DNA from: Caryophanales bacterium
Lineage (GTDB): Bacteria; Bacillota; Bacilli; CAJFEE01
Reading direction: 5' to 3'
NCBI GenBank assembly: GCA_029256085.1
Contig: JAQSYP010000002.1
Span: 390,426 to 454,425, forward strand
DNA length: 64,000 nucleotides
This document shows positions 1 to 64,000 of the stretch, piece after piece (positions within the stretch are counted from its first letter, which is position 1; each line of letters opens with the position of its first letter). Both the position numbers and the translations under genes were made by a program. The notes under the pieces were generated by a model, which saw only the letters and a list, made by a program, of their open reading frames with translations, had not been told where the DNA came from and made no database searches.

Positions 1-1638
1 TCTAAAATAGTAAGTTGTAAGTGGTGATAATCCACTTTCCACTCTATAATTTGTAAAAGTAGTTACGCCTACTGGACTATAAGATGTACCGTCTGTACTC
101 ATATAAATTACATATTTTGATACATCAATAGTTGGAGATGCATCCCATATTAAATCTAATGTTAATGGCGTTACTTTGCTTATTGAACCGTCAATTGGTG
201 GTTGTGGTACAGCCACTTCACCATTTTTTTTAGGGACTAAAATCGAAACATTTGAGGTCTGAGTTGAAACTAATCCTCTATCATCAATCGCCTCTACCTT
301 GTACTGGTATGTCACGTCATTTACACTTTGTGGAACACTAGCGTCTAAAAAACTATTACTTACAGTAGTCCCTATTAGAACATTGTTCCTATATATTCTA
401 TATCCGGCTAGATTAACGTCACTAGATGCTGTCCAAGACATTTGAACTGTATCATTGTTTGCTCCTAAAGAAAGTGTTGGAACGCCAGGAACAGGTGGTG
501 CTGCATTTGTTGAATTCAATGTTACTTGTAAATTATCTACATTTAATTCTGACCAGTCTGACCCTCGGCTAGAGGTTGAGAGTGATGCTCTAATTCTTAA
601 GTGATACGTTCCTGCTGTATTTGTAAGATTTGCAGATGCATTTACATATCCACTAGTACGGTTCCCTGTGTCATTCGTATGAACTGTGCTCCAAGTGCTT
701 GATGATGTTGATTTATAATCTATCCAGAAATCGACGTTTTCTCCTTCACCACTTCGATTATCAGCATTGTACCAATTCTTGCTATAACTAAATGAAACTA
801 CAGCACTATTTCCACCCGCCTCAGACGGAGAAATTGTAAACGCGTTAGTAGTATTTAAAACCGCTTCTGCAGATCTTGTTATTCTATCTCCCGCAACATA
901 AAACCTAGCAGTACTTCCTAGTGTTAATATTGTGGGGTTCGATCCGCCTGCAGTCCATTGACCAGGAAAATTTTCTGTAAGTTTAACAGTGTTTTGAGTT
1001 GACGGTAGTGCAGCTAATGTTGTTGTTGACGCATTCGTATAAAATCCCGAAACATTTCCGCTTGTATCTACAGCTTTGATATTATAAGTATAAGCGGTGC
1101 TAGAAACTAAGCCATTTAAATCTCTATACGAATTTGTACTCGAAACTCCGACCTTTACAGAGTTTCTATATATTTCATAAAACTTAACATCTGTTGAAGA
1201 CGCTGAATTCCAAGATAAATCTACAAAATTCGGTCCTGGTACTGTTGAAATTGTTAAATTTGTTGGTAAGGTTGGTGCTGTCAGATCTTTAGTGTAAATC
1301 GAATAAGCCTGACTATAGTTACTTGACCCACCTTCAACTGAAACAACCTCGTATTGATATAATGTTTGTTCATTTATCGTATTATCGGTGTAAGTTGTAG
1401 TTGTAGCATTGTTAATTACACCGATTTTTTCAATTTTATCCTTTGATGTTCTGAAAATTTGATATTCCGAAGCACCTGGTACTTCTGTCCAGTTTATTGT
1501 AAGACTATTACCTGCTTGAGTAATGCTAGTAATAGAGGTACCAGCGCTATATACTTTATTTACTAAAGGAATTATAAGTAATGAAATTAGTAATATATTT
1601 AAGGTTAACTTGCTTGTTTTATTTATGTGTTTAGTCAT
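1..1638 (-). CDS. FN3-repeat secreted protein, N-terminal part (runs off window)
   Basis: The first 546 codons are visible; the C-terminus lies beyond position 1. The ATG at 1638 follows AAGGAG at good spacing. The product starts with a signal peptide (about residues 1-33) and continues with fibronectin type III repeats and a lectin-like beta-sandwich in the middle. It aligns along its length with the neighbouring ten-heme protein (same ITSITQ start of the first FN3, same IYRTSK/IYRNS strands, same beta-sandwich), so the two are tandem paralogues. No CXXCH lies in the visible part, but in the paralogue all hemes are C-terminal, so a heme tail may follow outside the window. Inferred role: surface or extracellular adhesion/electron-transfer protein. 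Confident of FN3 and secretion; heme content unknown. Confidence 0.85.
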   Translation of the reverse strand, partial: MTKHINKTSKLTLNILLISLLIIPLVNKVYSAGTSITSITQAGNSLTINWTEVPGASEYQIFRTSKDKIEKIGVINNATTTTYTDNTINEQTLYQYEVVSVEGGSSNYSQAYSIYTKDLTAPTLPTNLTISTVPGPNFVDLSWNSASSTDVKFYEIYRNSVKVGVSSTNSYRDLNGLVSSTAYTYNIKAVDTSGNVSGFYTNASTTTLAALPSTQNTVKLTENFPGQWTAGGSNPTILTLGSTARFYVAGDRITRSAEAVLNTTNAFTISPSEAGGNSAVVSFSYSKNWYNADNRSGEGENVDFWIDYKSTSSSTWSTVHTNDTGNRTSGYVNASANLTNTAGTYHLRIRASLSTSSRGSDWSELNVDNLQVTLNSTNAAPPVPGVPTLSLGANNDTVQMSWTASSDVNLAGYRIYRNNVLIGTTVSNSFLDASVPQSVNDVTYQYKVEAIDDRGLVSTQTSNVSILVPKKNGEVAVPQPPIDGSISKVTPLTLDLIWDASPTIDVSKYVIYMSTDGTSYSPVGVTTFTNYRVESGLSPLTTYYFR

Positions 1639-1675
1639 AGGATGTTCTCCTTGTTTTCGACTTTATTTTACATTA

Positions 1676-1682
1676 TTCGACA
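1676..1682. promoter_or_regulatory. Spo0A-box-like motif upstream of FN3 protein
   Basis: TTCGACA (reverse complement TGTCGAA, the Spo0A box core) lies about 40 bases upstream of the start at 1638. A one-mismatch copy (TTCGACT) is at 1656-1662. Match by eye only. Confidence 0.35.
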
Positions 1683-1822
1683 ACTTATAGCTTAATTTTA
1701 ACATATTTCCTACTAATCTGATGTTAATTTAAGTAATTGTCATATATACTTAATATTTATTATTAATAAGTAATATTTACCATTATAGGCAAGTCGCTCC
1801 TTTAAGAAACCTTTCATAAAAT

Positions 1823-1851
1823 GAAAAAATGCCGAGATAAAATCTCAGCAT
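1823..1851 (-). terminator. Terminator of FN3 ten-heme cytochrome gene
   Basis: Ten-base stem 1829-1838/1842-1851 (one G-U pair in the minus-strand RNA) followed by six U residues. It sits immediately after the stop at 1861 and separates this gene from its downstream paralogue. Confidence 0.85.
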
Positions 1852-1860
1852 TTTTGCATT

Positions 1861-4800
1861 TTATTTATAAAGTAGTCCGTTATTATTTGAGTCTCTATAT
1901 TGAAGTAAATTTAAAGACCTTCTATCAGATAGTATTTTTGAGGACGTTTCCCAATTCGTGTGCAAACTTCTCTTGATTTGTTCATCTGTAGGAGACGTAA
2001 TCGGTCTTAAGTTTGCTACTGGTTGATCACCATGACAACTTGGATTACAAGTTGCCGTATTTTCTGAGCGGTTATATGTACCAGGATTTGTAACAGGAAA
2101 ACCAATTTTATGGTTTAGATTACCATTATTCTCTGAATCTTTAGCCCCATGTACCCTGTGACATCTCTTACACGTTGCCGTTGGCGTTTTAGTAAAGTGA
2201 TAACTATGCATACTTTTAGTTTCAGAATTTACCGTAATTGTTGGACCTGTAGTAACGGAAGTTAAATTACCTTTACTATGACAATCATAGCAAATCGCTG
2301 CTGCAACATCAGTGTTTGAAGACGATTGTCCAACTGCATAATTTAATCTTAAATAATTAGGATTTTCAGAACCATGCGTGTTATGACATACTTGACAATC
2401 AAACTGTGAGTGTCCACTTCTCTCATTTACTTCTTTACCATCATAATCATTAAATGCTGTACCGTAACTACCCCAATCAGAATAAGTATAGTCAATTGCA
2501 TTTTCATGGCATTGGTAACAAAATTCTTTCCCATTATTAGTAATTGTTGCTGTCGAAGAAGTTGTATTCTCAAATGATATATTTCCTCTTAATAGTGGCT
2601 TAATATCAGAGGCATGTTTTTCATGACAAATTGAGCATTTAATATTTGTTGGAGATGAATCCTTGTGCTCAGATCCCTCTATATAATGAGAAGATTTATA
2701 GTGATCCATCTTACTTGAATTGTGCCCCTTATTGTTTTTTGGGAAATTAGTTTCGTGATCACCAATATAATCTACCGTTTTATTAAATGTTCCATCATCT
2801 AAATATCCATATGAATATGTTGGACTTCCTTCTCGACCATGACAACTCCAACAAAATTTATTGCCAGAACCAGAGGCCTCAGGTTTCACAGTATAGATAT
2901 CAGACGCAATATCCTTAACTCCCTTGTTAAAGCTCCATAATAATTTTGCTTCTGACGTTAAAGATAACCCAGTATCTAAATCCATTCCTCGATTATGCGG
3001 CTCATGACAGGAAACACAAGACATTGTAAATTTATTACCTTGTTCATCTGTCTCATTAATTGTCTCTGATAAAACAGGGTGATGACTTGTCTTTTCAGCA
3101 GGATTTCCAAAGTCACCTTTAACATTATAGATACTACCAGTTCCGTCATGACACTGAATACATAAATCAAGTATCTTATCTTGCGTTAGTAAGTTAGTAC
3201 TTTTTCCTTCATGTCCGCTATGGCAATTGTTACACATTCCAGTTTCATCAGCAAAGCTTCCATGTGGTTTATTATATAGTGCTTCTCCGGTTGTAAAAGA
3301 CCATTTAAACTCTTCTATTAATCCCATTTCAGCCATGTTTTTAGCTGACGTAGTTATAGTTACTTCATACTCTGTATTTGCATCCAAGTTGACTGTTGGA
3401 TTAAGAATAAATGCTGTTTGATTTGTCGAATACGTTGCAGCCAATTTTACCGAAGTTCCTTTTTGTGTGATGAAAAAAGAATCAGAGTTAATAGTTGTAA
3501 CATTCATTCTATCTGTAAATTTTGCTGTAATATTCGTTGCCCTTCCGACTTCAATCGATTGATTAGATGGCTTAAAAAATGCAACCTCTGGCGGTGAAGT
3601 ATCTACTAAAGTTTTCACATTCACAACTTGATGTGGAACCTCAGACTTATTTCCTGATGTATCAATTGCAGTTATTCTGAATTTGTAATTTGTGTTTTGT
3701 AATAACTCCTTAATAGATACGGAATTTTTCGGATGAGCGATAGTATTGACAAGATGCCAGGTACCACTACCATTAATTTCAGCTTCTACTTCATACCTTT
3801 CAACACCCTCATTATCAGTAGATAATTTCCAAGCTAAGTCTACAGAGGAAGACGTTATATTTGTTGCTTTAAAATCAGTTGGCTTAGTCGGACTTGTAGA
3901 ATCAGCTTCCGAAAAAGACCCGCTGAAAATTTGCGTCGCACCTGAGAACTCGCCATCTTTATCAACAGCAATTACTCTAAAATCATAAGGTGCAGGATAT
4001 GAATCATCTTTATTAAATTTAAAGTTCGTAAAAGTTGTTACTCCAATAACGCTAAATTTTGTTCCATCGTTTTTAAAGATTATATATTTTTGAATGTCAG
4101 GTGAAGGCGACGCTTCCCAAGTTAAATTCATGCTTATTTTGGTTGGTTTGTCGACAAGACCACCCCCCGGTGCTTGTGGTGGCATTACATCATCCTCATA
4201 ACTAGGAACAGTGATAGGAATCCCAACTGTCTGTGCTGTTAAACCTCTGTCATCAATTGCCTCAATTTTATATGTATACTCAGCATCCGAATCTTTAAGT
4301 TCAAAACTAGAATCTGTAAAACTATTATTGACTGTACTTGCGATTACAGTATTATCTCTATAAATCCTATATCCTATCAAATTAATATCAGATGATGCTG
4401 TCCATGATAAATTTAAATATTTTTTAGTTGCTCCAAGAGATATTTCAGGATTACCCGGAACAGATGGTGCAAAGTTGTTAACATATACTTTTAAATTATC
4501 AACTTCAAGTTCAGCCCAGTTACCAGACGTTTCGTTACTAGTCTTTACAGACATAGTAAATCTTAACTGGTATCTACCCGATGATAAATTAATATCATCT
4601 GAAAACTGAACATCGTTTGTAGTTGCTGTATTACTAATTGTAGCCATAGTTGTCCACTCACTTGAACCTATAGCCTTATACTCGATTCCAAGATTATATG
4701 CTTGTCCATTCGAATTATTATTATTTTTATTTCCCCAGTTAAAAGAGTAGTCAAAGTTTATTTTAACGTTATTACTTGCATTAGTTTCATTTTCTAGAAT

Positions 4801-5595
4801 TTCGAATGCATAAGCACTATCTAATTCTAATATCGCATTTTCAGTAATATTTTGCCCCTGGGCTGTTAGAATAGAGGGCTTTCCAACAACTAACTTAGAA
4901 CTGTTTGAAGAGAATCCTGTTGGGAATACACCATACTTAGTTACTGTTTGGTCACCAACTATCGAAATTGTTGAAACATTTACATTTGTATATGATTCTG
5001 ACACATTATTATAATAATCAACTGCTTTGACAGTATAAACATACGAACTTCCCATAGATACACCGTTTGAATCACGATATGATGTAGTTGTGCTTACTCC
5101 AACCTTTATTCCATCTCTATAAATTTCATAAACTCTTACGTCATTTGATAATGATGATACCCATGATAAATCAACGTAATTAGAACCTGGTTTGACTTTT
5201 ATATTTTTATTTGTTGGAAGTACTGGAGCAACATTATCTGATGTATAAAATGCTGTTGCAGGACTATAGTAGCTAACTCCATCTTTTATTGTAACAACCT
5301 CATACTGATATAATTTCAAATTTTCAATGGTTGTATCAGTGAAACTTGTATCTGCAGTTGATCCGACACGCTCTATACTTTCTTTTGTAGTTCTATAAAT
5401 TTCATAACCCGTTGCACCACTGACACTAGACCACTGAATTTCTACTCCAGAGGCCGTTTGTGTAATACTACTTATAGTTGTACTTTCACCTTGCACTTTA
5501 TTTATGTATGGAATAACTAATGAAGTCATTATTAATAAAACTATAAAAATATTTATTAATTTATAATTTATTAATTTATAATTTATTGATTTCAT
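1861..5595 (-). CDS. Secreted FN3/Ig-like decaheme c-type cytochrome
   Basis: 1244 residues. Signal peptide about 1-36; FN3 about 40-118 and 122-212; lectin-like beta-sandwich about 213-375; FN3 about 378-465, 475-565 and 570-665; SbsA/Big_5-type Ig domain about 668-772; then a cytochrome region about 785-1190. That region holds nine CXXCH (CNNCH, CIQCH, CVSCH, CWSCH, CSICH, CYQCH, CQVCH, CYDCH, CKRCH) and one CX3CH (CNPSCH). No LPXTG, SLH or C-terminal membrane helix is seen, so it is probably released or bound non-covalently to the wall or polysaccharide. It likely carries electrons extracellularly while the FN3/Ig stalk provides reach or adhesion (inference). It has its own terminator and a 165-base upstream gap, so it is probably transcribed alone. 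The N-terminus contains a small in-frame duplication (INYKL twice). Confidence 0.9.
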   Translation of the reverse strand: MKSINYKLINYKLINIFIVLLIMTSLVIPYINKVQGESTTISSITQTASGVEIQWSSVSGATGYEIYRTTKESIERVGSTADTSFTDTTIENLKLYQYEVVTIKDGVSYYSPATAFYTSDNVAPVLPTNKNIKVKPGSNYVDLSWVSSLSNDVRVYEIYRDGIKVGVSTTTSYRDSNGVSMGSSYVYTVKAVDYYNNVSESYTNVNVSTISIVGDQTVTKYGVFPTGFSSNSSKLVVGKPSILTAQGQNITENAILELDSAYAFEILENETNASNNVKINFDYSFNWGNKNNNNSNGQAYNLGIEYKAIGSSEWTTMATISNTATTNDVQFSDDINLSSGRYQLRFTMSVKTSNETSGNWAELEVDNLKVYVNNFAPSVPGNPEISLGATKKYLNLSWTASSDINLIGYRIYRDNTVIASTVNNSFTDSSFELKDSDAEYTYKIEAIDDRGLTAQTVGIPITVPSYEDDVMPPQAPGGGLVDKPTKISMNLTWEASPSPDIQKYIIFKNDGTKFSVIGVTTFTNFKFNKDDSYPAPYDFRVIAVDKDGEFSGATQIFSGSFSEADSTSPTKPTDFKATNITSSSVDLAWKLSTDNEGVERYEVEAEINGSGTWHLVNTIAHPKNSVSIKELLQNTNYKFRITAIDTSGNKSEVPHQVVNVKTLVDTSPPEVAFFKPSNQSIEVGRATNITAKFTDRMNVTTINSDSFFITQKGTSVKLAATYSTNQTAFILNPTVNLDANTEYEVTITTSAKNMAEMGLIEEFKWSFTTGEALYNKPHGSFADETGMCNNCHSGHEGKSTNLLTQDKILDLCIQCHDGTGSIYNVKGDFGNPAEKTSHHPVLSETINETDEQGNKFTMSCVSCHEPHNRGMDLDTGLSLTSEAKLLWSFNKGVKDIASDIYTVKPEASGSGNKFCWSCHGREGSPTYSYGYLDDGTFNKTVDYIGDHETNFPKNNKGHNSSKMDHYKSSHYIEGSEHKDSSPTNIKCSICHEKHASDIKPLLRGNISFENTTSSTATITNNGKEFCYQCHENAIDYTYSDWGSYGTAFNDYDGKEVNERSGHSQFDCQVCHNTHGSENPNYLRLNYAVGQSSSNTDVAAAICYDCHSKGNLTSVTTGPTITVNSETKSMHSYHFTKTPTATCKRCHRVHGAKDSENNGNLNHKIGFPVTNPGTYNRSENTATCNPSCHGDQPVANLRPITSPTDEQIKRSLHTNWETSSKILSDRRSLNLLQYRDSNNNGLLYK

Positions 5596-5735
5596 ATTTC
5601 GTAACCGACTCCTAACAAGATGTGTTGTGATTCGATAAAATATTTACTAGATAAATATATTTTACCACTTTTCTCCAGAATAGATTAACAATTCAAAAAA
5701 AAGACATATTTTTAAGGAATTAATAATACATATCA

Positions 5736-5771
5736 ACAAAAAAAAGACCAGTATAAACTCCATACTAGTCT
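5736..5771 (-). terminator. Terminator of first cytochrome operon
   Basis: Stem 5745-5754/5762-5771 with a long U tract in minus-strand RNA. The hairpin overlaps the stop codon of the FN3 protein at 5765. Confidence 0.9.
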
Positions 5772-6973
5772 ATGTCACTATTTTCTTCTAATCTACCAGT
5801 CTCACTTTTTACTTTTGGTAGTTCTTCTGCTTCTTCTGTCATTTCAATTGGTTCTATTTTCTTTTCTTTCTTTTCAATCTTCTTGATAACAACTACGTCC
5901 TCTTTAAACGTTAGAGGTAGTTTTTCATATGTTATCTTATTTAAATCACTACCAGTAGTAATCGAAATAACGTTACTAAATTGTGATTCATTGCGACTTA
6001 AGTCTAGCGTTGTAATCTTAAATTCATACGTTTGCTCAGGCCCTAATCCATCAGCAATGAAATAGTTTTCGTCAGTAAGTTCAACTGATTCAAACTCTTC
6101 TTGACCAGTCCTCATATACACTTTATATCTAAATAAATCTGAAACATTCTCCACAGGTGTCCATGCAATGTGAACTTGATTTGTTGCAGCTTCTTTTATA
6201 AATAATTGCGATGGAATCGGTGGTGCCTCAGTGTCGTAAAGGTTTGATAGAACAGTTACCTTTTCAGATTCAATTGTATTACTATCAACTGCAGTTACCG
6301 AATACGTGTATTGTACATTAGGCTCTGCCTGGTTATCTTCATATACGATAGTAGTATCATAATTAGGCACTTCAGAAACAAGTACATCGTCACGATAGAC
6401 TTGATAATATATTGCATCTTTAACCTGATTCCATTGAATTCCAACTATATATGCGTTATCTCTAGGTAAAGTTTTAAGGCCACTTGGTGGTACTAGTGGA
6501 TGTTGAGCTTCCTCATCTTGAGTTATCAACGTTTCCTCAAGTAGATTCCCTTCATCATCTATTGCTCTGAAAACATAATTCGCATTAGTAATTTCTGTAT
6601 TCTGATCAATATACGAGTAAGATTCCTTCTCATCAACAACTGGAAACTCTATTAGCATTGCACCATTTTTATATATAATATAGTTATCGGCATTATCTAA
6701 GTGTTGCCAAGTAAACTTTATCTCTTTTTCATTAATGAATTCTGTTTTTAATTCAACCTTAGAATCGGTAGGTGTTTCTATTTCAACTTCAGGTTTCTCT
6801 TCAACATCATTTATTTCAATATCTAAATCAGGCCCATCTAGATTAATGTCTTGTCCATCATACTTCTTGTTGATTACTTCTGCGAATGTCATTGTAACAT
6901 TAGTAGTAATAGACAATACGGAAAAACATATAACTAAACCTGTCATTGCTAGCTTTCTAGTTTTACGTTTCAA
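5765..6973 (-). CDS. Secreted protein with three FN3 domains
   Basis: About 402 residues from a TTG at 6973. GGGTGA lies at proper distance and this start gives a compact signal peptide (KRKTRKLAMTG then a hydrophobic core, AFA-like end). The longer frame from ATG 7003 has no ribosome binding site and would overlap the upstream gene by 29 bases. Three FN3 repeats follow an acidic linker. The C-terminal tail is rich in Lys/Glu and ends without a wall-sorting signal (an LPKVKSETG stretch is not LPXTG and lacks a hydrophobic tail). There are no heme motifs. It is the last gene of the TPR-NHL-cytochrome-NHL operon, one base from the preceding stop, so probably a structural partner of the cytochromes (inference). 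Confidence 0.8.
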   Translation of the reverse strand: MKRKTRKLAMTGLVICFSVLSITTNVTMTFAEVINKKYDGQDINLDGPDLDIEINDVEEKPEVEIETPTDSKVELKTEFINEKEIKFTWQHLDNADNYIIYKNGAMLIEFPVVDEKESYSYIDQNTEITNANYVFRAIDDEGNLLEETLITQDEEAQHPLVPPSGLKTLPRDNAYIVGIQWNQVKDAIYYQVYRDDVLVSEVPNYDTTIVYEDNQAEPNVQYTYSVTAVDSNTIESEKVTVLSNLYDTEAPPIPSQLFIKEAATNQVHIAWTPVENVSDLFRYKVYMRTGQEEFESVELTDENYFIADGLGPEQTYEFKITTLDLSRNESQFSNVISITTGSDLNKITYEKLPLTFKEDVVVIKKIEKKEKKIEPIEMTEEAEELPKVKSETGRLEENSDID

Positions 6974-6974
6974 A

Positions 6975-7862
6975 TTACTCACCCTCTTCCATTTTAAATG
7001 CAAGAATACGGTTATTACCTCTATCTGTAATATAAATTTGATTTCCTTCTACTATTATATCATTTGGGTACTTATATTCTCTACCCTGCAATATTGTCTG
7101 AGACTGCTTTCCATCGATTGAGATTTTGTAGATTTTATGAACTAAAGAGTCTGCTAAATATATACTATCATCATCAACTGATATCCCTTTGGGAAGTCCC
7201 GCCTGTTTTAACGGAATGGAGTACATAAAATTCCCTTCAGTAGTAAAAACTTGTATCCTTTTATTTTGAGAGTCTGAAACAACTAATCTTTGACCATTTG
7301 GTGTTATTGCAAGTCCATTTGCAAAGTTTAATTGTCCTTCTCCACTGCCTTGAGTTCCAAATGACTTCTCAAGCTGGCCGTCTTTGTATATATGAATTTG
7401 ATGTGTAGAAACGTCACTAATAAAAAGTCGTCCTTTATCATCACTAACTATTGCTGCTGGCATCAAACCATCTTTACTTATTTCTGACTTAAAAGTTCCG
7501 TCTTCATCAAAAATTTGAACTCTACTATTCCTAAAATCTGCAATATATATACTTCCCGAGCCATCATAATCTATATCAACAGGATAGTTGAATTTTCCAG
7601 GGCTTGTTCCAGAACCACCAATTTTTTTGATGAAATCGCCACTTCTATCAGTAATAATTACTTCATTATTACCAGAATTAGTAATATATAAATTGCTTCC
7701 ATTTGTTGTGATAGCTATCGGTGCATCTAATTTAAAATCTTTATTACTCTCAATTGTTAACTGCTCTGGAGTAGACTTTTCAAATAATAAATATACTAGG
7801 CCACCTAATATAACTGTAACGATAATTGCCACAACAACTAATATATTTTTTTTGTTTTTCAC
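6975..7862 (-). CDS. Membrane-anchored NHL-repeat beta-propeller protein
   Basis: About 295 residues. The GTG at 7862 is chosen because AGGTGAT precedes it at 4-5 bases; the frame also allows GTG 7871, which lacks a site. One N-terminal membrane helix (about 8-27) is followed by roughly six NHL blades, recognisable as repeating P.D/I....G..Y[IV][AT]D..N.R[IV]..F units (for example IYIADFRNSRVQIF, IYITDRGNNRILAF). NHL propellers are usually protein- or ligand-docking scaffolds; no catalytic residues are apparent. It lies between the six-heme cytochrome and the FN3 protein in one operon, so its expected site is the outer face of the membrane, assisting assembly or anchoring of the secreted cytochromes (inference). 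It is a paralogue of the propellers at 9405 and 41331. Confidence 0.85.
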   Translation of the reverse strand: MKNKKNILVVVAIIVTVILGGLVYLLFEKSTPEQLTIESNKDFKLDAPIAITTNGSNLYITNSGNNEVIITDRSGDFIKKIGGSGTSPGKFNYPVDIDYDGSGSIYIADFRNSRVQIFDEDGTFKSEISKDGLMPAAIVSDDKGRLFISDVSTHQIHIYKDGQLEKSFGTQGSGEGQLNFANGLAITPNGQRLVVSDSQNKRIQVFTTEGNFMYSIPLKQAGLPKGISVDDDSIYLADSLVHKIYKISIDGKQSQTILQGREYKYPNDIIVEGNQIYITDRGNNRILAFKMEEGE

Positions 7863-7874
7863 ATTTATCACCTA

Positions 7875-9389
7875 TTATTTCTTATGACAGTCCTGACAAA
7901 CGCCCATACTATTTTTTCGTTTAAGCTTAGACTCACCTGTGTAGTAGTCATGAGACTTTGTACCGTGTGAAAAATGACACGTTAGACACATAATTTTTGG
8001 AGCATTTATTCCGATTTGAGATGTTGTATCAAGAGGTTCTTGCTTATTAATTGCTGGTGGATTCTTAGTTGTATCTGGTGAAACAGATCCATTATCCTTA
8101 AAAGTATATTCCCTTTTTATAGGATCATAAGTGAAACTTGCAGTAGCAGTTGTTGTACTTCCTATTAAACCAAATTGAGTTCTTATTGGTTCAGAAGCAC
8201 TTGGACCTGCTCTATATACCTTATAGCTTAACGCGTTACTAATACTTGGATAAACTAAATTCACTGTATTCGTAGCAGTTGCTCCAGTAACTGAAATACC
8301 TTTTATATATCCTTGGTGAGATTCACCTAACATATTTACTCCCGTAATAATATACCAATACTTGTTCGCTCCTGTAACGTTAAGAGTCCCACCCGTTGTC
8401 GAAAATGATGATTTTGGTAATGGATACACTCCAGACGGCACACCTTGTGTTGGTAATGTCGTAAATAAAGAGTTTGGATACGTATAAGATAGTGGCATTT
8501 CCTGAGGATCTGTTGTTGTAGTTCTAGATCCACCTGTTAATAGTGTTCCAACTGGGTGGCGATACTTTGTTGGATCATTCATATCAGTACCTTCATAATG
8601 ATAATAAACATAATCTTTATGACATGTTGAACAAAACTTATCGAATCCTCCACCGTATGAAACTACTTCAGCCTTAGTAAAACTGTTTTCTCGAATATCA
8701 GGCTGGTATAAGTTTGTTTTTGGATCTAGCTTACTCGCTACGAAAATACCATCTCTAGCATCAGCTAGCTTTTTGTTATGATTTCCAATTGTTACACCAT
8801 TTATTTCTGTAGCTAAGTTACGATAGTTCCCAGTACCATGAGGATTGTGGCAACTTGTACAAACTAACATTATTTGATCTTGTGTTCCACCTGGGGCTAT
8901 ATTATTATCCTCAATCATGTGAGTAGATGTGAATCCAGCACTAGTATTAAATCCTCCAGCTAGTGAATCAACAACAGTCCCTGCTGAAGAGTAATACAAC
9001 CCACCTTTAGAATCATACTTACTACCACGACCATCGTGACAGCTAAAACACAAATCTTTTCTTGTTGATTCGCGTAGAAGATTTGCTGATTTCCCCATAT
9101 GTGTAGAATGGCAATGCGCACAGGCATTAGTATTTTCCTTAAACGCAGCATGCGGATTTGATCTCTGGTCTAATATTCTCGTATTATTATGTTCAGGATT
9201 TGTATCAGGATCACTTGACCTAGGTGCTGTTTCTCCATCAATCAATAGAGGCGGCCCAGAAGGTGGATTCCATGTTGGTTCTGCAAAAGCTATATTATTA
9301 TATAGGTAAAAAGAGGTAGCAATAATTGTTGCTGTGCACAAGAATAATATTCTTAGATAGTTTTCTTTTAAAAGTTTCTTCATGTGCAT
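7875..9389 (-). CDS. Secreted hexaheme c-type cytochrome with beta-domain insert
   Basis: 504 residues from ATG 9389, preceded by GAGGAGGGG; the longer TTG start at 9404 would sit inside that site. Signal peptide about 1-37. Six CXXCH motifs: CAHCH, CFSCH, CTSCH, CSTCH, CLTCH, CQDCH. The first two form a paired module (HAAF...CAHCHSTH...LL...CFSCHDG) shared with the ten-heme and both seven-heme proteins. Between hemes 4 and 5 (about residues 325-435) lies a heme-free FN3-like beta domain (YKVYR, YTF strands). The protein ends four residues after the last CXXCH, with no anchor. Role: extracellular electron carrier next to two NHL propellers (inference). Identification as a cytochrome c is firm; partners and acceptor are not known. 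Confidence 0.9.
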   Translation of the reverse strand: MHMKKLLKENYLRILFLCTATIIATSFYLYNNIAFAEPTWNPPSGPPLLIDGETAPRSSDPDTNPEHNNTRILDQRSNPHAAFKENTNACAHCHSTHMGKSANLLRESTRKDLCFSCHDGRGSKYDSKGGLYYSSAGTVVDSLAGGFNTSAGFTSTHMIEDNNIAPGGTQDQIMLVCTSCHNPHGTGNYRNLATEINGVTIGNHNKKLADARDGIFVASKLDPKTNLYQPDIRENSFTKAEVVSYGGGFDKFCSTCHKDYVYYHYEGTDMNDPTKYRHPVGTLLTGGSRTTTTDPQEMPLSYTYPNSLFTTLPTQGVPSGVYPLPKSSFSTTGGTLNVTGANKYWYIITGVNMLGESHQGYIKGISVTGATATNTVNLVYPSISNALSYKVYRAGPSASEPIRTQFGLIGSTTTATASFTYDPIKREYTFKDNGSVSPDTTKNPPAINKQEPLDTTSQIGINAPKIMCLTCHFSHGTKSHDYYTGESKLKRKNSMGVCQDCHKK

Positions 9390-9404
9390 AGTTCCCCTCC
9401 TCAA

Positions 9405-10361
9405 TTAGTCGTTTACTTTATATATTACAATTCTACTATTGCCTTTATCTGCAACATACAAGTAGTTGTCTTTAATTTCTAACCCCTCTGGAATATAGAA
9501 TGATTCATTACTAGTTCCAACAACCCCAAGAGTAAAGTTTGCGCTTTCATATTGGTCAGCGATAATAATCTTATTACTAGTCGTGTCTGTTATATACATT
9601 AAGCCCTTATCGTCAGCGAAAATGCCCGATGGTGTGTTGATTTTTTTATCTGTTACAAGTATGTTTTTACCACTCTTATCGAATACTTGGATACGATTAT
9701 TGCCTGTATCAGTTACAAAAATATCACCTTTTTTATTAACGTGGATACCAAGTGGATACTGAAACTGTCCTCTTCCTTTACCTATCCCACCAAATCTAAG
9801 CTCTAAAAATCCATCTTTATTGAATCTTTTTACTGTTTGATCTGTTTTATCAATAATATATACATTATCTTTAGAATCGATAGTCATTGCTGTTGGAATA
9901 ATGCCAAACTTCTCATTATTCATTTTGTCTTTCGTATCAAAAAATCTAAGAAACTTCCCCTTCTTGTCATACACGGAAATTCTCATATTATTTAGTTCAG
10001 CTACAAATACTTCGTTCTGAGAATTTACCGCTACTCCTACAGGGTAGTCGAATTCATTTTTTTTATCACCAAATTCTCCAAACTTTCCAATGTATTCACC
10101 GTTGTTCTTAAAAATTTGTATTCTATGGTTATCCGAATCAGTTACGTAAACAGTACCATCATTAGAAACAGCTAGATCTATCGGATTCCGCATTTCATTG
10201 CCCTTTGGACCATATAATGCTAATTGGAATTCATATGCATTTCCGTTTCCAATACCAACTGGGTCATAGTCCTTGTAGAATAAGAACAATTGAACTCCTA
10301 TTCCAATAAAAAGTCCTGCTGTTAAACCTAGTATTATGCGTAAGAATAATTTTGTAGACAT
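9405..10361 (-). CDS. Membrane-anchored NHL-repeat beta-propeller protein
   Basis: 318 residues, ATG at 10361 with GAGGCGAG upstream. An N-terminal membrane helix (about 7-29) is followed by a six-bladed NHL propeller (VYVTDSDNHRIQIF, IFVTDTGNNRIQVF, LYVADKGNSRIVIY). It sits between the TPR protein (12-base gap) and the six-heme cytochrome (15-base gap), so the three are clearly co-transcribed. The same TPR-then-NHL order recurs at 42321/41331, which argues that the pair is a functional unit tied to multiheme cytochromes. Specific ligand unknown. Confidence 0.87.
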   Translation of the reverse strand: MSTKLFLRIILGLTAGLFIGIGVQLFLFYKDYDPVGIGNGNAYEFQLALYGPKGNEMRNPIDLAVSNDGTVYVTDSDNHRIQIFKNNGEYIGKFGEFGDKKNEFDYPVGVAVNSQNEVFVAELNNMRISVYDKKGKFLRFFDTKDKMNNEKFGIIPTAMTIDSKDNVYIIDKTDQTVKRFNKDGFLELRFGGIGKGRGQFQYPLGIHVNKKGDIFVTDTGNNRIQVFDKSGKNILVTDKKINTPSGIFADDKGLMYITDTTSNKIIIADQYESANFTLGVVGTSNESFYIPEGLEIKDNYLYVADKGNSRIVIYKVND

Positions 10362-10372
10362 GCTTCTCGCCT

Positions 10373-11050
10373 CTACTTTTCAGTGGCATTAAGGCGTTCT
10401 AATCCTTGTAATGCCTCTTTATAATCTGGGATGAACCTAAGTGCTTCCTTGTATTGTTGTATAGCTTGTTTAGGTTGATTATTTTTTTCATATGATAAAC
10501 CTAACTGATATATAATTGTTGCAGATGTAGGCTCAATTTTTAAACATTCCTCAAGATATTTTATAGACTTTAGGTAGAAACCCTCATCCATTGCTAACAT
10601 TGCTAATTCATAATTAGCGTATACATTTTGTTCATCGAGCTTTAGAATCTTTTGAAATTCTTCCTTCGCCATCTCGATTTCATTTTGATCCTTATAAACT
10701 AGTGCTAAAGCATATTTATAACTAATGTTCTCGGGTGCTAGTTTAACAGCCTTCTCAAATTGCCGTTCTGCTAGATTTAAATAAAAACGACTTTTACGCT
10801 CAACGGCAATGTCATGGTATGTTTTTCCAAGGTTTGCAATAGCTTCATAGTCATTTGGTGATTCTTGTACTTCATTTCTATATTGGCTTGCTAGATAGAA
10901 GTTATGATCCTTCTTTTCAAAATAAAAACGCTGCAACCCATATAATGCGAAAATAATAAAACCTATATATATAACAATTATTGGGTATGCAACCCGCTTG
11001 GAAATATATTCACGAATATTCTTTCGTTTTTGATCCTTTTCAGCATTCAT
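10373..11050 (-). CDS. TPR-repeat membrane protein
   Basis: 225 residues. One membrane helix near the N-terminus (about 21-43) is followed by at least four tetratricopeptide repeats (AIANLGKTYHDIA, YKYALALVYKDQ, ANYELAMLAMDEG, IIYQLGLSYEKN). The C-terminal DYKEALQGLERLN matches the end of the TPR protein at 42321 (LFKDAIEALERVE), so they are paralogues. First gene of the operon running down to 5765. The TPR domain would face outward, like the propellers it is encoded with, and probably helps organise or chaperone the cytochromes (inference). Confidence 0.87.
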   Translation of the reverse strand: MNAEKDQKRKNIREYISKRVAYPIIVIYIGFIIFALYGLQRFYFEKKDHNFYLASQYRNEVQESPNDYEAIANLGKTYHDIAVERKSRFYLNLAERQFEKAVKLAPENISYKYALALVYKDQNEIEMAKEEFQKILKLDEQNVYANYELAMLAMDEGFYLKSIKYLEECLKIEPTSATIIYQLGLSYEKNNQPKQAIQQYKEALRFIPDYKEALQGLERLNATEK

Positions 11051-11190
11051 AGCAACACAACCTAACTAGTAATATGTCTTATCAAGTTGACAGAAATATA
11101 CCTACTATCATTATCCTATACTTATAGTAAAAAGTATGCTTTTGTAATATTAATTCATAAATTATTCACATTTTTTTGCAATTTATTCAA

Positions 11191-11661
11191 TTACTCGTCA
11201 ATATTCACCGACAAGTTCTGCCTTAGATGGTAAATACAAGTAATACTTCTATTAAATTGACTGTCGAAACTTGAAAAACTAATTTCTATATCTATCTCTT
11301 TTAAGTTTCTAAAAGTGATGCGAGTAAAAGATTTTTTGACTTCTCTATATTTTAATACTTTATTTGTAAATATCCAAATTTCATCCTTTCGCAGATGACT
11401 ATTAATTGGAAATGCAAAGATATTTTTCATACAGCTAATAGTCAATGGAATCCGCTTTTTAAACCCCATCAAGTACTTTATTGCATCAATTCTACCTCTA
11501 AAAGTGGATCCGTATGTAATACACGACTCTTCTAGTAGCCTAATAGGCGAGATTTTTAACTTATTTTCACCATCATCTTTTATAACCCTACTACATATCT
11601 CACCATATTCATTGTAAAAAGGAATAATTGCACATACTTTCTCGTCGATTAAAAAACTCAT
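11191..11661 (-). CDS. comK: ComK-family competence transcription factor
   Basis: 156 residues, ATG 11661 with GGGGAG upstream. Family hallmarks: an N-terminal EYGEICSRVIKDD segment, ESCITYGSTFRGR (compare the CRFFGSSYAGR region of B. subtilis ComK), then IPLTISCMKNIFAFP and an IWIF strand. ComK binds minor-groove AT-boxes and activates DNA-uptake genes and its own promoter. This copy is shorter than the 192-residue B. subtilis protein, mainly at the C-terminus. It may therefore be a short Bacillaceae variant or a ComK-like paralogue with altered activation. It is divergent from a sigma-factor gene, and two AT-boxes lie in the shared upstream region. Confidence 0.85.
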   Translation of the reverse strand: MSFLIDEKVCAIIPFYNEYGEICSRVIKDDGENKLKISPIRLLEESCITYGSTFRGRIDAIKYLMGFKKRIPLTISCMKNIFAFPINSHLRKDEIWIFTNKVLKYREVKKSFTRITFRNLKEIDIEISFSSFDSQFNRSITCIYHLRQNLSVNIDE

Positions 11662-11745
11662 AATCTCCCCTACTTTCTAGTTTCTCTCTTTAAATTTACT
11701 AGAAAGTTTTACTTCATTATCAATTTTCAGCAATATAATTACGTG

Positions 11746-11780
11746 AAAATCGAATTTTCTATAATAGAAAATTAAATTTT
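11746..11780. promoter_or_regulatory. ComK K-box (two AT-boxes)
   Basis: Two exact AAAA-N5-TTTT AT-boxes, 11746-11758 and 11768-11780, lie nine bases apart (centres 22 bases, about two helical turns) between divergent comK and the sigma gene. This is close to the short-spacer ComK K-box arrangement. The first box is itself a perfect palindrome (GAAAAT CGA ATTTTC). Confidence 0.55.
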
Positions 11781-11788
11781 AAAACCAT

Positions 11789-11795
11789 TTCGACA
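11789..11795. promoter_or_regulatory. Spo0A-box-like motif between comK and sigma gene
   Basis: TTCGACA (TGTCGAA on the minus strand), nine bases past the second AT-box and about 77 bases before the sigma start. Confidence 0.35.
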
Positions 11796-11871
11796 AATTT
11801 TGCAATCCGTGATGAAAAGATGAACTCAAACAAAATCAGTAATATGAAACTACCATGGAATAATCGAAAGC

Positions 11872-12375
11872 ATGCTTTCAGAGGGAAGCATTACATTGCA
11901 GGACGAAAGTTTTGAAATGGTTGTTAATCAATATACTCCTATGATTCACCAGATAATTAATAAGTGTCGTATTTACAAAGATAGGGATATGTATTTTCAA
12001 GAAGGGTTAATTGCACTTTGGAATGCTTTTAATAATTTTAACGAAGAAAAAGGAGCGTTTTGCACTTATGCATATACAATAATCTATGGTCATATTCGAA
12101 ATGTTTTATCAAAAGAAAATCGCTTTTCTACTAGAAATATTACTTCATCAGAAGACGTTTTAAATTTATCTTCTAAAATAGATCGTAATTTTAATACTAC
12201 TGACATTCTAGCAGCATCTGAAGTAGTTCTTGGAAAATATGAATATGAACTTATATATAGAAGGTATTTTTTAAATGAACCCTTAACTGACGTCAGTAGT
12301 TTCCTTGGAGTTTCTCTGGCAAAAGCCAAGAAAGATATATTATGTGCTAAGAAAAAACTTAAAAAATTTTTATAA
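11872..12375 (+). CDS. Small sigma-70 family RNA polymerase sigma factor
   Basis: 167 residues. Region 2 is recognisable at about 15-85 (MYFQEGLIALWNAFNNF, then CTYAYTIIYGHIRN, the -10 recognition helix area). Region 4 with its helix-turn-helix is at about 120-165 (YELIYRRYF...LTDVSSFLGVSLAKAKKDILCAKKKL). There is no anti-sigma domain. Architecture resembles ECF or SigH/ComX-sized factors. The ATG at 11872 has a weak site; a TTG at 11896 with GAGGGA upstream is an alternative that would cost eight residues. It is followed by DUF1659, DUF2922 and YvrJ genes, a grouping recurrent in Bacillales. Divergent comK and the K-box suggest competence or stationary-phase control (inference). Confidence 0.85.
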   Translation: MLSEGSITLQDESFEMVVNQYTPMIHQIINKCRIYKDRDMYFQEGLIALWNAFNNFNEEKGAFCTYAYTIIYGHIRNVLSKENRFSTRNITSSEDVLNLSSKIDRNFNTTDILAASEVVLGKYEYELIYRRYFLNEPLTDVSSFLGVSLAKAKKDILCAKKKLKKFL

Positions 12376-12386
12376 AAATTTCTCCA

Positions 12387-12419
12387 TTTCACTTTCTTGA
12401 TTGTATATATAAAGTGAAA
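12387..12419. promoter_or_regulatory. Inverted repeat overlapping the DUF1659 ribosome binding site
   Basis: TTTCACTTT (12387-12395) and AAAGTGAAA (12411-12419) form a perfect 9-base inverted repeat around an AT-rich spacer. The right arm abuts the AGGAGG of the DUF1659 gene, so it could be an operator or an RNA hairpin near the start site. Confidence 0.4.
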
Positions 12420-12433
12420 GGAGGGGATGAGAA

Positions 12434-12652
12434 ATGGCTACACAAAATGTTGTTTCAAGTTCATTAGTATTAGTTTACAACAATGGCTTTGATACGAACG
12501 GCAAACCAATAACAAAGGCAAAGTCATATAGAAATGTCAAGCCAACAGCAACACCAGATCAATTAGTGTCAGCAGCCCAAGCAATCTCTGGCTTACAATC
12601 CAAGATTGTTGAAGCTATCGACCGCAGAGACAGCTTAGAAGTTCTTGCTTAA
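12434..12652 (+). CDS. DUF1659 family protein
   Basis: 72 residues, ATG 12434 with an excellent AAAGGAGGGG site. Sequence typical of the family: VVSSSLVLVYNNG, then TKAKSYRNVKPTATPDQL, and VSAAQAISGLQS near the end. No signal peptide, cofactor motif or catalytic residues. Function unknown. In Bacillales it is regularly encoded with a DUF2922 and a YvrJ protein, as here (37 bases to the next start). Confidence 0.85.
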   Translation: MATQNVVSSSLVLVYNNGFDTNGKPITKAKSYRNVKPTATPDQLVSAAQAISGLQSKIVEAIDRRDSLEVLA

Positions 12653-12688
12653 TTTATCTTATAAATAAATATAGAGGAGGTGATGTTA

Positions 12689-12904
12689 ATGAGTATGGTT
12701 CTTGAACTTCAATTCTTAAATGAAGCAAACAAGACTGTTACTTTTTCAGTGGACGAGCCCAAGGAGACATTAACTGACAACGAAGTATTAATCGCAATGC
12801 AACAAATCCTTGCATCTGGCGCATTTACATCAACTGGTGGTAATTTAACTGCGGTAAAGGGTGCTCGTTTCGTTGAACGTACGATTAGAGAGATTAACGC
12901 TTAG
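12689..12904 (+). CDS. DUF2922 family protein
   Basis: 71 residues. The ATG at 12689 is chosen because AGAGGAGGT ends eight bases earlier; upstream GTG/ATG codons at 12680 and 12683 lie within or too near that site. The LELQFLNEANKTVTFSVDEPKETLTDNEV start and the VKGARFVERT ending are typical of DUF2922. It is a small soluble protein of unknown function, co-transcribed with DUF1659. Confidence 0.85.
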   Translation: MSMVLELQFLNEANKTVTFSVDEPKETLTDNEVLIAMQQILASGAFTSTGGNLTAVKGARFVERTIREINA

Positions 12905-12910
12905 TTTTTT

Positions 12911-12942
12911 GGGAGAGGAGTACAATCGTGCTCTTCTCTTTT
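12911..12942 (+). terminator. Weak internal terminator/attenuator
   Basis: Stem 12913-12923/12928-12938 with G-U pairs, then TTTTAGTTT, between the DUF2922 and YvrJ genes. Probably only partial termination or mRNA stabilisation. Confidence 0.5.
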
Positions 12943-12967
12943 AGTTTAAAGAAAGGAGGTTACTATA

Positions 12968-13144
12968 ATGCAGGAAATAGTTGCTTTTATCAGAGATGTT
13001 GGCTTTCCTATAGTTGTTAGCATTTATCTGTTACATCGTATTGAAACTAAATTAGATGACATCGTAAATGTTCTAACAGCTATGAGCGGTGTGACGATGG
13101 TGAAAGAACGTACTATTCATGATAATAGTACAATTGAAGCATAG
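12968..13144 (+). CDS. YvrJ family small membrane protein
   Basis: 58 residues starting at ATG 12968 behind GAAAGGAGG. One hydrophobic helix (residues about 8-25, VGFPIVVSIYLLHRI) is followed by an amphipathic segment (ETKLDDIVNVLTAM) and a charged tail. This matches the YvrJ family, named after the B. subtilis gene next to the sigO/rsoA sigma genes. The association with a sigma factor is therefore kept here. Function unknown; its shape is holin-like or resembles a small membrane regulator, but neither is established. Confidence 0.8.
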   Translation: MQEIVAFIRDVGFPIVVSIYLLHRIETKLDDIVNVLTAMSGVTMVKERTIHDNSTIEA

Positions 13145-13151
13145 TTTATAT

Positions 13152-13196
13152 AAAAAAATTCTTTTAATTTAGCTAAAAATTAAAAGAATTTTTTTA
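13152..13196. terminator. Bidirectional terminator
   Basis: Perfect 14-base stem 13157-13170/13177-13190 flanked by an A-run on the left and a T-run on the right. It lies between the convergent YvrJ and MBOAT genes and can serve both strands. Confidence 0.9.
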
Positions 13197-14600
13197 TTAA
13201 AATTGAAAATATATAAATGGCGATGAATAAACAGGAGTCAAGAATAGTATTCCTAACAAAATAAATAAAAGCACAAACATCCCTGTAAAATTATTTAATT
13301 TAAAATAATATGGCTCTTTAACTTTTGAACCAACAATATGGCTAATAATAACAATTGGAACTATTATCAATATCGATGTTGAATACCAAGCTACCCCATC
13401 AATTTCCCCAATGAAAAATAGTTTACTTAAAATAATCATCGATTGACTTACATTAGTTGTTCTGAATAATACCCAACCTACACAGACAAACAACATTGTA
13501 AGCAGCCAACAAATAAAATTATACATGAAACTATCCTTTTCCTTAGGAGTTCTAATGTTATCAACATAATATTTATGAATTGCCAAGCCTAGCCCTTGAA
13601 ACCCACCCCATAATACAAAATTCCAACTTGCACCATGCCACAAGCCTCCTAACAACATTACAATTACTAAATTTATATATTGTCGTGCTTTTCCTTTTCT
13701 ATTTCCACCCAACGGTATATATAAATACTCTCTTAACCAAGTAGATAGCGATATATGCCATCTTCTCCAAAATTCTGTAATACTTTTAGATATATATGGC
13801 ATATTAAAGTTTCTAGGAATATCAAACCCAAGACATTTAGCAGAACCTATCGCCATATCTGTATATCCTGAAAAATCACAAAATATTTGAAGTGTATAAG
13901 CGATAACAGCAAGCCATATAGTACCTGAATTATAATTATTAGGAGACGCGAAGACTGGATCAACAAATAATGCTAATCTATCGGCAATTAATATTTTCTT
14001 AATTAACCCAATAATAAATAACTGTAACCCTTTTTCAATATTACCCCAGGTAATAACAATATCTCGTTGTAATTGTGGTATAAATTCTCTTGGTTTAAGT
14101 ATTGGTCCAGCAATTAGATGTGGAAAAAATGATACTAATAGTCCAAGATCTATGAATGCTTTAGGCGATCTAATATCTCGTCTGAATATATCAATAGTAT
14201 AACTAATAAGTTCGAACGTAATGAACGAAATACCTATCGGAAGAATGATCTCTAAAAAAGGAAGTCTAATACCAATGTTTTCGATTACAACATTCGCAGA
14301 GTCAATAAAAAAATTATAATACTTAAATACTCCTAAGATTGATAAATTAAAAATAAGTCCAGTTATCAGCCAATTTTTTCTAACCTTATCATCTGAGCTA
14401 TTTTCGATTTTAAGTCCAATAAAGTATGTTGCGAGAGTCATAGAGAACATTAAAATAGTAAAACGAAAGTCCCAGTAAGAGTAAAAGAAATAGCTTGCTA
14501 AAAATAAAAATACTTTCTTATATTTATTAGACTTTATTGTTATTAAGGATAATATAACGATTATAAAAAATATAAAATAATCTATGCTTGAAAAAATCAT
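13197..14600 (-). CDS. MBOAT family O-acyltransferase (AlgI-like)
   Basis: 467 residues with about ten membrane helices. Two AlgI/DltB-type signatures are visible: SITEFWRRWHISLSTWLREYL followed by PLGGNRKG (about 265-300), and GLWHGASWNFVLWGG (about 322-336) containing the invariant catalytic His. These enzymes move acyl groups, usually acetyl, across the membrane to an extracellular polymer. The start overlaps the SGNH hydrolase stop by four bases, the usual pairing of an MBOAT channel with an extracytoplasmic SGNH transferase (AlgI/AlgJ-X type). It most likely acetylates the polysaccharide made by the genes upstream (inference). Confidence 0.9.
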   Translation of the reverse strand: MIFSSIDYFIFFIIVILSLITIKSNKYKKVFLFLASYFFYSYWDFRFTILMFSMTLATYFIGLKIENSSDDKVRKNWLITGLIFNLSILGVFKYYNFFIDSANVVIENIGIRLPFLEIILPIGISFITFELISYTIDIFRRDIRSPKAFIDLGLLVSFFPHLIAGPILKPREFIPQLQRDIVITWGNIEKGLQLFIIGLIKKILIADRLALFVDPVFASPNNYNSGTIWLAVIAYTLQIFCDFSGYTDMAIGSAKCLGFDIPRNFNMPYISKSITEFWRRWHISLSTWLREYLYIPLGGNRKGKARQYINLVIVMLLGGLWHGASWNFVLWGGFQGLGLAIHKYYVDNIRTPKEKDSFMYNFICWLLTMLFVCVGWVLFRTTNVSQSMIILSKLFFIGEIDGVAWYSTSILIIVPIVIISHIVGSKVKEPYYFKLNNFTGMFVLLFILLGILFLTPVYSSPFIYFQF

Positions 14601-15634
14601 TTATCTAACCTACCTTCAAAATACAGCGCTAGTTGTTCACCTACTAACCTATGACCCCATTTATTTATATGACCACTTCCTGGAGCAGTATTGTTAAACC
14701 CGTTTGACGGTGTTTTAAATCTACTATAGTAATCAATATAGTGTTGTCTCATGTTTATAACACCAACTTCATTTAGGTCACAATATTTCTCTAATAGTTT
14801 CTCAATATCTGTAGGTTTACTATTTTTAATATCTTCATAGTTTATTGTTGGCAAGTATACAATAACAACGTTTGAGTATTTCTTTTTTAATGATTCAACG
14901 GTCCATTTCACAAGTAAATCATTTTCATCTGAATCGTCACCACTTGTGACTACGCTAGACTTTGAAACTACCTCAGTAGGAGAGCTTAATAACTTTTGAG
15001 CTTTATCTGCACCCACTCTTAAAACAGAAAACTCTAGTAATCCCTTAAACTGCGGAAATTTTTGTAATAATACGTTTGCACTTTGAAAATTCCTATTAAA
15101 AACAGTTATAAAATTTTCATTTTCATCTTTAATAACATAAAAATTTCTAGTTGTATCTAGCATATCAACTTTAAAATCATCGTCATTTAATTGGATGATT
15201 GTATAATCTTGGTTAATATTTTTGTTATAGAAATTTGATAAATGTATATAATGAGCAGGTGAACCACCACTTCTTCCAGCATTAATAACATTCAATTTTT
15301 TAGACGTTTTTGATTTTAATTCTTCCTCTAATATCTGTGTATACGTGTTACTTTCATCTACTTGGAATGCTTCTGTATATGAATCGCCTAATGCTAGGAT
15401 TCTAATCTCATTTTTACCTTTTTTTGTAATCTCATTTGATCTCATACCCAAACTATTAATCTTAGACCTGCTGTAGCCTTCAGTACCTTGAATATAAGTC
15501 CCTTTTTTATAAATTCTGCCTAGTTCTGGATGATCTTTATATCCAGTAGTATTTATAGTCGTATTTGCTAGAATAATCTCCCAAACTATAAGAGCTATTA
15601 CTCCTGAGATAACGAGTTTAAATATAATTTTCAA
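14597..15634 (-). CDS. Membrane-anchored SGNH/GDSL acyltransferase-like protein
   Basis: About 345 residues from TTG 15634, which has AGGGTGA at good spacing; GTG 15643 also opens the frame but abuts the site. An N-terminal membrane helix (about 4-24) is followed by an SGNH domain: block I GDSYT (about 82-86), an NAGRSGGSP oxyanion segment, and the C-terminal HINKWGH block with the catalytic His. Coupled by an ATGA overlap to the MBOAT gene, it probably transfers the acyl group onto an extracellular polysaccharide. The two genes form their own unit, with a Spo0A-like box about 100 bases upstream. Confidence 0.85.
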   Translation of the reverse strand: MKIIFKLVISGVIALIVWEIILANTTINTTGYKDHPELGRIYKKGTYIQGTEGYSRSKINSLGMRSNEITKKGKNEIRILALGDSYTEAFQVDESNTYTQILEEELKSKTSKKLNVINAGRSGGSPAHYIHLSNFYNKNINQDYTIIQLNDDDFKVDMLDTTRNFYVIKDENENFITVFNRNFQSANVLLQKFPQFKGLLEFSVLRVGADKAQKLLSSPTEVVSKSSVVTSGDDSDENDLLVKWTVESLKKKYSNVVIVYLPTINYEDIKNSKPTDIEKLLEKYCDLNEVGVINMRQHYIDYYSRFKTPSNGFNNTAPGSGHINKWGHRLVGEQLALYFEGRLDK

Positions 15635-15735
15635 ATTGATCACCCTAACTGATGTTCTACTGCACTTTGAGTATTTATTACACTAAAATCTTATAATATA
15701 AATCTAATTACGAAAACCTATATACTACGACACAA

Positions 15736-15742
15736 TTCGACA
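15736..15742. promoter_or_regulatory. Spo0A-box-like motif upstream of acyltransferase pair
   Basis: TTCGACA about 100 bases upstream of the SGNH start, with a near-copy TACGACA at 15725-15731. Confidence 0.3.
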
Positions 15743-15753
15743 TTATTGGAAAT

Positions 15754-15783
15754 AAAAAACCAGAAACCTAATTGGATTCTGGT
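15754..15783 (-). terminator. Terminator of the Gtr-like operon
   Basis: Stem 15759-15768/15774-15783 (one mismatch) with a U tract in minus-strand RNA, just after the stop at 15792. Confidence 0.8.
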
Positions 15784-15791
15784 GCTTTAAT

Positions 15792-16955
15792 TTATTTTAA
15801 ATAATAATGGTTTATAATATCTCTTAACCTAGAGAAAATGAATCCTATAGTAACAAATAACATTAAGTTAAAAGGAATATAAAAAATTATGCTATTAATA
15901 TGAAGATGATATCGCATGTGGCCTTGTGCTATAACTACCCACGAAAAAGTTGCGATCAAAGAAATAAAACACACTATAACTAAGTTTACTAGTTTAGATT
16001 CCTTAACAAATTTTGACTTATTTATAAAGAAGTAAATTATAATTAGCATAAAAACTACAAAAAGTGTAAACTGGCTTACTGCCGTAAAAGAAGCCGGCAA
16101 TTTAAAGTATTTCAATAAAGTAATAAAATCATTAAAAAATGATATTTCCTTACCTAAGGTGTCTCCAAAAGATCTAGCCGTCCCACGTTGAGATATTACT
16201 TTTATCGCCTCTTGTAAACTCCCAAAATGATTATATCCTTGTACTAAGTGAAGACCCAATGCCAAGATGAAGCCAAATATTGTTGAAACAAACGTTATTG
16301 CACACTTTTTTAGAATTTCTTTAAAATGTGTTTCCTTATTTAGCTCATAGTATATGATTGGAATTAGACAGCTTAATGAAATATTAGTGATATATTCATA
16401 TCCACAAAGACTTTTTATAAAAAACAAGAAAACTATGAAGAAGCAATAATACCTAAACTTTATCTCGTTATAATATCGCCACGTGATTACGAAAGGTAAA
16501 AAAGATAAAAAAATTACCCAATATAAGTTGAGGGAAAATAATATTAACCACGGAGATGTAATTATCCCAATTAGGGTTACAAAAAATGTAATTTTACCAA
16601 ATTCACGTTTAATACTTTGCAAAAATAGACTTAATGTAGCTGCAAACATAAAACCAACTGTGTATTTTAATACTTTAAAATACACGTCAAAATTGTCACC
16701 TAGAGCAAAGAGTGAGAATATTTTCCCCTGAATTCCATATGCGGATATATAGAGCCTCCCATCTGGGAGCAACATAAAGCCACCAGTATTTGAAGCGTTT
16801 GTAATTGAGTTGATTATAGTAGTAGTAACTATTCCCTCTGAATCAGCCTGAAAAGTTTCTACATACGTAACAGCAGTAGATGCTATAAATACGAAAAATA
16901 TAATCAAACTTGTTGTCCAGAACCCTATATTCTTAAATTTAGCTATTATATTCAT
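15792..16955 (-). CDS. Polytopic membrane protein, possible GtrC-like glycosyltransferase
   Basis: About 387 residues from ATG 16955 (AGGAGAG seven bases upstream; TTG 16961 is less good). Around nine to ten membrane helices, with a large first extracytoplasmic loop after helix 1 (about 35-90) containing acidic residues (VETFQADSEG), a layout typical of GT-C glycosyltransferases. No family could be named from sequence alone. Position next to GtrA and in one operon with a GtrB-like GT2 suggests the polymer-specific transferase of a Gtr-type side-chain system. That is inference from context. Confidence 0.65.
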   Translation of the reverse strand: MNIIAKFKNIGFWTTSLIIFFVFIASTAVTYVETFQADSEGIVTTTIINSITNASNTGGFMLLPDGRLYISAYGIQGKIFSLFALGDNFDVYFKVLKYTVGFMFAATLSLFLQSIKREFGKITFFVTLIGIITSPWLILFSLNLYWVIFLSFLPFVITWRYYNEIKFRYYCFFIVFLFFIKSLCGYEYITNISLSCLIPIIYYELNKETHFKEILKKCAITFVSTIFGFILALGLHLVQGYNHFGSLQEAIKVISQRGTARSFGDTLGKEISFFNDFITLLKYFKLPASFTAVSQFTLFVVFMLIIIYFFINKSKFVKESKLVNLVIVCFISLIATFSWVVIAQGHMRYHLHINSIIFYIPFNLMLFVTIGFIFSRLRDIINHYYLK

Positions 16956-16967
16956 TTTCAAACTCTC

Positions 16968-17390
16968 CTACGTTCCAAGTCCCCTATTCTGAACAAAAAC
17001 TATCTTTTCATAAAGCCAATAATTAACAACGTAATTGAAAGCTAGTGTAATAAGTAACGCAACTGTAAAACTTACACCGATGATGTCCTTCCAAACATAA
17101 ATGCTAGAAATATAAATTAAGTAGGAAATAATCACCACTAATATATATCGAACAGACATCATATTAAATACTTTTCTATCGTCAATTAGAAAGGTTATAT
17201 GTTTATTTAGAAAAAAATGTAATATTAACGCAAATATATAAGCGATCGTAATACTAAAAAAATCACTGATATAAAAGTAGTTTCTTAATAAAAATAACAC
17301 CGAAACTTGGGATAATGTTACAAATACCCCAATAACACCATATATTAAAAAGGACTTTCTAAAAAAATATGTGAATATTTTTTTTATCAT
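16968..17390 (-). CDS. GtrA-family polyprenol-sugar flippase-like protein
   Basis: 140 residues with four membrane helices, the standard GtrA size. Family features: FLIYGVIGVFVTLSQVSVLFLL in helix 1, the FFLNKHITF segment after helix 2, and FNYVVNYWLYEKIVF at the C-terminus (the NYxxxKxxVF pattern). GtrA proteins help flip undecaprenyl-phosphate-linked sugars. Overlaps the upstream FAD oxidoreductase by four bases (ATGA), so it is translationally coupled. Confidence 0.88.
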   Translation of the reverse strand: MIKKIFTYFFRKSFLIYGVIGVFVTLSQVSVLFLLRNYFYISDFFSITIAYIFALILHFFLNKHITFLIDDRKVFNMMSVRYILVVIISYLIYISSIYVWKDIIGVSFTVALLITLAFNYVVNYWLYEKIVFVQNRGLGT

Positions 17391-18529
17391 TTTTGAGTAC
17401 CAGTAAGTGCAATGTCCTTTACAAGCTTTTTATTACTTTGAATTTTATCTAAAATATCATAAATATTATCTATTTTACCGCCCATTACATTGAAGATATT
17501 TTCATGCCCATAATCTTCTCTATAAAGAATTGGACGTCCATCATCATCTTCATTTTGTATTAAGACAGTTTTTATTTCAAAAATTGACTCAATATATTTT
17601 GATTCTGCAATTGATGGTAAATATCTCTGAGCGTCTTTCAACATATATGAATAGTTTGATTTAACTGCTGTATTCTTCAGGTATATATGACCATCCATAA
17701 AGTCCTCTTGGTCAACCCAGCTAAAATGAGGAGTATACCTCACATGACTCAATGAATGAACTTTTTTTGCTGGATACGGCATTGTAGAAAAATACAAACC
17801 ATCCATAACTGTAATCCCAACATTTTTTATTTCATCTGGAACTTCAATCAGAGCCATTTCAGTAAGTTCATTTTTCATCGGCAATAAAGGCAAATCAGAT
17901 CCTCTCATTAACTTATTAATCTGCGAATAAGTACAATTGAAAGTATACTTTGTTGAAAGAACCTCACCATTATCTAATAAAATATTAAGTGATGGACTAT
18001 TATCTGATTTTTGAATTGCCATAACTTCTGTGTTATATAAAATAGGTATTCCTGCCGCATCTAGCCTCTCTAACAGAATGTCTCTAAGTATAAAAGCATC
18101 AAATGCATATTCTTTTACTAAAAAAACATCTTCAATTAAATCATTATTAAACAACTTATTATATTTCGGTTCTGCTTTTTCAATCGGCGCTCCCATTTCA
18201 TTAAACATCTGATGAAAGCGGTAGGCATTTACTTTAGAACCTTTAGCGATTGCATACAATTTTGTAAAGTCACTTACAACACAGCGTTCGAATTCATTTG
18301 TAAATATCGGAAAGTTAATAAATGATCGATATGCGGTTACCATGCTTCGAGGATAATGATAACCATTATGAACTCTAGCTTGATTAATTAAAGACGCATG
18401 TATCAACAATTCTGCTTCTTTTTCTACGATAACTACTCTTTGATAATACTTCTTCATTTCTAATGCTATAGAACAGCCGTAAAATCCGCCACCGATTATT
18501 ACAACATCAAAGTCGTTAGTATTAAGCAT
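17387..18529 (-). CDS. FAD-dependent oxidoreductase (DAO family)
   Basis: 380 residues. An N-terminal dinucleotide-binding motif (DVVIIGGGFYGCSIALEM, with GxGxxG as GGGFYG) is followed by VVIVEKE, the end of the second strand contacting the FAD ribose. RVHNGYHYPRS resembles the substrate-side loop of D-amino-acid-oxidase-type enzymes. The start (AAAGGAAG upstream) overlaps the end of the GT2 gene by eight bases. It sits among sugar genes rather than amino-acid genes, so it probably oxidises or modifies a sugar or its precursor (inference). Exact reaction unknown. Confidence 0.8.
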   Translation of the reverse strand: MLNTNDFDVVIIGGGFYGCSIALEMKKYYQRVVIVEKEAELLIHASLINQARVHNGYHYPRSMVTAYRSFINFPIFTNEFERCVVSDFTKLYAIAKGSKVNAYRFHQMFNEMGAPIEKAEPKYNKLFNNDLIEDVFLVKEYAFDAFILRDILLERLDAAGIPILYNTEVMAIQKSDNSPSLNILLDNGEVLSTKYTFNCTYSQINKLMRGSDLPLLPMKNELTEMALIEVPDEIKNVGITVMDGLYFSTMPYPAKKVHSLSHVRYTPHFSWVDQEDFMDGHIYLKNTAVKSNYSYMLKDAQRYLPSIAESKYIESIFEIKTVLIQNEDDDGRPILYREDYGHENIFNVMGGKIDNIYDILDKIQSNKKLVKDIALTGTQK

Positions 18530-19343
18530 TTATATTACTTCCTTTATTATTAATTGAATTAATATCTGGGTTATAAGATTTGCAGATTAATTTAAGTAGT
18601 ATTTTAATTAAGAATAAATTACCTCTAAAGCTACTTATTTTTGTAGGAATCTTTCCGTCGTCTGGGTATCGCCTTGTTACAGGGATTTCTTTTGTTTTCA
18701 TGCCAAGTTGGGCAGCTCTTACAGATAGATATGCTAACAACTCATATGTTTCAAATATACTTCGGAATGGTTGTACCCTGGGATCTACTAAATATTTCTT
18801 ACTATACGCGCGAAAGCCGTTTGTAGTATCGGTATATCTATATCCAGCCACAAGACTTATAATTGGAGCGTGTATCAATCTAATAGCAAGGTCTCTTATA
18901 ATCGGGGTGTTTATGGCTTGTCCACCTTTTACATACCTAGAGCCTTGAATAAAGTCATAGCCATTATCTAATTCATTAATAAAGTTTGTAATAGAATTTA
19001 CATCATCTTTATCATTTCCATCAATAGTAATTACTCCTTCGTATCCTTCACGAAGTGCGTAATCATAACCTATCCTTAGTTGGGCACTTAATTTTCCAGT
19101 ATCATTTTTTATAAGAAGTGTTCTAACTCCCATAGACTCTAGGAAGCTTAACTCAGTGGACCCATCTTTACTGCCACCATCCGCAATAATAATATCAACT
19201 TCATTAGAATAATATTTCATTTTTTCTAATTGGCTTTTTATTCTTTCACCTTCATTGATTATGGGAATAATAATACAGTACTTAGTACTCTTTTTCTTAA
19301 ATTCATGATACTTTGCCTTTGGAACTTCCCAAAATTCACTCAT
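18522..19343 (-). CDS. Glycosyltransferase family 2 (polyprenol-phosphate type)
   Basis: 273 residues, ATG 19343 after AGGAGG. GT-A fold motifs: CIIIPIINEGERI, VDIIIADGGSKDGS, a GVITIDGNDKDD stretch in place of the classical DAD, and GSRYVKGG followed by TNGFRAYSKK, as in DPM1/GtrB-like enzymes. There is no clear C-terminal membrane helix pair. It probably transfers a sugar to undecaprenyl phosphate or to a lipid-linked intermediate, in one operon with the isomerase, epimerase and FAD enzyme. Donor sugar unknown. Confidence 0.82.
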   Translation of the reverse strand: MSEFWEVPKAKYHEFKKKSTKYCIIIPIINEGERIKSQLEKMKYYSNEVDIIIADGGSKDGSTELSFLESMGVRTLLIKNDTGKLSAQLRIGYDYALREGYEGVITIDGNDKDDVNSITNFINELDNGYDFIQGSRYVKGGQAINTPIIRDLAIRLIHAPIISLVAGYRYTDTTNGFRAYSKKYLVDPRVQPFRSIFETYELLAYLSVRAAQLGMKTKEIPVTRRYPDDGKIPTKISSFRGNLFLIKILLKLICKSYNPDINSINNKGSNINA

Positions 19344-19364
19344 TATTAACCTCCTAGAGGTGAC

Positions 19365-20177
19365 CTATTTGTAGACATCTAGAGCAAATTCTAAGCTCTC
19401 TCTTACTAATTCTATGTTTGATTTGTTTTCTATCGTTTTCATTTCAATAGATATATAGTTTTTATAATTAATATCTTTTAATATATCAGAAAATCTCTTA
19501 TGATCGACTTGTCCATTTGTTATTAGATTCAAATCAGGTTCACTTATATGAAAATGATTTAAATAGGGTCTTGCATCAATTAATGATCTTTCAATATTTT
19601 CATTACTAAGTGTCATTCCTGATGCATCAAGGTGAAGCTTAAATCCCGGATGACCAACTTCTTCTACTAGTTCTATACCCTCTTTTGTGTTAGTTATGAA
19701 ATCACAACCATATCTGCTTGGATTCGGCTCAACGCAGAAAGTTGTACCAAATTTATTTGCTACTTCACCTACACTATTAAAAAACTCGATTGCAACATCC
19801 ATTGCTTTGCTATATTTCATATCACCAATTAGTCTGTTTTTTGGTGAACCAAAAACAAAGACTTTTGCACCTAATCCTGCACCTAATTCAATAATTCTCG
19901 CTAAATATTCAAGTGCTTCTTGCCTCTTTTTTTCATTTTGAAAAATTACCAAATCAGGTCTACCAAATAAAAGTGCCTGTAGTGAAATGATATCAATATC
20001 ATCCTTATTCCAAAAAGCTCTATAGTTACTAATTTCACTACTATTAGCATTAAGAGGGTTACTCCAAATCTTAGTTGGTGCTATTTCAACCCCTGATACT
20101 GAATACTCTTTAAGTAAAGATTTTACTTCTACATCTTCATTAAATTCCCAAGCTATATTTGAGATTGCTAGTTTCAT
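19365..20177 (-). CDS. Sugar phosphate isomerase/epimerase (TIM barrel)
   Basis: 270 residues. Xylose-isomerase-like AP-endonuclease-2 fold: SNIAWEF at strand 1, GLGAKVFVFGSPKNR, FCVEPNPSRYG (metal-ligand Glu), FKLHLDASGM (Asp), NHFHISEPDL (His) and ISIEMK (Glu) at strand ends, consistent with a divalent-metal site. The ATG overlaps the epimerase stop (ATGA). It probably isomerises or epimerises an unusual sugar for the surface polymer encoded around it (inference). Confidence 0.82.
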   Translation of the reverse strand: MKLAISNIAWEFNEDVEVKSLLKEYSVSGVEIAPTKIWSNPLNANSSEISNYRAFWNKDDIDIISLQALLFGRPDLVIFQNEKKRQEALEYLARIIELGAGLGAKVFVFGSPKNRLIGDMKYSKAMDVAIEFFNSVGEVANKFGTTFCVEPNPSRYGCDFITNTKEGIELVEEVGHPGFKLHLDASGMTLSNENIERSLIDARPYLNHFHISEPDLNLITNGQVDHKRFSDILKDINYKNYISIEMKTIENKSNIELVRESLEFALDVYK

Positions 20178-20956
20178 ACCTTCTGCACACCTTTACTTAA
20201 CTCTTTAACAACAAAACCTTTTATTTCTTGAAGAATATCGTCTTTTGAAAGTATATATCCCTCTTTTTCACTCTTAAAAATAGTAGAGTACTTTGTCTTC
20301 ATATCATAAATAATCGGATTATCTTCCGTAATTTGGTAAAAATCCCTATTAAATGCAAATTGAACAATGTCCTTTACTTTAACTGGCTCAGTCGCAAAGT
20401 TGACTAACTTAATATTGTTATCTAAACAAGTACAAATATCTTTGTATAGCCTCGCTAAATTGTAAAACTGAAATATATTTTCACTATTAACTAAATGAAG
20501 ACAATTATTATTTAAAAAATCATAAATAATATTCTTTTTTAAACCATCCCCAAATAACCCTGGAAGACGGATTATTGTTACAGACGGGAATTTTTCTTTC
20601 ACTAAATTTTCAAGCATAAATCGATGTTTTCCATAAGGCATTAAATTCTCAGCAACTATTTTGGTATCTTCGTTAATGTCAACTGGAGAAGAATACACAT
20701 CTACAGTTGAAATCAAGATAAACTCTTCGCATTCTATCTGTTGTAGGTTTTCAATTAAAAGCTCGATTGTTGCCAAATCTTCATCAGGATTCTTATTTGC
20801 TTTCCATTTAACTGCTGGTGCCCCCGCACAAACTAGAAACTTAAACTTTTCACCTTTAATATCATTAATATTTTTAGAGTTATATAATTTATCAAATTCA
20901 GTTTGGTTTAACAAATTACTACCAACAAAGCCAGTGTATCCGATTAAGCCTCTCAT
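20174..20956 (-). CDS. NAD-dependent sugar epimerase/dehydratase (extended SDR-like)
   Basis: 260 residues, ATG 20956 after GGAGGAAG. The Rossmann motif GYTGFVG is at residues about 6-12, with an SSxD-type segment LISTVDVYSSP and the YGKHR pair (YxxxK-like, with K as the second residue after G) at about 130-134. It is shorter than usual epimerases, with a reduced substrate domain. Coupled to the downstream isomerase and in the operon that starts with the GtrB-like GT2. Product sugar not identifiable from sequence. Confidence 0.75.
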   Translation of the reverse strand: MRGLIGYTGFVGSNLLNQTEFDKLYNSKNINDIKGEKFKFLVCAGAPAVKWKANKNPDEDLATIELLIENLQQIECEEFILISTVDVYSSPVDINEDTKIVAENLMPYGKHRFMLENLVKEKFPSVTIIRLPGLFGDGLKKNIIYDFLNNNCLHLVNSENIFQFYNLARLYKDICTCLDNNIKLVNFATEPVKVKDIVQFAFNRDFYQITEDNPIIYDMKTKYSTIFKSEKEGYILSKDDILQEIKGFVVKELSKGVQKV

Positions 20957-20970
20957 CTAACTTCCTCCAC

Positions 20971-21942
20971 TTAAACTATATTCTTTTTGTCTATTTCTTT
21001 ATATATAACGGAGCTCGTAGTTTCCTCTGATATATAGTAGAGTGAACCTTTTTTTGTCTCCTTTAATACAGAAGAAATATAAACACTTACAATAGACAAT
21101 AGTAAAAATAAGAAAAAGAACATTGTCGAGTTTACAAGTGAAGATGAAACCCAACCTGCTGCAACATCTTCCTTGAATAGTGCAATAAAGAAAATATAGA
21201 ACATATAAAATAGATTTAAGAGACTGATAGAAAATCCTAGTAATGCGGACCATCTTAGTAGTTTGTCAGAATTTGTGATTAGAATTTCGAAAGCAAATCC
21301 AAATGTATCTAGGAAGCTTCTCTTTTTTCTATTGTTTGCTCGCTGAATTTTATCAAATTTAACAGTTGTATGCTTATACCCTACTTCTAACATTAAATAT
21401 TTCAAGTATCTGCTTCGATCTCTTATTTGTACTAAAGAATTAACCATTTTTCTGCTCATGCAAATGTAATCAGAGTAGTTTGGATTAATGCGGTATCCAG
21501 TTAATTTTTCGCTAATTTTATAGAAAATTCCCGCCCAATTTCTTTGTAGAAAAGAATCATCTCTCCGGTTATTTCTTTCTCCTATTACTAAATCGTAACC
21601 ATTCAAAGCTTTCTCAACCAAATTCAATATAAGCTTAGGTGGATCACTGTTTATATCCATTAAAACTATATAGTCTCCAATACAATTATCAAGTATTGCA
21701 GTCTTAGCTTGTTCTTCATCGTATTGCTTTGATAGAACAATCAATCTAATATTTTTAAATTTTCTTTGTAGCTTTTTGATTTCTGCTTGGGAATCATCAG
21801 TTGAACAATTATCAACTAATACAATTTCATAGTTATAATTACTGTTTGCTAGAATTGTTGATGTCTCGCCTATAAAGTTTTCTAAAACTTCTGTATCATT
21901 ATGTATGATTGTTCCAACTGAAATTATTAGATCATTATTCAT
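20971..21942 (-). CDS. GtrB-like polyprenol-phosphate glycosyltransferase (GT2 with two TM helices)
   Basis: About 323 residues from ATG 21942 (AAAGGGG upstream). Cytoplasmic GT2 domain with VSVGTIIHND-like start, NYEIVLVDNCSTDDS, YIVLMDINSDPP (the DxxxDPP motif of GtrB/ArnC/DPM1 enzymes) and GYRINPNYSDYICMSRK. Two C-terminal membrane helices (about 230-252 and 265-290) follow. First gene of the operon that ends at 15792. It likely charges undecaprenyl phosphate with the sugar made by the following enzymes, for flipping by GtrA (established for the family; specific sugar inferred). Confidence 0.83.
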   Translation of the reverse strand: MNNDLIISVGTIIHNDTEVLENFIGETSTILANSNYNYEIVLVDNCSTDDSQAEIKKLQRKFKNIRLIVLSKQYDEEQAKTAILDNCIGDYIVLMDINSDPPKLILNLVEKALNGYDLVIGERNNRRDDSFLQRNWAGIFYKISEKLTGYRINPNYSDYICMSRKMVNSLVQIRDRSRYLKYLMLEVGYKHTTVKFDKIQRANNRKKRSFLDTFGFAFEILITNSDKLLRWSALLGFSISLLNLFYMFYIFFIALFKEDVAAGWVSSSLVNSTMFFFLFLLLSIVSVYISSVLKETKKGSLYYISEETTSSVIYKEIDKKNIV

Positions 21943-22111
21943 TTGCAATCCCCTTTTAATAAGCTATTTAATTAGCAGATACTTAAATAGTATCAAAAAT
22001 TTTATGAATTTTTTGAGAAATATGTGACATAAATTGAAAATAATGCAAAAATAAATAAATTTAAGTCGAATTACTAGAACTCCTAGTATTGAAAAAATAT
22101 TAGTAATTATT

Positions 22112-22226
22112 TTTGGGTTGATTTGCGCTTTCGGCGCTCGCTTTCCGCGGACGATCTGCGAGCCTGTAGTTTCGCTTAGATCGTTCTTCCGCTGGAGTCG
22201 AGCACTTTTCGCTCAATCAACCCAAA
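22112..22226. repeat. GC-rich Bacillus-type palindromic repeat, copy 1
   Basis: A GC-rich island in AT-rich DNA, bounded by a perfect 12-base inverted repeat (22112-22123/22215-22226), with inner GCTTTCCGCGG and GCTGGAGTCGAGC arms. It belongs to a family of dispersed intergenic palindromes common in Bacillus. It occupies most of the 407-base gap between the GtrB-like gene and galE; the rest is AT-rich and holds only the galE terminator. Confidence 0.75.
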
Positions 22227-22299
22227 TATCAATTCTAACATATATATAAAAATTAGTGTCAGTTGCCTTTCCCACAAATTCTTTAAATCAACAGTTAAT

Positions 22300-22344
22300 A
22301 AAAGAGGGGGTTCAAAAGTACCTGAGACTTTTGGAACACCCTCT
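22300..22344 (-). terminator. Terminator of galE/polysaccharide operon
   Basis: Long imperfect hairpin: GAGGGGGTTCAAAAGT pairs with ACTTTTGGAACACCCTC, then a short U tract on the minus strand. It resembles the sdaAA terminator at 56250. Confidence 0.75.
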
Positions 22345-22349
22345 TCAAC

Positions 22350-23342
22350 TTAAATATTGTTTAATTCGAATTTCCATGCATCGCGGCACATTTCTAGAAC
22401 ATCCCGTTTAGCTGTCCAACCTAATTCCTTTTCAACCTTGCTAACATCTGCATAGCATTCTGCAATATCACCTGCACGGCGTTCAACAATTGAGTATGGA
22501 ATTATCATATTGTTAGCCTCTTCAAAAGCTTTGATTAATTGCAGTACAGAAACCCCATTACCAGTCCCTAAATTATAAATTTGGACACCCTTTTTTATAT
22601 GTTTAAATGCAGCTAAGTGACCTTCTGCGAGATCCATGACGTGGATATAATCTCTAACACCTGTACCATCAATCGTCGAATAATCATTTCCAAAAACTCT
22701 TAATTTCTCTAACTTTCCTTTAGCAACTTGCGTCAAATAAGGCATTAGATTATTAGGAATCCCGTTCGGTGCTTCTCCTATTAATCCACTTTCATGAGCA
22801 CCAACTGGATTGAAATATCTTAAAAGGCTTACTGAAAAATTAGGATTAGCATTTACTACATCAATTAAAATTTTCTCACACATTGCCTTAGATGTACCAT
22901 ATGGGTTGGTAGTTGGTTTTAATTCCATTTCTTCTGTAAAAGGAACAACATTATCTCCATAAACTGTTGCAGAAGAACTGAATATTAACTTTTCAACACC
23001 AAACTTTATACATGCTTCAGCAATAACAATTGTACTTACTAAATTATTGTAATAATACTGTAGTGGTTTCTCTACAGATTCACCTACTGCCTTAAGACCT
23101 GCAAAGTGAATTACCCCTTCTATATTATGTGAAAAAAAAATCTTTTCAACATCTACAGAATTAGTTACATCAACTTGGTAAAAGCTTACTTCCTTATTTG
23201 TAATTTCTTTTATTTTGTTAATTGATTCAATTTTACTATTAGCAAGATTATCAGCAATAATAACCGAATAACCAGCGTTTAATAAAGAAACACAAGTATG
23301 CGTTCCAATATATCCTGCACCACCAGTGACTAAAATACTCAA
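22350..23342 (-). CDS. galE: UDP-glucose 4-epimerase
   Basis: About 330 residues from TTG 23342, giving the classic MSILVTGGAGYIGTH start behind AGGTGG; GTG 23351 would abut that site. Motifs: GGAGYIG for NAD, FAGLKAVGES, SSSATVYGD with the catalytic Ser/Thr, and YGTSK with Tyr and Lys. It interconverts UDP-glucose and UDP-galactose (or the GlcNAc/GalNAc pair), supplying a donor to the glycosyltransferases upstream. Last gene of the long polysaccharide operon; a strong terminator follows. Confidence 0.95.
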   Translation of the reverse strand: MSILVTGGAGYIGTHTCVSLLNAGYSVIIADNLANSKIESINKIKEITNKEVSFYQVDVTNSVDVEKIFFSHNIEGVIHFAGLKAVGESVEKPLQYYYNNLVSTIVIAEACIKFGVEKLIFSSSATVYGDNVVPFTEEMELKPTTNPYGTSKAMCEKILIDVVNANPNFSVSLLRYFNPVGAHESGLIGEAPNGIPNNLMPYLTQVAKGKLEKLRVFGNDYSTIDGTGVRDYIHVMDLAEGHLAAFKHIKKGVQIYNLGTGNGVSVLQLIKAFEEANNMIIPYSIVERRAGDIAECYADVSKVEKELGWTAKRDVLEMCRDAWKFELNNI

Positions 23343-23373
23343 ACTAAACACCCACCTAAATTATTTTTTTATC

Positions 23374-24384
23374 CTACTGAAATTGTCTTAGCCATTCAAA
23401 ACCTAAGCTGATTTTCTCGTCGACAAAATCTATTCCACCAATTGAAGATGAAGTTACTGTGATAGCTTTGGCAAATTTGATTTGTGGATTAAAATTTAAT
23501 ATTTCAGTTGGTAAATTTTTATTAATTACTTTAATATTACTAAATTCTAACTCATAATTAAAATTATCTCTAGGGTGTGGTTTTATAACAGGATTCAATC
23601 CTTTTTCAATACAATATTCGTTAATTATAATTTCATAGACATTTTTTTGTATTTCTGAAAACTTAACAATTTTATCTTCAAACAATGGCTGGGTTAAAAT
23701 TAAAATGCTATTCTGTTCAAGAGTAGGACTAACCTTATCACTCATGAATATGTTATAAATTTTTATTTTATCTTCATTAGTTAAGTTTTTAAACATATTG
23801 TCTTTTGGAGTAATTCTAAGTTTATCTTTAGGAATACTTATTCCGTCAGCACTATTAACCTCTACTACCTTGGAATATTTCGATTTACCATGAAAGAATT
23901 GTGTTTCAAAGATACGACTGAGCAACCTATGCTTAAACGGTTTATAATAGTCTATCTTAAAGTAATTACCTAATACTTTGTAAGAATCTTTAGCATCTTC
24001 CAGTAAATTATAATATATTTTGTTAGCTCGAAGATAATATCCGATATATGTCCAGTCATTAAAAATATTCACTTCACTATAAGTCGACTTTTTCAATTCA
24101 AATGAAGGATTAATATTTTTCTTAATAATCTGGTTAACAAATAGGTTTCTTACTCTAATAAATCTTTTAAAATTTAAAAAGCCACTTTCTTGATACTTTT
24201 TTTCCTTAAATTCATATACATTATTAAAAATCCCTGAATCCTTTAGTGAATCAATTAAGCCCTCATATTCAGGAATAGTATCACAAATTACTATATCAGC
24301 AGTATAATCGCTTGATATTTCTTTCATTAAAGTTACTAAAACATGATAGAAAGTAAAACATATATAAAGCTTTTTATTTATCAT
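23374..24384 (-). CDS. GT52-like (sialyltransferase-type) glycosyltransferase
   Basis: 336 residues. Pattern of family 52 / polysialyltransferase-like GT-B enzymes: an N-terminal YICFTFYHVLVTLM segment, a central NSILILTQPLFED strand, NPVIKPHPRDNF (the KPHPRD nucleotide-contacting motif), and KAITVTSSSIGG near the C-terminus (the conserved Ser pair). The family makes sialic-acid or related linkages. No sialic acid biosynthesis gene is in this window, so the donor may differ. Overlaps the flippase gene by four bases. Confidence 0.75.
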   Translation of the reverse strand: MINKKLYICFTFYHVLVTLMKEISSDYTADIVICDTIPEYEGLIDSLKDSGIFNNVYEFKEKKYQESGFLNFKRFIRVRNLFVNQIIKKNINPSFELKKSTYSEVNIFNDWTYIGYYLRANKIYYNLLEDAKDSYKVLGNYFKIDYYKPFKHRLLSRIFETQFFHGKSKYSKVVEVNSADGISIPKDKLRITPKDNMFKNLTNEDKIKIYNIFMSDKVSPTLEQNSILILTQPLFEDKIVKFSEIQKNVYEIIINEYCIEKGLNPVIKPHPRDNFNYELEFSNIKVINKNLPTEILNFNPQIKFAKAITVTSSSIGGIDFVDEKISLGFEWLRQFQ

Positions 24385-25907
24385 GATAATTTAAGCACCT
24401 TCCTTACTTTTTCAAGTAGAAAGTTCCTCTCTTGCAAATCTAAAATAACAAACGCATTAATCAATAGCCCTAGTATTGCTGTAACTCCAGCAAATAAGAA
24501 GAACGATACAAAACTCTCAATTTCAACTAAATAATTTATACTAAACCCTAAACATGTAATGATTATAAATCCTAAAATTGATTTAAATACCTCAGGGTAG
24601 AAGGTTGTCCACTTTAAGCCTAAGTATTTGGCACCATACGGTACTGTAAAAACGAGGTTTCTAATAATACTTAATACCGTACTAACTCCAGCTATAGCAT
24701 ATATTCCTAAGTTTGTTGTGCGGACCAATATAAAAACAATGGCAACATTGAGTACACCTGTAGTTAATAAAACTATAGCATTTGTTTTTAATTTATTCGT
24801 AACTGTGAATACTCCGTAAATACTGTTTATTGAACCACTAACTATAATTGTAGCTACCGAGATGATAGACAATATTTGCAGAAGTCTGGGATCCTCATTC
24901 GGTACCCATAAACTGTAAAATTCAAGACCAAAAGTAATTAAAATTGCTACTGGGATATTTATTATAATACCTAAAATCTTCATCGATCTTTTTATTGATA
25001 TGAGCAACTCTTCTGTCTTTTCTTTTGCATATAAAATCGTAAAGTCAGGGACAAAAACCCCGGCTATTACACCAATTAACGAAATGATAAAAGTCGGGAT
25101 GGTTGTTGCAAGCGCTAATGTTCCCATTGCTGCTGCACCTACAAATAAGTTAGCTATTAGAAGGTTTAACCCCTGTAGCAATATTTGCCCAGCTAGGATA
25201 ACTGTATTCCATATTCCAGAAGAAATAAGTTCATATACAGCTCTAATATCAAAATAAGCTTTTCTTATATTAATTTCTGGCAACAGTTTTTTTGTATAAT
25301 ATACATTAAAGATTGTTGCGTAGATTAAAGTTACACAATAAACAAAACCTAAATATGAGACTGCTGGCTCTAGAAAAGCAAACAAAACGATAAGTAATAC
25401 TGCTTTTATTATTGAAGCCTCAATATCTCTAAGAGATTTTAAATACAAATTGTTTGTTGCAAATGTTGCGACACTAAAGCATGAAACTACAATACTAACT
25501 AAATAATTAAAAAACAAAAATATAAAAAGTAATCTTACGTCAGTTAATATTTCTGCTGGAACATTTACAAGTTTCTCCAGGTATACCACACAAATTATTG
25601 ATGGAATTAACATGACACAAGCCGCAATTACATTAGCTAGTAAGACTGAATTAAAATACTTATTCGCTTCTTGCCAATTATTTTTATGAATTTCAATAGT
25701 TATAAATCTTCCTGCCATTGAGTTTAATGCTATAGTTACAAGTGAAGCATAGTTAGTGAAACTAGTTCCTAAAGACACAAAGCCATACGCTTCGACTCCA
25801 ATTGACTTTGTAATATAAGGGGTTAGTAGAAAGCTAATACCAATATTAATAATAAAAGCTACTATACTAGCAATTAGATTTAATGATAGTTGATTTTGTC
25901 TATTCAT
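24381..25907 (-). CDS. Wzx-type polysaccharide flippase (MATE-like)
   Basis: 508 residues with 12 to 14 predicted membrane helices. The start has the oligosaccharide-flippase look (FLLTPYITKSIGVEAYGFVSLGTSF), an N-terminal signature of the Wzx/RfbX family. It would move undecaprenyl-diphosphate-linked repeat units to the outer face for the Wzy-type polymerase encoded at 33873. It is embedded between glycosyltransferases in one operon. ATG 25907 has GAGGGG rather far upstream (about 14 bases). Confidence 0.9.
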   Translation of the reverse strand: MNRQNQLSLNLIASIVAFIINIGISFLLTPYITKSIGVEAYGFVSLGTSFTNYASLVTIALNSMAGRFITIEIHKNNWQEANKYFNSVLLANVIAACVMLIPSIICVVYLEKLVNVPAEILTDVRLLFIFLFFNYLVSIVVSCFSVATFATNNLYLKSLRDIEASIIKAVLLIVLFAFLEPAVSYLGFVYCVTLIYATIFNVYYTKKLLPEINIRKAYFDIRAVYELISSGIWNTVILAGQILLQGLNLLIANLFVGAAAMGTLALATTIPTFIISLIGVIAGVFVPDFTILYAKEKTEELLISIKRSMKILGIIINIPVAILITFGLEFYSLWVPNEDPRLLQILSIISVATIIVSGSINSIYGVFTVTNKLKTNAIVLLTTGVLNVAIVFILVRTTNLGIYAIAGVSTVLSIIRNLVFTVPYGAKYLGLKWTTFYPEVFKSILGFIIITCLGFSINYLVEIESFVSFFLFAGVTAILGLLINAFVILDLQERNFLLEKVRKVLKLS

Positions 25908-25943
25908 TTCTAGCGATAGTTCCCCTCTGTTATGACTTTTTCA

Positions 25944-26891
25944 CTACTTCCTATAATATAGATTATAAGTATTAGTTAGCATTAATATTGAGTCTAATTT
26001 TCTTCTTTTATTTATATATTGACTAAATAATACATTGTTAATATTTAGTAAAAGTAATCTCTTTAGTTTTTTATAATTAGCCTTGTAAGAGTTCTTATGA
26101 TCTTCAGATTGTAGCAAGCTAAGTAAATAAATAATTCCTTTATAATAAAAGCTCAAAGCCTTTGGCTTTAAATCAGGATACTCTTTAGAAACAAAATCCA
26201 ACACGCTCTCTGAGGCGTCAAGTAAGTCCATCTTTCTTTCTGAAAATTCTTCTGTTGTTATACTGTTATTTCTTTGGTAGTAGTAATATTTACTCTCTCC
26301 TATGTGCACTACTTTATTAGCCTTGTAAAGTATCATTGTCATAACAAAGATATCTTCATTGTATCTTCCTACTGGAAATCTAATATCTTCAAAAAGCTTT
26401 CTATTAAAAAGCTTATCACATGAAGAACTATCAATGTTATTCCATGTTAATAAGTTTCCAATTGCTTCTTTATTACTCCATACTTTAGTGCCGTTAAACG
26501 AAAAAAGAGGAACATTTTCGTGTTCGAAAACATTATACCTTCCACACATACTAATATCTGCCCCATGCTTTAAACAAGCATTTAGTAGCTTCTCGTACAT
26601 ATCACTATCGATGTAATCATCACTATCTATAAAACTGACAAACATTCCTGTTGCTATCTCTAGCCCTGCATTTCTCGCATCTGCAAGTCCACCATTTTCT
26701 TTATGAATCACTTTAACTCTGTTATATAGTTTAGAGTATTCATCACAGATTCTACCACAATTATCAGGAGATCCATCATTGACTAATATAACTTCGATGT
26801 CAGTAAATGTTTGGTTCAAGATACTATCAACACATTTATTAATATATTTTTCAACTTTATAGACCGGTACAATAACACTTATAGTAGGCAT
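25944..26891 (-). CDS. Glycosyltransferase family 2
   Basis: 315 residues, ATG after GGAGGA. Canonical GT2 motifs: ISVIVPVYKVEKYI, CVDSILNQTF, VILVNDGSPDNCG, ENGGLADARNAGL and FIDSDDYID (the DxD metal site), with GRYNEDIF giving the base-type ED pair. Soluble GT-A enzyme that adds one sugar to the lipid-linked repeat unit on the cytoplasmic side. Donor and linkage not readable from sequence. Confidence 0.92.
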   Translation of the reverse strand: MPTISVIVPVYKVEKYINKCVDSILNQTFTDIEVILVNDGSPDNCGRICDEYSKLYNRVKVIHKENGGLADARNAGLEIATGMFVSFIDSDDYIDSDMYEKLLNACLKHGADISMCGRYNVFEHENVPLFSFNGTKVWSNKEAIGNLLTWNNIDSSSCDKLFNRKLFEDIRFPVGRYNEDIFVMTMILYKANKVVHIGESKYYYYQRNNSITTEEFSERKMDLLDASESVLDFVSKEYPDLKPKALSFYYKGIIYLLSLLQSEDHKNSYKANYKKLKRLLLLNINNVLFSQYINKRRKLDSILMLTNTYNLYYRK

Positions 26892-26914
26892 TTTTTACAG
26901 TCCTCCAAAAACAA

Positions 26915-28174
26915 CTATGAATTAATAATTTCGTTATATATTTCTAATAGCTTTTTGGTATTATCCTCGCTACTATGTGTCAATAATGCGTGATCTCTAC
27001 TGCTTTTAGAAAACTTTAATGCGAGGTCCTCGTTTTCGAAGATTTCACATACATAGTGTGCCAACATATAAGGAGCATCGGCCTGATATAGAAATCCTTC
27101 CTCTTTGTCCCTTAACATATCTGGAACTCCTCCAACATTAGAAGCAACACAAGGAACCCCAAGAATCATAGCTTCTCCAACGGAATTAGGGCTATTTTCT
27201 ATTGATGATGGACAGACGAATACATTGGATTTTAAGTATCTTTCACACATTTCTTTCTCATTTAAAGGACCAGTAAAAATAACATGTTCATTCAAATTGT
27301 TCGAATCTATAATATTCTTTAAATATTTAGCATAATACGACATCATCAGCTTGTCCTTAAGTGTAGTGGATTTAGTTATGTCTGAACCACCTATATACAC
27401 TTTCGTATTCGGAAATTTTTTAATTATTGTAGGAAGCGCCTCAAGAAAATAATGCAAACCTTTAATAGGATAGCTTCCCTGGCTTAAGAAAATTGAATGC
27501 TTCTCACATTTATCATAATCCCATTTATGCTTATAAAATTCTTCTCGGAGTATTTCATTGCAAAAATGATAATTAAAATTAGGATTTATTTGAGAAACAC
27601 AAGCCTTATCCCATGTTGTTCTCCCAATAACATGACTGACCTTTTTTATAGCTTCAACTTCATTAATGCCTTTTTTGATAAATGCCTTTCTAATTCTGTT
27701 AATGCTATCTCTCATTAAAAGGTTGCCAACGGTGTTACCATAAACAACATACCAAGGTAAATTAGCAAATAAATGCTTTTCACAAATTGAAACTAGACCT
27801 TGAATCGATATAACACACTTCACCTTCTCATTGTTACAAACGTTAACCATGGATAGTGTATGAGGCATTTCCGTACCATATATATGAACAACGTCAGGTT
27901 TAACTTCATTTATAATTCTTTTTAAATTTATGTTTTCCTGACTTAGGTCTCTATTTCTAACTGGTTTAAAAGCATAATAAGTTATTTTTTCTCCAGTCAA
28001 TTTTAATGAGTCTGAAACTCCGTCTTTCGGGAAAACAATTGTTAACTGTATTCCTTCTTGCTCTGATAGTTTCTTTGATGCATTGACTAACCAGCCACCG
28101 TATGGGGACGCCAATTCATTCATTAATTCACTTGATTCTGGTAATGAAATGTTCGTTAACCATAAAATTTTCAT
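26915..28174 (-). CDS. Glycosyltransferase family 4
   Basis: 419 residues, ATG 28174 after AAAGGTGA. GT-B fold: N-terminal GGWLVN donor/acceptor loop and VHIYGTEMPH. The C-terminal half carries FLSQGSYPIKGLHYFLEALP, IGGSDI, FTGPLNEKEM and VCPSSIENSPNSVGEAMILGVPCVASNVGG, the retaining GT4 E-x7-E motif. Assigned to assembly of the repeat unit; sugar unknown. Follows its upstream neighbour by 13 bases. Confidence 0.92.
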   Translation of the reverse strand: MKILWLTNISLPESSELMNELASPYGGWLVNASKKLSEQEGIQLTIVFPKDGVSDSLKLTGEKITYYAFKPVRNRDLSQENINLKRIINEVKPDVVHIYGTEMPHTLSMVNVCNNEKVKCVISIQGLVSICEKHLFANLPWYVVYGNTVGNLLMRDSINRIRKAFIKKGINEVEAIKKVSHVIGRTTWDKACVSQINPNFNYHFCNEILREEFYKHKWDYDKCEKHSIFLSQGSYPIKGLHYFLEALPTIIKKFPNTKVYIGGSDITKSTTLKDKLMMSYYAKYLKNIIDSNNLNEHVIFTGPLNEKEMCERYLKSNVFVCPSSIENSPNSVGEAMILGVPCVASNVGGVPDMLRDKEEGFLYQADAPYMLAHYVCEIFENEDLALKFSKSSRDHALLTHSSEDNTKKLLEIYNEIINS

Positions 28175-28187
28175 TCGACATCACCTT

Positions 28188-29381
28188 TTATTTCTGTTCT
28201 AATAACCCATCTATTACTGCCTCGAACTGTTTTGATTTATTTTCGCTACTGTATTGATGTAGTAATTCAGAACTATAAGTATGATTACTAAAATTTTCAA
28301 TACAATCTAATAATGCTTCTTGAATTTCCTGTTTATCAAACGTACTCCACCAGTTTCCTGTTTCTTCACAAATATCATGTGTTGGGCTATTCTTCATTGA
28401 AACCGCCATAATTGGTTTTTTAGAGCCTATATAGTCAATTAATTTTGATGGTGTATATGGATAAATTTTAGTTAATTTCTCTAAGTTAGCATCTATAACT
28501 AATAAAACATCAGCCGTTCTCATTAAATCTAAACTGTCTGTATAAGATACAGGCCCTTTAAAGCTTATTACTTCTTTATTATTCATGTTCTTATGTGCAT
28601 CAAATGTTTCTTGAGAGAAAACCGTTCCGTAAAATTCAATTATAATTATGTCTTTATACTTCTCGAATTTATTTACTAATTCATCAACCGCTAAAATGAA
28701 CTCGACACCATTACGTTGTGAATATAGTTCCCCTAGATATCTAAATACAATTTTAGAGTTTTCTTTTGCAGGGTGAACACCTTGAAAAATATTAGCCCCC
28801 ATTTGTATGATCTCTATTTTATCCTCATATTTTTCATAATTATCGCCTAGTATAAACTTAGCCTGCCATAAATCGTTAAATATAAGTTTGTCGCTATACT
28901 TTAGTGCTAGTTTAGTTGGAATATATGATAAATAGAAGTCTTGCCTTTTAATCATGTAAAGAAAGTGACGGAAATAAGTGCCATCTCTAAAAGGGCTTAT
29001 ATGGTGGGGTGGATCACTAAAAATTGATATCCAAGGAATATTGTCTCTTCTCTTCAACCTTAAACATAGGTAGGCTGTTTCAATTAAGTGGAAATAACTA
29101 ATTATAATATCACCGTTATTATCTATCTTTTTTATTGCAGAAAGTACATCTGAAATACGTTTCCAAGTTTTATTCAAATACCTTGTAATTACATGGATGT
29201 TTTTGAACTTCATAGTTTTCTTTAAGTCGTAATCAACCTCATTAAAACCTTCCAAATCATAGGTATAGGTCTCTATCTCATATTTATTTTCAGAAAGGTA
29301 TTCCATCTTTCTAGCTATTGCGATTGCATTTGCATTCCTATAAGGTAGAAAAAAAGAACTAATTAATTTAATATTTTTCAT
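28188..29381 (-). CDS. GT-B glycosyltransferase (GT4-like)
   Basis: 397 residues, AGAGGAA before the ATG. N-terminal LISSFFLPYRNANAIAIARKMEYL start and a C-terminal Rossmann half with FRYLGELYSQRNGVEFILAVDEL, SFKGPVSYTDSLDLMRTADVLLVID and YTPSKLIDYIGSKKPIMAVS. The E-x7-E motif is degenerate (the region after YTPSKL carries no Glu pair), so catalytic type is less certain than for its neighbours. Part of the polysaccharide operon. Confidence 0.82.
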   Translation of the reverse strand: MKNIKLISSFFLPYRNANAIAIARKMEYLSENKYEIETYTYDLEGFNEVDYDLKKTMKFKNIHVITRYLNKTWKRISDVLSAIKKIDNNGDIIISYFHLIETAYLCLRLKRRDNIPWISIFSDPPHHISPFRDGTYFRHFLYMIKRQDFYLSYIPTKLALKYSDKLIFNDLWQAKFILGDNYEKYEDKIEIIQMGANIFQGVHPAKENSKIVFRYLGELYSQRNGVEFILAVDELVNKFEKYKDIIIIEFYGTVFSQETFDAHKNMNNKEVISFKGPVSYTDSLDLMRTADVLLVIDANLEKLTKIYPYTPSKLIDYIGSKKPIMAVSMKNSPTHDICEETGNWWSTFDKQEIQEALLDCIENFSNHTYSSELLHQYSSENKSKQFEAVIDGLLEQK

Positions 29382-29392
29382 TAGTATTCCTC

Positions 29393-30448
29393 TTATGGTT
29401 TTGCCTTGTATTCTTGATTAAGAGCATTCGTAATGTTCTCAATAATGTTTTCTTCTCTAAACTTACTTGCACTATTGATAAGGTAACTCTTATCTTTTAA
29501 ATAATCGGTTTTATCAATAAATAACTGCATATACTCAGCTAACTTGTTAATTTCACCAACGGGAAATAAAAATCCGGTACTTCCGTGTTCTATGATTTCC
29601 TTTGGTCCAGCTGAACAATCACTACTTATGCACGGTAATCCTCTTACTAATGCCTCAACTAGTACCATTCCAAACCCTTCAGTATCCGATGTAAGTACGA
29701 GTGAAGATGCCTTATTAATTTTTAACCACGGATCATTTACCCATCCATGAAATACAACTTTGTCACTTATCCCTAAATTGTGTGATAGCTGCTTTAAGTC
29801 ATTTAAGCATTCGCCTGTTCCATATATTTCTGCTCTGTAACTACCATTTAATTTAGATAAAGCATTTATAAAATCATCTACCCTTTTACCGTACCCGAAC
29901 TCTAGCCTACCTAGGTAAACAAATGTCGGTACTTCAGGCTCTTGTATAATCGTATTTGCTACTTTTACAGGATTATATACCGTATATACGTGATTCTTTT
30001 TATTTGGTATAAAAGCCTTTATATCATCCGCAATCTCTTCACAAACTGCTAAGTAAAAGTCTGCTAATTTAAAGAATCTTTTATTTTTCCATATTTTAAA
30101 ACTTCCGTGAAGCCATAAACCAACTGAGACTTTATTTTTTATAAATAAGGAGCTAACTTTTGCCATAAATATCGTATACGGACAAAGTCCGAGAATAATA
30201 TCAGGTTTTTCGCTCATCAATTTCTTAATTAATTTGAATAAGTTAAAAAATAATCTAATATGCTTGTTCTTATACTTACTTTCAACAAATTCATGATCTA
30301 AATTTTCTAACCACTCTACATGTTCACTACCATTCAAAATAATAAGTTTCATCTCAACAGGTTTTTTGATATTTGTCATGATAGTTTGGGCAACTGTTTC
30401 AAATCCACCGATACCAATTCTTCTTGGGCTTAAAATAATTACTTTCAT
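29393..30448 (-). CDS. Glycosyltransferase family 4
   Basis: 351 residues, ATG after AGAGGTAA. N-terminal GIGGFETVAQTIM glycine-rich loop. C-terminal domain with VYLGRLEFGYGKRVDDFINAL, VFHGWVNDPW and SSLVLTSDTEGFGMVLVEALVRGLPCISSDCSAGPKE, the standard GT4 acidic motif (EGFGMVLVEAL). Retaining transferase acting on the lipid-linked oligosaccharide. Confidence 0.93.
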   Translation of the reverse strand: MKVIILSPRRIGIGGFETVAQTIMTNIKKPVEMKLIILNGSEHVEWLENLDHEFVESKYKNKHIRLFFNLFKLIKKLMSEKPDIILGLCPYTIFMAKVSSLFIKNKVSVGLWLHGSFKIWKNKRFFKLADFYLAVCEEIADDIKAFIPNKKNHVYTVYNPVKVANTIIQEPEVPTFVYLGRLEFGYGKRVDDFINALSKLNGSYRAEIYGTGECLNDLKQLSHNLGISDKVVFHGWVNDPWLKINKASSLVLTSDTEGFGMVLVEALVRGLPCISSDCSAGPKEIIEHGSTGFLFPVGEINKLAEYMQLFIDKTDYLKDKSYLINSASKFREENIIENITNALNQEYKAKP

Positions 30449-30481
30449 TTATAATTACCTCTTTTTCTTAAAAGAAGAGTA

Positions 30482-31378
30482 TTAGATTATTTTATTAACT
30501 TTCTCAACAATCCCTGATTTAGAAAGAATCTCATCCCACTTATACTGTTCAACACTTTGATTTACATATTCATAATTATCACATTGCATAATATTAGATA
30601 AATCTTGATTAACTTTAAAGAATTTCATATTTGTATCTCGCTCAAACTTATCAACCCAAAAGTAACTTGTAGTAACTATCTTTAGTCCCATTGCCAAATA
30701 TTCTAGAAGTTTAGTTGATGTTTGAAGATGGTACGGATATTCATTTGGAATGTAATTAATCCCATAAACTGCTTTAGATGCAACTTCAGGTATAGCTTTT
30801 TGATCTAAACGCCCAACAAAGGTAATGTTTTTATATGATTTAAACTCACTATATATTTTATCTTCAGGAGAACCGATTAAGAGAATAGATTTCATATCTT
30901 TACATTTTTCGATTAAATTCCTAAGCATGAAGTCAATTTTTCTTTCTGAGCTTATTACACCCAAATATACGAAGTCATATTGTTTATTTTCATTTTTAGG
31001 ATAAAAAAAACATTCTTTTATTCCCATATCACGAAATACAAATGGTACGTTATCATTAAATCCGAACTCTTTTTTTACTTCTTCATTCAGAAATACTCTT
31101 AGACTAGGTTTGGTATTCAAATTTTTCTTTATTAAGTTTTTAATCTTACCTAATTTCCCTAGGGATAAAGATGCATATTCATGGACTACAGGAACATCAA
31201 TTCTTTGATAATCTGAACCCATAAACTTCCAAATCAGATCAAAATCGTTATACGAAATATCGCTAAGTGTTAGTGAGTCTACTGCATGATGTTCTGAAAT
31301 TTTATTAAAATATTCAATATAAGCATCAATTTCTGGTAAGTATGCATTAACTGATCTTTCAAAAAGTATCTTTTTCAC
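30482..31378 (-). CDS. GT-B type glycosyltransferase
   Basis: 298 residues from GTG 31378 (GGAGTAA upstream). Only the C-terminal Rossmann half resembles known transferases: FVYLGVISSERKIDFMLRNL, LLIGSPEDK, FVGRLDQKAIPEVASKAVYGINYIP, and YHLQTSTKLLEYLAMGLKIVTTSYF (a KLLEYLAMG motif as in GT1/GT4-like enzymes). The N-terminal part is reduced. It lies between two GT4 genes, with four bases to the upstream stop. Probably transfers a sugar in the same repeat unit. Confidence 0.78.
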   Translation of the reverse strand: MKKILFERSVNAYLPEIDAYIEYFNKISEHHAVDSLTLSDISYNDFDLIWKFMGSDYQRIDVPVVHEYASLSLGKLGKIKNLIKKNLNTKPSLRVFLNEEVKKEFGFNDNVPFVFRDMGIKECFFYPKNENKQYDFVYLGVISSERKIDFMLRNLIEKCKDMKSILLIGSPEDKIYSEFKSYKNITFVGRLDQKAIPEVASKAVYGINYIPNEYPYHLQTSTKLLEYLAMGLKIVTTSYFWVDKFERDTNMKFFKVNQDLSNIMQCDNYEYVNQSVEQYKWDEILSKSGIVEKVNKII

Positions 31379-31382
31379 TTGA

Positions 31383-32465
31383 TTACTCCAGTAGTTTTAT
31401 AATATCTTTATAAATTACCTGTATTTTTTCTAGCATAGCTTTTGAATTGAAATTTTTCTCGTATAACAGTCTACTATTTTGACCGAGTTCATTAGTTGGA
31501 TTATCAATTAAATATTTAATTTTACTAGCAATTTCACCATTATCACTTATTAAAAATCCATTATATCCGTCAACTACCAACTCTTTTACACCGCCTACAT
31601 CAGAAGCAATAATAGGCAATCCGAATCTCATAGCCTCAATGATACTTAGAGGTAATCCCTCATATTTTGATAGTAAAATAAAACAATCCGAATTCGATAA
31701 AATTTGGTCTACATCTTTTCTCATGCCTAAAAACTTACATTTATTACTTACACCTATTTCAATTGCGTAATCCACAGCCTTCTGTAATTGCGGTCCGTCC
31801 CCAACGAAGTTAACAGTGACGTTATCAACTTCTCGAAGTGCATAGATTAAACTAAATTGATCTTTTGGGTGGGCAAAACGAGCAACCATCGTGATTACAA
31901 AATCTTTTTTTTGATTTGATGTTTTCTTTATCTCAGTATCTTTTACACCATTGTGAATAACAATTAACTTTTCAGTAGACGAAACCTTGTATTTTAAGGC
32001 TAGATTTCTATCATAATGAGAAACACAAATAACTTTCTTTGTAAGTTTCGCAACCAAAGTTTCTATTACTATGCCAATAATCTTCCTCTTTATAGAAACG
32101 CCATCTGTAAATGCCCAACCATGAGCTGTAAATACAGATGGTATTCTTTCTTTCCAAGCAGCAATACGTCCAATAATTCCAGCTTTAGAAGAATGACAGT
32201 GGACTATATCGGGTTGGATTTGTTTAATTAAGATTCTAAGTTCTTTTATTGCAGTTAAGTCCTTTGAAAAATTTATAGGGTGGATCAAAGACTCTAAGAA
32301 GTGAACTTTTACACCTAGTTTTTCAACCCTATCATAGAATTCGCCTTTTTCTCCAACTACTACTTCACAATTAATATTGGAATTTTTCATACCTTCGATC
32401 ACATCGAATAAGTGTGCTTGGGCACCACCCCAGTCAGATCGGGTAATAACATACAATATCTTCAT
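31383..32465 (-). CDS. Glycosyltransferase family 4
   Basis: 360 residues. Strong GT4 signature: ILYVITRSDWGGAQAHLFDVIEG, DIVHCHSSKAGIIGRIA, a VFTAHGWAF segment, VITMVARFAHPKDQ, KFLGMRKDVDQIL and CFILLSKYEGLPLSIIEAMRFGLPIIASDVGGVKE. The start resembles capsule and EPS enzymes that act early on undecaprenyl-linked sugar. It follows the phosphoglycosyltransferase gene, consistent with catalysing the second step (inference). Confidence 0.94.
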   Translation of the reverse strand: MKILYVITRSDWGGAQAHLFDVIEGMKNSNINCEVVVGEKGEFYDRVEKLGVKVHFLESLIHPINFSKDLTAIKELRILIKQIQPDIVHCHSSKAGIIGRIAAWKERIPSVFTAHGWAFTDGVSIKRKIIGIVIETLVAKLTKKVICVSHYDRNLALKYKVSSTEKLIVIHNGVKDTEIKKTSNQKKDFVITMVARFAHPKDQFSLIYALREVDNVTVNFVGDGPQLQKAVDYAIEIGVSNKCKFLGMRKDVDQILSNSDCFILLSKYEGLPLSIIEAMRFGLPIIASDVGGVKELVVDGYNGFLISDNGEIASKIKYLIDNPTNELGQNSRLLYEKNFNSKAMLEKIQVIYKDIIKLLE

Positions 32466-32473
32466 AGCAGCAC

Positions 32474-33841
32474 CTAACTAATATACTTTTCTATTTGTAA
32501 TTCATTTTCATTACTGATACCAACAGCTTGTTCACGCTTTAAAACTACAAAAATCGTTTTAATAATAATTCGTATGTCTAGTAATATTGAGTAATTATTT
32601 ATATACATAAGATCGTATTTTAGTTTTTCTTCTACAGTTGTAGAATATTTACCCATTACTTGTGCAAACCCTGTTAATCCCGGCTTAACTGTATGCCTTT
32701 GTGAATACAAAGGCATTTGTTCTTGGAATTGCTTTACATAAAACTCTCGTTCTGGTCTAGGACCGACGAAACTCATATGGCCAAGTAAAACATTAATTAA
32801 TTGTGGTAATTCGTCTAGTCTAGTTAGACGAATAAATCTACCTATCGAAGTTATTCTAGGGTCATTTTCCGTAGCTAATACTGGACCTGTAAGTTTCTCT
32901 GCATCAATAAACATGCTTCTGAACTTTAATATCTTAAACTTAAAACCATTTAATCCAACTCTTTCTTGAGCGTAAATCGCTTTTCCTTTTGAGTTAATTG
33001 GAATATACACATACAAGAATAATAAAGTTGGTGCTGTTATCGTAAGTATAAGTATTGAAAGCACAATGTCCATAAGTCTCTTGAAAAACTTTTGATAGTT
33101 TACTAATGTATTTGTTTTGATATTATAGACCATCATGTCGTCTATTCGTTCAACTTTATAATTTGAAAGTAATAGTTCGTTTGTTTGTGGGACAATCATA
33201 ATTTCTTTATTATGCTTGATTGAAGCGTAGATAATTTGCTCTTTTTCATTTTGTGAAAGTGAACTTCCCATAACAACGGTTTGAATACTATCCCACTTAA
33301 TCGAATTGATAAAATTGCTTTTAACTGTTACAACTTGTCCAATTTCGTACCAACCCTTTGAATGATTATGAAGTTTTTCGGCGATATATTTGGCACTTTC
33401 ATAGCAATCTTCAATTACACAAACAATACGGTTACCTAATTTAACTTTTTCAATGCACCAAATAGCATAATAGTATAATCCAATCACAACAAACTGAATT
33501 AGTGCCGAAATTATAATTATAGATCTCGGGAAAGAAAAGGCTCTTATCCAGAAACTAATTACAATTAACATTATATTTGTAGATAGAAGAGCTAAAGCGA
33601 GATTCACTATAATTTCCTCAAATGTCACTCGCTTTGCATTTGTTAACAAATCAAAAAAGTAAAAGATAATTACTGATACAATTGTTACGTATATTGCGGA
33701 TTCTAAATATGAATCAAAGTTATAACTTGGCAGCTCAAAATCAAATTTTAAGAGGAAAGCTACAATGTATGATAAATGTAATAAAGTAATTACACCTATA
33801 TTTTGAATTATTGATAGGTAAGATAATTTATTAGAATTCAT
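32474..33841 (-). CDS. Polyprenyl glycosylphosphotransferase (initiating enzyme)
   Basis: 455 residues. Four to five N-terminal membrane helices (about 10-130), a CoA-binding-like Rossmann segment (about 135-250), one more helix (about 268-290), and a C-terminal bacterial sugar transferase domain. The latter shows KRLMDIVLSILIL, KFRSMFIDAE, the DELPQLINVLLGHMSFVGPRP core and TVKPGLTGFAQVMG. The enzyme loads the first sugar-1-phosphate onto undecaprenyl phosphate, starting repeat-unit synthesis (WbaP/EpsL-type). It lies directly after the polymerase gene in the operon. Confidence 0.95.
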   Translation of the reverse strand: MNSNKLSYLSIIQNIGVITLLHLSYIVAFLLKFDFELPSYNFDSYLESAIYVTIVSVIIFYFFDLLTNAKRVTFEEIIVNLALALLSTNIMLIVISFWIRAFSFPRSIIIISALIQFVVIGLYYYAIWCIEKVKLGNRIVCVIEDCYESAKYIAEKLHNHSKGWYEIGQVVTVKSNFINSIKWDSIQTVVMGSSLSQNEKEQIIYASIKHNKEIMIVPQTNELLLSNYKVERIDDMMVYNIKTNTLVNYQKFFKRLMDIVLSILILTITAPTLLFLYVYIPINSKGKAIYAQERVGLNGFKFKILKFRSMFIDAEKLTGPVLATENDPRITSIGRFIRLTRLDELPQLINVLLGHMSFVGPRPEREFYVKQFQEQMPLYSQRHTVKPGLTGFAQVMGKYSTTVEEKLKYDLMYINNYSILLDIRIIIKTIFVVLKREQAVGISNENELQIEKYIS

Positions 33842-33872
33842 CTTTCATTAACTCCCTCTTCGTAGATAGAAT

Positions 33873-35357
33873 TTAAGACTGTCTGTTTAGATTTAATACA
33901 TTCACACATAATAATCCTAGAAATATCCAGAACATTATTGAACTACCTATTACACCATCATTTACGATTCCTTGAACTAAGTAACCTATTACAGCTACAC
34001 CAAAAGTATATATATATACATTATCAGTTTTTGCAAATATCTTTTTTGTAGTGTAATAGAAACAATAACAAAATAGTGTCATTATGCTTAAGAATGTTAC
34101 AATTCCTCCACCATATAACCAACCTAAGTAAAGGCTGTGAGGTTTATCAACTATAATGCTACTACTATTAAGATTTGCTCTTTTATTTATATCGTCCTGA
34201 TTAATTGCATACGGTAACGTATCAAGTCCTTGACCAAAAATTGGTCGCTCTTTCCATGTCTCTAGTGTCATTTCCCAAATATATATTCTACCAGTCACTG
34301 GACCAAATTTTTGTTCAGGTAAGTCTGGTAAGTATTTGTCCTTCTCTTTTTGTTCTTCAGCATCATTCACCTGTGGACTAGAACTACTTTCAACCTTCTC
34401 TTCAAAAGGATTCTCAGGGATAAATGTACCGATTGATTCCGTCCATACCCATGGATTAAATGATGCAAGTCCATTAAATGAAGGAATCATTATGGTAATA
34501 GTTAAACCAATCAGGATAGCATTTTGCTTATTTAAGTATTTAATTGCAAAAACTATTAAACTCAGTACAAAAACTACTAAAAATGTTACAAAACCACTTT
34601 TAGACATTGATGTTAAAATAAGTATTCCAGTTAATACTGATGAAATAAAAGAAATAATTTTAATCTTGAAATCTGAATGTACTATCATAAGTGAGAAAAA
34701 CAATCCAAACAAGAATGATGAAGCTCCACTTATATAGTTAGGATTGGCTAAGGTTGTCCACAAAATAGAACCTTCACTGAATTTAGAGTCCGAGATTAAG
34801 CTAACAACCCAGTCAATATCTAATACACTAAACTTAAAGAACGCTAATATTCCAAAGGTAAAGTTTAAGACTACAAACGGAATTAACGAATATATAATTT
34901 TTAACTGGTTTTTGTTATCCCAATACATGTTCAGAACAATAAAGAAAACAAGGAGATAGCATGTATATGCTAATGTAGCTTCATAGTGTACAAAATGTCC
35001 AAAAAGAGCTGCATTCTTAAACGGTGATAATAAAGCTGATAATAGTATTGAGAAAATTATAGTCACTAGTATAAAGTTAATTTTAAACTCAACTAACTTA
35101 ATATAATTGTTGAATAATTGATAAAAAAACATTAATAATAGTGATAACGTTAAGAAACTCAAGTTAAAAAGTTTCCAAAACTCAAAAGCTTCGAATTTAG
35201 TTCCAGACATTAGTATAGTATAGTTTGTAATGACAGGGCTTATAAAGTCAATTTCATGTTTTCTTACTATATTTGGAACTATAAGTAAGATAAGCACTAT
35301 ATTGTAGACCATGAAGTTATTTATCGTAAATTGTTCCTGATTTTTTTTATAGTTCAA
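33873..35357 (-). CDS. Wzy/O-antigen-ligase-like polymerase
   Basis: 494 residues from TTG 35357 (AGAGAGGTG upstream). About eleven to twelve membrane helices, with one large extracytoplasmic loop (about 300-415) rich in charged residues and ending in ITGRIYIWEMTLETW-like RIYIWE and the GQGLDTLPYAINQDD stretch, typical of O-antigen ligase/polymerase (PF04932) proteins. A small TPR gene lies immediately upstream, a common partner of this class. Predicted to polymerise repeat units at the outer face. Confidence 0.88.
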   Translation of the reverse strand: MNYKKNQEQFTINNFMVYNIVLILLIVPNIVRKHEIDFISPVITNYTILMSGTKFEAFEFWKLFNLSFLTLSLLLMFFYQLFNNYIKLVEFKINFILVTIIFSILLSALLSPFKNAALFGHFVHYEATLAYTCYLLVFFIVLNMYWDNKNQLKIIYSLIPFVVLNFTFGILAFFKFSVLDIDWVVSLISDSKFSEGSILWTTLANPNYISGASSFLFGLFFSLMIVHSDFKIKIISFISSVLTGILILTSMSKSGFVTFLVVFVLSLIVFAIKYLNKQNAILIGLTITIMIPSFNGLASFNPWVWTESIGTFIPENPFEEKVESSSSPQVNDAEEQKEKDKYLPDLPEQKFGPVTGRIYIWEMTLETWKERPIFGQGLDTLPYAINQDDINKRANLNSSSIIVDKPHSLYLGWLYGGGIVTFLSIMTLFCYCFYYTTKKIFAKTDNVYIYTFGVAVIGYLVQGIVNDGVIGSSIMFWIFLGLLCVNVLNLNRQS

Positions 35358-35371
35358 AAAAATACACCTCT

Positions 35372-35833
35372 CTAGTTTGTTTCAATTAACAAGCTCTCAA
35401 TTTGGGCTAGTAATGTTGGATCTTGGTTATTTGCCTTTGCACTTTCTAAGTAGCTCTTTGCCTTTTCCTTTTCACCATTCATAATTAGTATTTGGCCGAA
35501 CATTGTGCAAAACTGTGGTTCAATTGATAGAATCGGATTTAATTTTATAGCTTCGTCAAAGTACTTAACAGATGTTTCGTAATCATTTGTAATTCTGTAA
35601 ATAATCCCAATGTTTATCTTTATCATGTAGCTTTTTGGATATTTTTCTTCAAGTTTTTGTAATTCAATTAATGAATTCGTTGGATCTGTGCCAATTTTCG
35701 TTACTACAGAGTTATAACTGTTTTGATCGTTATTAAATTGTTTATTTTGGTAATACCCTAATGTTTTAATAGCAATTAACATTGTTATTACTAAGGAGAA
35801 AATAATTATAAAATATTTTGTCGACTTTTCCAT
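35372..35833 (-). CDS. Small TPR-repeat membrane protein
   Basis: About 153 residues from ATG 35833, which follows GGGGAG; ATG 35845 is a possible alternative. An N-terminal membrane helix (about 5-27) precedes at least two TPRs (IKINIGIIYRITNDYETSVKYFDEAIKLNP, then a second degenerate one). First gene of the polysaccharide operon, 14 bases before the Wzy-like polymerase. It probably interacts with the polymerase and affects chain length or complex formation (inference). Confidence 0.82.
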   Translation of the reverse strand: MEKSTKYFIIIFSLVITMLIAIKTLGYYQNKQFNNDQNSYNSVVTKIGTDPTNSLIELQKLEEKYPKSYMIKINIGIIYRITNDYETSVKYFDEAIKLNPILSIEPQFCTMFGQILIMNGEKEKAKSYLESAKANNQDPTLLAQIESLLIETN

Positions 35834-35933
35834 CTGTCTCCCCATTTCCCTTTTTAATTTAATTGTATAGTACATACTAGTTGTTTTCTAGACTAAATAA
35901 TTAATTTTTCTTGACGTACTTTATAAAACCCAC

Positions 35934-35965
35934 AAAAAAGACTCCTTTTTCAAGGAGTCTTTTTT
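35934..35965 (-). terminator. Terminator of seven-heme cytochrome gene 1
   Basis: Perfect stem AAAAAAGACTCCTT/AAGGAGTCTTTTTT with a four-base loop. It separates the second cytochrome locus from the polysaccharide operon. The GACTCCTT stem core also occurs after the paralogue (38563-38584). Confidence 0.92.
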
Positions 35966-35990
35966 GTTATTCTATTAAGTTAGTAAACTA

Positions 35991-38288
35991 TTAAGGCTTT
36001 ACTGTTAATAAGTTTACAGTGTATAACTTACCAGCGATTGTGAAGTTGTAAGTTACAGCTGGGTTAGTACCGTTTACAACATAAGGAGTTGTTAATGATA
36101 CAACAGCTTGTTTAGTAGCAGCATCAAATGTTACTGTACCAACAACAGTTGTTCCATCAGCAGCGTTTACTACATTGCTAGTAACTTTATCACCAGAAGC
36201 TAATAATCCCCATGAGTTAAATTCCATAACTAACTTTTGAACAGTTACAGGACCACCTGAAGGATAAACATCTAACACACCAGTTTGTGGATAGAAGTCA
36301 TCGTACTTACCACTGTTAGCTGAAGTTCCAGTTAAAGTGTCCTTGTAAGTTGAGATATATACTAAGCTTGGTGTAGCAGCAGGCTTACCAAAGCCCCATC
36401 TGTTTCCAGCAGTCCAAGAAGCGTTAGCATCCCATGAACCGTATTTTAATCCAACTTGCTTAGTTGCATCATTTTGGTACTCATCGTTGTTTACTAATGA
36501 ACTTGCGTGAGAAGAAGTATGACAACCCCAACATACTGACATGTTAGTGTAACGCTTAATTGCAGAAGAAGGGTTGATATCATCTAAGTGTGCTAATGCT
36601 GCAGTTGGAGTTGAACCTCCAGCTACCATTGAAGCATAGTCAGCACCTTTTGAATCTTTGAATAATAATGCGTTAGCTCCGTGAGACATGTGACAACGAG
36701 CACAAGAATAGTTGTCAGAGTTTGTTGTATGACGGAACTTTCCGTTATTTAATGCACCATCAGCCATATCAGCTGGAGTTTGAGCTACAGTACCAGTGTG
36801 ACAAGAGTTACATGTCATAGAAGTACCAGCGTTGTTATTATAGTGACCAGACGGTGCACCAGAAGATGCTAAATAGTCAACGTGACAAGCAGCACAGAAT
36901 TGAGAGAACTTAACACCCATTCCTGATTTTGAACCACCAGCAGCCATAACGTCACCGTTAACGTCTAAGTTACCGTTAGTCATTGCCGCGTTAGAAGTTA
37001 CTAATAAAGGAATGTCTTTTACGTTCGGTAAATATGTTGCAACTTGTACTAAGTCTAAGTCAACTACAGATACACGTGGAATTCTCATTTGTACTACATC
37101 AGCTAATGGAGCACCACTAGCGTATGCTTTTGCATAGTTGTAGCTAACACCTGTTGTTCTTGGAGTTACACCTAGTGAACCAGCTTCTGGAGAGTTTACT
37201 ACTCCGTCAGCGTTTGTATCTAATGCCATTGTTACACCAGCTTTGAACATCATTTGGTGTTCAAAAGTGTAAGGGTATTCAGCAGAGTTTAACCAAGGAG
37301 TTGTATCCATAGTATAAGGGAATACTGGAGCTCCTTCATCGTCTGCAGCTTTGTAAGCAGCAATAATAATTGTTCCGTCAGTTGTTGCAGCATCAAATTT
37401 AGATGCAGCAGTTCCGAACGCTACGTGATCTGCCTTTGTAGCCTTTACTAGCTTATACTTTGTAGGAGCAGCAGTACCAGCAGCACCAGTAATATCAGCG
37501 ATAGTTTGTACTGGATAACCTAATGTTTGCTCTGTAGTAGAGATTGTTGGGTTGTTAATTAAACCAAATCCACGATCTTTAACGTCTACAGTACCCATTC
37601 CGTTTGGATTGTAATGTAATAAACGATCAGAGTAAGAACCGTGTGGTGCGTGACAGCTAGCACAACTGAACTCGTCGCCCCACGTACCCTTTTCTCCATT
37701 TGTTAATTCACTTTCAGCACCAGTGTAATAACCACCAGGAGCAGCTTTTACACTTAACGCTTTATGTGTATCTACGTTATGCATAGATGCATCTTGTACT
37801 GATCTATCGAAACTACCTGCGTTAGATGCAACTACATCAGCAGTTGTGATAGAAGGGAAATCTGGATCAATTGCAACTAGTTCAGCTGGAGCATTATGAG
37901 TATAAAGCTCACCAGTTTTTACGTTGTAGAAACCTAAAGATCCATCATGACATGATAAACATGTTGATTGTGTACTAGTTCCGAATAATAATTGCTTTGC
38001 GTTCGCTGTATGCGTCATATGACATGATGCACATGAGTTTGTATTTTCTTGGAAATCTGTATGAGTCTTTTGGCCTTTTAAACTCTTTACAAGAGTTCCC
38101 ATAGCACCAACTTGACCTGTTTCGTTAGATTGGTTTGCTTTGTTTTGGTAAGCTAATGCTGAGCCAGTGAAAGCACCGATTAGTAACGACGTTGTTACTA
38201 AAGTTTTCGCTAATAAACCTTTCATTCCTTTTTCCTCCCTAGAACCTTTTTCTGTTTTCTCTTTATATTTAAGTAACTCGTTAACCAT
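35991..38288 (-). CDS. Secreted heptaheme c-type cytochrome, paralogue 1
   Basis: 765 residues. Seven CXXCH motifs at about residues 86 (CASCH), 109 (CLSCH), 209 (CASCH), 466 (CAACH), 492 (CNSCH), 529 (CARCH) and 583 (CWGCH). A heme-free segment of about 250 residues separates hemes 3 and 4, and a beta-rich heme-free domain lies at about 620-765. Signal peptide with a long charged n-region. Two strong ribosome binding sites exist in the same frame: one for ATG 38288, another (AGGGAGG) for ATG 38225, which starts a compact signal peptide (MKGLLAKTLV). No wall anchor. It is about three-quarters identical by eye to the next gene. Likely an abundant extracellular electron carrier. Two Spo0A-type boxes lie upstream; it has its own terminator. 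Confidence 0.9.
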   Translation of the reverse strand: MVNELLKYKEKTEKGSREEKGMKGLLAKTLVTTSLLIGAFTGSALAYQNKANQSNETGQVGAMGTLVKSLKGQKTHTDFQENTNSCASCHMTHTANAKQLLFGTSTQSTCLSCHDGSLGFYNVKTGELYTHNAPAELVAIDPDFPSITTADVVASNAGSFDRSVQDASMHNVDTHKALSVKAAPGGYYTGAESELTNGEKGTWGDEFSCASCHAPHGSYSDRLLHYNPNGMGTVDVKDRGFGLINNPTISTTEQTLGYPVQTIADITGAAGTAAPTKYKLVKATKADHVAFGTAASKFDAATTDGTIIIAAYKAADDEGAPVFPYTMDTTPWLNSAEYPYTFEHQMMFKAGVTMALDTNADGVVNSPEAGSLGVTPRTTGVSYNYAKAYASGAPLADVVQMRIPRVSVVDLDLVQVATYLPNVKDIPLLVTSNAAMTNGNLDVNGDVMAAGGSKSGMGVKFSQFCAACHVDYLASSGAPSGHYNNNAGTSMTCNSCHTGTVAQTPADMADGALNNGKFRHTTNSDNYSCARCHMSHGANALLFKDSKGADYASMVAGGSTPTAALAHLDDINPSSAIKRYTNMSVCWGCHTSSHASSLVNNDEYQNDATKQVGLKYGSWDANASWTAGNRWGFGKPAATPSLVYISTYKDTLTGTSANSGKYDDFYPQTGVLDVYPSGGPVTVQKLVMEFNSWGLLASGDKVTSNVVNAADGTTVVGTVTFDAATKQAVVSLTTPYVVNGTNPAVTYNFTIAGKLYTVNLLTVKP

Positions 38289-38390
38289 TTTTTTGCACCT
38301 CCCCTTTTGGCAAAGTATAATGAGTTAGAAAGAATAGTAGATATTTATCTCTCTAGACTACTAATCCCCTCGACATAATAATACATCTTT

Positions 38391-38457
38391 TGTCGAATCT
38401 TGTCAGTATATAAATTATCATGTCAAAAATAGTTCATTAATGTAATATTTTGTCGAA
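38391..38457. promoter_or_regulatory. Two Spo0A-box-like motifs upstream of heptaheme gene 1
   Basis: Exact TGTCGAA at 38391-38397 and 38451-38457, plus a one-mismatch copy at 38369-38375. They lie 80 to 170 bases upstream of the 38288 start. The rest of the 308-base intergenic region (38289-38596) is AT-rich and holds the paralogue's terminators. Confidence 0.45.
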
Positions 38458-38506
38458 AAAGATATTGCAAAATGAAAAATTACGTGTATAATTTTTAATC
38501 AAATTT

Positions 38507-38555
38507 ATCATAAAAAAGAACCCGTCAATTGCAATGACGGGTTCTTTTTTATGAT
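38507..38555 (-). terminator. Strong terminator downstream of heptaheme gene 2
   Basis: Perfect 21-base stem 38507-38527/38535-38555 with a seven-base loop. The AAAAAA and TTTTTT runs are inside the arms, so it can act on both strands. Confidence 0.92.
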
Positions 38556-38562
38556 AAGAAAA

Positions 38563-38584
38563 GGACTCCTTTAACAAGGAGTCC
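38563..38584 (-). terminator. Second terminator hairpin after heptaheme gene 2
   Basis: Perfect stem GGACTCCTT/AAGGAGTCC followed on the minus strand by UUUUCUU. It shares its stem core with the terminator of the neighbouring paralogue (35934-35965), a trace of the duplication. Confidence 0.8.
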
Positions 38585-38596
38585 CTCTGTGTATTA

Positions 38597-41053
38597 TTAG
38601 CTAGGTTTTACAGCAAGGAAGTTAATTGTGTATAACTTACCAGCAATTGTGAATGTGAATGTATTAGTATCAGGTCCAACCTCGTATTCTCTATCTAACT
38701 CTACAGTTACATGCTTTGCAGTGTCATCAAATACTAAGTTACCAACTGGAAGTCCGCTATCTACATCCGTAACTTGGAAGTAAGTATCAGCATTTGCAGC
38801 TGTTCCACCAACTTTAGCATCAGCACCTAAGCTAGCATACTTATCAGCAGTTGTTAATAATGGATAAGAAACGAATTCTAAAACTAATGTTTTTACTTTA
38901 GGATTTCCTCCACTTGGATACACATCTAACACACCAGTTGATGGATAGAAATCATCGTATTTACCACTATTTGCTGATGTTGCACCAGCTGCGATCATTT
39001 CGATTGCAGTTAATGCAGGTGTAGCTGCAGGCTTACCAAAGCCCCATCTGTTTCCAGCAGTCCATGATTTATTAGCATCCCATGTACCATACTTTAATCC
39101 AACTTGTTTAGTTGAATCCATTTGATACTCATCATTGTTAACTAATTGACTTGCATGAGATGAAGTATGACAACCCCAACATACAGACATGTTAGTGTAA
39201 CGCTTGATTGCAGATGATGGGTTAATATCATCTAAGTGTGCTAATGCAGCTCCAGGTGTTAAGCTACCACCCGCTACAGAAGTTAAGTATGCATAGTCAG
39301 CACCTTTTGAATCTTTGAATAATAATGCGTTTGATCCGTGAGACATGTGACAACGAGTACAAGAATAGTTGTCAGAGTTTGTTGTATGACGGAATTTACC
39401 GTTATCTAATACGTCGTCAGACATATCAGCTCCAGATGCAGTAACTGTACCTGTGTGACATGAGTTACAAGTCATAGATGTACCAGTATTGTTATTGTAG
39501 TGACCAGTTGGTGCACCAGAACTTGCTAAATAGTCAACGTGACAAGCAGCACAGAATCTAGAGAACTGAACACCTTTACCAGATTTTGAACCACCAGCAG
39601 CTAGGATATCACCATTAGCATCAAGGTCACCGTTTGTTAAAGCTGCGTTACTTGATACGTATAATGGAATATCTTTAACGTCTGGTAAATATGTTGCAAC
39701 TTGTACTAAATCTAAATCTACTACAGATACACGTGGAATTCTCATTGAATCTACGTCAGCTAATACAGCTCCACTAACGAAACCGTAAGCATAAGCATAG
39801 TTTACTCCTTCACTTCTAGGAGTTAAACCACGAGTTGCAACATTACCTTTTTCAGTAGTCGATAATGTACCATTATGGTCAGCATCAGTTACTTCAGTAT
39901 TATTAAGGATTCCATCACCGTTTAAGTCATAAGCCGCTACAGTGATTGAAGCGTCAGTGAACATCATTTGGTGTTCGAAATTATATGGATATTCTGCAGA
40001 ATTTAACCAAGGAGTGAAATCTGGCTCATAAGGATAAGCATATCCAGTAGAAGAATATGAATCTTCTTTTGCTTTATAAACAACAATTACTTGTTCTGTT
40101 GTAGAAAGTGTTGCAAATTGTGCTGATACACTAGCAGGAAGTGCAGAACCTGCTGCTGTTTTATGGTCAGCTACAGTACCTCTAATAACTTTGTAAAGTG
40201 TAGGAGCAGTTGAACTGCTAGTTCCGTTACCATTATCAGTACCATTTAATAATACATTGTATGCCTCAACAGTATAACCTAAAGTTTGCTCTGTTGTAGC
40301 AACTGTTGGATTGTTTAATAATCCAAAACCACGTTCCTTAACGTCTACAGTACCCATTCCATTTGGATTGTAGTGTAATAGACGGTCAGAATATGAACCG
40401 TGTGGTGCGTGACAGCTAGCACAAGAGAATTCGTCTCCCCACTTACCATCTTCACCATTTGTGTCTTCTTGAGCAGCACCAGTGTAGTTACCACCTGGAG
40501 CAGCCTTAACTCCTAATGACTTATGTGTGTCAACGTTATGCATTGAAGCATCTTGTACTGTTCTATCAAAGCTTCCTGCATTTGATGCTACAACATCAGC
40601 AGTTGTGATTGTTGGGAAACTTGAATCGATCTCTACTAATTCAGCTCCAGCATTATGAGTGTATAGTTCACCAGTTTTTACGTTGTAGAAACCAAGAGAT
40701 CCATCATGACACGCTAAACAAGTAGCTTGTGTGCTTGAACCGAATAATAATTGCTTAGCGTTCGCTGTATGCGTCATGTGACATGAAGCACAAGAGTTTG
40801 TGTTTTCTTGGAAATTTGTATGTGTTTGTTGACCTTTTAAAGATTTTACTAGTGTTCCTGCAGTACCTAATTGGCCAGTTTCGTTTGATTGATTAGCTTT
40901 GTTTTGATAAGCTAATGCAGAACCAGTGAAAGCACCAATTAACAACGCAGTTGTTACTAGCGTTTTAGTTAATAAACCTTTCATTCCTTTTTCCTCCCTA
41001 AAACCTTTTTCTGTTTTCTCTTTTTTATTTAATAATTTATTTACCCTTAGCAT
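38597..41053 (-). CDS. Secreted heptaheme c-type cytochrome, paralogue 2
   Basis: About 818 residues from ATG 41053 (GAGGAGGTGG upstream; the longer GTG frame start at 41068 lies before that site). Seven CXXCH: CASCH, CLACH, CASCH, CAACH, CNSCH, CTRCH, CWGCH, with the same spacing as paralogue 1. It differs by insertions in the heme-poor middle (a Ca-binding-like DLNGDGILNNTEVTDADHNG loop, dockerin/EF-hand-like DxNxDGxxxxxE) and by a different C-terminal beta domain. An internal second start with AGGGAGGAAAAAGG sits before MKGLLTKT, as in paralogue 1. It has its own promoter region with two TGTCGAA boxes and is followed by two terminators, so it is probably monocistronic. Confidence 0.9.
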   Translation of the reverse strand: MLRVNKLLNKKEKTEKGFREEKGMKGLLTKTLVTTALLIGAFTGSALAYQNKANQSNETGQLGTAGTLVKSLKGQQTHTNFQENTNSCASCHMTHTANAKQLLFGSSTQATCLACHDGSLGFYNVKTGELYTHNAGAELVEIDSSFPTITTADVVASNAGSFDRTVQDASMHNVDTHKSLGVKAAPGGNYTGAAQEDTNGEDGKWGDEFSCASCHAPHGSYSDRLLHYNPNGMGTVDVKERGFGLLNNPTVATTEQTLGYTVEAYNVLLNGTDNGNGTSSSTAPTLYKVIRGTVADHKTAAGSALPASVSAQFATLSTTEQVIVVYKAKEDSYSSTGYAYPYEPDFTPWLNSAEYPYNFEHQMMFTDASITVAAYDLNGDGILNNTEVTDADHNGTLSTTEKGNVATRGLTPRSEGVNYAYAYGFVSGAVLADVDSMRIPRVSVVDLDLVQVATYLPDVKDIPLYVSSNAALTNGDLDANGDILAAGGSKSGKGVQFSRFCAACHVDYLASSGAPTGHYNNNTGTSMTCNSCHTGTVTASGADMSDDVLDNGKFRHTTNSDNYSCTRCHMSHGSNALLFKDSKGADYAYLTSVAGGSLTPGAALAHLDDINPSSAIKRYTNMSVCWGCHTSSHASQLVNNDEYQMDSTKQVGLKYGTWDANKSWTAGNRWGFGKPAATPALTAIEMIAAGATSANSGKYDDFYPSTGVLDVYPSGGNPKVKTLVLEFVSYPLLTTADKYASLGADAKVGGTAANADTYFQVTDVDSGLPVGNLVFDDTAKHVTVELDREYEVGPDTNTFTFTIAGKLYTINFLAVKPS

Positions 41054-41181
41054 ATTCCACCTCCTCACTCGGGAAATCTCAAATTATAGATAAACGTACA
41101 AGACGTTAATCCCAAAATAGTAAGGACTAGACAACTCTCTGCTAGTCTATCTACAGTATAGAATTATCAGTGCGCGAAATT

Positions 41182-41201
41182 TGTCGAATCTTGCTGTCGA
41201 A
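41182..41201. promoter_or_regulatory. Two Spo0A-box-like motifs upstream of heptaheme gene 2
   Basis: Exact TGTCGAA at 41182-41188 and 41195-41201 (13-base register), about 130-150 bases upstream of the start at 41053. Confidence 0.45.
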
Positions 41202-41208
41202 TGTAACT

Positions 41209-41249
41209 TTCACAGTCTGTTCACAAATACTAATTAGTAAATGTTCACA
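41209..41249 (-). promoter_or_regulatory. ResD-like TGTGAA repeats upstream of heptaheme gene 2
   Basis: TTCACA occurs at 41209-41214, 41220-41225 and 41244-41249. The middle one, read on the minus strand as TTTGTGAAC, is one base from the B. subtilis ResD box TTTGTGAAT. ResD activates anaerobic respiratory genes. Confidence 0.3.
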
Positions 41250-41292
41250 ATCATTTGAGCCCAAAAAATTATAAGGACACGAGTACGCAAAA

Positions 41293-41324
41293 ACTCCCTG
41301 ATTTCAATAAAGAAATCAGGGAGT
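41293..41324 (-). terminator. Terminator of the NapC/NHL operon
   Basis: Perfect 13-base stem ACTCCCTGATTTC/GAAATCAGGGAGT with an A/T-rich tail, directly after the NHL gene stop at 41331. Confidence 0.9.
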
Positions 41325-41330
41325 AATTTT

Positions 41331-42299
41331 TTAGCGGAATACTTGAATACGATTTAATGCAGTATCTGCAATGTAAACGAAGTTGTTATCGTCTACAAAC
41401 AGACCTCTTGGTAGTGTAATTTGATCTTGTTCTGAACCACGCTCAGCAAATTCAAATAGTTTCTTACCTTCACTATCAAATCCATATGCAGTTGAGTTTA
41501 TCATATCTACAACTAATATACGACCTCTACTATCTACTCCAATACCACGTGGCTGAACAAAAATCGAAGTACCTTTACCATCTTTGCTTCCAGACCCGTT
41601 AACAATCATTAATTGCTTTCCATTTTTGTCATACTTAATAATATTGCTATCAGATGAATTAGAAACGTATACATTACCTTCGTCATCAACAGCTACTCCG
41701 TTTGGAGCGTTTAATTTAGACTTACCTTTTTTATCAACACCATATTCTTTAACCAATTTATTTGTCTTTAAATCATATGCTACGACTTTACCAAGACCAA
41801 CATCAGCAACATAAATCTTGTTGTCCTTAATTCTTATATCAGTTGGAGCAGAGAATGCTTCATCAGTTAAATATAAACTCTTAAATTTACCTTTTTTGTC
41901 AAAAATTTTAACAGCGCCATGCTTTAAATCTGCTATATAAATATTACCGTTTTCGTCGCCATCGATACCATAAGGCATACCGAATTTATCAAACGCAGTT
42001 CCTGCTTCACCGAATGAACGAAGCATAGAGCCCCCTACATCAAATACTACAATACGTGCATTTTGTGTATCTGATACATAAATTTCTCCATCGATATAAG
42101 CCATATCGTACGGATTATCTAATCCTTCTGATTCAAAACCACCATAGATTGAATACATATGTTTTGGTGGAGTATCAAGTGGTGTTACCATATCTGGAAG
42201 GATTAATCCCTCTTTCTTAAAGAAATACATATATGAAAAGAATAGTGAAACGATTATAAAAATCGCAACCATGGATTGGTGGGTTCTCTTTTTATTCAT
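41331..42299 (-). CDS. Membrane-anchored NHL-repeat beta-propeller protein
   Basis: 322 residues. An N-terminal membrane helix (about 10-27) is followed by six NHL blades with the DTQNARIVVF, IYIADLKHGAVKIF, IYVADVGLGKVVAY and VYIADTALNRIQVF strand-turn pattern. Paralogue of the propellers at 6975 and 9405. Last gene of the operon decaheme-dodecaheme-TPR-NHL, 21 bases after the TPR gene. Expected outside the membrane; inferred to help assemble or dock the secreted heptaheme proteins. Confidence 0.88.
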   Translation of the reverse strand: MNKKRTHQSMVAIFIIVSLFFSYMYFFKKEGLILPDMVTPLDTPPKHMYSIYGGFESEGLDNPYDMAYIDGEIYVSDTQNARIVVFDVGGSMLRSFGEAGTAFDKFGMPYGIDGDENGNIYIADLKHGAVKIFDKKGKFKSLYLTDEAFSAPTDIRIKDNKIYVADVGLGKVVAYDLKTNKLVKEYGVDKKGKSKLNAPNGVAVDDEGNVYVSNSSDSNIIKYDKNGKQLMIVNGSGSKDGKGTSIFVQPRGIGVDSRGRILVVDMINSTAYGFDSEGKKLFEFAERGSEQDQITLPRGLFVDDNNFVYIADTALNRIQVFR

Positions 42300-42320
42300 A
42301 GTCTTTTAGTCTCCCTTTAT

Positions 42321-43052
42321 CTACTTTAATTTCTTTTCCACTCGTTCAAGAGCTTCAATTGCATCTTTAAATAATGGATCGTACATTAAAGCCTCTTTAT
42401 ATACATCAGCTGCACCTTGATAATCTTCTCTTGCTTCAGCAATTTGACCAAGATTGTAAATTATTGTAGAGCTTCCTGGTTGAATATCATTTGCTTTACC
42501 TAATTGTTCAAGTGCTTTGTCATACATCTTCATTTCCTTATATGCCATACCTAAATACATAAAGCCCTGATAATCTTGAGGAGATATTTTAGTAGCTTTT
42601 AATAACGCTTCAGCTGCATCATCGTATTTCTTCGCATCCATATATGCAATACCTAAGTTTAGGTAAATGTTAAAATTATTTTTATCTATTTTTAGAGCAC
42701 GCTTGTAGTTATTAATTGCACTATCTACGTCACCAAGTTTTAAGTAAGTGAAACCTAGGTCAACTAGTACGTTTGCATCCTTTGGTTGCGCCTTTGCCTT
42801 TTGTTTATAGAAGTCCAATTGTTCTTCAAGTCTAATTTCTTCTGCTTTACCAGCAATATATTTCTCACCAAAATAATACCAACCTCCAGCTGAAACTGCG
42901 GCAGTTAAAATTATTAGAAAAGCCGCCAACCAAACTGGGTAGAACATGTTTGGATGCGTTTTTCTATTAGGTTTATTTTGCTTGTCATTCGCTTTTTCTA
43001 CTTTTGTATTTTCAGTAGATGTTGTGGGATTATTTTCTTTAATATTTTCCAT
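42321..43052 (-). CDS. TPR-repeat membrane protein
   Basis: 243 residues, ATG after AAAGGGAGA. A hydrophilic N-terminal tail (about 35 residues), one membrane helix (about 37-62), then four TPRs (VDLGFTYLKLGDVDSAINNYKRAL, IYLNLGIAYMDAKKYDDAAEALLKA and two more). Same architecture and C-terminal signature as the TPR protein at 10373. It lies between membrane cytochromes and the NHL propeller; a scaffold or assembly role in electron transfer is inferred from this repeated context. Confidence 0.88.
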   Translation of the reverse strand: MENIKENNPTTSTENTKVEKANDKQNKPNRKTHPNMFYPVWLAAFLIILTAAVSAGGWYYFGEKYIAGKAEEIRLEEQLDFYKQKAKAQPKDANVLVDLGFTYLKLGDVDSAINNYKRALKIDKNNFNIYLNLGIAYMDAKKYDDAAEALLKATKISPQDYQGFMYLGMAYKEMKMYDKALEQLGKANDIQPGSSTIIYNLGQIAEAREDYQGAADVYKEALMYDPLFKDAIEALERVEKKLK

Positions 43053-43079
43053 CTGTTTTCTCCCTTTCTAAATCCTAAT

Positions 43080-44258
43080 TTACTTTTTTTTGATTGCATC
43101 TTGAGTATGGCATTTTACGCAGTAACTTACTGTGTGACAATCAGCACATACCTCTTGAACTCTCGGTCTTATCGTTGTATCAACTGGAATCGGATGCCCA
43201 ACAAAATCATAACCAGTATGAGTAGCTGGATGGCATGATCCACAAGTTACCTTTGTTACGTACTTCTGATCCTTAGATACAATTTTGTAATCATGACATG
43301 TGAAGCATCTATCTGGCTGTTTTTTTACTAACTTCCAATGTTCAAAGTCTTTCTCGGCATGAGAGTTTGGCCGCTTCTTGTGACAATCAATACAATACGT
43401 ATTCGTCTTCGCATACTCTATCAACTGTTTATCTTTGGATTTGATTCCAACTGCTGCATTACCTAAAATCCTATCACTTGCCGATTGCACTTTAAATTCT
43501 GGAACAGGTTTTTTTGACATATACGAGTGACATATATTACATTCCTGTAATTCTTTAAAAGCCATTCTCCCATGTAGTCCAGTTTGTACGAATTTCTTAT
43601 CTCTGTGCGAGTAAGGTAACATCTTTGTTTTATGACATGCATCACAGTTAAGAGGTGCTTGTTTTGCTTCATGACAATTCATACACGTAGACATTTTTGG
43701 TCGTGTATGTTTTACGTCCTTCATCATTTCAATACCAACAAGCTTGTCCCATTTATCGTAATCAGTTTTGAAATTCGCGCCACGATCGTCAATTTCACCG
43801 TGGGCCACTCCACTATGACATTTTACACATGGAACCTTTTTATCTTTGTGCTTGTTGTGCGGAATTATTAAATCCCCGCTTGGCGAAACATTTCGGTTTT
43901 TCATCTTGTGACATCGTTCACAAGATTTATCAGGAATATCAGAATTCGATACAATTTGCGCTGGATATGAATCAGTTATTTTCGCATATACTTCTTTAAC
44001 GCCCATTACTTTTCTAATTGCTAGGTTCTTCATACCAGGCGCAATATGGCACTGTGTACATTCAACTTTACTGTGTGATGATGCTTTCCATGTATAAACC
44101 TCCGGACTCAAGTTGTGGCATGAAGCACAGAACTTTGATTGGGAGGTTTGATGGACACCTAAGTAAGCAAAAAGAAGAAAGAGGACAGAAAGTACGAACG
44201 TAACTGTTAGCCACTTGTAGAATTTCTCGTGTCGTCGGCTTCTAGGCTTAGTTTCCAT
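43080..44258 (-). CDS. NapC/NrfH-like membrane-anchored dodecaheme cytochrome c
   Basis: 392 residues. An N-terminal membrane helix (about 16-38) is followed by twelve CXXCH motifs: CASCH, CTQCH, CERCH, CVKCH, CMNCH, CDACH, CNICH, CIDCH, CFTCH, CGSCH, CADCH, CVKCH. The first four, with the FCASCHNLSPEVYTWKASSHSKVEC and CVKCHSGVAHG spacing, resemble NapC/NrfH quinol dehydrogenases; the rest is an extension. It likely passes electrons from menaquinol or from the decaheme partner to the outer cytochromes. Paralogue of the upstream gene (shared CHSGVAHG, PSGD and CHDY elements), 50 bases downstream of it in one operon. Confidence 0.92.
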   Translation of the reverse strand: METKPRSRRHEKFYKWLTVTFVLSVLFLLFAYLGVHQTSQSKFCASCHNLSPEVYTWKASSHSKVECTQCHIAPGMKNLAIRKVMGVKEVYAKITDSYPAQIVSNSDIPDKSCERCHKMKNRNVSPSGDLIIPHNKHKDKKVPCVKCHSGVAHGEIDDRGANFKTDYDKWDKLVGIEMMKDVKHTRPKMSTCMNCHEAKQAPLNCDACHKTKMLPYSHRDKKFVQTGLHGRMAFKELQECNICHSYMSKKPVPEFKVQSASDRILGNAAVGIKSKDKQLIEYAKTNTYCIDCHKKRPNSHAEKDFEHWKLVKKQPDRCFTCHDYKIVSKDQKYVTKVTCGSCHPATHTGYDFVGHPIPVDTTIRPRVQEVCADCHTVSYCVKCHTQDAIKKK

Positions 44259-44308
44259 ATGTGCTTTCCCCCACCTTTCTTCTTAGAATTGATATCTAGG
44301 TGTTTTGT

Positions 44309-45610
44309 TTATTTTACAATTCCTTCAACTTGCTTTAGACCTGTTCTGTGACAGAACTTACAATATACATCAGTAGGAGATTTAGTTCCTTCAATCTTAT
44401 TGTAGTCATGACAAGTTAAACAACCTTGAATTTGACGGTTTTGTTGTGCTCTACCAGGGTGACTTGTTAACCAAGTTCCATCAGTTCCGTGAGTTACTGG
44501 ACGGTTTGAGTGACAAGTACTACAGAATTTGCTATCGCGAGATTCAGTTTTAACTTCAATCATGTTTGGCTTGTATTTAATCTTAGAATCATTGTGGTTA
44601 ATTAACTTACGGATATCTTGCTTATCCATTGTTTTAATCCACTTTGAATCTTGGTGACAGTTGATACATTCAGGAAGTTCCTTCTCAGCTGTTCCACCGT
44701 GCGTGTATGGCCAAGGCTTATTTTGGTGAGTCTTTGGAGTTGCAACTTGTAAATGACAAGTCTTACATTCCATTGAAATCTTTACGTTCGCCTTTTGTTT
44801 ACCAATTGCTTGAAGAATAATCGTTTGTGTTTTTTCATTTGAACTTACAGGTTTAGCTTCACTATGGCTGTCTTTCTTAGCTTCTTCGCCATGTCCACCT
44901 TCTTCACCATGAGCTTCTTTCCATGGCTCTTTACCTGCGTTAACTTGAGCATGACATTCAATACATGTACCCATGTTAGGTTTCATGCTTGCGTCACCTA
45001 CTAATTTCTCAACGTTATCTTTAGTCCAGAAGTCGTAAGTGTCATTTGTGCTAATACCACGTTCTACAATCTTACCATGCGCAACACCTGAGTGACAGCT
45101 AATACAAGGAATGTCCTTTTTAACGTGACCATCATGGTTTGCTACAATATCACCTGATGCCGAAATTAGACGGTTCTCAGAGTGACATCTTAAACATGTT
45201 ACGTTTTCGATTGGATGTTTTGTCGCAATCGGATTCGGTTGTGTTTTTGTTACGTGCTTGTAAACTTCTCCAAGTGCAGCAACTTTATGTGTAATAAAGT
45301 TCTTAGCTCCTGGTGGAATGTGACAGTCTACACATGCGATTTGGTTATGTGATGAAATCTTATAAGTTTCTGCCTCTGGTGCCATTTCATGACACACATT
45401 CATACAGAACCAAGGTGTAGATGAACCAGCTAATGCTCCAGCTGTAAATGCAATCATTAATATGAAAGCTGCTACTAAAGAAAATCCTAACTTCCAACGA
45501 TTTGCAGGATCTTTCCAGTCTACTGCTCTAAGCTTTGCAATCATACCCATTTTTTTCTCTGTGGGCTGTTCTGACGCCTGGTCTTTTCCCCTCTTACGAA
45601 ATATACCCAT
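44309..45610 (-). CDS. NapC/NrfH-like membrane-anchored decaheme cytochrome c
   Basis: About 433 residues from ATG 45610 (GAGAGG nine bases upstream; TTG 45631 lies before that site). One membrane helix (about 47-70), then one CX3CH (CMNVCHEM) and nine CXXCH: CVDCH, CLRCH, CISCH, CIECH, CKTCH, CINCH, CSTCH, CLTCH, CKFCH. CH-x-M after the first heme matches the Met-ligated quinol-oxidising heme of NapC/NrfH/CymA proteins, though with an extra residue in the heme motif. A His/Glu-rich insert (HGEEGGHGEEAKKDSHSEAK) splits hemes 5 and 6. First gene of the operon; proposed menaquinol oxidase of the system. Confidence 0.92.
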   Translation of the reverse strand: MGIFRKRGKDQASEQPTEKKMGMIAKLRAVDWKDPANRWKLGFSLVAAFILMIAFTAGALAGSSTPWFCMNVCHEMAPEAETYKISSHNQIACVDCHIPPGAKNFITHKVAALGEVYKHVTKTQPNPIATKHPIENVTCLRCHSENRLISASGDIVANHDGHVKKDIPCISCHSGVAHGKIVERGISTNDTYDFWTKDNVEKLVGDASMKPNMGTCIECHAQVNAGKEPWKEAHGEEGGHGEEAKKDSHSEAKPVSSNEKTQTIILQAIGKQKANVKISMECKTCHLQVATPKTHQNKPWPYTHGGTAEKELPECINCHQDSKWIKTMDKQDIRKLINHNDSKIKYKPNMIEVKTESRDSKFCSTCHSNRPVTHGTDGTWLTSHPGRAQQNRQIQGCLTCHDYNKIEGTKSPTDVYCKFCHRTGLKQVEGIVK

Positions 45611-45945
45611 TGTTGAAAACCTCTCTTTCAAACGTGCTTTTACCCCTAAAACATAATAACCCTTTTCTATTTGTCTATCACATTATGATTATAGAACATT
45701 ATCACGTTGTTAATTTACTAAAAAAGTGAACAATGTTTGATACAAATATGACGAAATTGTGTCGAGAGTTTTAGGTTTTTGCTTGTTTTATATTTTTTAT
45801 CTTTATTTTTTCTGATACAAATTACCCTTTTCCCCTAATCCTTTCCCCTTTCTGTAGAATTATTACCAAGCTTCAAACGTATTATTTAAAAGTAGTTGCA
45901 AATAATACATGTAGAAAACAAGATTAACGCTTTGGAGGGATAAAT
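45611..45945. other. Divergent intergenic region
   Basis: 335 bases between the decaheme gene (minus) and the small membrane protein (plus). It contains a Spo0A-consensus TGACGAA at 45749-45755, a near-copy TGTCGAG at 45760-45766, and a pyrimidine-rich tract. On the minus strand that tract carries G-runs at 45845-45848, 45840-45841, 45832-45835 and 45825-45827. No gene seen. Confidence 0.5.
45749..45766. promoter_or_regulatory. Spo0A-box-like motifs upstream of decaheme operon
   Basis: TGACGAA (fits TGNCGAA) at 45749-45755 and TGTCGAG at 45760-45766, about 140 bases upstream of the decaheme start at 45610. Confidence 0.3.
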
Positions 45946-46203
45946 GTGTATACAAAATTTGAAGCATTTTGTTTACTTGTAGGTTCATATCTCCTGGCCA
46001 AAGCATTTGTATTATTTTCCGTAATCCCGAATCCCGATGCAGTTAGTATTGTAATAAAGTTCTTCTGGATCCCATTACATGTACCTATCATAGAAACTAA
46101 ATTATTATCCATGAAAATAGGTATTTTAGCACTAACAATGATCTTAATTCCACTTACCTATCATGCAATCATATCAATATTATCAAAAATCAAAGCACAA
46201 TGA
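45946..46203 (+). CDS. Small two-helix membrane protein
   Basis: 85 residues from GTG 45946 with GGAGGG seven bases upstream. Two hydrophobic segments (about 5-27 and 58-80) flank a loop with PNPDAVS and a WIPLHVPIIETK stretch. No family recognised. Divergent from the decaheme cytochrome operon and convergent with the GT2 gene. The strong ribosome binding site and coding-like composition support a real gene; function unknown. Confidence 0.65.
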   Translation: MYTKFEAFCLLVGSYLLAKAFVLFSVIPNPDAVSIVIKFFWIPLHVPIIETKLLSMKIGILALTMILIPLTYHAIISILSKIKAQ

Positions 46204-46244
46204 CATAAAAATTTGCAAATACCATGAATTTCCGACATTAATTT

Positions 46245-47849
46245 CTATTGCTTATTGAAAATATTTTGTTCAACTGTCACTAATCTCCCCTTGAATGTGT
46301 TAATTACTTCATCCTCTATATTAAATGTTGTAACTATATCTTTTATAGTAGTTTTTACTGGAAATTCTCGATATCGCCTTTTCCCATATTTCTTTTTATT
46401 GTAGATTCCCCATAAAACCCCTATAAATACGACCAAATAGACAATGTCGATTGTTGTCGAAAATGTGAATGCAGTTAAGTTTATTGCATCTTTTATTATT
46501 TGATTATTGAAAATAACTTCTGGACTAATCGTCCATAATATTAATGAAAGAAAAAAATTAATTATTGAAAATAAAATTATAATACTACTTATTATAATAA
46601 CTCCAAGTTCTATACCTCGCTTGAATATATGTTTAGATGTAAAGCGGTCTATAGTATTCCAAATTGGTTTACCTTTTCTTTTATGAAGGAAAGTATTTGG
46701 TATTGCAAAAAATATTGTTATTGCACCCATATACACATAAATTAATGGTAATATCCCTGCAAAAAGAATATCTTTAGTGGTTTTTTTTTCGTATACTCTA
46801 TCAATTATTAATCCACTAACTATAAATATAATTAAAGAAATAGTAGTATACGCACTTATCCATATAAATGTTGTAAAATATTGATTTCTTAAACTTTCAT
46901 CAAAAATGTAAAATGTTAATACTATTATCCAAAAACAAGACCATATTATAGTAAGAAATTGTTCTAAGCATACTAAGTAAAGTCTGCATTGCTTGTAGCT
47001 TTTTAAAATATTTACATTTTTTAACAGTGCTTGTATTACACCTGTCGCCCATCTAAATCTTTGTTTAACAATTGAAAAAATTGTCATTGGTACTAGAGTC
47101 CATGCAACTGCACGTGGTTCAAACCTTATATCCCAATGTCTTCGTTGGAGACTCCACGCAATATCTGTATCTTCACATAGCATTTTTGTATCCCAAACAC
47201 CACTATCAATTATGGCACGTTTTCTGTAAGCGGTAGCAATTCCTGATACCGTAATTATTTTACCAAGGATTCTTTGAGCTCTTTTTATCATTGATATAAT
47301 TCCTATATGTTCAATCGATTGTATTTTCCCGAAAATTGTTTGTTTATTTAGAACACGAGGGTTGAAAATTACAGCTCCGACCCGCTCAGAATTATTTGGT
47401 GTTGTAAAGTGCGGGATAATATAGTTAAGTGATTTTTTTTCTAAGTATGCGTCTGCGTCCACACAAACTAGTATTTCTCCTTTAGCAGCTATTAGTCCTA
47501 GTTTAAGTGCGTTTGCTTTACCTAAATTTCTCATTTGGTCAATTAGACGCAGTCGATTATGCTTTCTAAGCAGTTCTTTTACAATTGTTACAGTCGAATC
47601 CGTACTTCCGTCGTTTATTACAATAATTTCATAGTCTGGGTAATCAAGTTCGGATAATTTTTTTATAGTACTTTTTATAATTTTTTCCTCGTTGTAACAT
47701 GGGACAAGAATCGAAACAAATGGCGTTTCATTAAGTGGCAATGGAGCTGATTTTTCACGCCGTATGTAGAAAATTGTTGCGTTAACACCCCATGAAATTC
47801 CAAGAATAATTGGATACCAAAACACAAAAGAAACTACAATATCTAGCAA
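46245..47849 (-). CDS. Processive membrane glycosyltransferase, GT2 (PgaC/HasA-like)
   Basis: About 534 residues from TTG 47849, preceded by GGGGGTGA; TTG 47873 is the longer but poorly spaced option. N-terminal membrane helix, then a GT2 domain with PFVSILVPCYNEEKI, IIVINDGSTDST, VCVDADAYL (DxD), MLCEDTDIAW (ED) and FRWATG (the QxxRW-type motif in variant form). Several C-terminal helices follow. Such enzymes synthesise and extrude beta-linked homopolymers (poly-GlcNAc, hyaluronan or cellulose-like). Not in the polysaccharide operon and without deacetylase or accessory genes beside it. Product unknown. Confidence 0.88.
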   Translation of the reverse strand: MLDIVVSFVFWYPIILGISWGVNATIFYIRREKSAPLPLNETPFVSILVPCYNEEKIIKSTIKKLSELDYPDYEIIVINDGSTDSTVTIVKELLRKHNRLRLIDQMRNLGKANALKLGLIAAKGEILVCVDADAYLEKKSLNYIIPHFTTPNNSERVGAVIFNPRVLNKQTIFGKIQSIEHIGIISMIKRAQRILGKIITVSGIATAYRKRAIIDSGVWDTKMLCEDTDIAWSLQRRHWDIRFEPRAVAWTLVPMTIFSIVKQRFRWATGVIQALLKNVNILKSYKQCRLYLVCLEQFLTIIWSCFWIIVLTFYIFDESLRNQYFTTFIWISAYTTISLIIFIVSGLIIDRVYEKKTTKDILFAGILPLIYVYMGAITIFFAIPNTFLHKRKGKPIWNTIDRFTSKHIFKRGIELGVIIISSIIILFSIINFFLSLILWTISPEVIFNNQIIKDAINLTAFTFSTTIDIVYLVVFIGVLWGIYNKKKYGKRRYREFPVKTTIKDIVTTFNIEDEVINTFKGRLVTVEQNIFNKQ

Positions 47850-48043
47850 ATATTCACCCCCAAACCTCAACACCTAGATTATTACATTCTGAAAAAATTA
47901 CTGTAATAAATATATGTATTTAATTACAGTTATATTACAGTTTGTTTACATTGGAAGAAATTGTCAAAAAATTTGCTAAACTAACATTTGTAGACAACAT
48001 TAGAACTTTTTCAGATACGACAAAAATATTAAGGGGTTTGCCG

Positions 48044-48760
48044 ATGAAAAAGGGATTAAAATACACTTTAATAGTGACGCTGACTACAATGACTGTTTTT
48101 ACATCAAATGCTTACGGCGTTGAGAAGGGTACTTCTTCGCTTGAAAATAATAATATAATAGTAGATACATATAATAGTAGTATTTCAGTAGTACGCCTAC
48201 CTGATACAATAATCGAACTAAATGTTCCGAATAAACTGAATGTAGATGAAAATACAGAGCTCGAAAAAATTGTATTCCCGACAGTTCTTACTAAAGAACC
48301 AATTGTAACTCCTGATGTCAAAATACCTGCTACTAAATCTACTGTAAAAAAGGCTGATGTAAAAAAGGTTGCTACAAAAAAAGCCGTTGTTAAAAACGTT
48401 CCTCAAGGAAATGTTGTTTCAACTGCAACTTCTCTTGTTGGTGTACCTTATCGCTTCGGAGGTAATTCACCTAGTGGCTTTGATTGTAGTGGATTTGTTT
48501 CTTACGCATTAAGGTCTGCTGGCAAAAATGTTCCAAGATACACTGCGTATGATTACTGGACAAAGTTTCAAAGTACTAAATCACCACAACCAGGTGATTT
48601 AGTACTTTTCAAAAATACATATAAAGCTGGACCATCTCATGTTGGTATATATATAGGAAACAATAAGTTTGTACATTCAGCATCTGGTAAAGGTGTTGTA
48701 GTAAATAATTTGAGCGAAAGATACTATCGTCAGCACTTTTTAGGATATGTAAATATGTAA
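48044..48760 (+). CDS. Secreted NlpC/P60 cell-wall endopeptidase
   Basis: 238 residues from ATG 48044 (AAGGGG upstream; the earlier in-frame start at 47942 lacks a signal sequence). Signal peptide about 1-25, a low-complexity Lys/Val linker (about 95-125), then the NlpC/P60 domain: GFDCSGFVSYAL with the catalytic Cys, PSHVGIYIG and FVHSASG with the His residues. It cleaves peptidoglycan stem peptides (gamma-D-Glu-diaminopimelate type). There is no LysM or SH3 domain, so wall binding may rest on the basic linker. Monocistronic with its own terminator. Confidence 0.9.
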   Translation: MKKGLKYTLIVTLTTMTVFTSNAYGVEKGTSSLENNNIIVDTYNSSISVVRLPDTIIELNVPNKLNVDENTELEKIVFPTVLTKEPIVTPDVKIPATKSTVKKADVKKVATKKAVVKNVPQGNVVSTATSLVGVPYRFGGNSPSGFDCSGFVSYALRSAGKNVPRYTAYDYWTKFQSTKSPQPGDLVLFKNTYKAGPSHVGIYIGNNKFVHSASGKGVVVNNLSERYYRQHFLGYVNM

Positions 48761-48786
48761 ACCTAGCCATCGAGCTAGGTTTTTTT
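48761..48786 (+). terminator. Terminator of NlpC/P60 gene
   Basis: ACCTAGC/GCTAGGT stem with a six-base loop and T-run, immediately after the stop codon. Confidence 0.9.
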
Positions 48787-48807
48787 GTTGTGCAATTGTC
48801 TGTTGGG

Positions 48808-48959
48808 TCGATAGAATTTTATTTTTGCTCGATAGAATTTGTTTTTTGCTCGATAGAATTTGTTTTTTGCTCGATAGAATTTGTTTTTTGCTCGATAGAA
48901 TTTGTTTTTTGCTCGATAGAATTTTTTTTGCTCGATAGAATCGTCAAATTGCTCGATAG
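48808..48959. repeat. 21-base tandem repeat array (TCGATAG units)
   Basis: Eight TCGATAG starts at 48808, 48829, 48850, 48871, 48892, 48913, 48932 and 48953, with unit TCGATAGAATTTGTTTTTTGC. Four central units are identical; the edges are degenerate. It fills much of the 464-base gap (48761-49224) between the NlpC terminator and nrdD. The remainder is AT-rich with a TGTCGAA at 49015 and small inverted repeats at 49091-49114. Confidence 0.9.
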
Positions 48960-49014
48960 CCACCTACTTTTTGAAAATTTTAATCTCCCATTTAGTCTTT
49001 AATACTCTAGCATA

Positions 49015-49021
49015 TGTCGAA
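49015..49021. promoter_or_regulatory. Spo0A-box-like motif upstream of nrdD
   Basis: Exact TGTCGAA about 205 bases before the nrdD start. Confidence 0.25.
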
Positions 49022-49224
49022 AAGTATTTGGCTATATATTGTTATAAAAAATTCAATTCTCTAATCCAAAACTAGTGATTTATTGCCAAAAACGTTGATA
49101 TGACAACGTTTGTCGCCCCTAACAAAAATACAACATATAGTAAAAAAATACCTTTTCTAATCCTACATATTGTAGTATCATGGTCATTAGCCACAAAAAA
49201 AGAGAAGAGTTAGGGTGAGGGATT

Positions 49225-51096
49225 TTGGTAACAGTTAGTGACGACAAGAAGGTATTAGATGAGCTATACGGATCATTCGACAAGCTTATTTTCACAAAAG
49301 AGCAAGACTTAATTCAAGAAAATGCCAATGTTGACGGATTATCTCCAATGGGGAAAATTTCAATATTTGCATCTGAGAGTTCAAAAAGATATACAATGGA
49401 AAAGTTATTATTACCAGAAGTTGCTGAGGCGATGAAAAATAATTTTATTCACATACATGATTTAGACTATTACGCGACAGGTTCTACAACTTGTACGCAG
49501 ATTCCATTAAATAAGCTACTTGCAAACGGATTTGATACAGGGCACGGAACAATGCGTGAACCACAATCAATTTCGTCAGCACTTGCACTAGCTGCAATTA
49601 TTTTTCAAGCAAATCAAAACCAACAACACGGTGGACAATCATTTCCTAAATTTGATTTTGATTTAGCGCCATATGTAAGAAAATCACACAAAAAGCACAT
49701 TAAAGCTTTATCAAATTTACCACTACAAGATGGTGTGGATTTGGACAAGCTAGCATGGGAAATGACAGAAAAAGAAACATATCAAGCTTGTGAAGCATTC
49801 GTACATAACTTGAACTCAATGCATAGCCGCGGTGGTGGGCAGGTTGCTTTTACTTCAATTAATTACGGAACAGACACTTCTAGAGAAGGTCGTCTTTTAA
49901 TAAAATCAGTTCTACGAGCAACGATGTCAGGTCTAGGGAACAATGAAACTCCTATTTTCCCGATTCATTGCTTTAAGGTAAAAGAAGGTGTCAACTTCAA
50001 TGAAGGTGATCCTAACTATGATTTATTCAAAATAGCGATTGAAACTACAAGTAAGCGTCTTTTTCCTAACTTTGTTTTCCTTGATGCTCCATTTAATGCT
50101 CAATATTATGATGGAACTCCTGAAAGTGAAGTTGCAATGATGGGTTGCCGAACGAGAACAATGGGTAACGTTAATGGTCCTGAGAACAGTATGGCTCGTG
50201 GGAACTTATCATTTACATCAATTAACCTTGTTAAAATCGCAATTGAATCACACGGAAATATTGATTTCTTCTTTGAAGAGTTAGATAAATATTCTGATTT
50301 AGTTATTAAGCAACTTCTTGAAAGATTCGAATTCCAAGCTAATAGAAAAGCAAACGAGTTTAAATTCCTTTATTCAGAGGGCGTTTGGAACGGTGCTGAA
50401 AAGTTAGCTGCTACCGATAATGTTCGTGAAATTCTTAAGCAAGGAACTCTTGCAATAGGTTTCGTTGGATTAGCTGAATCATTAAAGGCTTTAATTGGTT
50501 TACATCACGGTGAAAGTGATACAGCATGTAACCTTGGTTACAAGATCGTTAAATTCCTTCGTGAGAAAGCAGATAAAGCTTGTGACGAGTATTCACTTAA
50601 CTTCTCACTAATTGCAACTCCTGCTGAGTCACTTGCCGGAAAACTCGCACGTCGTGACCAAGCTCATTACGGAAAAATTGCAGAAATTACAGATAGACAG
50701 TATTACACTAACTCTTACCATGTGCCTGTTTATCACAACGTAAAGGCAATTGATAAAATTAAAATTGAAGCACCTTTCCATGCATTATGTAATGGTGGTC
50801 ATATAACTTACATCGAACTTGATGGAAATGCCAGCAAAAACCTTGAAGCACTAGAAATGATTATTCGCACAATGGGGCACTACAATATCGGTTACGGCTC
50901 AATCAACCATCCAGTTGACCGTTGCGATGATTGTGGACACCAGGGGATTATTTATAACGAATGTCCGAAGTGTGGAAATGATGACCAAGAAAAAATTGAT
51001 CGCATCCGTCGTATAACTGGATATTTAACAGGTTCATTGAATCGTTGGAATAGTGGTAAAAAGGCTGAGGAATTAGACCGTGTTAAACACTGCTAA
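49225..51096 (+). CDS. nrdD: Anaerobic ribonucleoside-triphosphate reductase
   Basis: 623 residues from TTG 49225 (GGTGAGGGA upstream). Class III reductase: HIHDLDYY near the N-terminus, GGGQVAFTSINYG, a C-terminal zinc site (CDDCGHQG...ECPKCG) and the glycyl-radical segment RRITGYLTGSLNRW. It reduces ribonucleotides to deoxyribonucleotides without oxygen. The roughly 90-residue N-terminal ATP-cone found in longer NrdD proteins is absent; the sequence enters the catalytic domain almost directly, so dATP feedback may differ. Overlaps nrdG by 17 bases. Confidence 0.95.
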   Translation: MVTVSDDKKVLDELYGSFDKLIFTKEQDLIQENANVDGLSPMGKISIFASESSKRYTMEKLLLPEVAEAMKNNFIHIHDLDYYATGSTTCTQIPLNKLLANGFDTGHGTMREPQSISSALALAAIIFQANQNQQHGGQSFPKFDFDLAPYVRKSHKKHIKALSNLPLQDGVDLDKLAWEMTEKETYQACEAFVHNLNSMHSRGGGQVAFTSINYGTDTSREGRLLIKSVLRATMSGLGNNETPIFPIHCFKVKEGVNFNEGDPNYDLFKIAIETTSKRLFPNFVFLDAPFNAQYYDGTPESEVAMMGCRTRTMGNVNGPENSMARGNLSFTSINLVKIAIESHGNIDFFFEELDKYSDLVIKQLLERFEFQANRKANEFKFLYSEGVWNGAEKLAATDNVREILKQGTLAIGFVGLAESLKALIGLHHGESDTACNLGYKIVKFLREKADKACDEYSLNFSLIATPAESLAGKLARRDQAHYGKIAEITDRQYYTNSYHVPVYHNVKAIDKIKIEAPFHALCNGGHITYIELDGNASKNLEALEMIIRTMGHYNIGYGSINHPVDRCDDCGHQGIIYNECPKCGNDDQEKIDRIRRITGYLTGSLNRWNSGKKAEELDRVKHC

Positions 51097-51553
51097 AAAG
51101 TCAGCTAGAGTTATGAATATTATTCATGACTCAATCGTAGACGGACCTGGACTTAGAACTGTGATTTTCTTTGCTGGTTGTGAACATCGTTGTAAAGGAT
51201 GCCATAATCCTGAATCGTGGAATTATCAGAACGGTTCTGAAATGACTGTTGAACAAATTCTTGCTGAGATTAAAGCTAATCCAATTACTAACGTGACTTT
51301 TAGCGGTGGTGATCCGTTCTTTCAAGCTGATGTAGTTATCGATCTCGCAAAACTTGTTAAGGATCTAGGGAAAAATTTATGGGTCTATACTGGGTACACA
51401 CTGGAACAAATACAGGTAAATAACAGGTATGATGAACTCCTAAAGTATGTTGACGTCTTAGTTGATGGACCATTTATCGAAAGCGAAAAAGATTATTCTA
51501 TAGATTTTCGAGGCAGTCGAAATCAAAAAATCCATTATCTCTCACCGAGATAA
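51080..51553 (+). CDS. nrdG: NrdD-activating radical SAM enzyme
   Basis: 157 residues from GTG 51080, overlapping nrdD, with GAGGAA nine bases upstream; ATG 51113 is an alternative. CEHRCKGCHNPESW holds the CX3CX2C [4Fe-4S] motif, followed by VTFSGGDPFFQ (GGDP for SAM binding) and LWVYTGYTLEQI. It generates the glycyl radical on NrdD. The transcription terminator overlaps the last codons. Confidence 0.95.
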   Translation: MLNTAKKSARVMNIIHDSIVDGPGLRTVIFFAGCEHRCKGCHNPESWNYQNGSEMTVEQILAEIKANPITNVTFSGGDPFFQADVVIDLAKLVKDLGKNLWVYTGYTLEQIQVNNRYDELLKYVDVLVDGPFIESEKDYSIDFRGSRNQKIHYLSPR

Positions 51554-51563
51554 TGGATTTTTA
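51529..51563 (+). terminator. Terminator of nrdDG overlapping the nrdG 3' end
   Basis: Perfect stem AATCCATTATCTC/GAGATAATGGATT with five-base loop and T-run. The nrdG TAA is inside the right arm. Confidence 0.92.
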
Positions 51564-51618
51564 TTTATCTTGTCGCATATAATTCTAGGAAATAGTTTTT
51601 TGTAGGGGAGGTTTAATT

Positions 51619-51933
51619 ATGGGTATGCCGAATATTCCTGATATGCGTCCAAAGATTGACTTGTGCAAATGTGACGCAATCAATGCTCTACTACATTCTA
51701 TTGCTCTAGAGGAAATTGCTTTATCTCATATTTTAAATGCTGAAGGTGAAAAACTTCAAAAAGCAGTGTCGCTTTCAAAACATCTTGATGAATTGCTTTG
51801 CGTAAATCAGAGTGCAATCAAGCTTTTAAAAACTGTTTTAAGCACTGAACTAGTACTTTTAATGAAACTAGATAATGTACATGATATGAAGGGTAACGGC
51901 TGCTCCTGTGACGATTGCTGTTGCGAAGAGTAA
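51619..51933 (+). CDS. Small protein with helical domain and Cys-rich tail
   Basis: 104 residues, ATG after AGGGGAGG. An amphipathic helical body (INALLHSIALEEIALSHILNAEGEKLQ and following Leu-rich helices) is followed by a tail CSCDDCCCEE. The EEIALSHILNAEGEKLQ type of segment recurs, as I recall, in small spore-surface proteins of Bacillaceae, but I cannot name the family with certainty. The Cys tail could bind metal or cross-link. Convergent with the next gene, two bases apart. Confidence 0.75.
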   Translation: MGMPNIPDMRPKIDLCKCDAINALLHSIALEEIALSHILNAEGEKLQKAVSLSKHLDELLCVNQSAIKLLKTVLSTELVLLMKLDNVHDMKGNGCSCDDCCCEE

Positions 51934-51935
51934 TA

Positions 51936-52388
51936 TCAAATGTACATTTTCGGATTTGGGAGCATAAATTTGCGATTTTTAAATTTATGCTCAATTTTTA
52001 AATATGTCATTGGGTGCACTACTTCTTTTAATAGATCACTAATCATCTTTTTATAATTGTTACTCATATATTTGAAGTTATAGTCACCTGTATAAGTGTA
52101 CTTTTGCAGACAGAGAGACACTTGAATTTCTAAAATTATAAATACCCTATTCCTATAATAAGAGTTCTGTTTGCATAAAAATATTAAGTTCTCATATTCG
52201 AACATTTCATCTTCAAGGCAAGTGAGATTACATTCACTATTTTTCATAAACTCAACTAGCTTATGTAAGCATATTATATTTATTAGTTCATCTATTTTGT
52301 GCTTATAAGAAATGTCACAATCATTTGGAAGCTTCTCAAAGATTTCCCTGAGCAATCTTGCTAAGCTTTTCGCTACTCTATTTCCCAC
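51936..52388 (-). CDS. Hypothetical protein
   Basis: About 150 residues from GTG 52388, which follows GAGGTGAT; GTG 52397 overlaps that site. All-helical prediction with scattered Cys residues (CDISYKHKIDELINIICLHK, SECNLTCLED) and a basic C-terminus. No family, signal peptide or membrane helix recognised. It stands alone between a convergent gene and the aldehyde dehydrogenase. Confidence 0.65.
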   Translation of the reverse strand: MGNRVAKSLARLLREIFEKLPNDCDISYKHKIDELINIICLHKLVEFMKNSECNLTCLEDEMFEYENLIFLCKQNSYYRNRVFIILEIQVSLCLQKYTYTGDYNFKYMSNNYKKMISDLLKEVVHPMTYLKIEHKFKNRKFMLPNPKMYI

Positions 52389-52441
52389 TTTAATCACCTC
52401 AGTTTAACTTGTACATTTTATGATACAAGCCACTGAAATAT

Positions 52442-53806
52442 TTATGGTTTCATAAATTTTCTTACGACATTTAAACCATTTTTATAATTTGGATACTTAA
52501 TTGACATATCAAATAGGTTTGTTTGCATAAGTACGCTTTTAGCATGCGAGAAACATAGAAAACTATGTTCTCCATGATAACTCCCAAGTCCACTAGGTCC
52601 AACTCCTCCAAAAGGCAGATACGGAGTTGCTACATGCATTAATGTATCATTAATACAGCCACCACCGTATGAAATCCTCTCAGTAACAAACGCCTCAACT
52701 TCTTTATCTGATGTAAAAAGATAAAGAGCGAGCGGCTTAGGCTTTGTCACTATCGTTGCTACAATTTCTTTAATATCATCAAATTCAAGAATAGGTAGTA
52801 AGGGTCCAAATATTTCATCACTCATAATTGGCATATCCCAGTTAACGTTAGTAATTACTGTAGGTTCAATTTTTAAAAGTTCCTCCTTAGTATCTCCACC
52901 GATAATTATATCCCCATCGTGTAGAAACTGTGTCAACCTATCAAAATGGCGTTTACTAACTATTCTCACATAGTCTTTATTTTCGATTGGATTGCTACTA
53001 TAAAAATCTTTAATTACTGTTTTTACTTTCTCCAAAAAAGTTTCTTTAATATCTTTATGTATATACAAATAGTCAGGAGCAACACACGTCTGTCCTGCGT
53101 TTGTAAATTTACCAAATACGATCCTCTTAGCAGCTAAGTTCAAATCAGCATCTTTATGTACGATACATGGACTTTTGCCACCGAGTTCAAGTGTAATTGG
53201 GGTCAGGTGCTTTGCTGCTGCCTCCATAACGATTTTACCGACTGGAACACTCCCAGTGAAGAATATCTTGTCAAACGGCTGTTTAAGAAGCTCTGTGCTT
53301 ACATCAACAGCTCCCTCAACAACAGTTATATATTCCTCTGGAAACGACTCAGAAATTAATTTATTAATTAACCTTGATACATTTGGAGTTAATTCTGAAG
53401 GTTTAATAACAGCTGTATTTCCTGCTGCAATTGCCCCAACTAGTGGTGATAAGGCAAGTTGAAAAGGGTAATTCCACGGCGCAATTATTAAACAAACTCC
53501 GAATGGCTCATAAATGATTTTGCTACTTGAACCCATATGGGTAAGTGCAGTTTTCACTTTTTTAGGTCTCATAAATCTAGCAAGTCTCTTAATTACGAAA
53601 TTTATTTCTTCATATAATATTCCGATTTCAGTCGTGTAAGTTTCAAGTTCACCTTTATTTAAGTCTAACTTTAACGCACTGAAAATTTCCGCCTCGTGCT
53701 TCACAATTGAATCTTTTAACTTTTTTAGCATTTTTATTCTAAAATCATAAGTCCTTGTTACTCCACTATTAAAGTAATTTTTTTGAGCTGACAATAATTT
53801 TTCCAT
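52442..53806 (-). CDS. Aldehyde dehydrogenase (class 3 / YwdH-like)
   Basis: 454 residues. Short ALDH of the class 3 type without the N-terminal extension of ALDH1/2. Motifs: [22 protein letters not shown] with the catalytic-site Asn, [14 protein letters not shown] for [12 protein letters not shown] with the general-base Glu, [14 protein letters not shown] with the nucleophile Cys, and EIFGPLLPI. It oxidises aldehydes, probably medium or long-chain. Monocistronic in this context. Confidence 0.93.
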
Positions 53807-53948
53807 TTAGTATGTACCCCATTAACAAATATAGCTTACAAAAATAAACTAACATTAATAGTAGTTATTTTCAAATTGAATAATTTATTTATTTATAACT
53901 AATACTAATATTTGGAAATGTTTACAATTTAAGGGAACGGTGATAGTT

Positions 53949-54287
53949 ATGAATAATGAAAATAGAGATAGGGAGAAATTACAAAATTTCGAGGAAGAAT
54001 ACGCGGCAGAGGTTGTTCCATACCTCCCTGAATATAGATCCCCAGTCAATGAATCAACAACAGAGCTTATAGATTATGGGAGTATGTTAGGTTATGCATC
54101 TATGATAATCTCGATCGTTTCTTTGTTTTCAGCACCATATGTGCTCGGAATTTTAGGAATTATCTTTGGAAGCGTGGCAATTTATGAAGGTTCAAAAGGC
54201 TTTGGAGTTACAGCGATTGCAATTTCTGCTTTTTCAATAATTTTTAATTTAATCTATACTTTCCCTACTATAGGGCTGTTTATTTAA
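53949..54287 (+). CDS. DUF4190-type membrane protein
   Basis: About 112 residues from ATG 53949 (GGTGAT just upstream; GTG 53940 is possible). A charged N-terminal region (about 45 residues) is followed by two to three hydrophobic helices in the DUF4190 pattern: GYASMIISIVSLFSAPYVLGILGIIFGSVAIYEG, then GVTAIAISAFSIIFNLIY. Function unknown; often found in spore-former genomes. Confidence 0.8.
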   Translation: MNNENRDREKLQNFEEEYAAEVVPYLPEYRSPVNESTTELIDYGSMLGYASMIISIVSLFSAPYVLGILGIIFGSVAIYEGSKGFGVTAIAISAFSIIFNLIYTFPTIGLFI

Positions 54288-54404
54288 GTTTTTTTAAAAT
54301 TATTTTAGGTTTTTTCATTAAAACTGGGTAAACGTGTAAGGCAAATTCCTTACTTTCTTAATAGTATGATAATGTACTATATCAGAATGAAAGGAGAAGT
54401 TGTG

Positions 54405-54892
54405 ATGTTCGGACAAAATAAACCAAATTTAAGATGTGCTTGCGGTCCTAACCAAGTAAATCCTATGGTTACAAATAAACTATCACCACTTGGCACAGGT
54501 GTTACACCTACAACGCCAGTTTCACCTATGGGCATGGGACCAATGCCTACTCAAGTTTCACCTATGGGTATGGGACCAATGCCTACTCAAGTTTCACCTA
54601 TGGGTATGGGACCAATGCCTACTCAAGTTTCATGGGCATGGGACCAATGCCTACTCAAGTTTCACCTTATGGAGGGCCTGTTGGACCTGTTCCAACTCAA
54701 GTTGCTCCTACTGTATATGAACCAACATCTGTTAATACAGTAAACAACTACCAAAAAACAATCGTGCCAGTTGTTCATCCAGCTCACACTCAAGTAATTA
54801 ACAATAAACTAATTGAGTATCAACACCACTATCCACAAACTTGCTCTGTTTGCAATCAAGTAAACTGTGTACACAAAATTTGTGGTCGTTAA
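54405..54892 (+). pseudogene. CotD-like spore coat protein gene, frameshifted
   Basis: ATG 54405 follows AAAGGAG. The first 76 codons give FGQNKPNLRCACGPN and a repeated PMGMGPMPTQVS motif. At 54633 the fourth 36-base repeat lacks CCTA, so the frame changes and runs into a short nonsense end (WAWDQ). The correct frame resumes and ends in PVVHPAHTQVINNK, YQHHYPQTC and CSVCNQVNCVHKICGR, stop at 54892, typical of the CotD family inner coat proteins. Either a real frameshift, a slipped-strand variant, or a sequencing/assembly error. Without the four-base loss the product would be about 164 residues. Confidence 0.8.
54525..54664 (+). repeat. 36-base tandem repeats in cotD-like gene
   Basis: Units 54525-54560, 54561-54596 and 54597-54632 differ by one base at most; the fourth (54633-54664) is 32 bases. 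Each full unit encodes PMGMGPMPTQVS. Confidence 0.92.
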
Positions 54893-54926
54893 TTTATTTA
54901 TGTGAAGTATAGAAAGCTTTGCAAAG

Positions 54927-54956
54927 CAAAACGTGCCTTTTTAGGGCACGTTTTTT
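54927..54956. terminator. Bidirectional terminator
   Basis: ACGTGCC/GGCACGT stem flanked by A-run and T-run between the convergent coat gene and the DUF3298 gene. Confidence 0.85.
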
Positions 54957-55695
54957 ACTTTTTTAGCAGTGCAGTTTTATAGTTATCTTTTAAATACGGA
55001 TCAAGCTTACTATATTCAATCAAGTATTCCGGGATTCCGTTTGCATAAGGAACAAGCTCATATAACGGAAAGTAGATTACAAATCCCTTATCGTTCAAGT
55101 AATATTGAAACTCATCTGTTTTACTCACTACTTCTTTTGCATCTGGAAAATATCCGTACTTCTGTTTATTGTCGTCAATCGCCTGATAAATCTCTGTTTT
55201 TATTAACTTAATTGCCTCGTCAGGATTATTAAAAAAGATTCCTAGTGATTCTAAGAGACCTGACTCAGAGTCGACAGTGACACCAGTTCTAGTCTCAAGG
55301 CCATGGGCACCACCAGTATATTGATATTCACTCATAAGAAAAGAGAGTAGCCTATCGTTTCTATATTTCTTATTAAAATCTACTAAGTATTCAAATTTTA
55401 CATCTGAATACCCTTGTTGTTTTGCTTCCTTTTTAAATTGCACTGCATCTTGTTCTATCACATTTTTTTTGTTAAGTAGTGTTTGTTTTATAGTTTTATT
55501 TATTTTAGCCTGCTCTGCCTTGTTTTCCATGTTTACAATAACCGGAATATTTACATTTACTTCAGAGGCAGTAGTAGACTTTTGAACTTTCTTTCCAAAT
55601 ACATTTGGTGTTGAATAGTTGCTTGCATTACTTATATTCGGTGCTAGTAAAACCGCTGACAGTATTATAGGTATATATATTTTGTAATGACGCAT
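54955..55695 (-). CDS. Secreted DUF4163/DUF3298 (RsiV-like) domain protein
   Basis: 246 residues from ATG 55695 (AAAGGAGGG upstream); the longer frame from 55722 includes that site. Signal peptide about 1-25. The middle and C-terminal parts match the DUF4163-DUF3298 pair: VNVNIPVIVNMENKAEQAKINKTI, YQYTGGAHGLETRTGVTVD (the GGAHG hallmark) and FVIYFPLYELVPYANGIPEYLI. The same fold forms the lysozyme-sensing part of the anti-sigma factor RsiV, but there is no membrane or anti-sigma part here. It probably acts in the envelope; exact role unknown. Confidence 0.87.
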   Translation of the reverse strand: MRHYKIYIPIILSAVLLAPNISNASNYSTPNVFGKKVQKSTTASEVNVNIPVIVNMENKAEQAKINKTIKQTLLNKKNVIEQDAVQFKKEAKQQGYSDVKFEYLVDFNKKYRNDRLLSFLMSEYQYTGGAHGLETRTGVTVDSESGLLESLGIFFNNPDEAIKLIKTEIYQAIDDNKQKYGYFPDAKEVVSKTDEFQYYLNDKGFVIYFPLYELVPYANGIPEYLIEYSKLDPYLKDNYKTALLKK

Positions 55696-55850
55696 TGTGA
55701 GTCCCTCCTTTATACCTACCATTATTTTGACATTAATACACTATTTATTATGCATATATTAATCAATTTTTATTAATTCAGGGACGACCATGGATTTTTT
55801 ACATACATTATTATGAAATATATTTTTTAAAAGTCATGAGGTGAAGCTTT

Positions 55851-56084
55851 ATGTGTAAAAAATGTCATGACAAACATCATCATCACGGACATGATCATGA
55901 ACATCATCACCATCATCATGATCATCACGAACATGATGATTGCGGATGCAAGAAAAAGAAGAAGAAATGTTGCTGTAGTTGCTGTTGCATTCAAGTATGT
56001 TGTTGCTGTTGTTGTTGTTGTAAACCGAAAAAACTACCTTTAGACTGCTGCACAAAACCATATCTAGGCGAGTATCCTTACTAA
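55851..56084 (+). CDS. His/Cys-rich small protein, probably metal-binding coat protein
   Basis: 77 residues, ATG 55851 after GAGGTGA. Two blocks: an N-terminal His/Asp/Glu region (HHHHGHDHEHHHHHHDHHEH) and a Cys-rich region of alternating CC pairs up to eight Cys in a row, then PYLGEYPY. No signal peptide. The single CKKCH is not a heme site in this cytosolic context. Composition suggests a metal-binding or disulfide-cross-linked spore coat protein; that is inference. Confidence 0.75.
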   Translation: MCKKCHDKHHHHGHDHEHHHHHHDHHEHDDCGCKKKKKKCCCSCCCIQVCCCCCCCCKPKKLPLDCCTKPYLGEYPY

Positions 56085-56112
56085 TCTAATATAAAGCACG
56101 GCGCTATTTAAC

Positions 56113-56238
56113 TTATTGATATTTTGAATCTGCTCGCTTTCCTGGGGCTGTCCGTAAGCCTCCTCATTCGTAAACTCGTTGCGGGGTCTTACTTGGCCAG
56201 CTATCCCCTAGGATTCGAGCAGATTCTTTAACATCAAA
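56113..56238. repeat. GC-rich Bacillus-type palindromic repeat, copy 2
   Basis: Perfect 11-base inverted ends GAATCTGCTCG (56126-56136) and CGAGCAGATTC (56216-56226), with inner arms around CTGGGGCTG and CAGCTATCCCC. Located between the His/Cys-rich gene and sdaAA, adjacent to the sdaAA terminator. Confidence 0.75.
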
Positions 56239-56249
56239 AATTAATTAAA

Positions 56250-56289
56250 GAGGGGTTCAATAGTCTCTACTTGACTTTTGAACACCCTC
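56250..56289 (-). terminator. Terminator of sdaAA
   Basis: GAGGGGTTCAA (56250-56260) pairs with TTGAACACCCTC; the same sequence family as the galE terminator. U tract is weak. Confidence 0.7.
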
Positions 56290-56298
56290 TTTTGTATA

Positions 56299-57180
56299 TT
56301 ACTTTTTCTTTTTTCCAAATATTTGTTCTTCAAGTTTCTTTGCAGTTGGAGTCGATGCAAGACCACCTTCAGCTGTTTCACGTAAAGATGCTGGCATTGC
56401 TCGACCAATCCTGTACATTGCATCAATTACTTCATCACATGGGATTCTACTAGTAACACCTGCTAATGCCATATCTGCTGAAATCATCGCATTTGATGCC
56501 CCTGCTGCATTTCTTTTAACACAAGGTACTTCAACTAGTCCTGCAACCGGATCACACACTAACCCAAGCATATTTTTCAAAGTAATTGCCATTGCATCAG
56601 CAGACTGCTGTGGCGTGCCACCAGCCATTTCAACTAAAGCTGCTGAAGCCATTCCAGCTGCCGTACCAACCTCGGCCTGACAGCCCCCTGCAGCGCCAGA
56701 AATCGAAGCATTATTCGCAACTACTAACCCAAACGCTCCTGCTGTAAAAAGAAATTCAACCATTTGTTCTCGAGTCGGATTTAGAATATCTTTAGCTGCA
56801 AAAAGAACTCCTGGAACAGTGCCTGCAGAACCAGCAGTAGGTGTAGCACAAATTGTTCCCATCGCTGCATTAACTTCATTTGTTGCCACAGCCTTACTAA
56901 CAGCATCTAGTATTCCTTCACCAGATAAAGTCTTACCTTTTTTTATATATTCTTTAATTAGAACTGCAGCGCCACCAGTTAAGCCTGAACGTGATTTTAC
57001 TCCTTCTAATCCCCTAATGACTGCTGATTCCATTATTTGTAAATTTTTTTCCATTCTTGAGTAGATTTCTTCACGAGTCAGACCTGTAACATCAATTTCC
57101 TGCCTAACCATAATTTCTGAAATTCTACAATTATTTTCATCTGCCAATTTAACTAACTCAGCTACATTTTTAAATAGCAT
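56299..57180 (-). CDS. sdaAA: L-serine dehydratase, iron-sulfur alpha subunit
   Basis: 293 residues. Fe-S L-serine ammonia-lyase signatures: GTICATPTAGSAGTVPGVL, SISGAAGGCQAEVGTA, LVCDPVAGLVEVPCVKRN, with the Cys residues that hold the [4Fe-4S] cluster. It converts L-serine to pyruvate and ammonia together with SdaAB, encoded 14 bases upstream. Oxygen-sensitive enzyme, fitting an anaerobic lifestyle. Confidence 0.95.
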   Translation of the reverse strand: MLFKNVAELVKLADENNCRISEIMVRQEIDVTGLTREEIYSRMEKNLQIMESAVIRGLEGVKSRSGLTGGAAVLIKEYIKKGKTLSGEGILDAVSKAVATNEVNAAMGTICATPTAGSAGTVPGVLFAAKDILNPTREQMVEFLFTAGAFGLVVANNASISGAAGGCQAEVGTAAGMASAALVEMAGGTPQQSADAMAITLKNMLGLVCDPVAGLVEVPCVKRNAAGASNAMISADMALAGVTSRIPCDEVIDAMYRIGRAMPASLRETAEGGLASTPTAKKLEEQIFGKKKK

Positions 57181-57194
57181 AATTTCACTCCTAG

Positions 57195-57857
57195 TTATAC
57201 ACCCATCTTAGTAATCGTTATAACATGATCTAGCTTGCTTAAATCTTCGATAAGTTGGTTGTCAATTCTTTGGTCTACTTCAATCACCATTAAAGCTTCC
57301 TTACCTCGTTCTTTTCTTGAAACTTCCATATGACCGATGTTTATTTGATTGTTTGCTAGCATCGTTGCAACTGATGCAATTGCTCCGTATCTTTCTTCAT
57401 GAATGATAATCAACGTAGGACTTTCTCCAGAAATTTTCAATGGGAATCCGTTAATTTCAATAATCTCAATTACACCGCCACCGATTGAGATACCTACAAC
57501 TTCTAGGTTGCTTGTACCATCTGTCATCTCAATTCGAGCAGTATTTGGATGAGGGGCATGCATTTCTGATTCTATTATCTCTATTTGTAGGTTGTGTTCT
57601 TTTGCAAGTTCATATGCTTCAACAATTCTAGGGTCAAAAGTATCGCAACCTAATAGCCCAGCAATAATTGCAACATCAGTTCCGTGACCTTTATACGTCT
57701 TAGCGAATGACCCATAAAAAATAATTTTGACATGGCTTGGCTGTTTTCCGAACAATGAACGGGCATTTGCGCCAATTCTCGCCGCACCCGCTGTATGTGA
57801 GCTAGATGGACCTATCATTATCGGCCCAATTATGTCGCTTACAGATCTATATTTCAT
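57195..57857 (-). CDS. sdaAB: L-serine dehydratase, beta subunit
   Basis: 220 residues. N-terminal SVSDIIGPIMIGPSSSHTAGAARIG, the beta-subunit hallmark, FYGSFAKTYKGHGTD and PHPNTARIEM, then a C-terminal ACT domain (about 145-220, LIIIHEERYGAIASVATMLANNQINIGHMEVSRKERGKEA) for serine sensing. First gene of the sda pair. Confidence 0.95.
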   Translation of the reverse strand: MKYRSVSDIIGPIMIGPSSSHTAGAARIGANARSLFGKQPSHVKIIFYGSFAKTYKGHGTDVAIIAGLLGCDTFDPRIVEAYELAKEHNLQIEIIESEMHAPHPNTARIEMTDGTSNLEVVGISIGGGVIEIIEINGFPLKISGESPTLIIIHEERYGAIASVATMLANNQINIGHMEVSRKERGKEALMVIEVDQRIDNQLIEDLSKLDHVITITKMGV

Positions 57858-58023
57858 TAATTTACACCTCTTATTTTTCGCACAAAGTTATTACTATGTT
57901 TATATTGTTATCATATTCGGTCGTAATATTACTTGCAACCTACTAGCATAGCTAAATTTATTATACAGATAATCCTGCTTTGCGAGAATTAATTTGTATA
58001 TTTAAGTGGGCATCATTTTGTTT

Positions 58024-58132
58024 GGATTAAAAAACCTAGACTTTGGATTGAAAAATTAATTTTCGGATTAAAAATAAGGTAAATCGGATTAAATAAATTT
58101 TTTTTGGATTAAATATGTGGTAAAACGGATCA
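58024..58132. repeat. Six-copy GGATTAAA array with 20-21 base period
   Basis: GGATTAAA-like starts at 58024, 58045, 58065, 58086, 58106 and 58127, spaced 21, 20, 21, 20 and 21 bases, with AT-rich divergent spacers. It sits in the 303-base gap (57858-58160) between sdaAB and the yhbH terminator. Nothing else is seen in the gap. Confidence 0.8.
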
Positions 58133-58138
58133 AAAAAG

Positions 58139-58167
58139 AAAAAACACACAACCCTCAAGGTTATGTG
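58139..58167 (-). terminator. Terminator of yhbH
   Basis: Stem CACACAACC (58145-58153)/GGTTATGTG (58159-58167) with U tract on the minus strand, overlapping the yhbH stop. Confidence 0.85.
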
Positions 58168-59324
58168 CCAATATTATTACTAAAAAAAGTCTTCATAGCG
58201 TTATAAACGTCGCTTTTCTTTTTTAAAATATGAAATCTAAACTTTTTATCTGCAATTTTTTTATAAGCGCTCATTAAAGTGGAATTTCTTTGATATTGAT
58301 TTACTTCACCGTAGCCAAACATATTCGAAACCTTCATCAACTCTTCTACAAGCTTCAAACACCGCGCATTATCAGACGTTAAATTATCTCCATCAGAAAA
58401 ATGAAACGAGTAAATGTTGTACTTCGCTGGATTATATTTTGAGTTTATTAGCTCTAACGCTTTTCTGTAAGCTGACGAGCAAATTGTTCCGCCACTTTCT
58501 CCTTTTGAAAAAAAGTCTTCCTCTGAAACTATTTTTGCTTCAGTATGATGAGCGATAAATTCGATATCTACTTGTTCGTACTTTGTCCGTAAAAATCTTG
58601 CCATCCAAAAATAAAAGCTTCGTGCCATGTATTTTTCCCAGATACCCATCGAACCGGAAGTATCCATCATCATTAGTACAACGGCCTTTGATTCAGGTTT
58701 TATTACTTCATTCCAAGTCTTATATTTTATATCGTCTTTAGTTATAGGATAAAATGATGGGTTGCCACTCATCGAATTTCGCTTAAAGGCAGACATCATT
58801 GTTTTTTTCTTATCAATATTTCCTGTTAATCCAATTTTACGAACATCATTGAACTCTACCTTTTCTACAGTTTGGTCTTGAAGTTCTTTTTTCTCAAGGT
58901 TTGGTAGCTCTAACTCACCAAATAGCGCATTCTCAATTTCAAGTAAAGAAACTTCAGCTTCATAATAGTCTTCTCCAGGCATTTCACCTGCTCCTTGACC
59001 TTTACCTGCTCCTTGTTGCTGCCCTTGACTAGGTTTACCGTCTCTTGCAATTACATCTCCAACTTTACTATCTCCACTTCCACTACCTACGTGCTTATTC
59101 TTATCATAGTTGTATCTAATTTTATATTCATCTAAAGATCGAATTGGTATTTTAACTACGTCTTTTCCACTCGACATTATTATATTTTCCTCAGTAATGA
59201 GATCTCCGAGATTATCTTTTATTGCTTCTTGAACTTTCTCTTTGTGCCGTTGTTGGTCGTCAAAGCCTTTACGATGGAGGGACCAGTCTTCACGAGACAC
59301 AGCGTAATTTAAGTCATCATTCAT
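58161..59324 (-). CDS. yhbH: YhbH/DUF444 family sporulation protein
   Basis: 387 residues, ATG after AGAGGGG. DUF444 with a VWA-like fold: [22 protein letters not shown] (MIDAS-type DxSxS) and [12 protein letters not shown] later. A Gly/Gln-rich linker (about 100-120) sits in the middle. In Bacillus it is encoded with prkA, as here, and is needed for efficient sporulation. A hairpin between the two genes may reduce read-through. Confidence 0.93.
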
Positions 59325-59341
59325 AAAAACCCCTCTTTTTT

Positions 59342-59378
59342 AAGAAAAGTATGCAGGTCGTAAAGAACTGCATACTTT
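59342..59378 (-). terminator. Hairpin between prkA and yhbH
   Basis: Perfect 11-base stem AAAGTATGCAG (59346-59356)/CTGCATACTTT (59368-59378) followed by UUUUCUU on the minus strand. Likely partial terminator or processing site within the operon. Confidence 0.65.
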
Positions 59379-59382
59379 GCTT

Positions 59383-61278
59383 TTATCTATTTAATAATGA
59401 TCCAACATATCTTAATAAATCATTAGCAGACGAAGTAGTATAACCATGTTCCTCTACTAAAGTTTTTACAACTTCATTAATTTTCTTAAGTTGATGTTCA
59501 TTTGGTGTCTTAGTAGATGTTGTAATTTTTACTATATCTTTTAAATCTGAGAATAACTTTTTCTGGATTGCCTCACGAAGTCTCTCATGTGATTGGTAAT
59601 CAAATCTTGTTCCTTTGCGGGCATATGCAGAAATACGAATTAATATTTCTTCACGGAATGCTTTTTTAGCATTTTCTGAAATACCTATTTGTTCTTCGAT
59701 TGAGCGCATTAATCTTTCATCTGGTTTCATTTCTTCACCAGTTAATGGATCGCGAAGCTTATTTTTGTTGCAGAAAGCTTCAACGTTATCTAGGTAGTTA
59801 TCCATTAGCGTTTTTGCAGACTCTTCGTACGAATATACAAAAGCTTTTTGAACTTCTCTCTTAGCTAAATCGTCATATTCACGTCTTGCAAGTGAAATAT
59901 GATTCATGTATTTTTCACGGTCTTCGTTTGAAATCGAAGGGTGTTGATCTAATCCTTCTTTAATTGCTCTTAAAACATCTAAAGCATTTATTGATTGTGA
60001 TTCTTTTCTAATAATAGCTGATGAAATTCTATTTATTACATAACGAGGATCTATCCCACTCATACCTTCATCATGGTATTCCTTTTTCAATTCCTCTAAG
60101 TCAACTTCATTAAAACCTTCAACACTTTGACCATCGTATAATCTCATCTTCTTAACTAAGTCGATATCCGATCGTTTAGGATCTTTCAATCTTGTAAGAA
60201 TAGAGAAAATTGCAGCTATCTTGAAAGTATGCGGAGCTATATGGAAGCCTGAAACATCACTTTCTAGAATCATTTTCTTATAAATTTTCTCTTCCTCACT
60301 GACTTTAAGATTATACGGAATCGGCATTACGATAATACGAGAATGAAGTGCTTCATTTTTCTTATTAGAAATAAAAGATCTATATTCAGTTTCATTTGTA
60401 TGAGCGACTATTAACTCATCTGCTGAAATTAAAGCAAATCTTCCAGCTTTGAAATTACCTTCTTGAGTTAGTGATAATAAATGCCATAGGAATTTCTCAT
60501 CACACTTTAACATTTCTTGGAACTCCATCATACCTCTGTTAGCTTTATTAAGCTCCCCGTCAAAACGATATGCCCTGGGGTCAGATTCAGATCCAAATTC
60601 GGCTATTGTTGAAAAATCAATACTTCCTGTTAAGTCTGCAATATCTTGGGACTTAGGGTCCGACGGGCTGAACGTTCCAATTCCAACTCGACGATCCTCT
60701 GACAAGAAAATTCGTTCGACCATAACATCTTCTAGCTTATTATTATATTCTTGTTCAAGCCTCATCAGATTGAGTGGTGATAAATTACCTTCAATTCGAA
60801 TACCATATTCTTGGAAGAAATCTTCTCTTAAAGCTGATGGAATAAGATGTAGTGGGTCTTCATTCATTGGGCATCCCTTAATAGCATATATTGCTCCTCT
60901 ATCATTACGAGAGTAAGCTTCCAATCCTCGTTTAAGATAAGTAACAAGCGTTGACTTACCTCCACTTACTGGACCCATTAAAAGTAAAATTCTTTTTCTA
61001 ACATCAAGACGTTTTGCAGCTGGATGTAGATATTCTTCAACGAGTCTCTCTAGAGCTTCTTCGAGACCGAATAAATGTTCATTGAAAAATTTATATACTT
61101 TTTTTCCGTTTACTTCTTCTATTCCAGCGTCCTTAATCATATTATAAATTCTTGAGTGTGCACCTTGAGCAATCCACGGGCGTTCCTTAACAAGCTGTAA
61201 GTATTCAGCAAATGTTCCTTCCCACTTTAAACTTTCCTCGGCTTGTCGGGCTTGCTCGATCTTCTTTAAAATATCCAT
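59383..61278 (-). CDS. prkA: Serine protein kinase PrkA
   Basis: 631 residues from ATG 61278 (GGGGGG upstream), exactly the length of the B. subtilis protein; the long upstream extension of the frame is non-coding. AAA-type N-terminal domain: LLMGPVSGGKSTLVTYLKRGLE (Walker A GPVSGGKS, about 105-112). PrkA C-terminal kinase-like domain follows. It acts in sporulation gene control and in stress signalling. Upstream of yhbH in one operon, divergent from a tiny ORF at 61450. Confidence 0.96.
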   Translation of the reverse strand: MDILKKIEQARQAEESLKWEGTFAEYLQLVKERPWIAQGAHSRIYNMIKDAGIEEVNGKKVYKFFNEHLFGLEEALERLVEEYLHPAAKRLDVRKRILLLMGPVSGGKSTLVTYLKRGLEAYSRNDRGAIYAIKGCPMNEDPLHLIPSALREDFFQEYGIRIEGNLSPLNLMRLEQEYNNKLEDVMVERIFLSEDRRVGIGTFSPSDPKSQDIADLTGSIDFSTIAEFGSESDPRAYRFDGELNKANRGMMEFQEMLKCDEKFLWHLLSLTQEGNFKAGRFALISADELIVAHTNETEYRSFISNKKNEALHSRIIVMPIPYNLKVSEEEKIYKKMILESDVSGFHIAPHTFKIAAIFSILTRLKDPKRSDIDLVKKMRLYDGQSVEGFNEVDLEELKKEYHDEGMSGIDPRYVINRISSAIIRKESQSINALDVLRAIKEGLDQHPSISNEDREKYMNHISLARREYDDLAKREVQKAFVYSYEESAKTLMDNYLDNVEAFCNKNKLRDPLTGEEMKPDERLMRSIEEQIGISENAKKAFREEILIRISAYARKGTRFDYQSHERLREAIQKKLFSDLKDIVKITTSTKTPNEHQLKKINEVVKTLVEEHGYTTSSANDLLRYVGSLLNR

Positions 61279-61449
61279 CGAATCGCCCCCCATTTTCTTT
61301 TTTGGATTACTACAAAATATGCAAACGCATAGATAAGCATACATTGTCCTTGAAAGTTTCTTAAGTTTAACAATTTGACATATAATTTTTATAAAATTTA
61401 CATATTTTGTTTTATAATAAAAATACAATCCAATTTTGGAGGGATTTCT

Positions 61450-61545
61450 ATGAAATTAGCTTTAATAATTTTAGTTGCTGTAATGTTTATTGCTCCAATG
61501 TTCACTGCTGGTTATGAGCAAAAACCTGGTACAAAAGTAAAATAA
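61450..61545 (+). CDS. Tiny hydrophobic peptide
   Basis: 31 residues: a single hydrophobic stretch (LALIILVAVMFIAPMFTA) and a short polar tail (GYEQKPGTKVK). ATG 61450 has TGGAGGG at good distance, unusual for a random frame. Divergent from prkA, with a 171-base gap. It could be a small membrane protein or secreted signal-type peptide; function unknown. Confidence 0.6.
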   Translation: MKLALIILVAVMFIAPMFTAGYEQKPGTKVK

Positions 61546-61596
61546 AAATCAAGTTCCAATAATGAAACTTTGTGAAAAAAGTATATCTAAAAATCG

Positions 61597-61646
61597 AAAA
61601 AAGTATGACAAATCGCTTATTAACACGCGGTTTATCATACTTTTTT
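61597..61646 (+). terminator. Terminator of tiny peptide gene
   Basis: AAAAAGTATGACAAATCGC pairs with GCGGTTTATCATACTTTTT (G-U pairs and a few mismatches), then T-run. Confidence 0.8.
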
Positions 61647-61710
61647 ATTTGAAAGTTATTGTTGAGCATTCAATTATGATGATATAATTTTTTCACAGGG
61701 AGATGATACA

Positions 61711-62295
61711 ATGTTTAGAAATATTGAAAGAATATTTTTTGTAGTAATTGGGATTATACTTGCAACAGTATTCTCAGGAATTTTCGGTGATGATAAAGAA
61801 ACTGAAACAAAACAAGTTGTTTCACCTAAAAATGCAATAGGTAAATTAGTTATAAAAGATGATAATGTCAAGGCATGGAAGCCGTCAACATTAGAAGCAG
61901 GGGAATACAAAGTTGTAAAAGTTAAAGGTGATAGATATTTATTAGCAAACGGTTACTACGTTGAAAAAGCCAAGTCAGGTTTAACATATTCACCTAATAA
62001 AAAGGCAATAGTAAAAGATGCTATACTTTTTGAAGATGTTAGAGAGCATGTATTCCAAAATCAAATACCTTCAATGACAAGATACAACTTAAAGAATGAT
62101 TGGGAAACTGCCAAGGTATTTAAAATTATCTTAACTGAGGGTTCTGGTGAGATCGTTAAACACGAGTATGTTGGAAAACAAGTTTACCGAATTGAGTACT
62201 TAACTAATTTACCAGATAGTCCTACTTATGTTGTTTACGTATCAATGGACAAGTATGAAATAGTTGGATATAAGAACAAAATTAAATATAAATAA
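61711..62295 (+). CDS. Membrane-anchored hypothetical protein
   Basis: 194 residues, ATG after AGGGAGATG. One N-terminal membrane helix (about 7-26, FFVVIGIILATVFSGIFG), then an extracytoplasmic domain of mixed beta strands (GEYKVVKVKGDRYLLANGYYVEK; YVVYVSMDKYEIVGYK). No family recognised. Monocistronic, with a terminator right behind the stop. Confidence 0.75.
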   Translation: MFRNIERIFFVVIGIILATVFSGIFGDDKETETKQVVSPKNAIGKLVIKDDNVKAWKPSTLEAGEYKVVKVKGDRYLLANGYYVEKAKSGLTYSPNKKAIVKDAILFEDVREHVFQNQIPSMTRYNLKNDWETAKVFKIILTEGSGEIVKHEYVGKQVYRIEYLTNLPDSPTYVVYVSMDKYEIVGYKNKIKYK

Positions 62296-62328
62296 AAAAC
62301 GGTGAGAAGCTCTTTCTCCCCGTTTTTT
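62296..62328 (+). terminator. Terminator of 61711 gene
   Basis: CGG-T-GAGAA/TTCTC-CCG stem with TTTTTT tail, starting at the stop codon. Confidence 0.8.
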
Positions 62329-62379
62329 ATTTATAAATGACTATTGCTACCTAAAATAGACAAAGTAGAATCTTTAATC

Positions 62380-62488
62380 GAGCTAAGGGTGGCGACTCCT
62401 GAGGGGAAAGCGGGATAGTCGAGACCCTGGACTGAGCGGAGCGAGGGAAGCGGCTCGGCCCCGCCCGCGGAAAGCGCCCACCCTGAGC
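62380..62488. repeat. GC-rich Bacillus-type palindromic repeat, copy 3
   Basis: GC-rich island with imperfect outer arms GCTAAGGGTGGCG and CGCCCACCCTGAGC and inner GAGGGGAAAGCG/CCGCGGAAAGCG. The same family as copies at 22112 and 56113, in the gap between the 61711 gene and trmL. Confidence 0.75.
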
Positions 62489-62522
62489 AAAATGAAGCGT
62501 TAATATTATCTATAGTAAATAA

Positions 62523-62564
62523 AGACTGTAGAAAAACTCACCTTCTTAAGTTTTTCTACAGTCT
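62523..62564 (-). terminator. Terminator of trmL operon
   Basis: Perfect 16-base stem AGACTGTAGAAAAACT/AGTTTTTCTACAGTCT 24 bases downstream of the trmL stop. No long U tract. Confidence 0.75.
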
Positions 62565-62587
62565 AAGATAATTTACTGTGTTTTTCA

Positions 62588-63064
62588 TTATTTTAAATTT
62601 ATAAAGTCTTGTTGGCGAAGCGCTTCATAGATTAGGATTGCAGCTGTATTGGACAAATTAAGTGATCTTACATGCTCATCATTCATAGGTATCCTAAGCG
62701 CAGTATCCTTATACTTTTCAATAACTTCTTTAGGTAAGCCTTTAGTTTCTCTACCAAAAACAAAGAAAATATCTTCCTCAGAATCACTAAAATCGAAATT
62801 ACTATAAGTTTTCTCACCAAATTTAGTTATTAAATAAAATTTCCCCTGTTTGTACTTATCAAAAAGTTCATCCAATGAATCATAATATTGAATGTTAACG
62901 TGTTCCCAATAATCAAGTCCTGCACGCTTCATCATTTTGTCATCGGTTCTAAAACCTAATGGTCTAATTAAGTGAAGAGAAGTGTTTGTCGCTGCACAAG
63001 TACGTGCAATATTTCCAGTATTTGCAGGGATTTCAGGTTGGAATAGTACTACATTTATTGCCAT
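62588..63064 (-). CDS. trmL: tRNA (cytidine/uridine-34 2'-O)-methyltransferase
   Basis: 158 residues, the usual YibK/TrmL size. SPOUT fold: [23 protein letters not shown] at the N-terminus, [14 protein letters not shown] (SAM-binding knot) and [27 protein letters not shown] (knot and C-terminal helix). It methylates the wobble ribose of specific tRNA-Leu isoacceptors. Follows the amidase gene with a 20-base gap. Confidence 0.95.
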
Positions 63065-63084
63065 GATCTTTTTCTCACTCCATA

Positions 63085-63966
63085 TTAAATTTTAATTCTA
63101 AAAAATTTATATTTAATGTTAGGTGTATAAGCTGAAGAATCCTCGTACGACCAATATCTATGACGGCTATTATAAGTATTTGCATTAACTAGCGGCATTC
63201 CATTGGTATCTTTATCCGTTACGATTAAAGTATGATTAAATGTACCTACCCCTTTGAAATCAATACAAATTACGTCACCGAGTAATAAATCTTGTGGTTT
63301 TTCAACCTCTTCGCCTCGTAAACCGTACTTTGCCCCTTTAAGGTACCAATAAAAAGCGTTTGCTGTTGACCAACTGTAGCTATAACTTTTCCCTACTTGC
63401 CACCATCCACGATTTCGTTTAGGATATCCATTCATGCTAGCGCCACCGGCAATCATGCACTGAGAAATAAAATTTGTACAGTTATTTTCAAATCGCGGGT
63501 ACTTGGGGTTGTACTGATTCCAATAGATCTCAGCATATTTCACTGCTTCAAGTCGATTATATACTTTTTCCCGAGGCGCGTCCTCCTCCTCAGCCCAATC
63601 TAGTACCGTATCATTTTCAACATCCTCAATTTCAACGCAATTATCAGAGATTATTTCACCTTGAACTAAAACGGCAACACGATGTTGTTGTTCCTCTTCC
63701 ATATATACTTTAGAATCTTGTTTAATTAAATTTTGAAAAAAAACGATATATTCAACAGTAGTTTGACCAAGTGTTTCAAACTTTCTAATTATCTTTAATT
63801 TAGCATCACATTTTAACACTTTCGCTTTTCTTTTAAGTAAAACATCGGCCTTACGCTTTATTTTATCGTAAAAATCATCGAAAGGCAGGAAGTCATAGAG
63901 TGTGTTGTTAAGAAAAAACTGTATTCTTTTATATAGAAGATTTTCTAGTAAATTCCTTTCAAACAA
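63085..63966 (-). CDS. Putative amidase-domain protein (Amidase_6)
   Basis: 293 residues from TTG 63966 (GGTGAG upstream). C-terminal amidase_6 domain (about 135-293): [38 protein letters not shown] with catalytic Cys, [22 protein letters not shown] with His, and [13 protein letters not shown]. The N-terminal part is a helical/charged extension. No signal peptide, though the family includes spore or cell-wall enzymes. Probable CHAP/NlpC-like hydrolase; substrate unknown. Confidence 0.85.
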
Positions 63967-64000
63967 CTTTTCTCACCACACCTTCACAATTTGGCATTTT

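Follow-up and report, generated by a model that had tools for sequence, protein, structure and literature searches.

A Bacillota gene cassette pairing TPR and NHL proteins with OmcS-like cytochromes, present at two loci of a Caryophanales bacterium

To our knowledge, no dedicated assembly factor has been named for how cytochrome wires assemble and attach to the cell. BamB/BamD and Ycf48/Pitt are pairs of assembly factors in which a beta-propeller protein partners a TPR protein; they resemble the genes described here in manner of working only, as the cassettes are not homologous and the substrates differ.

In Thermincola ferriacetica, the hexaheme OmcS homolog CwcA (Tfer_0075) has been suggested to build a wire that crosses the Gram-positive wall and receives electrons from the membrane multiheme quinol enzyme ImdcA (Tfer_0070); the same paper mentions NHL and TPR zero times (PMC7911101). 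NHL- and TPR-repeat proteins have been described in several multiheme clusters among the EET clusters of the Firmicute Dethiobacter alkaliphilus and were suggested to take part in secretion, orientation or assembly (PMC10376724). The available portion of that paper gives no fixed gene order, statistics or OmcS link, and "OmcS" occurs zero times in its main text as available. For OmcE-type filaments (PDB 7tfs), the accessible parts of two reports place an NHL gene beside a tetraheme or OmcE homolog in Uet and Geoalkalibacter clusters (PMC10734462, PMC12016550). There is disagreement, according to the part of the source available, over whether OmcS filaments are conductive in living cells (PMC11077965).

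The proximity of NHL and TPR genes to multiheme genes and the OmcS-like wall cytochrome CwcA are therefore already in print, separately. What is new is the identity of the module's cytochrome partner: as judged from profile comparisons, the hexaheme family matches OmcS over its full length and the NHL-linked tetrahemes match OmcE.

Gene content of the two loci

We analyzed a 64,000-nt stretch of the 2.63-Mb genome, hereafter the window. All genes named in the original prediction are genuine ORFs at the expected coordinates on the minus strand, and Pfam confirms TPR, Paired_CXXCH_1 and NapC/NirT domains in the window genes. Locus 1 begins with a module TPR protein (10373..11050), which has an N-terminal membrane helix and a TPR array, followed by NHL protein A (9405..10361), a membrane helix plus NHL beta-propeller, and a secreted OmcS-like hexaheme cytochrome (7875..9404) with six CXXCH motifs and six further invariant His. 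The second NHL gene of the module at this locus, NHL B (6975..7871), likewise matches Pfam NHL. The intergenic gaps are 11 bp (TPR-NHL), 0 bp (NHL-hexaheme) and 3 bp (hexaheme-NHL), and there is no 12-heme gene ahead of the TPR gene. The end of NHL B is overlapped by a probably secreted fibronectin-III protein without hemes (5765..7003). The operon extends beyond 5765 through a large FN3/Big_5 cytochrome (1861..5595; 9 CXXCH and one CX(3-4)CH) and a second large FN3 cytochrome, of which the window holds the 5′ part (1..1638; 9+1 hemes) and which continues to C14:388320, and it runs past the window start to C14:382342.

Locus 2, also on the minus strand, carries two NapC/NrfH-type membrane cytochromes, one with 9 CXXCH (44309..45631) and one with 12 hemes (43080..44258), the latter being of the kind that normally precedes the module TPR gene. 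Both belong to the NapC/NrfH family by the PF03264 NNT domain (68.7 and 75.8 bits; curated cut-off 24.1), with quinol oxidation as their predicted activity. They are followed by a module TPR protein (42321..43052), NHL protein C (41331..42299), an OmcS-like cytochrome directly after NHL C (38597..41068) and a second one (35991..38288); these two carry seven CXXCH, as opposed to six in the locus 1 cytochrome. A 167-aa TPR protein at 35372-35875 was rejected as a module TPR, since it falls below the module-TPR cut-offs and borders polysaccharide genes.

The three NHL proteins of the window scored 137.9, 103.2 and 90 bits against Pfam NHL (PF01436; cut-off 20). They contain all eight NHL matches of the genome, and each lies beside multiheme genes. 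The NHL C model (pLDDT 91.6) is a six-bladed propeller of 24 strands whose top matches in the PDB are NHL domains (6xg7, TM 0.76). We recovered the predicted paralogy between loci, with NHL A and NHL C 27% identical over 282 positions (E=1e-29) and the two TPR proteins 28% identical (E=2e-16); such scores are inflated in repeat proteins, but both pairs nevertheless fit module-specific profiles. The single N-terminal membrane helix predicted for the TPR and NHL proteins was likewise found, in NHL C also in the model. Across the family it is present in 84/85 TPR and 117/121 NHL proteins, the N side being more positive on average, with a weak bias in the TPR helices (58/84).

Relationship of the cytochromes to OmcS and OmcE

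A profile built from 24 module hexahemes matched Geobacter OmcS with E=3.3e-20 (75.8 bits), the next PDB match being at 6.8e-6. Profile positions 101-434 of 463 align with OmcS residues 8-406 of 407, i.e., its full length. The six CXXCH motifs are invariant in the window hexaheme and its 23 relatives and correspond one-to-one, in register, to the OmcS hemes. The module thus shares full-length homology and heme register with the OmcS filament (PDB 6ef8, 6nef), whereas Geobacter is Gram-negative. On this basis, we classify the module hexahemes as OmcS-type, with polymerization as a prediction. The relationship became visible because a family profile was used: single-sequence PDB searches with two window cytochromes returned no nanowire relative, and the window hexaheme alone missed OmcS. 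The AlphaFold model of the hexaheme was unusable (pLDDT 39.8).

The His after heme 1 (H102 in the window protein) is invariant in 24/24 sequences and aligns with OmcS His16, a correspondence in conservation only; we take His16 to be the ligand to the heme of the next subunit. The CxxCHxxH motif is present in 89/90 module hexahemes, a count in which some loci appear twice.

Tetrahemes encoded behind NHL genes matched the OmcE-type entry 7tfs (E=7.1e-41). A short tetraheme type (A9) beside NHL matches OmcE in pieces only, with a best E of 1.4e-7, and we left it out of the OmcE profile. One tetraheme and one hexaheme, used as queries against plasmids, yielded no matches. OmcE-type systems differ from the cassette in having a tetraheme rather than a hexaheme, and their Bacillota examples usually have no module TPR: the OmcE-like loci contained none, except for one distant TPR match in G382.

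The original prediction also pointed to NHL genes near filament-type cytochrome genes of Geobacter. A comparable arrangement does occur in Geoalkalibacter, where NHL lies beside an OmcE homolog, as reported in the available part of PMC12016550. For Geobacter itself the arrangement was not confirmed: GSU2505, which adjoins omcS by locus number, is given only as a hypothetical protein in the accessible portion of PMC10599522.

Linkage, specificity and co-inheritance of the module

The usual gene order is NapC/NrfH-type 12-heme, TPR, NHL, hexaheme. Of 19 named loci, 18 show the order 12-heme, TPR, NHL, OmcS-like, one of these 18 having its last gene truncated at a contig end. Thermincola, Desulfosporosinus and Bacillaceae are among the named carriers. 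The Thermincola system resembles the module in its hexaheme OmcS homolog and membrane multiheme quinol enzyme, and T. ferriacetica MAGs carry the cassette; Tfer_0075 may be the module hexaheme. However, ImdcA is a decaheme, as against 12 CXXCH in the NapC-type gene of the module, and a search of the fetched loci for the N-terminal tags published for ImdcA and PdcA gave no match.

An anchored TPR gene is directly followed by an anchored NHL gene at 90/95 places, in 30/398 genomes of the phylum. Median gaps are 22 bp for TPR-NHL (n=87) and 44 bp for NHL-cytochrome (n=107), with some loci included twice. We collected 76 short NHL ORFs from 67 fetched regions and the window: a multiheme gene lies no more than 3 kb away from 73 of them, and the TPR gene lies directly upstream of 48. 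In 13 control regions, 0/261 ORFs are this close to a multiheme gene, and we rejected chance neighbors on this count. The link does not extend to every NHL protein, as 0/10 long NHL ORFs lie near multihemes. Neighborhood statistics, proposed at the outset as the refuting test of a dedicated linkage, therefore show NHL and TPR genes enriched beside multiheme genes.

Counted from the cytochromes, NHL directly precedes 46/56 OmcS-like genes with 6-7 hemes and 8/15 OmcE-like genes with 4-5 hemes, a count that leaves out 23/113 OmcS-like and 3/33 OmcE-like places. As it is missing directly before the other 10/56 and 7/15, NHL is not strictly required beside the gene. Where an OmcS-like protein is longer, with at least 8 hemes in its chain, NHL directly precedes the gene in only 2/22 cases, as expected if NHL is required for joining separate subunits. 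In regions chosen by NHL or TPR, NHL lies directly 5′ of 84/96 OmcS-like 6-7-heme genes, 1/112 NapC-type genes and 3/36 unclassified genes; class counts are de-duplicated, but adjacency in such regions is too favorable, and the cytochrome-centered count is the fair one.

Across 398 genomes, OmcS-like genes occur in 28, the module TPR in 30 and both in 27 (Fisher 1.9e-37). NHL is present in 28/28 genomes with OmcS-like genes and 8/8 with OmcE-like genes. By contrast, the module TPR occurs in 1/73 NapC-type genomes without OmcS-like genes, so we rejected it as a general multiheme factor. Because NHL and TPR follow OmcS-like and OmcE-like genes, and not NapC-type genes or genomes, their dedication to secreted cytochromes is supported. 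The predicted partnership holds for these filament-type cytochromes and not for secreted cytochromes in general, and assembly or docking would be one interpretation of it.

For 59 modules in 22 genomes, distance correlations were 0.76 (TPR-NHL), 0.60 (NHL-cytochrome) and 0.78 (TPR-cytochrome), and 0/1000 within-genome partner shuffles reached any of the three. We note that linked genes may be co-inherited without touching.

Possible roles of the TPR and NHL proteins

The fixed gene neighborhood with an OmcS relative makes TPR and NHL good candidates for proteins that build or anchor cytochrome wires. We lean toward the reading that the two loci are copies of a widespread Bacillota cassette making an OmcS-type wire joined to the membrane, with TPR and NHL building or anchoring it. 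The membrane cytochrome probably feeds in electrons: the NapC/NrfH-type 12-heme protein would draw them from quinol and hand them on to OmcS-like hexaheme subunits predicted to form a chain across the thick wall, a route already suggested for CwcA of Thermincola. The TPR and NHL proteins, which have no heme and one N-terminal membrane helix each, would face outward, as their charge pattern suggests, and, being made just before the wire subunit, may act on it. TPR could hold or chaperone the unfolded or newly heme-loaded chain, and the NHL propeller could serve as a platform on which the folded subunit lands and the wire is seeded or anchored next to the quinol enzyme.

Alternatively, both could be heme-attachment helpers, with TPR, as a cytochrome-specific CcmI/NrfG equivalent, offering the heme ligation machinery its apo-hexaheme substrate and with NHL supporting that step. 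Both window TPRs score 39.5-39.6 bits against PF23914 (CcmH/CycH TPR of the CcmI/CcmH family), just short of the cut-off of 42, and the score against the NrfG model is 24.6 bits (cut-off 306); both curated cut-offs are thus missed, and TPR scores cross-react widely. No ResB match was found in the genome. It does have a System I Ccm cluster (CcmE, CcmF and CcmH matched), but the CcmI-like position there is occupied by a 125-aa ORF without Pfam match or TPR, so the cluster could lack a TPR partner. However, other multihemes manage without the module TPR, as the 1/73 count indicates, it is hard to see what a propeller would do in heme attachment, and OmcE-like genes are accompanied by NHL alone. 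We consider this explanation unlikely.

We think it quite improbable that TPR and NHL are instead permanent, non-redox structural parts that clamp the wire to the NapC-type quinol enzyme. The three proteins have membrane anchors and neighboring genes, and every module retains its own matching pair, but the OmcE-like partner loci usually do without TPR, and locus 1 has TPR-NHL-hexaheme without a 12-heme gene of its own. Gene linkage only, in which the genes move or are duplicated as one block and their products have no direct functional contact, could by itself yield the observed co-inheritance. We find it very unlikely, as NHL adjoins both OmcS-like and OmcE-like genes, yet only 1/112 NapC-type neighbors in the same regions; the accessible part of PMC9473688 reports no sequence similarity between OmcS and OmcE. 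We give almost no weight to binding of mineral particles by NHL, as suggested for Geoalkalibacter in the available part of PMC12016550, since the N-terminal helix ties NHL to the cytoplasmic membrane, under a thick wall if the cell is an ordinary monoderm.

Extending the preferred building-or-anchoring reading, we tentatively propose that anchored NHL may be a general, dedicated factor for both biogenesis and anchoring of OmcS and OmcE nanowires and anchored TPR its OmcS-type partner, and that together with the NapC-type quinol enzyme they could be the foot of wires that cross the wall, with Bacillus, Neobacillus and Mesobacillus included. Two non-heme genes that track OmcS-like and OmcE-like genes, and not other multihemes, provide named knock-out targets. 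The cassette would also serve as a marker for locating wire genes in thick-walled bacteria, ordinary Bacillaceae included.

TPR and NHL genes at two cytochrome loci

The TPR, NHL and multiheme genes of the original prediction are all present as described. Locus 1, listed here as transcribed from the minus strand, comprises a TPR gene (10373-11050), NHL-A (9405-10361), a hexaheme cytochrome (7875-9404), NHL-B (6975-7871) and a fibronectin-III protein without hemes (5765-7003). Downstream of this last gene lie three large FN3/Big_5 cytochromes, each with nine CXXCH motifs and one longer motif, and another hexaheme stands at the end of the series, outside the window. Locus 2 starts with a 9-heme and then a 12-heme NapC-type cytochrome, and continues with a TPR gene (42321-43052), NHL-C (41331-42299) and two 7-heme cytochromes. 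Across the source genome (2.63 Mb, 17 contigs, completeness given as 100%), the Pfam NHL model matched only the NHL-A, NHL-B and NHL-C ORFs. Matches to Paired_CXXCH_1 fall within the window, in the adjoining upstream part of its contig and in a single ORF of contig 3.

The locus-1 operon is immediately preceded (11191-12375) by a sigma-70 region 2 gene and a member of the ComK family (PF06338, 120.8 bits). Between the two loci, genes of polysaccharide type fill about 22 kb (13197-35357) and encode glycosyltransferases, an MBOAT protein (identified by Pfam) and flippase-, polymerase- and initiating-transferase-like proteins (these and the glycosyltransferases recognized by reading the ORFs). 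A short-repeat gene at 54366-54743, made of SPMGMGPMPTQV units and with a frame that seems to slip at its end, has a spore-coat-like appearance.

Linkage and co-inheritance of the module

A profile built from the three window NHL proteins (E ≤ 1e-15) matched 66 of 398 Bacillota genomes. Among the matches listed, we took 67 regions by strength of the NHL match, together with 13 control regions at chosen, roughly even spacings in three genomes bearing the module (usually a 12-heme NapC/NrfH-type cytochrome, TPR, NHL and a cytochrome resembling the Geobacter filament protein OmcS). In the NHL-chosen regions and the window, a multiheme gene lay within 3 kb of 73/76 short NHL ORFs (430 aa or less) and of 0/10 longer ones, compared to 0/261 ORFs in the control regions. 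The module TPR was directly upstream of 48 of the 76 short NHL ORFs, and 48/49 TPRs had an NHL directly downstream.

As these regions had been chosen by NHL-match strength, we repeated the test starting from other genes. Counted from the TPR, there are 95 places in 30/398 genomes, and an NHL directly follows at 90 of them (71 by listed coordinates and 19 on reading the regions). The remaining five comprise one with an intervening ORF, one at a contig end and three without a following NHL, which are among the weaker TPR matches (genomes G281, G321 and G382). These counts support the proposal that the pairing is dedicated and not a chance neighborhood. Very large multihemes, with up to 49 CXXCH per ORF, lie beside modules in two regions (L107 and L176).

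NHL and TPR genes near multihemes are already known, as is Thermincola CwcA as an OmcS homologue and possible wall wire (PMC7911101, in part). According to excerpts of the respective papers, multiheme clusters of Dethiobacter alkaliphilus hold NHL and TPR proteins, for which secretion, orientation or assembly was suggested (PMC10376724), and NHL genes adjoin cytochromes in Geoalkalibacter, including an OmcE homologue (PMC12016550), in Desulfovibrio ferrophilus (PMC9769857) and in the Uet cluster (PMC10734462). Excerpts of two papers on Gram-positive multihemes (PMC7829351, PMC6085454) mention neither NHL nor TPR. The literature searched yielded no description of a fixed cassette or of OmcS/OmcE specificity; we claim no priority.

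We compared tree distances between the members of 59 TPR-NHL-cytochrome modules, drawn from 22 genomes. The correlations are 0.76 (TPR-NHL), 0.60 (NHL-cytochrome) and 0.78 (TPR-cytochrome), whereas shuffling partners among modules within a genome gave means of 0.07-0.13, with 0/1000 shuffles reaching any of the observed values. Every module keeps its own matched set, a pattern that linkage alone could produce. Named carriers are Thermincola ferriacetica MAGs, Thermincola sp., Desulfosporosinus, and Bacillus, Mesobacillus and Neobacillus, one of these being represented by a complete chromosome. The order 12-heme, TPR, NHL, OmcS-like holds in 18/19 named loci, in one of which a contig end truncates the last gene; the nineteenth, in Treponema, has TPR proteins only, without NHL or multiheme genes.

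Specificity for filament-type cytochromes

A search of the PDB with the lone window hexaheme found no nanowire cytochrome. By contrast, a profile of 24 module hexahemes matched Geobacter OmcS at 3.3e-20: the alignment covers essentially the entire protein and pairs all six heme motifs, and the second-best PDB match stands at 6.8e-6. Six additional histidines are invariant in these hexahemes, and one aligns with OmcS His16, a ligand to a heme of the next subunit. OmcS has one inter-subunit heme ligand, according to parts of PMC7911101 and PMC9473688. Where a genome lacks OmcS-like genes, a tetraheme can take the position behind the NHL. A profile of four such tetrahemes matched two PDB entries at full length, 7tfs (7.1e-41) and 9yuq (3.8e-37). 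The first, annotated as "Cytochrome c" in the structure table, is OmcE. The second (16 chains, "putative multiheme cytochrome c") is perhaps a filament too.

PMC9473688 reports no similarity in sequence between OmcS and OmcE, so one kind of NHL accompanies two unlike filament-type cytochromes. In NHL- and TPR-centered regions (same strand, repeats removed), an NHL is directly 5′ of 84/96 OmcS-like 6-7-heme genes, 7/47 OmcS-like genes of other heme number, 8/11 OmcE-like genes of any heme number, 1/112 NapC-type genes and 3/36 unclassified multihemes. Because selected regions bias this count, we recounted from the cytochromes, setting aside genes at contig edges. We read 81 distinct OmcS-like genes from 113 places and 30 OmcE-like genes from 33 (23 and 3 places, respectively, were outside fetched regions or lacked a matching ORF). 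An NHL directly precedes 46/56 OmcS-like 6-7-heme genes, 2/22 with at least 8 hemes, 8/15 OmcE-like 4-5-heme genes and 5/10 with at least 8. This count is less perfect than the first and is the figure we prefer. Large OmcS-like proteins with at least 12 hemes, not behind an NHL gene, occur in eight regions (L189, L190, L192, L194, L195, L197, L198 and L201) and are possibly tandem or fused wire units.

At the genome level, OmcS-like genes occur in 28/398 genomes, the module TPR in 30 and both in 27 (Fisher 1.9e-37); NHL is present in 28/28 genomes with OmcS-like and 8/8 with OmcE-like genes. NapC-type cytochromes occur in 100/398 genomes. Among these, the module TPR is found in 27/27 with OmcS-like genes compared to 1/73 without, and NHL in 27/27 compared to 10/73. 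It follows that the helpers do not track multihemes as a class, and the predicted dedication to secreted cytochromes is supported for the filament-type ones.

Anchored helper proteins and their putative role

Neither helper contains CXXCH. The predicted N-terminal membrane helix is borne out by a hydrophobic helix in 84/85 TPR and 117/121 NHL proteins. On average, positive charge is greater on the N side of this helix, a bias that is clear in NHL (102/117) and weak in TPR (58/84). The model of NHL-C (pLDDT 91.6) shows a helix bearing a six-bladed propeller, and its best PDB matches are NHL domains. Module TPRs share G..iGK.FFW after the helix and PGS..iiY.iG at the C-terminus.

A real rival is that the TPR acts in cytochrome maturation. 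The two window TPRs score 39.5-39.6 bits against the CcmH/CycH TPR model, close to but below its cut-off of 42. The source genome, which belongs to Bacillota, has System I (Ccm) maturation genes at L188 6711-13995 (G000:C15), with CcmE, CcmF and CcmH confirmed by Pfam and CcmA, B, C and G recognized by sequence and position; the CcmC-like gene matches Cytochrom_C_asm. There is no ResB match in this genome, and a short ORF at the CcmI-like position is without TPR, consistent with the rival.

For the accessory pair, we infer an outward orientation, and the NapC-type cytochrome may provide electron input; polymerization, contacts and the roles of TPR and NHL are likewise proposed. The recurring genes of the original prediction are confirmed and its interpretation is partly supported: TPR and NHL are an accessory pair dedicated to cytochromes of the filament type, with a putative mechanism of action.

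Follow-up and report, generated by a model that had tools for sequence, protein, structure and literature searches.

A Gram-positive multiheme cytochrome locus with a tandem pair of seven-heme OmcS-type proteins

Organization of the locus

The window that we analysed is a stretch of 64,000 nucleotides from a Caryophanales bacterium (contig JAQSYP010000002.1). Six open reading frames, all on the minus strand, were confirmed at the coordinates given in an earlier note on this DNA. The first four encode a 10-heme NapC/NrfH-type membrane cytochrome (N10; 44309..45631; Pfam Cytochrom_NNT 4e-21; helix 50-68), a 12-heme one (N12; 43080..44258; Cytochrom_NNT 7e-19), a TPR protein (42321..43052; Pfam TPR; helix 36-54) that is a predicted assembly or docking factor, and an NHL beta-propeller (41331..42299; Pfam NHL 4e-26; helix 9-27) that is a predicted assembly or secretion factor. 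Each of these four carries a single N-terminal membrane helix, and their genes are spaced by only 21-50 bp. A terminator-like hairpin lies directly 3' of the NHL gene (41324..41293), and beyond it are the genes for two secreted heptaheme OmcS-type cytochromes, cytochrome 1 (38597..41068) and cytochrome 2 (35991..38288; 765 aa), each preceded by its own intergenic region of 262-308 bp. Translation of the heptahemes probably begins at about 40984 and 38225 (MKGLL..., with a canonical-looking signal peptide) rather than at the first in-frame start. An Rfam search of the locus gave only sub-threshold, terminator-driven matches and no riboswitch, and its intergenic regions have no convincing motif in common.

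CXXCH motifs number seven in each heptaheme, 12 in N12 and nine in the 440-aa N10, against 0.002-0.09 heme motifs per protein in shuffled-residue controls. The total of 36 put forward earlier is nevertheless correct, because the tenth heme of N10 is bound by a CX3CH motif (CMNVCH). The ORFs, motif counts, helices and spacing thus bear out the layout described in the earlier note, with two secreted heptahemes adjoining a 10-heme/12-heme/TPR/NHL operon.

Two ImdcA-like membrane cytochromes

N10 and N12 both have the NapC/NirT domain, the N-terminal membrane helix and the roughly ten hemes of an ImdcA-type quinol dehydrogenase, and N10 matches Thermincola ImdcA in position and architecture. The CHxM sequence at heme 1 that also marks this type is present in N10 as CHEM, as it is in 64 of 66 family sequences, although the CX3CH spacing of this motif is unique to N10 (1/66). 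N12 has CHNL instead, while nearly all its relatives have CHxM; its 12 hemes are typical (78/80 family members). Oxidation of menaquinol is the known activity of NapC/NrfH proteins.

The heptahemes have an OmcS-type core

A single heptaheme sequence retrieved nothing significant from the PDB, OmcS included, and the relation comes to light with the family profile, which matched OmcS (6ef8) in collinear pieces at E 4.4e-6 and 1.4e-7. OmcS, OmcE, OmcZ, OmhA and OcwA had been proposed as proteins to compare, and OmcS proved to be the significant one: OmcE reached only 0.18, and OcwA, OmhA and OmcZ were absent from the profile matches at E 0.1. An identity as an OcwA/OmhA-type terminal reductase or as OmcZ was considered and rejected.

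Six CXXCH motifs of the heptahemes are collinear with those of OmcS in both HMM and multiple alignments; the window proteins have one more. Exactly 12 histidines are invariant in 69 relatives, six within CXXCH and six elsewhere, a count of conserved histidines in sequence and not of ligation, which an alignment does not reveal. In a joint alignment, 11 of the 12 coincide with OmcS His13, 16, 51, 110, 144, 147, 243, 257, 332, 335 and 404; the twelfth, 10 residues ahead of heme 1, falls near OmcS H2 and was left unmatched by the aligner. A histidine at +3 after CXXCH follows hemes 1, 3 and 5 and is not conserved at 2, 4 and 6, in OmcS and in the heptaheme core alike. The equivalent of OmcS H16, which we take to be the histidine donated to the heme of the neighbouring subunit, is invariant in 69/69 relatives and in 83/83 sequences of the joint alignment; in cytochrome 2 this proposed inter-subunit ligand is H93 (CASCHMTH; codon at 38010..38012). 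OmcS itself has 12 histidine ligands, one of them supplied by the neighbouring subunit (PMC6584659). This recurrence of the OmcS heme-and-ligand pattern, in order, contradicts the earlier suggestion that the heptahemes do not resemble OmcS and may form a new wire architecture.

Judged from alignment, each heptaheme consists of a six-heme OmcS-type core to which a further heme and a C-terminal beta domain have been added, and the domain that separates hemes 3 and 4 is enlarged. The two proteins are 75% identical, and the seven motifs account for all 14 cysteines of each. The seventh motif, CNSCH, lies between core hemes 4 and 5 (36798..36812 in cytochrome 2; 39455-39469, minus strand, in cytochrome 1), and of 69 sequences aligned, none but these two has its cysteines. 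The insert between hemes 3 and 4 (about 36996..37520 in cytochrome 2) is beta-rich and is the best-predicted region of the heptaheme AF2 model, with pLDDT blocks up to 95. A 3+4 split of the hemes by a 250-residue gap had been described, and it is accurate as a description; it does not set these proteins apart from OmcS, since the insert is variable across relatives (74-319 residues) and measures 99 in OmcS. The C-terminal domain (about 35991..36365 in cytochrome 2) is modelled by AF2 as strands, is missing from most relatives and gave only weak, non-significant Ig-like matches; with 175 and 189 aa, the two tails rank within the three longest of all relatives. The AF2 models are of low confidence overall (pLDDT 62 for the heptaheme, 55.5 for a compact 339-aa relative), so that the geometry of the heme core is not to be judged from them, and Foldseek with the heptaheme model returned no significant match, its hits being mostly Ig-like. 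The insert, the C-terminal domain and the seventh heme are three differences from OmcS that could block head-to-tail packing.

Among about 110 relatives, these are the only seven-heme members, here as a tandem pair, which is new.

A conserved operon in Bacillota

Relatives were collected by scanning genome contigs with a diverse family alignment. The order N12-TPR-NHL-hexaheme is kept in 72 of 77 Bacillota loci, and the longer order N10-N12-TPR-NHL-hexaheme in 57. Relatives occur in Bacilli, and the host genome is monoderm, with no Omp85 found; both agree with the prior assignment of the locus to Gram-positive extracellular electron transfer. System I cytochrome c maturation is apparently complete in the genome, where a ResB-type system was sought and not found.

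The published system of this type is the Thermincola cluster running from ImdcA (Tfer_0070/TherJR_1117) to CwcA (Tfer_0075/TherJR_1122), the latter a proposed wall-crossing polymer whose polymerisation is known as a published homology model only (PMC7911101). In a Thermincola MAG we found a cluster with the order 10h-12h-17h-TPR-NHL-6h; its 10-heme protein begins MGIRDKF, and GIRD is the published N-terminus of ImdcA (PMC7911101). The N12-TPR-NHL-hexaheme operons are a paralogous form of the ImdcA...CwcA cluster.

A second cluster and possible glycosylation neighbours

A second, related cytochrome cluster at 1861-11050 of the window had been overlooked. It is also on the minus strand and encodes a TPR protein (10373..11050), an NHL propeller (9405..10361), a hexaheme OmcS/CwcA-type cytochrome of 509 aa with six CXXCH (7875..9404), a second NHL propeller (6975..7871), a surface protein with Pfam fn3 (5765..7003) and a 1244-aa surface cytochrome with fn3/Ig modules, nine CXXCH and one CX3CH (1861..5595). 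The TPR and both NHL genes stand in the same order in one relative locus (G013). Against OmcS, the profile of this sister, CwcA-like family scored E 3.9e-18, calculated for the OmcS sequence by itself but with the search space fixed at that of the PDB.

On the other side of the heptahemes, again on the minus strand, are a small membrane-anchored TPR protein (35372..35875; Pfam TPR; helix 22-40) and a membrane protein of the O-antigen ligase/O-oligosaccharyltransferase type (33873..35357; Pfam Wzy_C 4e-18). The order hexaheme-TPR-Wzy_C recurs in another relative (G010), and the pair may glycosylate the neighbouring heptahemes.

Discussion

Family membership, heme counts, ligand pattern, gene order and conservation, together with what is known of quinol oxidation in the NapC/NrfH family, lead us to think that the locus probably encodes an outward conduit of a Gram-positive cell. 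N10 and N12, anchored in the cytoplasmic membrane, would accept menaquinol electrons and hand them to the secreted OmcS-type cytochromes; these would join head to tail, a histidine of one subunit ligating a heme of the next, and the resulting heme wire would span the cell wall and reach the exterior. Both heptahemes would be wire subunits of the window operon, and the membrane-anchored TPR and NHL proteins may help export or assembly. A role of cytochrome filaments as respiratory conduits is itself disputed (PMC11077965).

The same pathway could operate with heptahemes that do not polymerise and serve as monomeric or oligomeric wall-bound relays, with hopping between crowded molecules, or as terminal reductases, the role proposed for OcwA and OmhA. 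We regard this as possible but clearly the less probable arrangement. The extra domains and the seventh heme could provide surface exposure; the window operon has no 7-8-heme surface cytochrome, and the heptahemes might therefore also fill that role; and Thermincola CwcA has been recovered only in an insoluble state (PMC7911101). Against it stand the inter-subunit ligand equivalent, invariant throughout the joint alignment, the profile match to OmcS where OcwA, OmhA and OmcZ gave none at E 0.1 or below, and the tandem copies (27 adjacent pairs of genes of this cytochrome family), which fit a structural subunit. A doubtful elaboration of the polymer itself is an OmcS-type filament with decorations: the seventh heme would be an off-chain side exit, the extra domains would coat the wire and the O-antigen-ligase/TPR pair would attach glycans. 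If true, this cytochrome wire would be both branched and glycosylated, and made for the Gram-positive wall.

Electrons might also flow inward, from extracellular donors such as Fe(II), a syntrophic partner or a cathode to the quinone pool. The sequence itself does not tell which way they flow, but the closest studied cluster comes from Thermincola, which respire Fe(III) and anodes (PMC7911101), and we hold inward transfer to be improbable. Least probable by far is a dissimilatory reductase system for nitrite, tetrathionate or sulfite in which N10 and N12 would be the quinol dehydrogenases: both match NrfH/NapC domains and the genome does hold multiheme reductases, but the heptahemes have no CXXCK and no spare cysteine, NrfA entries of the PDB match only at E 0.2, two ordinary nrfH-nrfA-like pairs lie elsewhere in the genome, and the conserved histidines suffice for bis-His ligation of the six core hemes, so that no core heme appears free for a catalytic role. 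We looked for clear homology to a soluble nitrite or tetrathionate reductase, named beforehand as what would overturn an electron-transfer role, and saw none; the NrfAH-type and the octaheme tetrathionate/sulfite reductase identities were both rejected.

An outward conduit of this kind bears on how electrons get through the thick wall of a Gram-positive cell when there is no porin; for CwcA, the case for polymerisation is a single homology model. Conservation of the OmcS ligand set extends through a large family of Bacillota whose membrane-to-wire operon is fixed, and in this operon TPR and NHL proteins can now be named as assembly candidates. Much of this family is in Neobacillus and Bacillus, some of it in complete genomes and named strains, so that the question can be tested in bacteria that are probably less difficult to culture than Thermincola. 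The heptaheme pair indicates that a putative wire subunit can acquire domains and an additional heme, with implications for how such wires are designed.

Comparison with known systems

With NrfH/NapC quinol dehydrogenases, N10 and N12 have the N-terminal helix and NapC/NirT domain in common, but they score under the NCBIfam NrfH and NapC model cut-offs and carry 6-8 additional hemes in a C-terminal extension. With OmcS of Geobacter sulfurreducens (6ef8/6nef), the heptahemes share the APGG...CxSCHxPHG and N-SS-...-R motifs. They differ from it in the seventh heme and the C-terminal beta domain, in a heme 3-4 segment of 256 or 290 residues against 99, and in belonging to a Gram-positive host with an adjoining membrane-cytochrome operon.

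The hexaheme operons of Neobacillus, Mesobacillus, Desulfosporosinus and Dethiobacter have the N10-N12-TPR-NHL-hexaheme or N12-TPR-NHL-hexaheme order in common with the window. Their cytochromes have six hemes (one has five) and none a seventh. In most of these operons the hexaheme is directly followed by a 7-8-heme surface cytochrome, one that the window operon lacks. Thermincola, in the MAG, has the 10-heme, 12-heme, TPR, NHL and OmcS-type hexaheme genes in the same order, with a 17-heme gene that is missing from the window. The kind of system is already known from Thermincola, and the new part is the seventh heme and extra domain of the proposed wire protein: the window version belongs to a different subfamily, has seven hemes and extra domains and is present in two copies, and the CwcA-like hexaheme has a cluster of its own (1.9-11 kb).

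Gene content and conservation of the main cluster

The main cluster (35991-45631, minus strand) holds the six genes at the positions reported in the earlier note, whose count of 36 heme motifs was also borne out: seven in each of two secreted cytochromes (the heptahemes, 35991..38288 and 38597..41068), 12 in the membrane cytochrome N12 (43080..44258) and 10 in the 440-aa membrane cytochrome N10 (44309..45631), one of these ten being a CX3CH. Shuffled sequences contained practically no heme motifs. The CX3CH is the first motif of N10 and is shared by 0 of its 65 relatives. Both N10 and N12 carry a NapC/NirT domain and a membrane helix, and at heme 1 N10 has CHxM. Signal peptides were identified by eye. 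Only 21-50 bp separate the N10, N12, TPR and NHL genes. The NHL gene is followed by a terminator-like hairpin, and an upstream region of its own precedes each of the two heptaheme genes, suggesting separate transcription, through which the secreted cytochromes could be made in excess.

Named genomes (Neobacillus, Mesobacillus, Bacillus, Evansella, Desulfosporosinus, Thermincola, Dethiobacter and others) contributed 77 related loci; 72 of them show the order N12-TPR-NHL-hexaheme, and in 57 it is preceded by N10. Some Neobacillus/Bacillus loci (L087, L090, L094, L099) have three tandem compact hexahemes of 380-420 aa, close in length to OmcS. The family is present in only 3/399 class-level genomes and is hence patchy in the class as sampled. 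We found no published account of the Neobacillus-type operon in the open-licence literature; one may exist outside it.

Directly downstream of the heptahemes lie genes for a membrane TPR protein and a Wzy_C O-antigen ligase, followed by those for a sugar transferase and glycosyltransferases. G010, a genome of the same class, also has the order hexaheme-TPR-Wzy_C-glycosyltransferases, which was seen in none of the other loci compared; possibly, the cytochromes are glycosylated or held by exopolysaccharide. A large polysaccharide biosynthesis cluster (13197-33841) separates the two cytochrome clusters of the window, and glycosyltransferases likewise flank the cytochrome cluster of G010 (L015).

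Heptahemes are related to OmcS and carry an additional heme

Heptaheme-family profiles matched the Geobacter sulfurreducens wire protein OmcS in the PDB (E 4.4e-6 and 1.4e-7). For the group formed by the second-cluster hexaheme (7875..9404) and its relatives, among them a CwcA-like protein from a Thermincola MAG, the match reached E 3.9e-18, a value calculated against the single OmcS sequence (100% identical to 6ef8) under a search space set to that of the PDB. Across the 69 aligned sequences, the invariant histidines number exactly twelve. Once OmcS and the CwcA-like group were added (83 sequences), eleven invariant columns corresponded to OmcS histidines, including H110, H147, H257, H335 and H16, which we take to be the ligand supplied by the neighbouring subunit; the twelfth invariant histidine precedes heme 1 by ten residues and lies close to OmcS H2, with which the aligner did not pair it. 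OmcS has twelve histidine ligands, of which its own chain supplies eleven and a neighbouring subunit the remaining one (PMC6584659). The earlier note had contrasted the heptahemes with OmcS because of the long stretch separating hemes 3 and 4. This segment spans 74-319 residues in relatives vs 99 in OmcS, marking it in the alignment as a variable insert, and with the profile matches and the conserved OmcS histidines the contrast falls. In an AF2 model of a heptaheme, the insert, a beta-rich domain, was predicted best, and confidence was mostly low in the heme regions.

In alignments, the two heptahemes (75% identical) share the six-heme core of their relatives; they add to it a seventh motif, CNSCH at 493, which lies between core hemes 4 and 5, and they are extended at the C terminus. 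Of the 69 sequences, this pair alone has the two cysteines of that motif. Six motifs were counted in 105 other matches to the hexaheme (CYT) family; three weak matches with eight motifs are different proteins, and the rest comprise one with five motifs and a fragment with two. The window's genome encodes two more relatives (L012, L013) and G010 three, all with six hemes. In a tree, the heptaheme pair groups with the two hexahemes of its own genome (support 0.98), so that the seventh heme would most simply have been gained in this lineage.

A probable counterpart in Thermincola and a second cluster

In the Thermincola MAG the gene order is 10h-12h-17h-TPR-NHL-6h, and its 10-heme protein bears MGIRDKF near its start. 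Given the published GIRD N-terminus of ImdcA and the placement of ImdcA and CwcA at Tfer_0070 and Tfer_0075 (Faustino et al., PMC7911101), this locus very probably corresponds to the ImdcA/CwcA cluster, of which the main cluster is a paralogous form. In the Thermincola-type clusters L128 and L129, the 12-heme and TPR genes flank a 17-heme gene, and cytochromes with 14, 22 and 36 CXXCH follow downstream.

The second cluster (1861-11050) reads TPR, NHL, hexaheme, NHL, fn3, large cytochrome. Its hexaheme is CwcA-like; a single clade of CwcA-like proteins is neither supported nor excluded by the tree. In another genome, G013, main-type and second-type clusters adjoin. Large surface cytochromes with fn3/Ig modules stand in a tandem of three (window 1-5595 and L012:11951-18519); each has nine CXXCH plus one CX3CH (CYLTCH, CSPSCH, CNPSCH), and they are probably decahemes.

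Proposed electron path

N10 and N12 would oxidise quinol, as family knowledge and ImdcA biochemistry suggest (PMC7911101), and the secreted cytochromes would form a wire, to judge from the OmcS ligand pattern. The constant linkage of the TPR and NHL proteins to cytochromes points to putative roles in export or assembly, and a similar role has been suggested for NHL- and TPR-repeat proteins of Dethiobacter cytochrome clusters (PMC10376724). What cytochrome filaments do physiologically is disputed (PMC11077965). Two adjoining NrfH-NrfA-like pairs (dissimilatory nitrite reduction to ammonium) lie elsewhere in the genome (L118:11004-15190, C10), so N10 and N12 need not partner NrfA-like proteins.

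Heme is presumably attached by System I, since the genome search returned CcmF and CcmC, with apparent CcmE, CcmA, CcmB, CcmG and CcmH as neighbours (read by eye), and no ResB. Having these System I genes (L116:7711-14995, C15) and no ResB sets this Bacilli-related genome apart from Bacillus subtilis. No Omp85 was found in the genome, consistent with a single membrane.

We regard the main cluster as a real, conserved extracellular-electron-transfer locus of known type, in which electrons would probably flow outward, the sequence itself being compatible with either direction. What is new relative to the known ImdcA/CwcA, OmcS-type systems is the seven-heme composition of its predicted wire subunits.
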